Origin: Apus apus
Lineage: Eukaryota > Chordata > Aves > Apodiformes > Apodidae
Direction: 5' to 3'
Assembly: GCF_020740795.1 (NCBI RefSeq)
Contig: NC_067285.1
Location: forward strand, 91,657,152-91,721,151
DNA length: 64,000 nt
In this document: positions 1-64,000 of the stretch, one piece after another
Layout of the letters: each line of letters begins with the position of its first letter
How positions within the stretch are numbered: position 1 is the stretch's first letter
Position numbers and translations under genes: made by a program
Notes under the pieces: model-generated
Database searches by the model: none
The model's input: only the letters and a program-made list of their open reading frames with translations
What the model was told of the DNA's origin: nothing

Positions 1-3000
1 AGAAACACTTCCCCCTTCATCAGATAAGGTCAGATTCAACTCATTGCTACTGGTGTTTGTGGGTGGCTCCATGGCTAGAGACACTGCAGTTACAGGAAAT
101 CCTGCTAGCTAGAAGTCCTTTTGGTTACTTAAGTTGTGGAAGGAAATTGCTGTCTACTCTCATGAATGTTAACGTTTTCTCTAAGAAGTCTCTAGAGTGC
201 TACTAGAGACAAGTTACTCGGCTCCATTAGAAGTGCTGAGCATGGACAGCTCAGCACTGAAACAGAAAAATGTTCAGATGATAACATTCCCAGAACTGAC
301 AAAGGTAGTGATAGACCCCCTTCAACTTGATAAAACCTGTGTTTTCCAAGAAGGAGGTAGGGTGGAGATAAGCAGTGTGTAGCAGGAGCTTCTTGATCAA
401 AAAGCACCAGCTTTGTATGACACTACCAGCTGCTCCCCTGAAGCACATGCATTTGACCACTACAACAAGGAAGAGTGCTCCACTGGGAATAGTGCTTACA
501 TCTGTCCTTCTTTTCTTCCAATCTGGCTTCAGTCTGGTTGGTAAGAGTTACCTCAGTGCCTGCCCTGGATCAAACAGGCAAGATGAAGACAGGCAAACCC
601 CTTTTGACTTATGCTTTTCCTCATTTCCAGCAAGCTAAAGCTGCACTCAGAGAAAGCATCAACCAGAGCACAGTTTTTATTTGATGTCTATGTAAGGAGG
701 CTGGATGCACAGCAGGTGTGGTAGGTAGAACAGCAAGCTGTAAGGAGGTGGAGATGGAAAAGCAAGGATCAGCTTTAGCACCATCATCATTGCTACTGAG
801 ATGGACAACCTGCTGTTGGACTCAGCAGTGGTCCTTAACCCAACATATTGGATGCTGAAAGAGTTGACAATCTTGTTTTTAGCCACAGGAACTTCGTGAA
901 TTAAAAATCCAGGTCAGACAGGAGAGCCAAGTATAAGGCATATTATTCACTCATTGCTCCAGTCTGCAATAGAGAAGTATTTGTCTTGCTAACAGACAGA
1001 GACAACAGTAATCAATGGCACATTGCTACTTTCTGCTGAATTTTTCTTTTTATGTCAGATAAAGAGACATATTTCTTTTTTACACATGTCATTCTAATGT
1101 ATTTGTATTTAAGATTATACTGCTAATCTTAGAATGCAAGTATATTGATAAACATGTGACCACAAACGTGCACGGTCATGCTTATCAATACATTTATCTC
1201 CTGTGTGTGTATTTATGTGTGTGTGTACAGAGATGCATGCACATGCTCCATTACCTACTGTTAATTGTTTACTATCACAATGACAGCTAATTTAGCTAAT
1301 AAAAAAATGTACCAACCTCTGCACTTGTACCTTTGCCAAAGGGGAATCTTTTCAGCATAGGTCACTTCTTATCTGTATGTATTTTCACAGTAAGTATTAT
1401 TATTACATCTGAGTGCTGAAGTTAAGAATCCTCCTCTGTTTCTGCCATCTTTCTTTAAAACACCATATTAACAACTGCCTGGAAAAAATGAGTAAGCCGT
1501 GTTTCTCAAGTACTTTAAGACATTCCTCTCTTTACATATGACAGCTGTAGATGTATTTCCTTAGTGCTGTCAAAAGCTGACATTAATTACCATAAATTTC
1601 AAGGCTTCTGTTTATTTAGATAGGAAGCACGAACATTTTATTCAGGGCAAATATTTGTGTTTGTAGACAATGCTGTTCAGGGGACAGCGTGCTAGAATAA
1701 GGCTCTGGAGACCCAACTTGTTCTGTCTCTGATCATGGTGCTTCATTACTAATTTGCGCTGTGGTACGAACAGTTTATCCTCAGCTTAAACCAAGATCTT
1801 GTAGATCTTTTGACTTAGAAAGCACTACTTGCACCAAATATTATTTTTAACAGCTCTAAAATGCTATGGGATGTGTATCTGGGTCTGGCTGTCGTTGGCT
1901 TTTTGGGGTTTTTTTGAGTGAATACTCTCTTCTGTGACAGATGAAAGGACAGAAACAAGAAGCTGGACTGGTAGCAAGAAATCTGGGAGAGCAAACCAGA
2001 AGGATAAATACTGAATTTATGTATCAAAGCAAGGCTACTAGCTACCTTTACTTCAAAAAGTGCAGCATGTGAAACTATGAGGGCTAACATTTATGAAAGT
2101 ACTTGATTCAATGGCTGTTCTCTAAAACAGGGGGGGAAAGAATAATTGGAGTTAGACATAGAAGTGGGCAAGAGTCAAATCACTATGCCCATTAAAACAC
2201 CTCTACATGTGGTGAAAAGCCTATCTGAAGGTTTTAGAGTGTTCACCAGACTATTTTGCTGATGGTTAGCCCTGAAATTATTGTTACATAGGGAAGGTTT
2301 TGGCTACACTTGCCCTTGGAGGCTTAAGAAAGCCTGTCTCAAGGAGGGATTTCTCCCTGTGCCTTTGTCCTGCCCTTGTGGCAGTCCATCTTTCCCCAGT
2401 GGTGGGACCATATAGACACTGGGCAGACTGCTGGGCAGGTCTCACTGGCTTCTTCCATACCCAAGTGCACTTCAACCTTACAGTGATCAGGGCAGAATAA
2501 AAACCACATGCATATCACAAAAAGTAACTGTGAGCCCTCTCCTGCAGTACTTCTGTCCTCTGCCAGCTTAAGGGGAAGCAGCATTGTATTCTCTGAATCA
2601 AAATGAACATTAATGGATTTTCTGAATGACTAGAGACAGGAAAGTGTTCTCTTATTTGGAGAAATTAGAGACAGATACAGATTTGATAGTTCCTGCATGA
2701 AGTGCTGCCTTTTATGAGGAAATAATGAAGGAAAACTCAGTGTTTTAAAGCCAACTGTTGTGGACTTTTTTTTGGTGTGTGTAAAAAGTCTCCAGTATCA
2801 TGCTCTGAGCTGCTGTAAGATCAAATTCACACAAACTGGTCATTATTACCCCAAACACTTTATTTTCTGCCTCAGTTTCTTTGAAACTCAATTCCCCAAG
2901 GACAAGATGAAACAATCTCAGTGCCCTGCCTCCCATTATTCTCTTAATAGAACCAGCAGATGTGTCAAAGGCTGCATAAAAGCTAATGAAAGTTCCACAT

Positions 3001-5706
3001 CAGCAATTGCCAGTGATTTTTAGCACACTTACCTTTCACCATTAGCACTTCCATCTCTCTTTGTAAAGAACTTTGAAATCCTTGAACACATAAGGCACTT
3101 CACATCTCTGTATTTCTTTCTCATTGACAGTGCAGCTGTGTAGTTAGACAACTTGATCTCCCAGAGAATATAGAATTTAAGTGACAATCTTATCTTCAGG
3201 TGAAATGGATTATAAAACTGGAACATAAGGTAGATAACAGGTAAATGACAGGGATGACACACAGGGGAAGCATGTGCTTGGCTAAAAAGGTGAAAACCTC
3301 TTTTACAGAAATTCTAAAACAAAAGAAGTCGATGGGTCCTTTTCCTCTCCTATAATCTAAAAGCATGTGGACACAAAACCTCTGATGTGGGGTGGCTGGC
3401 ACCACCAGTAAGTAACTAGGAGAGGCTGATTCCTATCCAGGTATATGCAGAGTATCATCATGGCTGTTGTTTTCTAAGGCTACCCTACCCTAGTGATTTA
3501 GAAATTTAATTGTACAGCTTCCAGTCTAATACCAAGAAATTTCAATGCAGGTTGAGGTAGGATATTACCTGGCCTTTGGCTCAGGCCCCTGCTGCCTTCT
3601 GAGGAGGTCTTTAAATGCCATAATTACGGAACTTAGTAGCTGAAACAGAAAGGGCAGCTAAAAATATTCTTTGCCTGCTTTTCCTTATGTGGTTGTGGCT
3701 ATACAAAAATGTTTCATATTTAAAGAATCCATCTCTCATCTGTCTTCAAGCAAGATGCCCACACAAACAACAGAAGATACAAATTATGCAGGGAAAGCAG
3801 TGAAGCTCATAGTTTCAATCATCCTAGCAAAGGCGCACACCAAATCTACTCAGAAGGGAGAAACCGATTACAGTTAAGCCATTTTTAGAAATCATGCATG
3901 TATTTACAAATAACAGTAGGTGTGATTTTAAGCTGCTGGGATCCTGCCAATTATGGTTTTGATACTATTTCTGAAAAGCATAATTTCACTGCTCAGTGAT
4001 GGTACTGTGGTTAAAGTCATCATAAAGCTGGCTGTGATGCTGAAGGCAGAATTTCCTACTAGTACTGGGTTTGCCAGTTGGCCATTTTTGTAAGACATCA
4101 TTTTTATGCTTTCATGAATTCCTGCAGAGAACTATGAAAAAAGATTTATGCCTGCATGCAGCTTTAAATTTTTTCCAGGACTGCATGCAATCACTCAACT
4201 ACATATTTACTTTATAAATATAATGGAAGAGAACTCCTCATCTGCTTCTGCTTCCGTAAGGTTCAAGCCTTAATCATACATTAAAATGAAAACTCTCAGT
4301 ATGAAAGAGCTCACAGAATCAGAAAGCTGAGAACATTCCAGAGTACTTGGCACAATTTCTGGGCTCTGCATAGAATTCATGCCAGGATGTGTTTCTTTCC
4401 AAAACAGACACTTAAGAGGTTTTTGAAGGGAAGCACTCCTGCTTGCTTGTGGAGCTGGACTGTAATGGGCACTGTGCAGGCTGTTTAAACCCCCTGTTCC
4501 ATTAGCCAGCATCAATTTTTGATGCATTGCATCCTGCCTACACTTGCCATTTTCTAGTTTACTTCAGCAGCTGCTGCCTCCAGTGTGATTTCACAGCCAA
4601 GGAACGCTTCTTATCCCAGTTCTTACCATGTAAAGGAAAAGGGAGACAGATGTTGTTAGGCCTGCAGCTACACGAACTACCAGAAGGGGTGACAAGCTAC
4701 ACTTGCTTTTTCACCCATGGTGAAAGTACAAAAATCCTGCACTTCCCTTGCCACCCAGAATTGGATAAGTCCCAAAAAAGCTTGACTGGGATCTGGGCAT
4801 TTTCATATTTCAAGGTTCCTTATCACATGCTACTCTGGGAGCTGAAGTCCAATTTTCAGGAGTCTCATTGATAATTACTGAGGAGTATTTTTCACTTGGG
4901 AATATGGAAAAAACGACTTTAATTATTTCCAAATTAGTCCTACTGTATACAAGTATACTCTGAGCAATGCAGTTGGGCACGGATTTGCAAATTCCTCCAT
5001 CAGGCTGGTGGTTTGGACTATTTTTATTTTTTCCCCAGAAGATAATTTAGCTTACTTTGGCTCAGCTGCAGAAAGACCTTGTTAATACCCAAAATTTGCT
5101 TCTGAACAGTGCTGCAGGTGGAATAGTTCATGAAGCAAGGGATTCTGGAGTGGAGACAGATAACACACAAAATTTAGCTCCTCCTCTAGCTAGGAGTCAA
5201 GAAGAGTGAAGCCTGCTCAGTTATTTGAAGGAAAGAGATCAGTCACCACCTACCTTTAAAAGAGTTCCAGACTCAACTCTGTGTAGCTGGAGGCACTCTG
5301 CAGAAAGTCAGTTTGAGACACTTCAAGGACATCCTTACTGGTGCACTTCAGCCAGGTGGATGTGGTGAATACTCCCTAGGGCAGCTTCTGGGTCTGCCCA
5401 CTCTTCCGTGTCCAAGCATCCCAGAAAGTGAGTGAGGTCAGTGCTCCTCACTCAGGTTCCTGTATCCTGCTGTCATGGGGCAGGTACCTAAACCACCATC
5501 CTGGTGGCAGGTACTATCATTAGGTCTTTTCCTCCAATTGGATGTGTATCTTCTATTTTGTCTGCCTCTTAGTTACAATGTTGTTTTCTTTTGCAATAAA
5601 GACAAGAATTCATTACTGTGAAAGTCAAAAGAATGACATTTAAGATAAATTAGGAAAGACTGCTTTTTAACCTCTTTTTTTCTGATTCTGTTTTCTTTTG
5701 TTTCAG
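1..5706. other. Intergenic, no supported gene
   Basis: AT-rich non-coding sequence with only short open frames of up to about 114 codons (4527-4871, +). None shows a recognisable domain or a convincing pair of splice sites. A short interrupted TG-rich run lies at about 1200-1227. Conserved synteny in mammals would put TMEM156 on this side of FAM114A1, but I could not recognise any TMEM156 exon here. Confidence 0.5.
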
Positions 5707-5830
5707 ATATCACTGTATGAAATATGATTACCACTGGATGAAAGAAGACACATCATACACCACAGAAGAAAGCATCTCTCTTTTCAGTTTGGGGATCTAT
5801 ATTATCTACCATCAGAACTTTGGGTATTAA
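5707..5830 (+). CDS. Candidate terminal exon of an unidentified gene
   Basis: A pyrimidine-rich 3' splice site (TTTTGTTTCAG ending at 5706) is followed by a frame from 5708 that stays open for 40 codons to a TAA at 5828-5830. The predicted peptide begins YHCMKYDYHW and is rich in Tyr, Ile and Glu. An AATAAA lies at 6220-6225, where a poly(A) signal would be expected. The same frame continues open beyond the TAA to 6046. I recognise no family and found no upstream partner exon. It could be the end of a plus-strand gene, a decayed exon or chance. Confidence 0.2.
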
Positions 5831-8800
5831 GAAAACATGAATGATGCACAACCATGTTTTGCTGTTGAAACAACTCCAGCAGGAGAGCATAGACTTCATG
5901 TCTACTTTCAGTTTATTCAGGATTTAATCATATGGTTGGGAGATAATCCTTACAATATTTTCATTTTTTATCAGAGAAGACATTTTATATTTTCCGTAGG
6001 ATGGGAAAGTCTGTTTAAAGATGGAAATCATCCTCCACTTTCATGAAATGCGCACATTTTTTAGCCTATTTAATGCTCTAGGTAACTGATATGCTTAAAA
6101 GATGCAATTTCTGGCTGTTGAGGAACGTGGCCAAAAGATCACAGGAGAGAATTCTGCAGTACATTTTAATTTCTGCAGTAAATTAAGAAAACGTTAAGAA
6201 ATTCTGCAACATCTTAGTGAATAAAGAAAACAATTGTGGAAAAAGATTAATTTGGCTTCAAACCACAAAATCGTTATTATTGTTTTTCAATAACTCATTA
6301 AGACACCAAATGGGTTTTGTACTTTTTTGATAAATTGCATTTCTACCTTTTGTACTAGCTTAGGTCATTAATATTGACATATCTCCTGGAACTTTTCCTT
6401 ACCATTTATTACTGCTCCTCTGAGTGTAATGGAGCTGTTTGGGCTGAGCAGGGTCACAAACTCATTCGGTGCAAACACATTATTTGTGGGTACAATTTAA
6501 GCATCAATTGCTAGGCAGAGACAAAAATTGCAGAGCCAGAACTTCAGACTCCCTTGTGCTAAATCCATCAGGATGAGCAGATTGTAAATTGCCCATTGCA
6601 AATATGATAAGCAGCAATTTAGCATCATGTTAATACTTTGTAGCCCCCACGCCTTACATTTATATAGCTTTTTCCCTCCTGAAGATTTCTGAAATTGCTT
6701 CTCCAGGCATTATACTGCACCAAACAGTTCAGATTTAATAGGAATAGTTGTGAACATTAGTTTCTGAATTATTTGAGGCCATATGGAATTTTTTATATTT
6801 AGTTGGATAAGTCTGAAGTATTTGCTTCTATTGTTTGTTACCATGTCATAAAAAAATTCAGAGGAAAATACTGACTTCCTTGATCTGGGGGATTTTTAGG
6901 CTTTATTGCTTATCTGTGGTAATAACTTAAAGCTTTTCAGAAATGGATTTTTTAATACAGTCTATAAAACAAACCTTTCACAATTTGTTTCTGGTTGTGA
7001 CTTTTTTTTTTTTTATATACATTTCTCAAATCACTGCAGAATTGCTAAGGCCATTTTTGCCGGTTGCTTCAAATGATGGCACTTCTGTATCACTTTCCTT
7101 TCAGGAATCCAGGGGTCATGTTGATACGGACAGCCCAGCTCCTTGTGACCTCAATTTAATTTCTTTTCTTGTATAATTTAATCCCATTATTCTTGCTGCC
7201 TGTAACGTCTCTCTTTTCTTTTCCTTGGATGGCTAAACTGTGACTTAAATATTTTATTACCCACAGGTATGCCACAGCTCTCTGTGTGTTTGGTTTTACT
7301 ACACTGGAAGGTTCAATCTTTCAAGTTACCTTTAAAAACACAAGAAGTAAGCCCAAAAGGCTTTTCAGAAGCTTTTAGTATCTGTTGAGTAGAGCTTATT
7401 TTGTTTCGCAAGTATGATCCAAATGACAGGAAATGAGGAGAATGGGGAGACATTGGTAAAAATGGTAAGAAAAAAATGCAATCCTAAAGGTAATTCAGAT
7501 TGAAAAGGACCTCAGGCAGTCTCTAGTCCAAGCTCCTTACACTGGAGGAGGAAGGAATGTACTAAAAAGCAACCAGTTTAGTGTCTTCCTATTTTCTCCT
7601 GAGGTCCTCTGGGTTTCTCTCCTCCCATGTCCTCTTAACCCCTTGTCTTCACCTCTGGCTTTTTCAAAACTGAAGTGAGGAAAGGATGTCCTGGTGCAGT
7701 CTCTCAAGTACAAGATGATGGGCAGGAGGGAAGAACCTCAGGAACCAGTCAGGGGGAAGGAGGCATGAAGGTGGAGGAGGGTGGGATGAACAAAACTGGT
7801 GGGGAAGACAGAACTGATGGTGTACAGAAATGTGCAAAATGGACATGGGGCAGAACTGGTAAGGGAACTGGAGGAAAGGCACAGACCACCTTAAATATAA
7901 GGTGGTATGGTGTCTGAAATAAGCAGGGTCATGAAAAGTAGGATTGCATTTTTTCAAGTCTAGTACATGAGTTGAGAGGCTTCTGAAGGTGTTTAAAAGT
8001 TGCTGGAATTACCCAGTGCTCTGGCTTTCATATGGGTGACACTGTCTGACTCTAGAGCTGGCACCTTTTGTAGAATGCCTTTTAGCTTCCTTTCTGCAGT
8101 GTGGAAGAGAAATAGCACACATTTGCTTGAGTCATGTCTTCACACCTTCCTCTTCACAGCAACAACAAATTCAGTTCACTAGGAATTATGATTAGCCCTT
8201 GCTGCAGTGTTTTCAGATTCCTTTTGCACAGTATTGTAGTGTTGCAGGAAAAACACTTTTTGGGTAAGATGTCTGAAAGGCAGAATGAATAGTTTTGTTT
8301 TGAGTCTATTACAGCACCTCCTTAAAGACTGTCACGAAAGGAGATCAAAGTGGGGAGACTAATGAGGAGTTCTTAGCAGATCTGTGCTCAGGGACTTTTG
8401 GGGTGCAGGCAACAAAGGGGAAATGAGCACTGCAGATCTAAAGTGATCAGATTAGCTGTCTCCTTTGAGCTCTTCCTCTTTGAATGTTCTTCTTTGACTT
8501 AGTTCCTTAGAGTTCATGCAGATTTTCATTTTACTTCATAAGTAACATTATTCCAGTTCTGCTGGAACTAGTCAGATGTCATCTCTGGTTTATTCTGAAC
8601 AATGCTGAAAAATTCTTTTAGAAAGTCTTTGCTTTAATCCAACCTTGAAAATTGTTGCTATTTCCAGAGAGCATGTCCTTTTCTTTTTTTTTTTCCTTTG
8701 AAAATCATTTCCATCTCTCATTTTTTTAATGCAGCTCAATTTTTGACATTTTATTTTCCATTTCTTATTTCTAAAGCTGCACACCATCATTGATATTATA

Positions 8801-10380
8801 AATGCTTCAGTCAGAGTATGGAAAATGTAGAGGTCGCACACTAAAAGCAGCTGGTTATGTTCTCATATTCTCAGCAACAAAGGTTGACCTGAGACAGAAA
8901 AAAAAGTATTTAAAGTCCAGAGGGCTTTCCAGTCATAGTAAGAATTTCAAAGTAGGTCAGGCTGGCTGATGGTATCACATTAAGTCTTGCTCTGAGATGG
9001 TTTTTAAAAGAACCCAGGAAAGTCTTTTTCCACCCTTTACATTCTTTTGAGACTAACAGAAAGGACAGGCCCGTCATTTGAAATAGAAGTGGAATGCCTC
9101 AAAGATAATCCTATGAGCTGGGTGACTGCTTGTATAATAAAAAGCACTTCTTTTCACTGAAAAAAAGGTGAAAATCTGTATTTGTCACTCAAAACACTGT
9201 TGCGCTTCAGACTCATTGAAGTTGTTCTCAATCCTGACTGGTGGGCGACACTGGAAACATCATTAAAAAGCACATAAAATTGTAACTACTGTGATTTTGT
9301 ATAGTATGATTGAGGCACATTTTAGAGGAAGGTATTAATGGCTGCAGTGGATGATTTAAGCAGCATGAAAAAAGTGGAAGAGACAGATCTTTTGTTCAGC
9401 TGTCTCAAGCAATGGATGCTGGAGTGTAGGAGCAAATAATAGGGAAAAGATGTTTAAAAATGAATAGACTATACCCTAAAAAGCAGCAAACAACTTACAG
9501 CTTGCTTTGTTTTGTTTGCCCAAAAAAAACCCCAAACAAACCCACAAAAAGAAAGGGAAATACCTGTAATACACAAGTAAAGTACAGCAAATTACTTCTC
9601 TAACAGTTTACTGCTAACTCACTCTTCAGTGATGACCTGTAATAGTGGATCATCTGCAAGACTGTAGGTTTACAGGCATTCCTTTGAGTTTCATCTTGAT
9701 ACATTTCTCAATTTAGTGAGTGACAAAATCCTGTCTCCGTTGTCTCTGCATAAAGAGGTGTGCTCTTAAGTGAATGGAATACCATGAAAAACAGATCAGC
9801 TCAAGAAAACAGGTAATTTTCATAATTTAAGTTATTTTTTAAGTAAGTACTTAAAACCTAGTAGTTTAACAAGTGCCATGGCACACTCAGTGCACTGACC
9901 TGGAAAAGGTGGTGATGAAAGAAATAACATTCTCCCTTAGAAGTTTAAGGCAATGTCTGTTTTTGTCAGACTAAGTAAGATCACACTCATCATTCCAAAG
10001 GTAAATCACAAAATCCAAAATTTAAAGACTTCACTGAGTACATCCTCCCATCATATTATTCTTCAAAATGTTCTTTTTTAGTGTACTGCCTCAGTTCAGT
10101 ATCTCAAGTGATGTAGTTGACTGACAGAAAAACACAAACCAGTGTAAGCAAAATATTCTGGTTATATCCACATAGTACTTTTCTACTGAAATATTATTTA
10201 CGTAAAATTGATTTAAAGATACAACATTCAGTTTTCCTAGGACAAGATTATTGCATCTGAGATCAGATGCAGTATCCCTATGCACATATTCTGCCCTATT
10301 TCCTATCCTACGTTGTAGAGATGTAAACACTTTCAGCCCACATTATTTTTTGTAGCTTCTTTGACTTTAGGGTAAAATAC
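5831..10380. other. Intergenic, no supported gene
   Basis: Non-coding, AT-rich sequence. It contains a T homopolymer at about 7001-7013 and a degraded CR1-like fragment near 7495-7550. Open frames such as 7675-7917 (+) and the opposing 7664-7957 (-) are low-complexity Gly/Glu or Pro/His shadows of purine-rich DNA. No gene is supported. Confidence 0.5.
7495..7550 (-). repeat. Degraded CR1-like 3' fragment
   Basis: The stretch around AAAAGGACCTCAGGCAG and CTAGTCCAAGCTCC resembles the reverse complement of the 3' tail of avian CR1 (compare the clear minus-strand copy at 39851). It is short and diverged, so the assignment is tentative. Confidence 0.35.
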
Positions 10381-13135
10381 TTTATTCAATACATACATAA
10401 TTCAAAAAAGACAGTGGAACTGCTAGTAAGGACTATCTCAGACAAACCATCTTTGTCTTAAGAATGTCCCTCAGCGATTTCAAACAATTTCCCCTGAGGC
10501 TTCTAATACTACATTGTCCAGCCTCTGCTAAAGGGCACTACTGGTCAACACACTTTTCTGACAGGCTTAACACTATATATTCTGCACTGCATTTCAAAGA
10601 AAAAATAAGATCCATATGAAAAAGTAACTAAATTAATTTATCCCTGAAAACACTGACTTGGCACAGGAACAATTGGAAGCAGCTTTTGCTGTGTTCTATG
10701 ACTCCTTTGCCAGTAACACCACGTTTACAGGTCCCTGATGCAGAGCTCTCCTCCAAGGTGGACAGAAAGGCTTCTTTATGAAAAATAATGATTAAAGTAG
10801 AAACAAACCCAGGATGTAATGACTGATAGGCAAAACCACTAGACTTTTCTTGGAAGTCTTCATTTGAAAAATAAACAAGCTTTTAACGAGGTATTATATT
10901 CTGCCTGCCAGCACAGAACAACAGAAAAAACACTTTAAACAAACAGGCCTTTTACAAGCTACTGAATGGTTTCACTGATGTCTGGATCTTTAACATTGAA
11001 ATCTGCTCACAATGAAGTGTATGGAGCAAGTAGATGGTCCTCAGTAACCTGCACTGAGCAGCTGTTCTTCTGGGTCAAACTATACATACAAGAATGACCC
11101 ATGGTCCAAGTAAGCACCACTGTGTGTCTCTTCCAGCAGCCAGAGAAGACTACTAGGGAAGAGGACATTTATTCCCCGCAAAGTGTAGAAGCCAGAGAAA
11201 CATTTGGTATGATGCAGTGTTTTCCATAAACTAAGCATTATTTTGTAATGCATGGATATGACATGGATATAATGGTTGGTGGGAGCTGTGTTGTAGCTTT
11301 GGGATAGTAAATCTGGTTACCAGTTGCATTTTCGTCTGTTCCTCCTTCTCCCATGTTGTAGTAACATTAGCTGCTCAACCAGGCATAAACACCAATGAAC
11401 GTCAAGCCTTGTTTGTCTTTTCAGCTGCCAAGGGGCTTCCTTATTTTTGTTCACATTGCTGCAAGGTTTTTTCTAACTTCTGTGGAAGTGGATTTGAAGA
11501 CTGTACCCATTCTACTTGCCCAGAAAGACATTTCAAATCTGTTAAATAACAGAGTGGCATAAAAATAGATTTTGCGCAAGAAACATCATTTCAGACATAG
11601 TGAAAATTTCATCTCTGAACAATAAACATAGAAAAGTCACAATGCATATGACAGCAGAACCGGGACAACAGTAATGTAAGACACAAACACACCTTTCTGT
11701 CCTATTTGGACTCACAGAAGTTGCCATGTGCAAAGCTGATACATGGTTTGTCATTTCTGACAAATAGGACAGTACTTCCTCCTGCTCTTTTTCATTAATG
11801 TTATGATGTATGAACTATGCTTCCATGATTAAACATAGTCAGATGATAACTACAATTAAAAAGCATTTAAATACAATTCATTAGTGTATCTAGAAATAAA
11901 AAATACAAAATAGCTGAAAGAAATGCAATAAACAAAATCCAGGAGAACAGGCTACATAAAATACTGGAAGCTTCTTCCTGTCTATGAGGTAAAGCAGCCT
12001 AAACAAACCCTGAGGTTCACAGCTCAGGACTTTAAGCTAAGGATACGGATAAAATATCAGGGTTGCTGGTGTTACTACGAAATGTCATTCCTGTTGCTCA
12101 GTTATGCCCTGTCTAGCTACTGCCTCAGAGAAAAGGTGATTGCTCTGACATATGACCTTCCCACCCAAAGCAATTGTCTTGTAACTTATTTTCACAACTT
12201 CCTTTCAATACCCAAACCCCATATTTCTGAATTGTCAGTATCAGTAACTCTGTTTGATAGAAAGGTTCATAAAGTTTAAAGCCCAAATTAACCCCCAAAG
12301 CACCAACCTGGCAACACAACTGAGAAAATATTATTTTGCAGTGTTTCAGTTGCAAAAAAAGGTGAAATTTTATATTACTTGCATATTAAAAAATTTTCTT
12401 TGGCCTGCAATGTTATTCAGCCATTGTAATTAAAAATAGGCATAAAAATATAAAATTGTGGGTCACAAAATACAGAGCTTTACCCATACTCTTAATTGGC
12501 TCAGAAAATGTTGAGTATAATTCTGCATGCAGTGTAATTCTGCACCCTCCATAATTTTAATTTAGCAAAGTTAATGACTATTATTGTACAACTCTTTCAA
12601 CACAAAGTGTTAAGTAATTGGCACAGATTATTATGAAGTTATTATTTGCTACTGTAAATAATATTTAACAAGTAGAACACTACAATTAATTGTTCATGTT
12701 GGCTAAAATTAAACACTGAAACCAAGTTTTGAAATATACATTTTTAACTGACAGGATGCAAACAGTGGAAATGGTCATTTGGGTTGAAATGTTTTAAAAA
12801 ACTTTACATTCTAATTTGCTTCATGTATCATCTACAACTGAAAGGGTCAACGTTTAGAATCCATGTTTAAACCAATGCTAATATCAATACACTTCAGTGT
12901 AAGTTAATGTAAAGGATATTCACTCAAATGGAAAATAAATTGCTCAATTTACTTTTGAAGACTGAAAGAGCTTGAAAATATTGCTCAATATTGCACGTGC
13001 AAAACTGCTTTTAGTGTCTTCAGAGGACTCTAAGTGGCCAGGCCTCTCTCAGACCATCTCCCCTCTCTGCACACATTAAAGATATCATGCCTGTGGTTTC
13101 TGCTAAGCCCCGTGGTGACAACTGCTGGGAAACTG
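10381..13135 (-). other. FAM114A1: Probable 3' UTR / downstream region of FAM114A1
   Basis: This sequence follows the FAM114A1 stop codon on the minus strand. Candidate poly(A) signals read on that strand are ATTAAA at 12556-12561 and AATAAA at 11168-11173 and 10381-10386. The part nearest the stop is AT-rich and free of interspersed repeats, as 3' UTRs often are. Which signal is used cannot be decided from sequence alone, so the left boundary is only an outer limit. Confidence 0.4.
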
Positions 13136-38635
<25,500 letters not shown>

Positions 38636-39850
38636 TTTCAATTCTGAATATAGAAAATGGCTTTTAGGTTCCATAAACATTTGAATGACTATAAAATACA
38701 CAGTATTTACTATAAGCTATTGCTAAAAAGCAACACCGCCTTGCGGTAAGGCCTTCTGAAGCATGAGGCCCTGTGGCACACATGTCATGCCAGCACTGAT
38801 ACCACAATTGTACTCCTGAATACTCTATTCACCTTGCAGAATAGCACTCAGGTACAAAGAGCAGCACTACTGTTTTCCAAAATACGGTTTGGTGAGGCAG
38901 AAGGGATGCTAATTTTTCTGGAGAAGCCAAATTTAAGAGCTTCCACATGGTTAATTCCTGTGTTCCCTATTAGATGTATATGAAAGACCACTGGAGAACA
39001 GGATAATCTGAGCTGCAATACCCAAGCAGCTCTTGGTCTCCTTCCCATCATTTCTATATACACAGGCTCTCCTACAGCCTGCTGACTGATGGAGAGGAGG
39101 ATGACCAAAACAGTGACTAAAACTGTGTGATATTTATGTGTTGGACAAGGGGCTTAATTTGGGAACATGACAGGTCCCTGAAACCATTTCATAGACAGGA
39201 AGCAGTCACTGCTCACACTGTTTCTGCATCACTTGTCTCAAAGGCTTGCTGTTTAGGAACTGCAACACTTCTCACCCATTCCCACAAGTCCAGACATCAG
39301 TTCTGGAACTAAGCTATGTGACTAAACTTCAGTTCTGAAGCCAAGGTAAGCTTGCAGGAGGTGCAGTTATTGATTTTTATTTTTTTCTTGTAAGTTACAA
39401 ACACATTTTCTCCTATTTACTCCTTATCTTTCAATGCAACTTTCTTTTTCTTAGTGTTTTCCACCACTGCAGAGTCTTTAGGCTGACAATCCAGGAAGGG
39501 AAATTAATGGCCATTGAGCAAGCTCTGCAGTTGATTAAGGAGTGGCACTGACAAAGTCCAAAAGGACTGCTGTACAGTGATTACTACCACTTACTTGTCA
39601 CTCTACTCAGAAGATGATCCTTAACAGGGAGTTGTAATTGCAAGCTCTTGACTGTATGCAGAGTTGCATCGCACAAAATAAACCCACAGAGTCCTGTCTG
39701 CATATGCTGTCTTTTCATTGACTCCCATATTAACTAAATATAGTTCAAAGCTTTGTACCTGTTAGGAACAAGGTTCTAAAAGAGAATGAGGAAGAAAGCA
39801 AAATGTAACTGGGATTTAGAAGAAGCTTGCCTAAGAAACATTAATTTAAA

Positions 39851-40380
39851 TCATAGAATCATATAATGGTTTGGATTGGAAGGGACCTTAAAGATCACCT
39901 AGCTCCAACCCCCCTGCATGGGCAGGGACATCTTTCACTAGACCAGTTTGCTCAAAGCCCCATCCAACCTGGCCTTGAACACTCCCAGGGATGGGGTATC
40001 CACAACCTCCCAGGGCACCGTGTTCCAGTGCCTCACCACCCTCACACTAAAGAGTTTCTTTGTAATGTCTATGTAAATCTATGTAAATCTAATGTAAATC
40101 TACCCTCTTCCAGCTTAAAACCATTCCTCCTCATCCTCTCACTAGATGACCTTGTGAAAAGCTCCTCCCCAGCCTTCCTGTAGACCCCCTTCAGGTCACT
40201 ATAAGGTCTCCTCTTCTCTTCTACAGGCCCCCATCTCTTTCAGCCTGTCTTCATAGGAGAGGTGCTCCAGCCCTTCGATCATCTTGGTGGCCTTCAGCTG
40301 CACTTGCTCCAAGACTCCATGTCCTTCCTGTGTTGAGGGCTCCAGAACTGGCCACAGGTGGGGTCTCATGAGGGCTGAGT
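39851..40380 (-). mobile_element. CR1 LINE 3' fragment, about 530 bp
   Basis: On the minus strand it ends with the CR1 tail; on the plus strand it starts TCATAGAATCATATAATGG. It includes TTGGAAGGGACCTTAAAGAT and GCTCCAACCCCCCTGCATG. The plus-strand open frame across it (39866-40183) is the usual antisense CR1 artefact. The decamer ATGTAAATCT is locally repeated three times at 40071-40101. It lies in FAM114A1 intron 1. Confidence 0.93.
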
Positions 40381-40999
40381 ATTTTGTGTAAGTCTATAGA
40401 ATAATGTACATTTGTGGCTTTAGCTGCCTGCTTATCTAATTTGAACGTAGATCAGCTGCTTGAAGAACAGCATTTCGGATCAGTGAAGAAACATAGATAA
40501 ACAAATAAGCACTTGGTGCTACTTACATTGCTTAGCTTACACTATAGCTTAATTATGTTTAGAACATATGCATTTAACAATCAGAATCTATACATCTGCC
40601 ACTTGCATTTGCAATTTTCTATTACTAACATAGGAAATACTACAAAACGTGTCAGTGAAGGTAAATGTGGCCATTGCTTTAACAGTACTCACTGTGTGAT
40701 GGGCAGCACCACCCAAAGAAAAGTTATGTTTCTGTAAACCAAATTCCACCATCAACCATGAGGATCCTCTACTAAAACCTGTACAATCCATACACACGTA
40801 GACAATAATTTTGCATGGGGATTAGATCTGAATAAGAAAATGCAATTTGTAAAGGGTCACACATAAATATGCACACGAATTTTTGCTGGACTGGGTCATT
40901 TTGGGCACCACTCGGGCCAAGGTCCCTGCAGCTGTCTGCTAAGCCTTCCTCACGACAGCAAAGCCTGTAACACCAAGTTACCACATCTGTCAGAAACCA

Positions 41000-42070
41000 C
41001 CAGCCGTGCTTGAGGCTGCAGTAAACGCGTCGTTCAAACGGGCATCCGAGAGACTACACCGATCTAAACCCACTCGGACAACTCGCCCAAAGGGAACGAC
41101 TCTCCGCAGGCAGCTCCTGCGGGCGATGCCCAGGCCACCTCCGGCCGGGCGGCAGGCGAGCACCCCGCACCCCGCCCGCAGCCACCGACGCAGGGCCCGG
41201 CCGTCCCTCGGGCCGGCGGAGACGGCGGCTCCCGCCGCGGCTCGGTGGCACCTGCCGACCCGCCGCCTGAGCGGCTTCATCCCGCCCCGCACGCAAAGCC
41301 CAGCCGCCGACGGGCGCCTTCGGAGGCAGATCCCCGCCTCGGCGCGGGGTGACTTTCCTGGCCGGCGGCACCGCGCTCGCCTTTCTCGATCCCGCGGCTG
41401 CTCCCCGCGCCGCGGGACATGCCGAGCCCTCCGCCCGCTGCCACCGGCCCCGCGCCGGGGAGCGCCCGCAGCGCCGCTCCCTCGCGCCCGCAGAGGCCGC
41501 CGCTTCTCCCTTTTGGTTTTGTTATTGTTCGCTTGCGACGTGCCCTCTGGGGCAGAGTCGTGACGGAGGAGCCCGCAGCCAGTTTCAAAAGCGGGAGGAA
41601 AAGAAGAAATCGCTGTGCTCCTTACCGCTCAGCAGTCCCCGGGCCACCGCGCCCCCCGCTCCTTCCCCTTCCCCGCCCCGCCACGTCGGCAGCCGCGGGG
41701 GGAGGAGGCAGAGCAGGCCGGGCAGCCGCGGGCCGGCCGGGCCGCGGGGCGGAGGCAGGGCTGGCTCTTCTTCCCTCGCTCGCCCTGTCGCGAAGGGGCT
41801 GCTCCGCGCCGCTGCTGGGCCGCCCCCGGGCTGCAGGCTGCGGGCCGGGACCGCAGCGCTGCCCCGCCGAGAGGAGCCGTCCCCACCGCCACTGTCTCCC
41901 CCCCGGGGCCCGGCCCTCCGGCCCGGCCCGCGGGGCTGGCGGGTGACACGGAGACGGGTCGGGCTCCGGGGGGGGCGGGCGGCGCTGGGGACCCCGTCGG
42001 CAGCGCCGGTCGGAAGGGGCGCGCCGGGGCGAGGGAGGGGCGGCTGCTCCCGGCTGAGGGGGCAGAGGGG
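41000..42070. promoter_or_regulatory. FAM114A1: CpG island, FAM114A1 promoter
   Basis: This is about 1.1 kb of very GC- and CpG-rich DNA in an otherwise AT-rich window. It has several GC boxes, for example CCCCGCCCCGCC near 41672 and GGGGGGCGGGCGG near 41967. Many long frames are open on both strands (up to 248 codons), as expected when stop codons are rare; they are rich in Ala, Arg, Pro and Gly and I regard none as a gene. The FAM114A1 first-exon donor lies inside it. No TATA box is evident, which fits a dispersed housekeeping-type promoter. Confidence 0.88.
41626..41950 (-). other. FAM114A1: Probable non-coding exon 1 of FAM114A1
   Basis: On the minus strand a consensus donor, GAGCG followed by GTAAGG, has its GT at 41625-41624, so the exon would end at 41626. 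The first coding exon (38643) has an acceptor 8 nt before its ATG, so an upstream 5' UTR exon is required, and this donor in the CpG island is the natural candidate. The upstream limit (TSS) is not defined by sequence; 41950 is nominal. Confidence 0.6.
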
Positions 42071-42615
42071 GCTAATTGTGACCACTTGGACGTGATAACG
42101 TTCATACTGAGGCGTCACAAGTGTAAAGGAGCCTAGTTACTGACCTGGCGTCGATTGTAATTATTTTATCTTTTAAAGTTTAGTCCTCAAAGGGAGCTGC
42201 AGCTAATCACCTCTTGATGTGTGTGGCTGCGGAATTAAGCAACTGAGATTTAGCTTTTCAGATGTCACTTTTCCCCTTCGATATATCTGCGTTTGCAGGA
42301 AATGCCGCTGAAATACACTGGGAGGTGCAACAGACGCTTCCAGTAGGTTGGTGTCAGCGCGGGGCGCCTGCAGCCCTGCCAGATAGCTGCGCTGAAGAGG
42401 GGAGGTTGCAGGCTCTTGCACAACAACCTGTGGTTCTGGTCTCTAATTCCTCATACCTTTTTTGCTTTTTGCCACTTCACTTTAAGGCAAAGCACGCCTT
42501 TTTACTGTGATAAAAGGCAGTTCCACAGTTCGTGATGGCATCCTTTCTATCACTAGTCTTGCCAAAGAAAGAAATACTGTTGCCACAGGAAGCAAAGTGA
42601 TAGGTGTTAAGGGAA

Positions 42616-43777
42616 CAACTACATCTGGCAGAAGAAGAGGCGGACATCATGTACCTGAACTTCTCCAAGGCTTCTGATATGGTCCCCACAGCCTTTTCCT
42701 GGAGAAACTGACTCTTTATGGCCTTGACAAGGAGTCTGTGCAGTGGGAGGGGAATAGGCTGACAGACCATACCCAGAGGGTGACAGCTGGCAACTGGTCA
42801 CAGATGGGGTCCCCGAGGGATCAATCTTGGGCCCAATGCTGTTAAACTTCTTTGTAAGTGACCTGGATGTTGGGATCAAGAGCACCCTGTTGAAGTTTGC
42901 TGATGACACCAAGATTAGTGGAGAGGCTGACACTCCAGAAGGGAGAGGCACGCTCCAGGATGACCTAGACAGACTGGAGGAGAGGGCTAAGAGAAACCTT
43001 GTGAAGTTCAACAGAGAGAAGTGTAAGGTCTTGCACCTGGGAACAAATAACCCAGGAGCGCAGTTCAGACTGGGATCCAACTGGATGGAGGGCAGCCCTA
43101 TGGAAAGGGACCTGGGGTGTTGGTGGATAAAAGGCTCACCATGAGTGAACAGTGTGCTGCAGTGGCAAAGAAAGCCAAGAAGATGCTGGGCTGGATCAAC
43201 AAGGGCATCACCAGAAGATATAAAGAAGTCATTATCCCACTCTACTCAGCACTTGTCAGACCACACCTGGAGTACTGCATTCAGTTTTGATCCCTGTTCT
43301 ACAAAAAGCATGCAGACAGGCTGGAGAGGGTCCAGAGAAGGGCCACAAGGATGATCAGAGGACTGGAGGACCCGCCATATATGAGGAGAGGCTGAGAAAA
43401 CTGGGTTTGTTCAGCGTTGAGAAAAGAAGACTTTGGGGAGACCTTTTTACAATGTTCCTGTACTTAAAGGGTGGCCACCAAGAAGATGGAGACTCCCTAT
43501 TGACAAGGAGTCACATGGAAATGACAAGGTGTAATGGGCACAAGTTGCTCCTGGGGAGATTCTGGTTGGACACAAGAGGTAAATTTTTCACCATGAGGAC
43601 AATCAAACATTGGAATAGTCTCCCAAGGGAAATGGTGGATTCCCTCACATTGGACAGTTTTAAGTCTCAGCTTGACAGGGTGTTGAGCCATCTCATACAA
43701 ATTATAGTAGTACCTAGAAAGATTGGACCAGATGATCCTTGAGGTCCTTTCAAACCTGGCTTTCTGTGATTCTATGA
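42616..43777 (+). mobile_element. CR1 LINE, 5'-truncated, with dead reverse-transcriptase remnants
   Basis: About 1.16 kb in sense orientation. Conceptual frames show CR1 RT landmarks: YLNFSKASD near 42650, LGPMLLNFFVSDLD near 42827 and the catalytic-type FADDTKISGEAD near 42900. The conserved C-terminal part, YEERLRKLGLFSVEKRRLWG (about 43380), and HWNSLPREMVDS follow. The parts sit in different frames with stops between them, so the copy is inactive. It ends in the CR1 3' tail TTTCTGTGATTCTATGA. Confidence 0.95.
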
Positions 43778-46700
43778 GCTGGAGGACTCAGACTTTGCCA
43801 GGGGCCAGCTCACAGTCACTTTGGTAGGAGCAAGGTCTTACCTTATGATTACATTGTATCCTAAAGGTGGATAGCAAAGTTCTTCCAGCTAAGGGCATGC
43901 AGTGGTGAGGTTTGTATGTAAAAACATTGTAAGGTGTCATTTGGAAACCAGATGTGAATACTCTTGTCTATATTGACAGAAACTGAGAAAGAATCATAGA
44001 GTACCATCATAAAGCTCACTGGCATAACAGCAGAGAATACGAATTGGCCATATTCTCTTGCTTACTACTTGTCCTGTCTTTCCCTTCCTTCTTTGGATGA
44101 CCTGTTTTCACTAGAAGCTGAGAAATTAAATATGATGTACAGAATAAGCTTAAAATGAAAAAGTAATCTTTAAAGTAATTTTTAAGATATTTCTTCTGCT
44201 TCCTGAATCGTTGTAGTGCTGAATCACTGAAATGTTAAATCATGAATGTGTTATGGTATGTTAACCCAGATTAATAGATCAGAGTGTGGCAGTTCAGCTA
44301 AGATGGAATTTCTGACCAACATTACACAGAAATAAAGAGAGTCTGGTTTATGTCTTTTTCAGGACAATAACCCAAGTGTTTGGGCATTCAGTACCAAAGT
44401 TGCTGCTCTGTTTTAATTGAAAAAAAGAAAAAAAAAAAAAAAGACCCCACCCACTGTTTCCATGTCTACTGTTTAACCCAATCACAACACTACTGAAACA
44501 GGAGAGAGAAATTATTTTTCCATTCCCATTAAACAGAAACTTAAATTAGACAAACAGTACTTTTTGAAACCAGCCCTGATAAGAACTCAGCAACTAAATT
44601 GTTATAGCTAACTGGAAAAAAAATCAGAACAATGAATATAGACTGAAAGTAATTACTAAGTTCAAAGAGGAAGATGTTTGAATTTCAGTATAAACCTTGC
44701 TCAAAAGAAGTACTTATTTTCATATTAATTTGATGAAGACAGAAAGTTGGTTAAAGGATTACTTTTTCCCCTGCTCAATCTATTGCAAAGCATGAAAACA
44801 CACAGTTCAATAATAATTAAATAATGAGGAAATTACAGTAATGCTGGATGAGGGAAATACATCTGGAGGAAACCAATTGCCATTTCATAAACTGTCAGTA
44901 GATGGCACAAACATTTAAGAACATTTAAAAGTCTGGGCGTTTCTAAACACAGTAGGATAGAGTTACAGGAAGTTTTTGTCTTTTCCTGAGTACTTTTTCT
45001 GCTTTTTCGAAGAGCAGGGATTTCTGGTAAGAAACTTTTCACTTTATGGATTTTATGCAGTTGCTGGTTTGCTAAAACTGTTTTCTATCCTGCATCTTAT
45101 TTGCAAATGAGCCATGTTTTCCATAGAGGGTTACTAGCAAGTGTATGATGTACTTTCAAATGGGTAAGAAATGAGAGTAAAGTTGCTTATGTTCAATAAA
45201 TTTATACAAGAAGCTGGCCAAATAGCAGTCTCTTTATATTAGCACTGCACCCATAATAAGGGGGTGATTTAACAGGATGTTTTTTCTGCGGTTCAGGGAT
45301 GGATCTAACTTGATGGTACTTCTAAGAAAGATGTATTTTTAACATTTGAGTTTTGTATTATGCTGATAACTTGCAAAGTGCATGCCTTAATACTGAGCTA
45401 TCATAGCTCAATGCTTTCTGTACATTTCTTACATTAAAGTTTAGTCAGTTTATATGGAGATTATATTTGAAAAACTTTAAAACATCAATTTTTATCTTTT
45501 CTCTTGCTCTTTTACAATTTCTTGCTGTGATCTTGGTTTGCTTACCCTGCTGGATGGCTTCTCTGCTAATATCTTGATAGTATGCTTTTTGTCAAATTTG
45601 AAGTCCTGAGGATACTTCTGAATTAAAAGGGATATGACTACAAAGGATAATTTCTACAGTGTTAGCTCCCAAATGATGAGTCCAGTATTGTAACAGTTAC
45701 AGTTACAGTTGTTAATTTTGTTGGATAGGGTATTCTATAGAAAGTTTTAAGGTACTTGTAAATAATTTGATGGAAATGCCAGGATATAACAATGAGAAAA
45801 AAAATCAGGCCTATGTAGAAGACCAGATCTTTTTTTGTCTAGTCCCTGAATATTGCTACAATTTTGTTCTAAGAGGTAATAGTTATTTGAAGATAGATCT
45901 TTTTTCTCAGATTTCTCTTGAAGCTACATATTTTGTTTATTATGCACATTAGTAGTGTTGCCCAAACAACTGGAAGAACAAGATAGAGGGTGCTGATTAT
46001 CTTTTGTTCTCTGCATAAGCCCAAATGCTTTTTGAGGTCTATGATGGTAAAGCTGCATATAATTTTTCCAAGTCAAAATCTGGAAAAAAGCTGGAAAAGT
46101 TTTGCCATATTGTCCCACTAGTTCTAGCTGATTTCCAAGCCTAGTTTGATGCATTCTTTCAAATTTTTTAGTGTTGTACTGCTGAGATTTCATAAGATAT
46201 ATTGTGTTAGATCAAGGAGAATGTACATTTTAGATCCAGTAATGTAGCTCTAAGAAGGCTTGCAGAATGGTTAATGGTACAGAAGATGTACTTGTTGAGG
46301 TTGCAGGTTTAGTCCAACAAGGGACAGGCATTACTGTCTCATTGTAAAGTCACTAGAAATATAAACTCACAGTTTGGCCATTTCAATATTAAGGTAAAAC
46401 TGAAAGCCTGTACAGTCATGGATAAGCACTATGGAAAGCTTTAGACAACAACTACTATTTAAAAGTAGTGGGAAGAAGAGGGGAAGAATGTTCGAAAGAA
46501 ACAAAAAAAACCCAAATAATTCAGAAATCTGAAAAACAAATTTAATTCAAGATTTACACATATTAAAAATGTTAGCTAAGTTCTTACCAGTTCCTCTTTC
46601 AGAAAGGCAGTCTAATGGATTTACGGCAATATCTAAAAGGAGATGTAAGGAAGTGTTCACAGTGACTGACTTATGGGAAGGCTGGCTGCCATAAAGTCCT

Positions 46701-47593
46701 GCATTCAGAAAGGAAGTGTGTTCTTCATCAAGGAAAACAGAAGTAAAACCACAATTATGTTTTTTTTCTAAATAGTGTTTGAAAAAGCCTCTCATTCACA
46801 ACAGAGACATTTGACGTTAATCTCTTTAGATCAGGGCTAGATTTTGTGCACAGAGGTCCTACAACTGGTATTTTTTGTGTAGAATACAAGTATTTTCAGT
46901 GTGTGTTTGGTGTTCTCTATGTGCACCTAGCAAATCAGATATAGGGACATATCACTTTCAGAGTCTAAATTCAGGATATGCTCAAGCCCAGACAAGAAGT
47001 GAACTCTTCTGTGGACTTCCTCATAACATGAATATAGAACATCCCACCCCCTGCCATGGTCTCCCCAGTTAAATAAGCACTAACAACCAGTCACAGCTAC
47101 CTAAAGACATTCAGATTTTGATTCACTGTTTTGAACCTCCATCCCATGTTTCAGTCGAGGTTTTGTAGCCACCAGTCTATTCTGAATCTGGTTCATATCC
47201 TTCAAGAGAGAACCTGAGGAGATGTGAGGAGATGATGACCATACTGACCTCAGATACTGTACTTTCTGATCAAAGTGTATTATATAGTTGTGGGAGGCCT
47301 TCATACTACATTGAATCACAGCAGTAATTGTGTAAGTAAGCAGCAAATTTTAGTCACCTAGGAAATCAGACATGATTCGTAAGTAACAGCCTCATTATAT
47401 ATTAAATACAGCATATTTGCCCAATAGAAATTTTGGTAATGTTCTCTTAATTAATAATGCCTTCATTGCTTTCTGAGTCAAAGGGAGAGATGAGAAGTTT
47501 GAACCTTAACAATTCAATCTCTGTGATGGTTCCTGCATAGCCACTTAATGATATAATGTTTTTTTGTTGTTTTGTTTGTTTGTTTTGCTACAG
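43778..47593. other. Region upstream of TLR1B, non-coding
   Basis: AT-rich DNA with an A homopolymer near 44430-44445. It should contain the promoter and 5' UTR exon or exons of TLR1B, because the TLR1B coding exon is preceded by a 3' splice site. One candidate exon is listed separately. No other gene is recognised; frames such as 45924-46193 (-) look random. Confidence 0.5.
44950..45026 (+). other. TLR1B: Candidate 5' UTR exon of TLR1B
   Basis: A consensus donor, TTTCTG followed by GTAAGA, starts at 45027. About 60 nt upstream is an Ets/PU.1-type element, ACAGGAAGTTT (about 44966), a class of site common in TATA-less myeloid promoters. It lies 2.6 kb before the TLR1B coding exon. This is inference from two short motifs. 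Confidence 0.25.
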
Positions 47594-47657
47594 GATTAAA
47601 ACAAAGATGGACAGATAAGAGAAGTATTGAGCCATCTGCAGGGAACCAGAAACCAGT
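47594..47657 (+). other. TLR1B: TLR1B 5' UTR part of the coding exon
   Basis: A long T-rich tract and GCTACAG (AG at 47592-47593) form a strong 3' splice site, followed by 64 nt of leader before ATG. This shows that the gene has at least one upstream non-coding exon. Confidence 0.75.
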
Positions 47658-49619
47658 ATGACAAAAAATAAGAGATCTCTTAGAAACTTTTTTATTTACA
47701 AGTGTCTGTTTGTATTAACTCTTTGGAACAATGTCAGTCTGACTGTGGAAAATGAACTCTTTATATCTGTTTCTAATGACTTTCCAGAAGATGGTTCTGA
47801 CAAAAAAATTAAGACCCTGCCACTCCTGTATACAAATACTCATCAGTCCAAAGCTAATTTTGACTGGGTTGTGATACAAAATACTACAGAAAGCCTGTCA
47901 TTGTCAGAAATCACAAATGATAATGTAAAACAATTAGTAGCTTTGTTATCTAATTTCGGACAAGGCTCCAGGTTACAAAATCTGACACTGACAAATGTGT
48001 TAGTGGACTGGAAGTATCTTATTGAAATTTTTCAGACTGTATGGCACTCATCCATTCAATACTTTAATATGAAAAATGTAACACAATTGTCTGACGTTGA
48101 AAGTTGTCGTTTTGACTATGCAGGTACCTCTTTGAAAGCATTGACATTGAAGAAAATTTTAATCACAGATCTGTACTTCACACAAGATGACTTGTACAGA
48201 ATATTTGCAGACATGAATATTGCAGCCTTGACAATAGCTGAATCAGAGATGATACACATGCTGTGTCCTTCATCTGAAAGTCCTTTTAGATACTTGAATT
48301 TTTTAAAGAATGATTTAACAGATCTTCTTTTTCAAAAATGTGACAAGTTAACTCAACTGGAAACGTTAATCTTACAGAAGAATAAATTTGAGACCCTTTC
48401 CAAGGTAAGCTTCATGACCAGCCATATGAGATCACTGAAATATCTGGACATGAGCAGCAACTTGCTGAGTCACGATGGAGCTGATGTGCAGTGCCAATGG
48501 GCTGAGTCTCTGGCAGAGTTGGACCTGTCCTCAAATCTGTTGTCAGATTCCGTGTTTGAGTGCTTGCCAGTCAACATCCAAAAACTCGACCTACGACAGA
48601 ATCAGATCACCAGTGTCCCCAGGGGGATGGCTGAGCTGAAGTCCTTGAAAGAGCTGAACCTGGCGTCCAACAGGCTGGCTGACCTGCCGGTGTGCAGTGG
48701 CTTTAGGTCCCTGGAGTTCCTGAACATAGAGATGAATTTGATCCTCACCCCACCCGCTGACTTCTTCCAGAGCTGCCCGCGGGTCAGGGAGCTACAAGCT
48801 GGGCGCAACCCGTTCAAGTGCTCCTGTGAACTGCAGGACTTCATCCGCATGGAGAGGCAGTCCGGGGGGAAGCTGTTTGGCTGGCCGGCAGCCTACGTGT
48901 GCGAGTACCCGGAGGACCTGCGGGGAAGGCAGCTGAAGGACTTCCACCTGAGCGAGCTGGCTTGCAACACAACGCTCCTGCTGGTGACAGCTCTGGGGCT
49001 GACGCTGGTGCTGGTGGCTGCCGTGGCCTTTCTGTGCATCTCCCTGGACGTGCCGTGGTACGTGCGTATGACGTGGCGGTGGACGCAGACGAAGCGGAGA
49101 GCTTGGCACAACCACCCCGCGGAGCAGGAGGCCGCGCTGCAGTTCCACGCCTTCATTTCCTACAGCGAGCGCGACGCGTTGTGGGTGAAGAACGAGCTGA
49201 TGCCAAACCTGGAGAAAGGGGAGGGCTGTGTACAGCTGTGCCAGCACGAGAGGAACTTTGTCCCCGGCAGGAGCATCGTGGAGAACATCATTAACTGCAT
49301 TGAGAAGAGCTACAAGTCGATCTTTGTCTTGTCTCCCAACTTTGTGCAGAGCGAGTGGTGTCACTATGAGCTGTACTTTGCCCATCACAAATTATTTAGC
49401 GAGAATTCCAACAGCTTGATCCTCATCTTGCTGGAGCCGATCCCTCCGTATGTTATCCCTGCCAGGTATCACAAGCTGAAGGCTCTCATGGCAAAGCGAA
49501 CCTACCTGGAGTGGCCCAAGGAGAGGAGCAAGCGGCCCCTCTTCTGGGCTAATCTGAGGGCAGCTATTAGCATTAACTTGCCAATGTGTGATGGAAGGAG
49601 GTGTGAGGAAACAGATTAA
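47658..49619 (+). CDS. TLR1B: Toll-like receptor 1 family member B (short form), 653 aa
   Basis: Type I membrane pattern-recognition receptor, expected to pair with TLR2 for bacterial lipopeptides and signal through MyD88. The layout is: signal peptide about 1-30; short ectodomain with diverged LRRs; recognisable LRRs from about 200 (YLNFLKNDLTDL, LILQKNKFETL, YLDMSSNLLSH, ELDLSSNLLSD, KLDLRQNQITSV, ELNLASNRLADL); LRRCT about 383-436 with CSC and two further Cys; transmembrane helix about 438-460; TIR about 494-640. The TIR has box 1 FHAFISYS (496-503), BB loop RNFVPGRS with the key Pro at 536, and box 3 LFWANLRAAI. It lacks about 150 N-terminal residues present in TLR1A (LRRNT and first LRRs). 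This matches chicken TLR1B (about 655 aa), so it is the normal short paralogue, not a fresh truncation. Codons 240-642 are almost base-identical to TLR1A. The tail after TIR is a private MCDGRRCEETD. Confidence 0.95.
   Translation: MTKNKRSLRNFFIYKCLFVLTLWNNVSLTVENELFISVSNDFPEDGSDKKIKTLPLLYTNTHQSKANFDWVVIQNTTESLSLSEITNDNVKQLVALLSNFGQGSRLQNLTLTNVLVDWKYLIEIFQTVWHSSIQYFNMKNVTQLSDVESCRFDYAGTSLKALTLKKILITDLYFTQDDLYRIFADMNIAALTIAESEMIHMLCPSSESPFRYLNFLKNDLTDLLFQKCDKLTQLETLILQKNKFETLSKVSFMTSHMRSLKYLDMSSNLLSHDGADVQCQWAESLAELDLSSNLLSDSVFECLPVNIQKLDLRQNQITSVPRGMAELKSLKELNLASNRLADLPVCSGFRSLEFLNIEMNLILTPPADFFQSCPRVRELQAGRNPFKCSCELQDFIRMERQSGGKLFGWPAAYVCEYPEDLRGRQLKDFHLSELACNTTLLLVTALGLTLVLVAAVAFLCISLDVPWYVRMTWRWTQTKRRAWHNHPAEQEAALQFHAFISYSERDALWVKNELMPNLEKGEGCVQLCQHERNFVPGRSIVENIINCIEKSYKSIFVLSPNFVQSEWCHYELYFAHHKLFSENSNSLILILLEPIPPYVIPARYHKLKALMAKRTYLEWPKERSKRPLFWANLRAAISINLPMCDGRRCEETD
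48375..49585 (+). repeat. Gene-conversion tract, copy in TLR1B
   Basis: 1,211 bp aligned without gaps to 58988-60198 (constant offset 10,613). The only difference found by eye is C at 49541 versus T at 60154, a synonymous Leu codon change. Immediately outside, the sequences differ (CTTA versus TTTTG before; GTGTGATG versus ATCCTTTG after). Confidence 0.95.
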
Positions 49620-49661
49620 GAATGTCTCTCATGGAGTTTCTTCTGTTTTTCTTGGTGAAAC

Positions 49662-49667
49662 AATAAA
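49662..49667 (+). promoter_or_regulatory. TLR1B: TLR1B poly(A) signal
   Basis: AATAAA begins 43 nt after the TAA stop (49617-49619), followed by a GT/T-rich stretch (GGTTGTCAATGTATGTAATGT). This predicts an unusually short 3' UTR of about 60-70 nt. Confidence 0.6.
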
Positions 49668-52600
49668 CATCTATTATTTCCATTGGTTGTCAATGTATGT
49701 AATGTTTTGTTACAGAGCCTTGTTTCTACCTAGTTTTCTATGCTTCCTCCTAACTGTACGCAAAATTCAACTCGCAACTGGAACTCTCTTGAGATTGATA
49801 CAGAGATAGCAAATCACTAATAAGTTTGGATGTGGATTTTGAAATACAGCTTGAAATACTATAGTGAATTTTTCTCAGCAGAACAAAATCTGGAGCAGTT
49901 GGTACAGTCATGTGGCAGAATGCTTGAGCTGCTGGAGAGCTTGCAGAGCTGCATTACTCACAAGGCTTATGCAGCTTGGTCATAGGATCTGTTTTGCTAA
50001 AATGAGTTTGCAAGTAAGAAAATTATGCATCCTGATATGTATAGGAGTCCAGAGTTTGAGATGGTTTCTGAGTAGTGTTTTCTCAGATTCAGTGAAGCTT
50101 AAAAGGATAGGACCCAGGTACAGGACTTTGTAAACATCCAGCACAGGTGGACAAAAATGACCATGCCACAAGAGAGGCCTGAGTGAGGAAGAAAAGTTTG
50201 GGGTTATTCTTCTTTCTAAAAAAAAAAAGGAAAATAATTTAAAAAAAAAAGAGAGGAAAGATAAGCTACTTCACCTTTAGGGGCTCATAGTTTGGCAGTG
50301 CTGTGAGGGGGAAGCAGTGGCTTGACAATTAGAATTCTAATTCCTATCCCCTGGTAGAGTCCCTGTACCATTTTGATCCTGAGTGGTACCCTGACTAAAG
50401 GGACTGAGAGGGTGTCTGTCTGCAGTGACATCTGGAACAAGTCTGTCAGCCTTCATCATCAACTGGCTGTATCTTGAGAAACTCTTGACTTCTCTGCTTC
50501 ATGCTTTCCCCACTCCCCCCCCTCCTTTTTTTTTTTCTTCTCACCCATAGATGTTATTTTTGCTTATTATTAAAAAAAATCTGTCCTTTTCAGCCAAAAC
50601 AGTATATTTTGCAGCATAGCTATGAGTTCTGATAAGAAAGGCAATAGCCAGTCAGAGGCTGAAAATTTTTGCCAATCTTGGGACAACAGGTAAGAACCTG
50701 TATTCATGGATTAAGAAAGAAAAGCTATATTTACAATATTTTCTCTCCTTTATGGAAGTACAGCTGGTACCTCTACATGTACTTGTGGTATTTTGCCTTC
50801 AAGAAAACATGGCTGGGCTCTGACAGACATTCACAAGTGCTGAAGAGGATCACAGCAAATTTTGTCCTCAGAAGGGGAGGTGTTTGCCATCTGGAATACC
50901 AGACTTAGATGACCAGCAAGCAGGAAGTTTTCCTTCCAAAAATATGTTTTGACATGAATATGAGAGAAGTAGGGATGTCAAGATGAAATCCTCATTTAGT
51001 ATGGAATGATTTACATTTTATCTCATTCTTGTCTTTCATTATGGTTAACAAAATATATTATTTTTTTTTTCTTGAAGTCTAAGCAGGCTGAGGTCTCTTG
51101 ATTTGAAGTCTTGAAGTCTGAGCCCCTGTTTAATGATTGTAGGGAAAAGGTCAAATTTAACACCTTTAGCTTTCTCATCCCACTTAGCCTCAAAATTTAC
51201 ATAGCACAAGTATTACCAAATTGCAGGCATTTCCTTCAGAACTGCAGAAATAAATGTTTTCTGTGCTTCTTCCTTCCTCTCCAACTAATGCTTCAGTGAC
51301 TGATTCATTTAACCCTTTGAAAACTGAAGATGAACAGACTTGACTTGGTCTGCCTGTCCCTTTCACAAAACCAGGGACAGATGGATTGTTACATGGTGTC
51401 TTGAGTGAAAATTTTCTTCAAATGCCCCAGAGTTTTAGGTTAGCAGCTCTGGAAACTTTTGTAATACAGTTAAACCCCTGTTGTGTGTGAAGTTTAAGAA
51501 CTCATATGTATTCTGTTGGCTGGAGGAAAGAGAAACCCTCTGAAATTGAGAGAGTGCACCAGGAATCCTTCCTGTTACTGAGGTGGGAGTCCATGGCTGC
51601 TGCCAGAAATTAATTATTTCTTTCAGGAGAAGAAGTTGTTAGCAGGGGGTTGCTTGGAAAGAACTTGGAAACTATACGGCCTTTGGCAATGTAACTAATG
51701 TGATCATAAGCAGAAATACATAATTATGGGTTTCTGGTATAAGTCCAAAATCCTGTTGTGAATTATATTGGAAAGGGAGGCTTCTAATGAGCATGGGGAT
51801 AAATTAAAACTTGTACTTTGGAACTAGAAGCCCACATACTATTAGATTTTTGTCCATGCTATGTGCCAGGTAATTGACTAAAGAGGTACACATACAGTGA
51901 GTTACTGGATCTAGTTTCTCAGATTTCACAGGAGAGAATGAGTTTCTCAAGGGATGCATATCAGAGTATTTCAAACAATTATTTTAGCCTCTGCCATACT
52001 GTGAGCACTTCCTATGAAAGCACTTTTGTCCAGGAAGAATTTTTTCCCATGCATGGGGCCATGTCTTAGTCTCAACACCCTGTATCAGCCACTTTACCTG
52101 CACACTTTGGAAAGTAGCTGCCCTTTTCTGTGCACATGGTGATGTGAGTCAGCAATTAGTCCTGCACTGAATGCTGTATGCACTCTATGTGTTGGGAAAA
52201 GGGAGTGTGTAAATATATTCTGATGTCAGATACCATATCAGAACAGATTCCTGGCATTTGACTAGTCATCTTGGTGACTAGCAGAAATGCTGTTTTTACA
52301 TAGATAATAATATCAACATAGCAAACTGATAACATGGGGGTTAAACACCCTCCAAGACATAGAAAATGTGCAGAAAGAAGTGAAAGTGTGAAGGTTTTTA
52401 GGTATATTTAACAAGTGTGTAGCATAAAGGAAACCGAATCGCAAAATAATGCGAGTCCTGACACAATGTGGGTTGCCCTGCTGAGAGCTAGTCTTTAGTT
52501 TTTTAGATTTAGAAATGTTACAAAGCATCAGCACTGAAGCACAGTTGCAGAGGGTTACATCAGGGAAAAGAACAGGACTCCATGTTAGGTGAGACAGTCT

Positions 52601-53628
52601 GCTGAGAGGACAGTTCAAAACTCCTGTGAAACTTGTGTTTTTACTCAGGGATTTAGTTTGGCTGTTTTTTCTTTCAGAAAGACCAAGATTGACTATAATT
52701 TTCATTTGTAGCCATTGTTCAGGCAGGAGGAAGGACTATTGCTAAACCAATAAATGCAAAAGTTCTGTGTTCTGCAAGGTGTTTCTGTCTTACCAGTTGG
52801 ATCTCCACAGCTTTGTTCCTTGTGTCTATTTATGCTGAAGTAAACTAAACTTGGGCATAAGTCCAAACAACCTCTGCTCACTTTGACTTGGAGTGGCGTT
52901 CAGTAGTCATTTTGCCTGCTTGACAGAGAACATTACGTTGTGACAACGAGAGTTGCAGTTGAAGATAAGGTCTTCAAGATGACCAAACACAAGGCTTTGC
53001 ACCCTTTAATAACTGCATTAACTTTTCATGCGTGCTTGGATGAGTCCATCTGCTCTGGCTATGTTTTAACTCCGTGTTTCACACAGAAGTTCTGCTCTGC
53101 AGTTCTAGTTGGAGAGATTCTTCACACTTTGGGCATAGTGCTGGTCCTGAACAGCTTCTGATGCAGTTCCTCTCTGAGTAGGTAAGGCAGAAGTGTGAAA
53201 TGTACCTTGAGGAAAGGCTATTTATAAAGTTAGATGGTCTTTGATAGTATCAGCTCCAAAAAACCCCAGCAGTATAAACTTCAGAAAAGGAACAAGGTGT
53301 CTGTGTGAGTGAATGCATGTTGAGTATGGAAGGGATGGCATTTAGCAGGTATATTCAGGAGGCATAAACAGAAATGCACTGCTATCATGCAAAACAGTTA
53401 GCAGACCAAAACCAGTCCCAAACACAGTTTTCCTGAGCTGGTTGCTAAAAATATAATTATTCAATGTTTCTAATGATTTATCAGAGGTAGTCAGGTGTAT
53501 CGGTTTTATCATAACTAGTTGCAAATTATTATTTTTTTTTAATGGAAAACTGCATATTTGAGTGTATTTTAAAGGCTCATTAAGAAGGGTAGTAAGTAAA
53601 TTAAATACACTACACCTAAAGTTGCAGA

Positions 53629-53778
53629 TGTCCCCCCTCTGGAAGTGTTCAAGGCCAGGCTGGAGCAGGCTTTGAGCAGATTGGTCTAGTGGGACGTGTC
53701 CCTGCCAATGCAGGGGGGTTTCAGCTAGGTGATCTCTAAGGTCCCTTCCAACCCAAACCATTCTGTGATTCTGTGATA
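53629..53778 (+). mobile_element. CR1 LINE 3' fragment
   Basis: It contains GGAAGTGTTCAAGGCCAGGC, CCTGCCAATGCAGGGGGGTT and TCCCTTCCAACCCAAACCAT and ends ATTCTGTGATTCTGTGAT. It is sense-oriented and about 150 bp. Confidence 0.94.
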
Positions 53779-54852
53779 AAGGTGATACTTTTGCTTTTTA
53801 CAACTGTATACACACTGGAGTCAGTTCTGACAAAAGCTGATGTATTTGATTATATCCATGCAGCAAAGCTTTTTCATGGATTATATTGGAAGTAAAACTG
53901 CTGCTGATCAGTGTAATTTAGTTCTCAATTTGATTGTGATATTATTGTTCTGTCAACAAGCGCAGTAGTCTGTTAATTTTCATGGATTAAAGCTCAGCAT
54001 TGCAAACTTTGTCCTTATCTTGAAGACAAGACAGGATCAGCTGACAACCAGACTCCTGCTGCTTATTGTGAAACATTCATGAACCCCAGTCTTGTGGATC
54101 ACAGATGTCTCAGAGTTTTCTGTAACGTATTACTCATAATTTGCTGCACTGAGGAAAGAGTAGTTTCAGTTCAGTTTCAATTCAGACTTACTTATGAATC
54201 TCAAGATGGAGCTCAGAGATTTTCTTTCAGCAAAGCAAAGGGTTAAATTCTTCTTTACAAAATTGAAAAGGCAATTGCAAAATAAAAGTTTCAAAGGGAT
54301 CTCATGGAAGCCTGAAATACAGCTGGCACTGCTGTCTAGAATAAATTTTCATACTTCTCAGCTTCTTTAGCTGAATCCCTTCTTGCCTTCCACTCTCCTC
54401 CAAGGCGCTGTTTTACGTCATGGAGTAAACTCTAGTCTGAGTCCAGAGTGGGCCCAGGTGCCCCCTCTCCCCCTAGCTTGCTCATACTTGAAGAATTGTT
54501 GCATACTTCATTAATTTAATATTAAAATTAATTAAGATTAAATACATCTTCATGTATTCATCTCTTTCTTCCATGCTACTTATTGTTACTGAAACATGTT
54601 GTATTAGTTGGGAGGCTTATGGGAGCCAGGTGTTGGTTTTGCTTGTTTACATCTGCCTTTGCAATGCACTCGCTCTCTGCTCTGTTGACTTGCTTGCTAG
54701 GCCCTTGAACCTGTTCAAGACATGAATTGAACAGCTGCTTTATTTGATTCATCCATTCCCAGACTGACCTATATTGCTGTGTTCTTTACAGCTTTCATGT
54801 CATTACAGATATTCTATCTAGTTAATTTCTAATTTTTTTTTAAGGAAGCTAC

Positions 54853-55206
54853 ATAGAATCATAGAATGATTTGGGTTGGAAGGGACCTTGCAGATCACCT
54901 AGTTCCAACCCCCCTGCATGAGCAGAGACACCTCCCACTAGATCAGGTTGCTCCAAGCCCCATCCAACCTGGCCTTGAACACTCCCAGGGATGGGGCTTC
55001 CACATCTTCCCTGGGCAACGTGTTCCAGTGCCTCACCACCCTCACACTGAAGAATTTCTTCCTAATGTCTAACGTAAATCTCCCCTCTTCCAGTTTTGAT
55101 CCATTACCCCTTGTCCTCTGCCTCCAAGCCCTTGTAAAAAGTCTCTCCCCAGCTTTCCTGTAGCCCCCTTGATGCACTGGAATGCCACTATGAGGTCTCC
55201 CTTGAG
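54853..55206 (-). mobile_element. CR1 LINE 3' fragment, about 350 bp
   Basis: The plus strand starts ATAGAATCATAGAATGATTT and continues GGGTTGGAAGGGACCTTGCA, with GGCCTTGAACACTCCCAGGG. This is the reverse complement of a CR1 tail. The open frames across it (54866-55072 + and 54938-55177 -) are element-derived. Confidence 0.94.
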
Positions 55207-57726
55207 CTACAATGTTGGGTATCCATGATAGCCTTCTGAGGCATCTCTAGTGTAAAAATGACTGACTTGTAAGGTTTTGAACTGTACTGGTTTGCCCATG
55301 TAAAAGCACAGTAGCTTCGATAGCTTTTGCTATCTGTCAGTGTGCTGCATTAATTAGTCTGCTTTCTGAGGAAAATAACTTAGTGGGGTAGAGCTCTGCA
55401 AGAGACTTTTCTGTGAAGAGATGTTAGTGGTGAGGGTTCTGCTTCCTCCTTTCTGTGTGTGTGCAAAAAAGAGGAGATGCAGTTGATGAATTTCTAGAAC
55501 ATCTGTGTAACCAAAAGAAGCAGACATGACATTTGAAATGCAGAATTATTTAAATGATCTTGCCTTGGTGAATATTCTGTACCGTGGATAGTTTTATTTC
55601 TTCCAGCACAGCACAGGTATGTGAATTTTATAGAAGTAAATGTATTTCAAATTTAGACTGTTAAAAGTTTTGTTTCGTTTTGTTCTTAATACCAACATTG
55701 TAGGGAAATTAAATTGATTCTTAAAATTATCTATCCTATATAATTCAACCCTGTTCTTTCTACTTCCTGAGGTAGTGATTATTAAGGAATTAGCATCTCA
55801 TATGAGACTCCCCAGCTTGAAGTTTACATATGTTTGAAATTCGGTTTGGAGTTAGCTGAGTATGCAGAGGACTTTTGCTGTTTCTTCGATCAGAGCTGAA
55901 TTCTGAGCACAAAAGGTGGGTTATATCTGCTTGATTATTTACATTCTTTTCTTTTTATTATATGTATTTTGGACTCCATCAAATCTCAGGTGTTGGTGTT
56001 TCTTCACTGATGGAAGATACTCTTGCATTTTGAAATTTCAGTGAAAATGCTCATCAGTATTTTGAATTTCAACAAAGAAGAAAGGAAAAAAATGTTGGGT
56101 ACAGCGATTTCCATTCTCAGCCAAGTCTGAGAGGGGTAACTGTTGGTCCTTAATATTGCTTTGCTAGACATATCTGCTTCATTGTTTGACTGTGATCTAA
56201 GTGCTATTCAGCACAGATCATCCCTTCTTGCAGTGTATAGCATAGAATGAACAGTAAGTTAAAACTCATCTGACAATGGAACATGGACCATTGTTTTTTA
56301 TTCCCTTCAGAAAATTTCTTGCTTTGTGCCTGGCTCCACCTTTGCCCGGGGGAAGTGCCTCTAGATAGTTCCACTATCTTTACTGATTTATTCATTTATT
56401 TGTTTTGGTGATGTTAGTTACACATATTTTGGCTTATTTGAAAGGAAACTTGACTAAGCTTGGTAGGAGACTTGGAAGGGAAGGGATGAGTTTTGATATC
56501 AGTCAATCAAATTATTGGGGACTAACACATGTTATAACCTAGAACTGAAAAAGTAGTGCTTTTGGTTTTTATTTAACAAAAGGTCACATGGGCAGAATTT
56601 TAAAACTTTGTTTATTTTTCAAACACAATCAGCAGGGGAAAAATATTGGGCCTGTTGATGAGTTGCTTATACTTCATTTTTCTCTGTGTTGTGTTAAATG
56701 CTTGATGACGAGCGAGTAGTCCTTTTTGGTGGCAGAACTGATGCCTCTCCAAATCCACCTAGGCTATTGATAGACATGACTATATATTAATTCTACTGGA
56801 CCATTTTCCATATCCACAAAATCTTTCTGTTCTTGGGATTTTTGATCCTTAGATCTAACTAGATTAATTGTCCTCCACTCTTTCTAGAGAGGTTCTTGTC
56901 AACTGTGGGATAATTTGAAAAATGCAGGAAATTTTCAAGGGCACCTAGGAGATCCTTGGAAAGGACACTTTGGAAGCATCAAGTGTTTTCTTTCGGATTT
57001 TGGGTACCACTGCTTCATACCTAGTGCCCAGTTATGCTGAGATTTTCCTGTTAGTGTGCTTTTGGACAGACTGGCATCACAATATAATTCCTCCTCAAGC
57101 TTCGTGGCTTACTGGAAAAATGGACCCAAATGTCTCTGCGTTATAGCAAAGACAAAGCTGGTCAGCTTCTCTGACCAGCTGACCCTGAGGGAGTGCAAGG
57201 TGGTGTCCCAGCTCTTTGGAGCATAAAGCTCTACTCTTTGGAGTGAGGAAAATCCTTTGGCTGTTCTGAGTGAAGAGGCAGCTTTTGTACTGGTTCCTGT
57301 GAGGAGTCCTTGGGGCTTTTTTATTCTGTCCCCAGATGTGTGTGGACATGGGGTGTAGGGAAATAACAGATGGAAGGCTTCTTGTGCTCTCCTTTACTCC
57401 TAAATGTACCAATGTCTGTTTGTACCAGTTTTGTATTTTCGAGACTGTTGAGAAAGTTGTATTTCTTAACATCTCTGTATTTTTTTTTTTGCAAATTAGT
57501 GGTTGTATTCCTCCCATTATGAAGGAATTAATTTCTACTTAACTGAGAAAACTAATAATTAGAATGGAAGAATGGGGGCAAGGAGGATTGATAAGAACTT
57601 AGAGCGAGTATGAAAAAATAAAATTTTTATATTACATAGATCTTGTATTTATTTTTATTATAGAAATAAAAAGCAAATTCAACAATACAACAATTTTGAC
57701 AAATCCCATGTGTTTTCTTTTCATAG

Positions 57727-57814
57727 GGCTGGACTCATCGCTGAGACATATTGAACAAGAAACAAATAAATGCTTCTGTGTTTCTGTAAAAAAACAAGAT
57801 AAGACACAAGCATA
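57727..57814 (+). other. TLR1A: TLR1A 5' UTR part of the coding exon
   Basis: TTTCTTTTCATAG (AG at 57725-57726) is a good 3' splice site, followed by 88 nt of leader before ATG at 57815. Upstream non-coding exons are therefore expected. Confidence 0.75.
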
Positions 57815-60286
57815 ATGAGACTCCTTACAAATATCTATGCCTTTGCTTGTGTCTTTATATTCATGTTATGGGATAATATCCAGCCAACTGTGGAAAATGA
57901 ATTTATTGCGAATTATTCAAGCAGTTTGCTAACTAATGTTCCCAAAAACATCCCAGTCCATACACATGTATTAGACTTATCATATAATAGGATCTCTGGA
58001 CTTAGTGTCTCAGAATTTATTTATCTTTCCGACCTTCAAGTATTAAATCTTTCTCATAATCTAATTACAGAGTTTGACTTTAATGTCTTAACTTTTAATG
58101 AAGATTTAGAATACTTAGATTTATCTCATAATAACATTTTGAAAGTTTATTGTCAGACTCTTGTATATCTTAGACATTTAGATCTTTCTTTCAATAAGTT
58201 TACTGTGCTGCCCATCTGTCAGGAATTCGGGAACATGTTCCATTTGAAGTATCTAGGATTAAGTGCCACAGTGATACAAAAGTCAGACTTCAGGTATATC
58301 ATACATTTGCAGCTGTACACTGTCCTCCTAACCTTAGAAAACTTTTCTCTCTATGAGCCTCAGAGTCTGACAACCTTGAACACAAGGAGCCTCCACATTG
58401 TTTTTGCAGCAAACCAAAACTTCAGTTTTGCCCTCTTGTATGATGGAATGAGCACTGCGGAAGACTTAAAAATAGTTAACTTGAGATATAACTTGAGCTA
58501 CAAAGATTTCCCTTCTCCTCCTTTAATGCTTCTGAAGAAAATCAAGACAACAGCCCTCATGCTTGACACTGTAGACTTACAATGGGCTATCATTTTGCAA
58601 ATTTTTCTACTTATTTGGTATTCACCTGTGGAGCACTTGACTGTGAAAAATTTGACTTTTCGGGGGCCACTAGGGGTGATGAATGAATATGATTTTCTAC
58701 CCTTGTTTAGCTCTTTGGAACAATTAATCTCTTTGGACAACTCCATGACAGCACTAACATTGGAGCACGTTCGTAATAAGGTTTATTCTTTCAACCAGGA
58801 GATTCTATACAGACAGTTTTCAGAGATGAATATTGCCAGTTTGACAATATATGATGCATATATGCCTCACATGCTTTGCCCCAATAGAACAAGCTCATTT
58901 CAGCATCTAAATTTTTCTCACAATGCCCTGACAGATGCATTGTTCCAGAATTGTGGCACACTGACAAATCTGAAATTACTTATTTTGCAGAAGAATAAAT
59001 TTGAGACCCTTTCCAAGGTAAGCTTCATGACCAGCCATATGAGATCACTGAAATATCTGGACATGAGCAGCAACTTGCTGAGTCACGATGGAGCTGATGT
59101 GCAGTGCCAATGGGCTGAGTCTCTGGCAGAGTTGGACCTGTCCTCAAATCTGTTGTCAGATTCCGTGTTTGAGTGCTTGCCAGTCAACATCCAAAAACTC
59201 GACCTACGACAGAATCAGATCACCAGTGTCCCCAGGGGGATGGCTGAGCTGAAGTCCTTGAAAGAGCTGAACCTGGCGTCCAACAGGCTGGCTGACCTGC
59301 CGGTGTGCAGTGGCTTTAGGTCCCTGGAGTTCCTGAACATAGAGATGAATTTGATCCTCACCCCACCCGCTGACTTCTTCCAGAGCTGCCCGCGGGTCAG
59401 GGAGCTACAAGCTGGGCGCAACCCGTTCAAGTGCTCCTGTGAACTGCAGGACTTCATCCGCATGGAGAGGCAGTCCGGGGGGAAGCTGTTTGGCTGGCCG
59501 GCAGCCTACGTGTGCGAGTACCCGGAGGACCTGCGGGGAAGGCAGCTGAAGGACTTCCACCTGAGCGAGCTGGCTTGCAACACAACGCTCCTGCTGGTGA
59601 CAGCTCTGGGGCTGACGCTGGTGCTGGTGGCTGCCGTGGCCTTTCTGTGCATCTCCCTGGACGTGCCGTGGTACGTGCGTATGACGTGGCGGTGGACGCA
59701 GACGAAGCGGAGAGCTTGGCACAACCACCCCGCGGAGCAGGAGGCCGCGCTGCAGTTCCACGCCTTCATTTCCTACAGCGAGCGCGACGCGTTGTGGGTG
59801 AAGAACGAGCTGATGCCAAACCTGGAGAAAGGGGAGGGCTGTGTACAGCTGTGCCAGCACGAGAGGAACTTTGTCCCCGGCAGGAGCATCGTGGAGAACA
59901 TCATTAACTGCATTGAGAAGAGCTACAAGTCGATCTTTGTCTTGTCTCCCAACTTTGTGCAGAGCGAGTGGTGTCACTATGAGCTGTACTTTGCCCATCA
60001 CAAATTATTTAGCGAGAATTCCAACAGCTTGATCCTCATCTTGCTGGAGCCGATCCCTCCGTATGTTATCCCTGCCAGGTATCACAAGCTGAAGGCTCTC
60101 ATGGCAAAGCGAACCTACCTGGAGTGGCCCAAGGAGAGGAGCAAGCGGCCCCTTTTCTGGGCTAATCTGAGGGCAGCTATTAGCATTAACTTGCCAATAT
60201 CCTTTGAAGAAAATGATGAGCAGAGTGATGTTACTTCTACTAGTAGTGTAGGTCAGTATGTGAATGACTTGAGTGTCTTGCATTAA
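57815..60286 (+). CDS. TLR1A: Toll-like receptor 1 family member A (long form), 823 aa
   Basis: Full-length TLR1/6/10-family receptor, expected at the cell surface as a TLR2 partner that recognises bacterial lipoproteins and signals through MyD88. The layout is: signal peptide about 1-24; LRRNT-like start; N-terminal LRRs (VLDLSYNRISGL, VLNLSHNLITEF, YLDLSHNNILKV, HLDLSFNKFTVL); diverged central LRRs about 150-370, where the lipopeptide pocket lies in mammalian TLR1; C-terminal LRRs about 370-530; LRRCT about 535-588; transmembrane helix about 590-612; TIR about 646-792. The TIR has FHAFISYS, BB-loop Pro at about 688 and LFWANLRAAI. Codons 392-794 are almost base-identical to TLR1B. The C-terminal tail after TIR (ISFEENDEQSDVTS and on to DLSVLH) is about 28 aa, acidic and Ser/Thr-rich, unlike TLR1B. 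Length is close to chicken TLR1A (about 818 aa). The coding region is one exon, as usual for the family. Confidence 0.96.
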   Translation: MRLLTNIYAFACVFIFMLWDNIQPTVENEFIANYSSSLLTNVPKNIPVHTHVLDLSYNRISGLSVSEFIYLSDLQVLNLSHNLITEFDFNVLTFNEDLEYLDLSHNNILKVYCQTLVYLRHLDLSFNKFTVLPICQEFGNMFHLKYLGLSATVIQKSDFRYIIHLQLYTVLLTLENFSLYEPQSLTTLNTRSLHIVFAANQNFSFALLYDGMSTAEDLKIVNLRYNLSYKDFPSPPLMLLKKIKTTALMLDTVDLQWAIILQIFLLIWYSPVEHLTVKNLTFRGPLGVMNEYDFLPLFSSLEQLISLDNSMTALTLEHVRNKVYSFNQEILYRQFSEMNIASLTIYDAYMPHMLCPNRTSSFQHLNFSHNALTDALFQNCGTLTNLKLLILQKNKFETLSKVSFMTSHMRSLKYLDMSSNLLSHDGADVQCQWAESLAELDLSSNLLSDSVFECLPVNIQKLDLRQNQITSVPRGMAELKSLKELNLASNRLADLPVCSGFRSLEFLNIEMNLILTPPADFFQSCPRVRELQAGRNPFKCSCELQDFIRMERQSGGKLFGWPAAYVCEYPEDLRGRQLKDFHLSELACNTTLLLVTALGLTLVLVAAVAFLCISLDVPWYVRMTWRWTQTKRRAWHNHPAEQEAALQFHAFISYSERDALWVKNELMPNLEKGEGCVQLCQHERNFVPGRSIVENIINCIEKSYKSIFVLSPNFVQSEWCHYELYFAHHKLFSENSNSLILILLEPIPPYVIPARYHKLKALMAKRTYLEWPKERSKRPLFWANLRAAISINLPISFEENDEQSDVTSTSSVGQYVNDLSVLH
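58988..60198 (+). repeat. Gene-conversion tract, copy in TLR1A
   Basis: Partner of 48375-49585: same orientation, gap-free, one synonymous difference (60154). It begins inside the LRR containing QKNKFETLSKV and ends two bases into the codon after NLP at the end of the TIR domain. Confidence 0.95.
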
Positions 60287-60520
60287 ATTGTGTTAATGAC
60301 ATTTGTATTGTTTCTTACACTATTCCTTGTTTATAGCAAAATGTGTGATACATACAAATATTGCTTGTTCTAGCCATGAAATAGTCTGAAGTCTTTTGTG
60401 TTTGCCCATTATCAACAGAGGGAAGGAGAGAGAAATTTCTATTGTGATTAGACTGATTTTTGAAGACTTGGGTTGCCTTTATTTTGGACTTTTCCATGGG
60501 TTATGGCCATATTCGAAAGC

Positions 60521-60526
60521 AATAAA
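60521..60526 (+). promoter_or_regulatory. TLR1A: TLR1A poly(A) signal
   Basis: AATAAA lies 235 nt after the TAA stop (60284-60286), followed by G/T-rich sequence (GTAGTGGTAGGTT). It is the first canonical signal downstream. Confidence 0.55.
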
Positions 60527-63500
60527 AGTAGTGGTAGGTTCAATGTCATCAGGACTGATAAGGCATGCATTTGGTCCTTGTTGTGACATGGATGTTTTGT
60601 TGTTAAGGTGGAAGGGATGTGATTCTTGGGTTTAATTAAATAATATGAATTAATTCATTAATATGAAGAAGAAAACTCTTTTTATAACCTTTCCCGGTCA
60701 CTAAGGGTACAGTATCCCTACATGTTCAGACCACACTGGGGTTTGTTATGAGTTTGTTTTCCCCTCTTGGGAGTCTTTCTCTTCATCACATACACTTTTC
60801 TGGGTAAAATCTGAAAGTTGGAGCCATTAACCCTTTTAATATTCTTCTTCCTTTGCTGTAGTAAACATTTCCATCTGTCTTGATTGACCTACCAAATAAT
60901 GGTTTTATATAATTCACTTTTCCCTACCTTCAGAATAATAGTTAATACCTGAACTTATGAAATATTTAATAGTATTATCACTACTTTCTGCTATGATCAT
61001 ACCAAGCTATATTGGGTTGCTTGTTTTTTCCATTTTCTAAAATGCAGTTACATATTTCAATATAATGTTTCTTATTATGAGCTCTTTCAACTGTAAGAAG
61101 GCAAAGAAAAAATCAGATGCCTCAATCTACTACCATCTCATTACAAAAATTTTCCGCAGTTGTGCTACTGTAACTCTTCTGTTAAATTAGAAAATGTATT
61201 TTATTGCTATCTCTCTGCAGTAGCTAATAAGTAACCTACATTATAATGTAGTTTTATAGGTATTTAGAATATGTTTTACATAATAATAATGGGAAAACCC
61301 CTCATATTTATAGAAAATTAGCAATGCTGCAAATGAACTGTGGGAAACAGAACTTGCACAACCGATGAGAAAGCGTGATTTTACCAGAACTGTTGCTGAA
61401 TTAAGTAATTTATTAAGTATTTAAACTCAGAAGCTTGATGTTTGTAGGCAAATCCCCTTTCATCTCCAGATTTTCACTGAATTCTGTTACCTTGCTCTTT
61501 TATTAGCAGGCTCTGAAGGTCAATGTGCAGGTGAAAAAGGAGTAATTTTCCTTGAGAAATAACTTGTTTGCTAAAATCAAACTAATTAAACTAATGGTAT
61601 TTGTTGATAGGGGACTTCTTATAATTTGCTGTGTTTGGATTTAATTTGACAATCTAACGAAATTCTCGGTTTTTATCTGTTACTAAATTTCACTGGTGCT
61701 GAGGAGTTGTGTAGTTGTACTCCCTGCTGAATGCCAACACGGGGTCTCTGCAGGCAGCCGGGAATGGCACGGGAGGTGACTGGCCAGGCAGGAGATGTGA
61801 TCCTTGCCACTCGCCCAGGCAGCTGGCCCGGTGCCTGCCAGGCCTGTGTGGTAGCAGCCAGATGAAGCAGTGGACTGGCAGATATGGGACAGCTTCCTGG
61901 TGGCCAGAGGTGCTGAGACACTGCTGTGCACCCACCTGCCAGCTCAGGTTAACTGGGTATCCCAGTAGGATGCTAGATGCCTCCTCTACTTGCTGGTCTT
62001 TGGAAAGAAGGGCTAAAAATCTCTATTAATTCTTAATTTCAGGTGAAAGGAAGTTGGCTACTGACTTGATAGTGCATAACTGAGGTCTCCCTCTTTCCAA
62101 AGCCAGGACCAAGCTTTTATTACAAAGGACTGATAAACTCTGTTTCCACAGAAGTAGTGATGTTAAATCTGGGGCTGCAGCCTGAACGCACCACTGGAGA
62201 TGTGGCATTTCCTTCTTAACAGGTTTTTCCCAACTGTACAGCACCTCTCTGGATGCAGGTTCTTCACTACCTCTGGAACATCACTGCCTGCTCTTACTTG
62301 TCTGGTTAAGGTTTAGTGGGTTCTTTATTTCAGCCACAGCCAGAGTTACATCTGTCCATAATTTAAGACTCATGCTATACAGCTCTTAGGTACTTCAGGA
62401 ACTGTTCAGTGGCAGAGGCCAGTGCACATTAAGCTGGCTAGGAGTTTTGTAGCCTTTATCTCTCCAGGGCTCCTGTGCTTTACAGTGGAGAACACTACCA
62501 GAAAACCTGTGCCTCTCCTTCCTAAACACTTCTCTCCTTCCCAAGCATTACAGTCTAAGGACACAACTACCATTCAAACTTAGTGGTAACGTTTTAATGG
62601 GCACAAATTCTGTCCTGTTTACCAGACAAGAAAAAGGAAGTAAAATTTCTCAAGTCAGGCTTTCCGGTTGCTGTAAATGTGACACATCAGCAAGCTGGGT
62701 TTTTTGTCCTAAATGAAGTTCAGAGTCTGGGCTGTGGAAGAGTCCCTCACCTTTTAGACTGTTCTGAAACCTAATTTGTAGGTAGGTGTGAAAAAAATAT
62801 TTTGGTTTCTGCAGTCTGCCAAGTATATTAATTTTCTATATTAACCCTGTAGCACCCCTTTATACTCAATCCTTCCGACCTCAAAAATCTTTCAGGCACA
62901 AGTATTTTAGTTATTTACATACAGTTAAGTACTCTGTGGCCGCTCCAAAGTGTACTTGTGAGTTCCTTTGATAAAGCAGATTCCTTTATTTATTTATTTA
63001 TTAAAAGTTAGCATTTATCATTTCTCATAACTACTCTGTTGGAACTTCCATTTCGTTCTTCCCTGAGGCTGTTTCTGTTCAGAGGGTACATAAAATATTG
63101 ATTATATTTTGGTTTTACCCAATGTATCAAATTATCTTTTTCACAGGTTTTTATGAGGCAATGCTCTATTGAAGATTCTTTTTTAAAAAATTATTTTATA
63201 GAGGTTTTTCTCGAGGAAAAGTTTTCAGGACTTACAGGACATGACTATCTCATTGAACTCTTGAGGTACTGTCATGCTTATGTCCATATTATAAAAATGA
63301 CATCAGGTGCTCCTCTCACTGAGCTCACAGGCCTGGAAGCACACAAGAAAGCAACATTTTCTATCAACTTTTTTGCTTTTTGGCCCGAGTTTTAATCAGA
63401 GAAGACATGTTCAATGTGTTTTTATGGCTAAAAATTGCAGTAAAGACACATAGTTAAGTCTTGAATCCTTGAGTAGATTTCTGTGCTTGACAGGATCTGA

Positions 63501-64000
63501 CTCAGTGATAAAAGGTGAGATAGCGGGAATAGCCTCATTTCTTTACTGTGAGAAAATAAATAATTTCTTTACAGTCTTGTAAAGGTAACAATTTTCTCAG
63601 ACCAAGGATGACACCCAGTGGCCGATTAAATTATTGGTGACTCCTAAAAATGAGCACTCATGCTATAGAAATGATGCGTTTTGCCTCTTGGGAAAATGGA
63701 AATTAACAATTACATTGGCCCAGTGAATGTTGGAGCCTCTTACAGGTGTGTGTGGGTGAGAGAAGACAGGTCAGGATAAGCCCTTCCTCCTGGCAGCTCC
63801 TGCACTGGGCCAGGGGCTGTGGCTCGGACCCGTACTCCATTGGTCCCTCCTGCCAAGTGGCTGTGGAGTGCAGACACTGACTGGGTTGCTAACAAATGAA
63901 CCTTAGACATCAACACCATGATGTGAGCACTGACTCTTGCTTTGCAATGACTGGTCCTTATGTGCAGGCAGGAGGGCAAGATATACAAGCTGGTGATTTT
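60527..64000. other. Downstream intergenic region, no gene recognised
   Basis: Mostly AT-rich non-coding DNA. A local GC-richer patch at about 61690-61960 has three overlapping minus-strand frames of about 81 codons with no recognisable domain. A frame at 63153-63395 (+) of 80 codons is also unrecognised. Mammalian synteny would place KLF3 further in this direction, but nothing of it is visible. Confidence 0.5.
62986..63001 (+). repeat. (TTTA)n microsatellite
   Basis: About four TTTA/ATTT units in a row. Simple sequence, no function visible. Confidence 0.8.

Follow-up and report, generated by a model that had tools for sequence, protein, structure and literature searches.

The 3' halves of two adjacent TLR1 genes of Apus apus, avian TLR1B (copy 1) and TLR1A (copy 2), agree at all but one of 1,211 positions, and we assign a probability of roughly 0.92 to the reading that ectopic (interlocus) gene conversion keeps these halves alike. 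Both genes lie in the window, i.e. the whole stretch of 64,000 nucleotides that was analysed. Gene conversion had been named as the best explanation in the original prediction, and this is borne out by the identity at silent sites, by the saturated flank and by the lack of any other flank similarity. Conversion of this gene pair is already known and has been published for four bird species (Huang et al. 2011, PMC3125219). The analysis suggests one addition to the published picture of avian TLR1 conversion, namely a step in third-position GC content (GC3). The pair represents a clear case of concerted evolution, in which the signalling halves are kept identical while the sensing halves diverge. 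The features on which the following account is based are:

47658..49619, plus strand: CDS of copy 1, avian TLR1B / TLR1LB type, 653 aa, short ectodomain; open frame with first ATG at 47658; Pfam LRR, LRRCT and TIR
47658..48374, plus strand: unconverted ectodomain of copy 1; 233 codons aligned with copy 2; GC3 78/239
48375..49585, plus strand: homogenised tract of copy 1; 1,210/1,211 identical to 58988-60198; GC3 312/403 codons
48894..48965, plus strand: LRRCT of copy 1; Pfam PF01463, residues 413-436
49149..49577, plus strand: TIR domain of copy 1; Pfam PF01582, residues 498-640
49541..49541, plus strand: the only tract difference, C versus T at 60154; synonymous Leu
49586..49619, plus strand: unconverted tail of copy 1; compared with the copy 2 tail, 60199-60286
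57815..60286, plus strand: CDS of copy 2, avian TLR1A / TLR1LA type, 823 aa, full ectodomain; open frame with first ATG at 57815; Pfam LRR, LRRCT and TIR
57815..58987, plus strand: unconverted ectodomain of copy 2; same 233-codon comparison; GC3 154/391
58988..60198, plus strand: homogenised tract of copy 2; 1,210/1,211 identical to 48375-49585; GC3 311/403 codons
59507..59578, plus strand: LRRCT of copy 2; Pfam PF01463, residues 565-588, same as copy 1
59762..60229, plus strand: TIR domain of copy 2; Pfam PF01582, residues 650-805

The two CDSs, 1,962 and 2,472 nt long, have the same orientation and start 10,157 bp apart. Pfam LRR_8, LRRCT and TIR are found in both copies, in agreement with the earlier domain description (C-terminal LRRs, LRRCT, TIR), and the transmembrane segment was read by eye only. 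The best PDB matches of copy 2 are the TLR1 and TLR6 ectodomains (as hybrids) and the TLR1 TIR domain, while the N-terminal part of copy 1 matches TLR1 best; the matched TLR1 entries are presumably human. In chicken, the CDSs of TLR1LB and TLR1LA comprise 1,959 and 2,457 nt and start 10,472 apart by coordinates; TLR1LB is entered there as 722 aa, at odds with its own CDS length in the same table (PMC2275738). CDS lengths and start-to-start spacing thus agree with the chicken genes, whose strand is absent from the available passages of that source, and this identifies copy 1 as avian TLR1B and copy 2 as avian TLR1A. The pair consists of old avian tandem paralogues.

Direct comparison of 48375-49585 with 58988-60198 gives 1,210 identical positions out of 1,211 without any indel, as originally reported. 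The sole mismatch (49541 C, 60154 T) changes a Leu codon from CTC to CTT and is synonymous; it lies 44 bp short of the 3' edge and is preceded by 1,166 identical bases, counted from the 5' edge. The bases adjoining both ends differ between the copies, so that the edges of the tract are exact and the sharp bounds described before are confirmed. A protein-guided alignment of the two CDSs comprises 1,941 aligned nucleotides with 354 differences, and its longest stretch without a mismatch has 1,166 nt. The maximum in 10,000 shuffles of 354 differences over 1,941 positions was 73 nt; the observed length was reached in 0/10,000 shuffles, with an upper bound of about 10^-165, and a chance origin of the tract identity is excluded. 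Among aligned codons for the same residue (Met and Trp left out), 41/471 differ, and up to 370 identical codons occur in a row. The tract has a pS of 0.004 and a pN of 0 over its 403 codons, of which 402 are identical with their silent positions included, compared with 52/92 conserved-residue codons before the tract.

The flanks present a different picture. The 233 aligned codons before the tract have 39.5% amino acid identity, 51.9% nucleotide identity, and a saturated pS of 0.76; the last 66 of the aligned codons have 57.6% amino acid identity at a pS of 0.86. A blastn comparison of 43500-52000 with 52001-64000 (E 1e-3) returns a single match, 48195-49585 with 58808-60198, which is thus carried upstream of the tract to 48195/58808. 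In the same search, no inter-copy similarity was detectable in the 3' tails, UTRs and intergenic DNA. The coding tails 3' of the tract comprise 34 nt in copy 1 and 88 nt in copy 2, with 17 differences in 31 aligned nucleotides. The claim that the sequences on both sides are strongly diverged thus holds, including for the 3' tails and UTRs, which lack detectable similarity, but the 5' flank, with 58% amino acid identity in its last 66 codons, is homologous though strongly diverged, rather than unrelated. Identity at silent sites between locus-specific flanks points to non-reciprocal copying, and therefore to ectopic gene conversion.

This is further supported by the mosaic relation of the two copies to human TLR1. 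Of the 134 residues aligned before the boundary, copy 1 has 62 in common with human TLR1 and 55 with copy 2, and copy 2 has 51 in common with the human protein; only copy 2 has a 12-residue insertion there. Across the LRR part of the tract, 99/99 residues are the same in both copies, and each copy is identical to human TLR1 at 46/99. In the TIR part, the copies agree at 149/150 residues, the mismatch being the codon at the 3' edge of the tract, and each is identical to human TLR1 at 123/146. Such a change of relationship at the boundary is a property of ectopic conversion, unlike recent duplication. Published trees place TLR1B beside mammalian TLR1/6 and TLR1A beside TLR10, at bootstraps of 750 and 657 of 1,000 (PMC3125219). 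The contrast of 62 versus 55 is modest and has the same direction as these trees; the comparison made here covers the unconverted part against human TLR1 only. The separate trees for ectodomain and tract that had been proposed as a check were thus realised in a three-sequence form with human TLR1 only, with the predicted direction, and the four-bird trees are the published ones (PMC3125219).

The composition of the coding sequence changes near the 5' conversion boundary. GC3 is 0.33 in copy 1 (78/239 codons) and 0.39 in copy 2 (154/391) before the tract versus 0.77 inside (312/403 and 311/403; Fisher p 3e-29 and 1e-27). The step persists when only LRR codons are compared, within residue ranges set by us (64/190 and 143/363 before versus 126/173 inside; p 9e-14 and 3e-13). 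Fourfold sites have a GC content of 0.30 and 0.32 before the tract versus 0.75 inside, where G (0.47) exceeds C (0.28-0.29), and the observed/expected ratio of CpG is 0.19 in the CDS before the tract and 0.56 inside. In copy 1, the 5' change point of composition falls at 48390 (range 48369-48444). In copy 2 it is less sharp, with a best 5' point at 59216 in a fit with two change points (range within 2 log units 58985-59231) and at 59003 in a fit with one. The 5' edge fits the composition step better than the 3' edge, because the 3' change points fall inside the end of the tract, by 22-46 bp in copy 1 and 25-52 bp in copy 2. As the step lies within the LRR array and away from any domain border, domain-specific codon use is weakened as its cause.

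A known mark of conversion in mosaic genes is a concerted part with raised GC3. Of three mammalian mosaic pairs, DDX19A/B and TUBG1/2 have a significantly higher GC3 in this part than in the divergent one, and in BMP8A/B the difference is not significant (PMC2720389); the pair described here shares the feature with the first two, which are other genes, from mammals. Because GC3 rises abruptly from about 0.35 to 0.77 close to the 5' boundary, within the LRR array, conversion has probably been long-running and GC-biased. We hold at even odds the reading that the step was built up by GC-biased interlocus conversion of avian TLR1, repeated over tens of millions of years. It competes with a step unrelated to conversion, in which GC-rich codon use in the 3' half would be an ancestral or a selected trait that may in turn promote recombination; this alternative is rather unlikely, though to be taken seriously, and opposes only the long-running, GC-biased part of the explanation. 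The two tracts are copies of each other, so that their composition counts as one observation. The higher CpG ratio inside the tract could mark a recombination-prone stretch, and the excess of G over C at fourfold sites is an asymmetry that plain GC bias does not predict and that may stem from codon preference. The position of the step near the conversion boundary and inside the LRR array, where no domain border lies, argues against this alternative, as do two hand-picked minus-strand coding fragments of the window with a GC3 of only 0.33 (112 codons) and 0.38 (53 codons, partly covered by DUF719), the former without a Pfam match and putatively assigned.

If repeated GC-biased conversion has indeed shaped the tract, the converted module and its fixed boundary would be recognisable from base composition alone, and GC drive, instead of selection, may account for some residues of the signalling half that both receptors share. 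A GC step in other birds, if present, would allow conversion over a long time to be told apart from one recent event. No report of GC bias in avian TLR1 was found among the titles and abstract starts listed by a literature search, which is no proof of absence. The terms 'GC content', 'GC3', 'base composition', 'G+C' and 'biased' have no occurrence in the available text of PMC3125219, GC and bias terms have none in that of PMC8788240, and 'GC content' has none in that of PMC2077338. PMC6244663 contains one mention of GC, in a reference on TLR7/TLR9, and the two mentions in PMC2935454 are both about assembly.

Among the alternatives to conversion as such, assembly collapse survives best, although it is improbable. 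In this case, the real 3' halves would differ, and one consensus would have been entered at both places. This is a fair concern, because short-read assemblies of penguins missed TLR1/2 genes in several species, which was blamed on converted regions (PMC8788240), and the identity observed here exceeds short-read length, where short reads fail. The published zebra finch sequences are derived from databases and hence provide no independent check (PMC3125219). The cloned pairs of turkey and duck differ at 26 and 38 sites rather than at one, yet with these differences in about 1.2 kb they are still near-identical (PMC3125219). The window contains no N, and one difference has been retained 44 bp inside the 3' edge. 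Moreover, real differences close enough to a unique flank to be spanned by the same read would be expected to survive a collapse, but none occurs in the first 1,166 bases.

If a TLR1 gene had recently been duplicated, in tandem or in part, this would account for two adjacent copies in the same orientation. Such a duplication is rejected as highly improbable on the combination of silent-site identity in the tract with flank divergence, since the coding flank is saturated at synonymous sites and the non-coding flanks lack similarity; in addition, the ectodomain of copy 1 resembles human TLR1 more than it resembles copy 2, and the chicken genes agree in CDS lengths and spacing. An explanation by purifying selection or convergence that concerns nothing but the TIR module has just as little to recommend it: the domain is conserved, as its identity to human TLR1 indicates, but the identity of the tract codons extends to silent positions, and the LRR part of the tract is invariant between the copies at less than half identity to the human protein. 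Unequal crossing-over alone is rejected by argument, because locus-specific flanks on both sides need two exchanges.

Ectopic gene conversion would proceed from a break in one copy whose repair is templated by the other copy. The tract may stop where the flanking homology is too decayed for heteroduplex formation, and the events would have been repeated and GC-biased over a long time. As a likely consequence, the C-terminal LRRs, the transmembrane segment and the TIR domain stay common to both receptors while the ligand-side LRRs diverge, and a shared signalling half may confer a selective benefit. Avian substitution rates for dating are 1.5-3.3e-9 per site per year. With these, 1 difference in 268.7 synonymous sites corresponds to about 0.6-1.2 My, with upper limits of 3.1-6.9 My. 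The last homogenisation is thus recent, roughly 1 My ago and at most 3 to 7 My ago, a date that hangs on the assumed mutation rate. The duplication of TLR1A and TLR1B has been dated to 147 Mya (PMC2275738) or 359 Mya (PMC3125219), and either of these disputed dates is far older than the tract. Within the 1.2 kb, short reads, SNP calls and expression counts would hardly be assignable to TLR1A or TLR1B, and whole-gene trees of the two are likely to mislead.

The surroundings of the pair comprise several further features. A minus-strand ORF at 27010-27336 has a match to Pfam DUF719 (E 1.4e-10), and a second stretch on this strand, at 38189-38713, is without a Pfam match; the two are probable exon fragments of a minus-strand neighbour gene of the DUF719 family, which we take to be FAM114A1. 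In mammals, FAM114A1 adjoins TLR6. A CpG-island-like stretch at about 40101-43211, in which 1,211-bp windows reach a GC content of 0.735 and a CpG observed/expected ratio of up to 0.98, is placed between the minus-strand gene and copy 1 and is probably the promoter of the former. Dispersed repeats that are about 80-84% alike by blastn occur on both strands at 39849-40191, 53619-53781, 54852-55170 and 18346-18433 and are presumably CR1-like, and an open frame of 172 aa at 43224-43742 resembles, as far as we can judge, the end of a bird retroelement reverse transcriptase. No RNA family was found in the window with Rfam at gathering thresholds, and no stray vertebrate relatives were found in the viral contigs scanned for them.

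A result that speaks against conversion comes from pipits, in which none was found among TLR loci, although only ectodomain fragments were amplified (PMC4737395). Eleven TLR genes are listed for the long-read Hawaiian crow, and TLR1 conversion is unmentioned in the available passages (PMC6115840). Those of PMC3443209 discuss conversion for TLR7 only.

The closest known system is the same gene pair in other birds, for which the same part, from LRR14 to TIR, is converted (PMC3125219). For chicken, turkey, duck and zebra finch, near-constant 5' boundaries and C-terminal trees that group by species have been reported; only the turkey and duck genes were cloned, whereas the chicken and zebra finch sequences come from databases (PMC3125219). 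The 5' boundaries lie at alignment columns 1178, 1178, 1191 and 1187 in the four birds (PMC3125219), similar to CDS position 1174 of copy 2. The zebra finch pair is listed with 1 difference in the tract and 354 in total (PMC3125219), equal to the counts obtained here with a different alignment method, and the agreement at 354 may partly be luck. The near-total identity, put forward originally as the notable point, is therefore already in print, as the zebra finch row shows one difference. The zebra finch fragment spans 1,280 alignment columns (PMC3125219) compared with 1,211 bp here, which gap columns may explain. Avian TLR2A/TLR2B is likewise an avian TLR pair homogenised in the C-terminal half, but it differs in having N-terminal and C-terminal tracts with an unconverted middle (PMC3125219). 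The statement that conversion is established for avian TLR1 genes and for mammalian TLR1/TLR6 is supported by the literature (PMC3125219, PMC2077338). In mammalian TLR1/TLR6, the C-terminal LRRs, the cap, the transmembrane segment and most of the TIR domain are converted with conserved boundaries, and the paralogues are on average just over 96% identical in the tract (Kruithof et al. 2007, PMC2077338). In contrast to the tract described here, the mammalian one starts later (LRR16), covers about 300 aa and ends inside the TIR domain, but it spares the ligand-binding LRR9-12, just as the ligand-side LRRs are spared in the present pair (PMC2077338).
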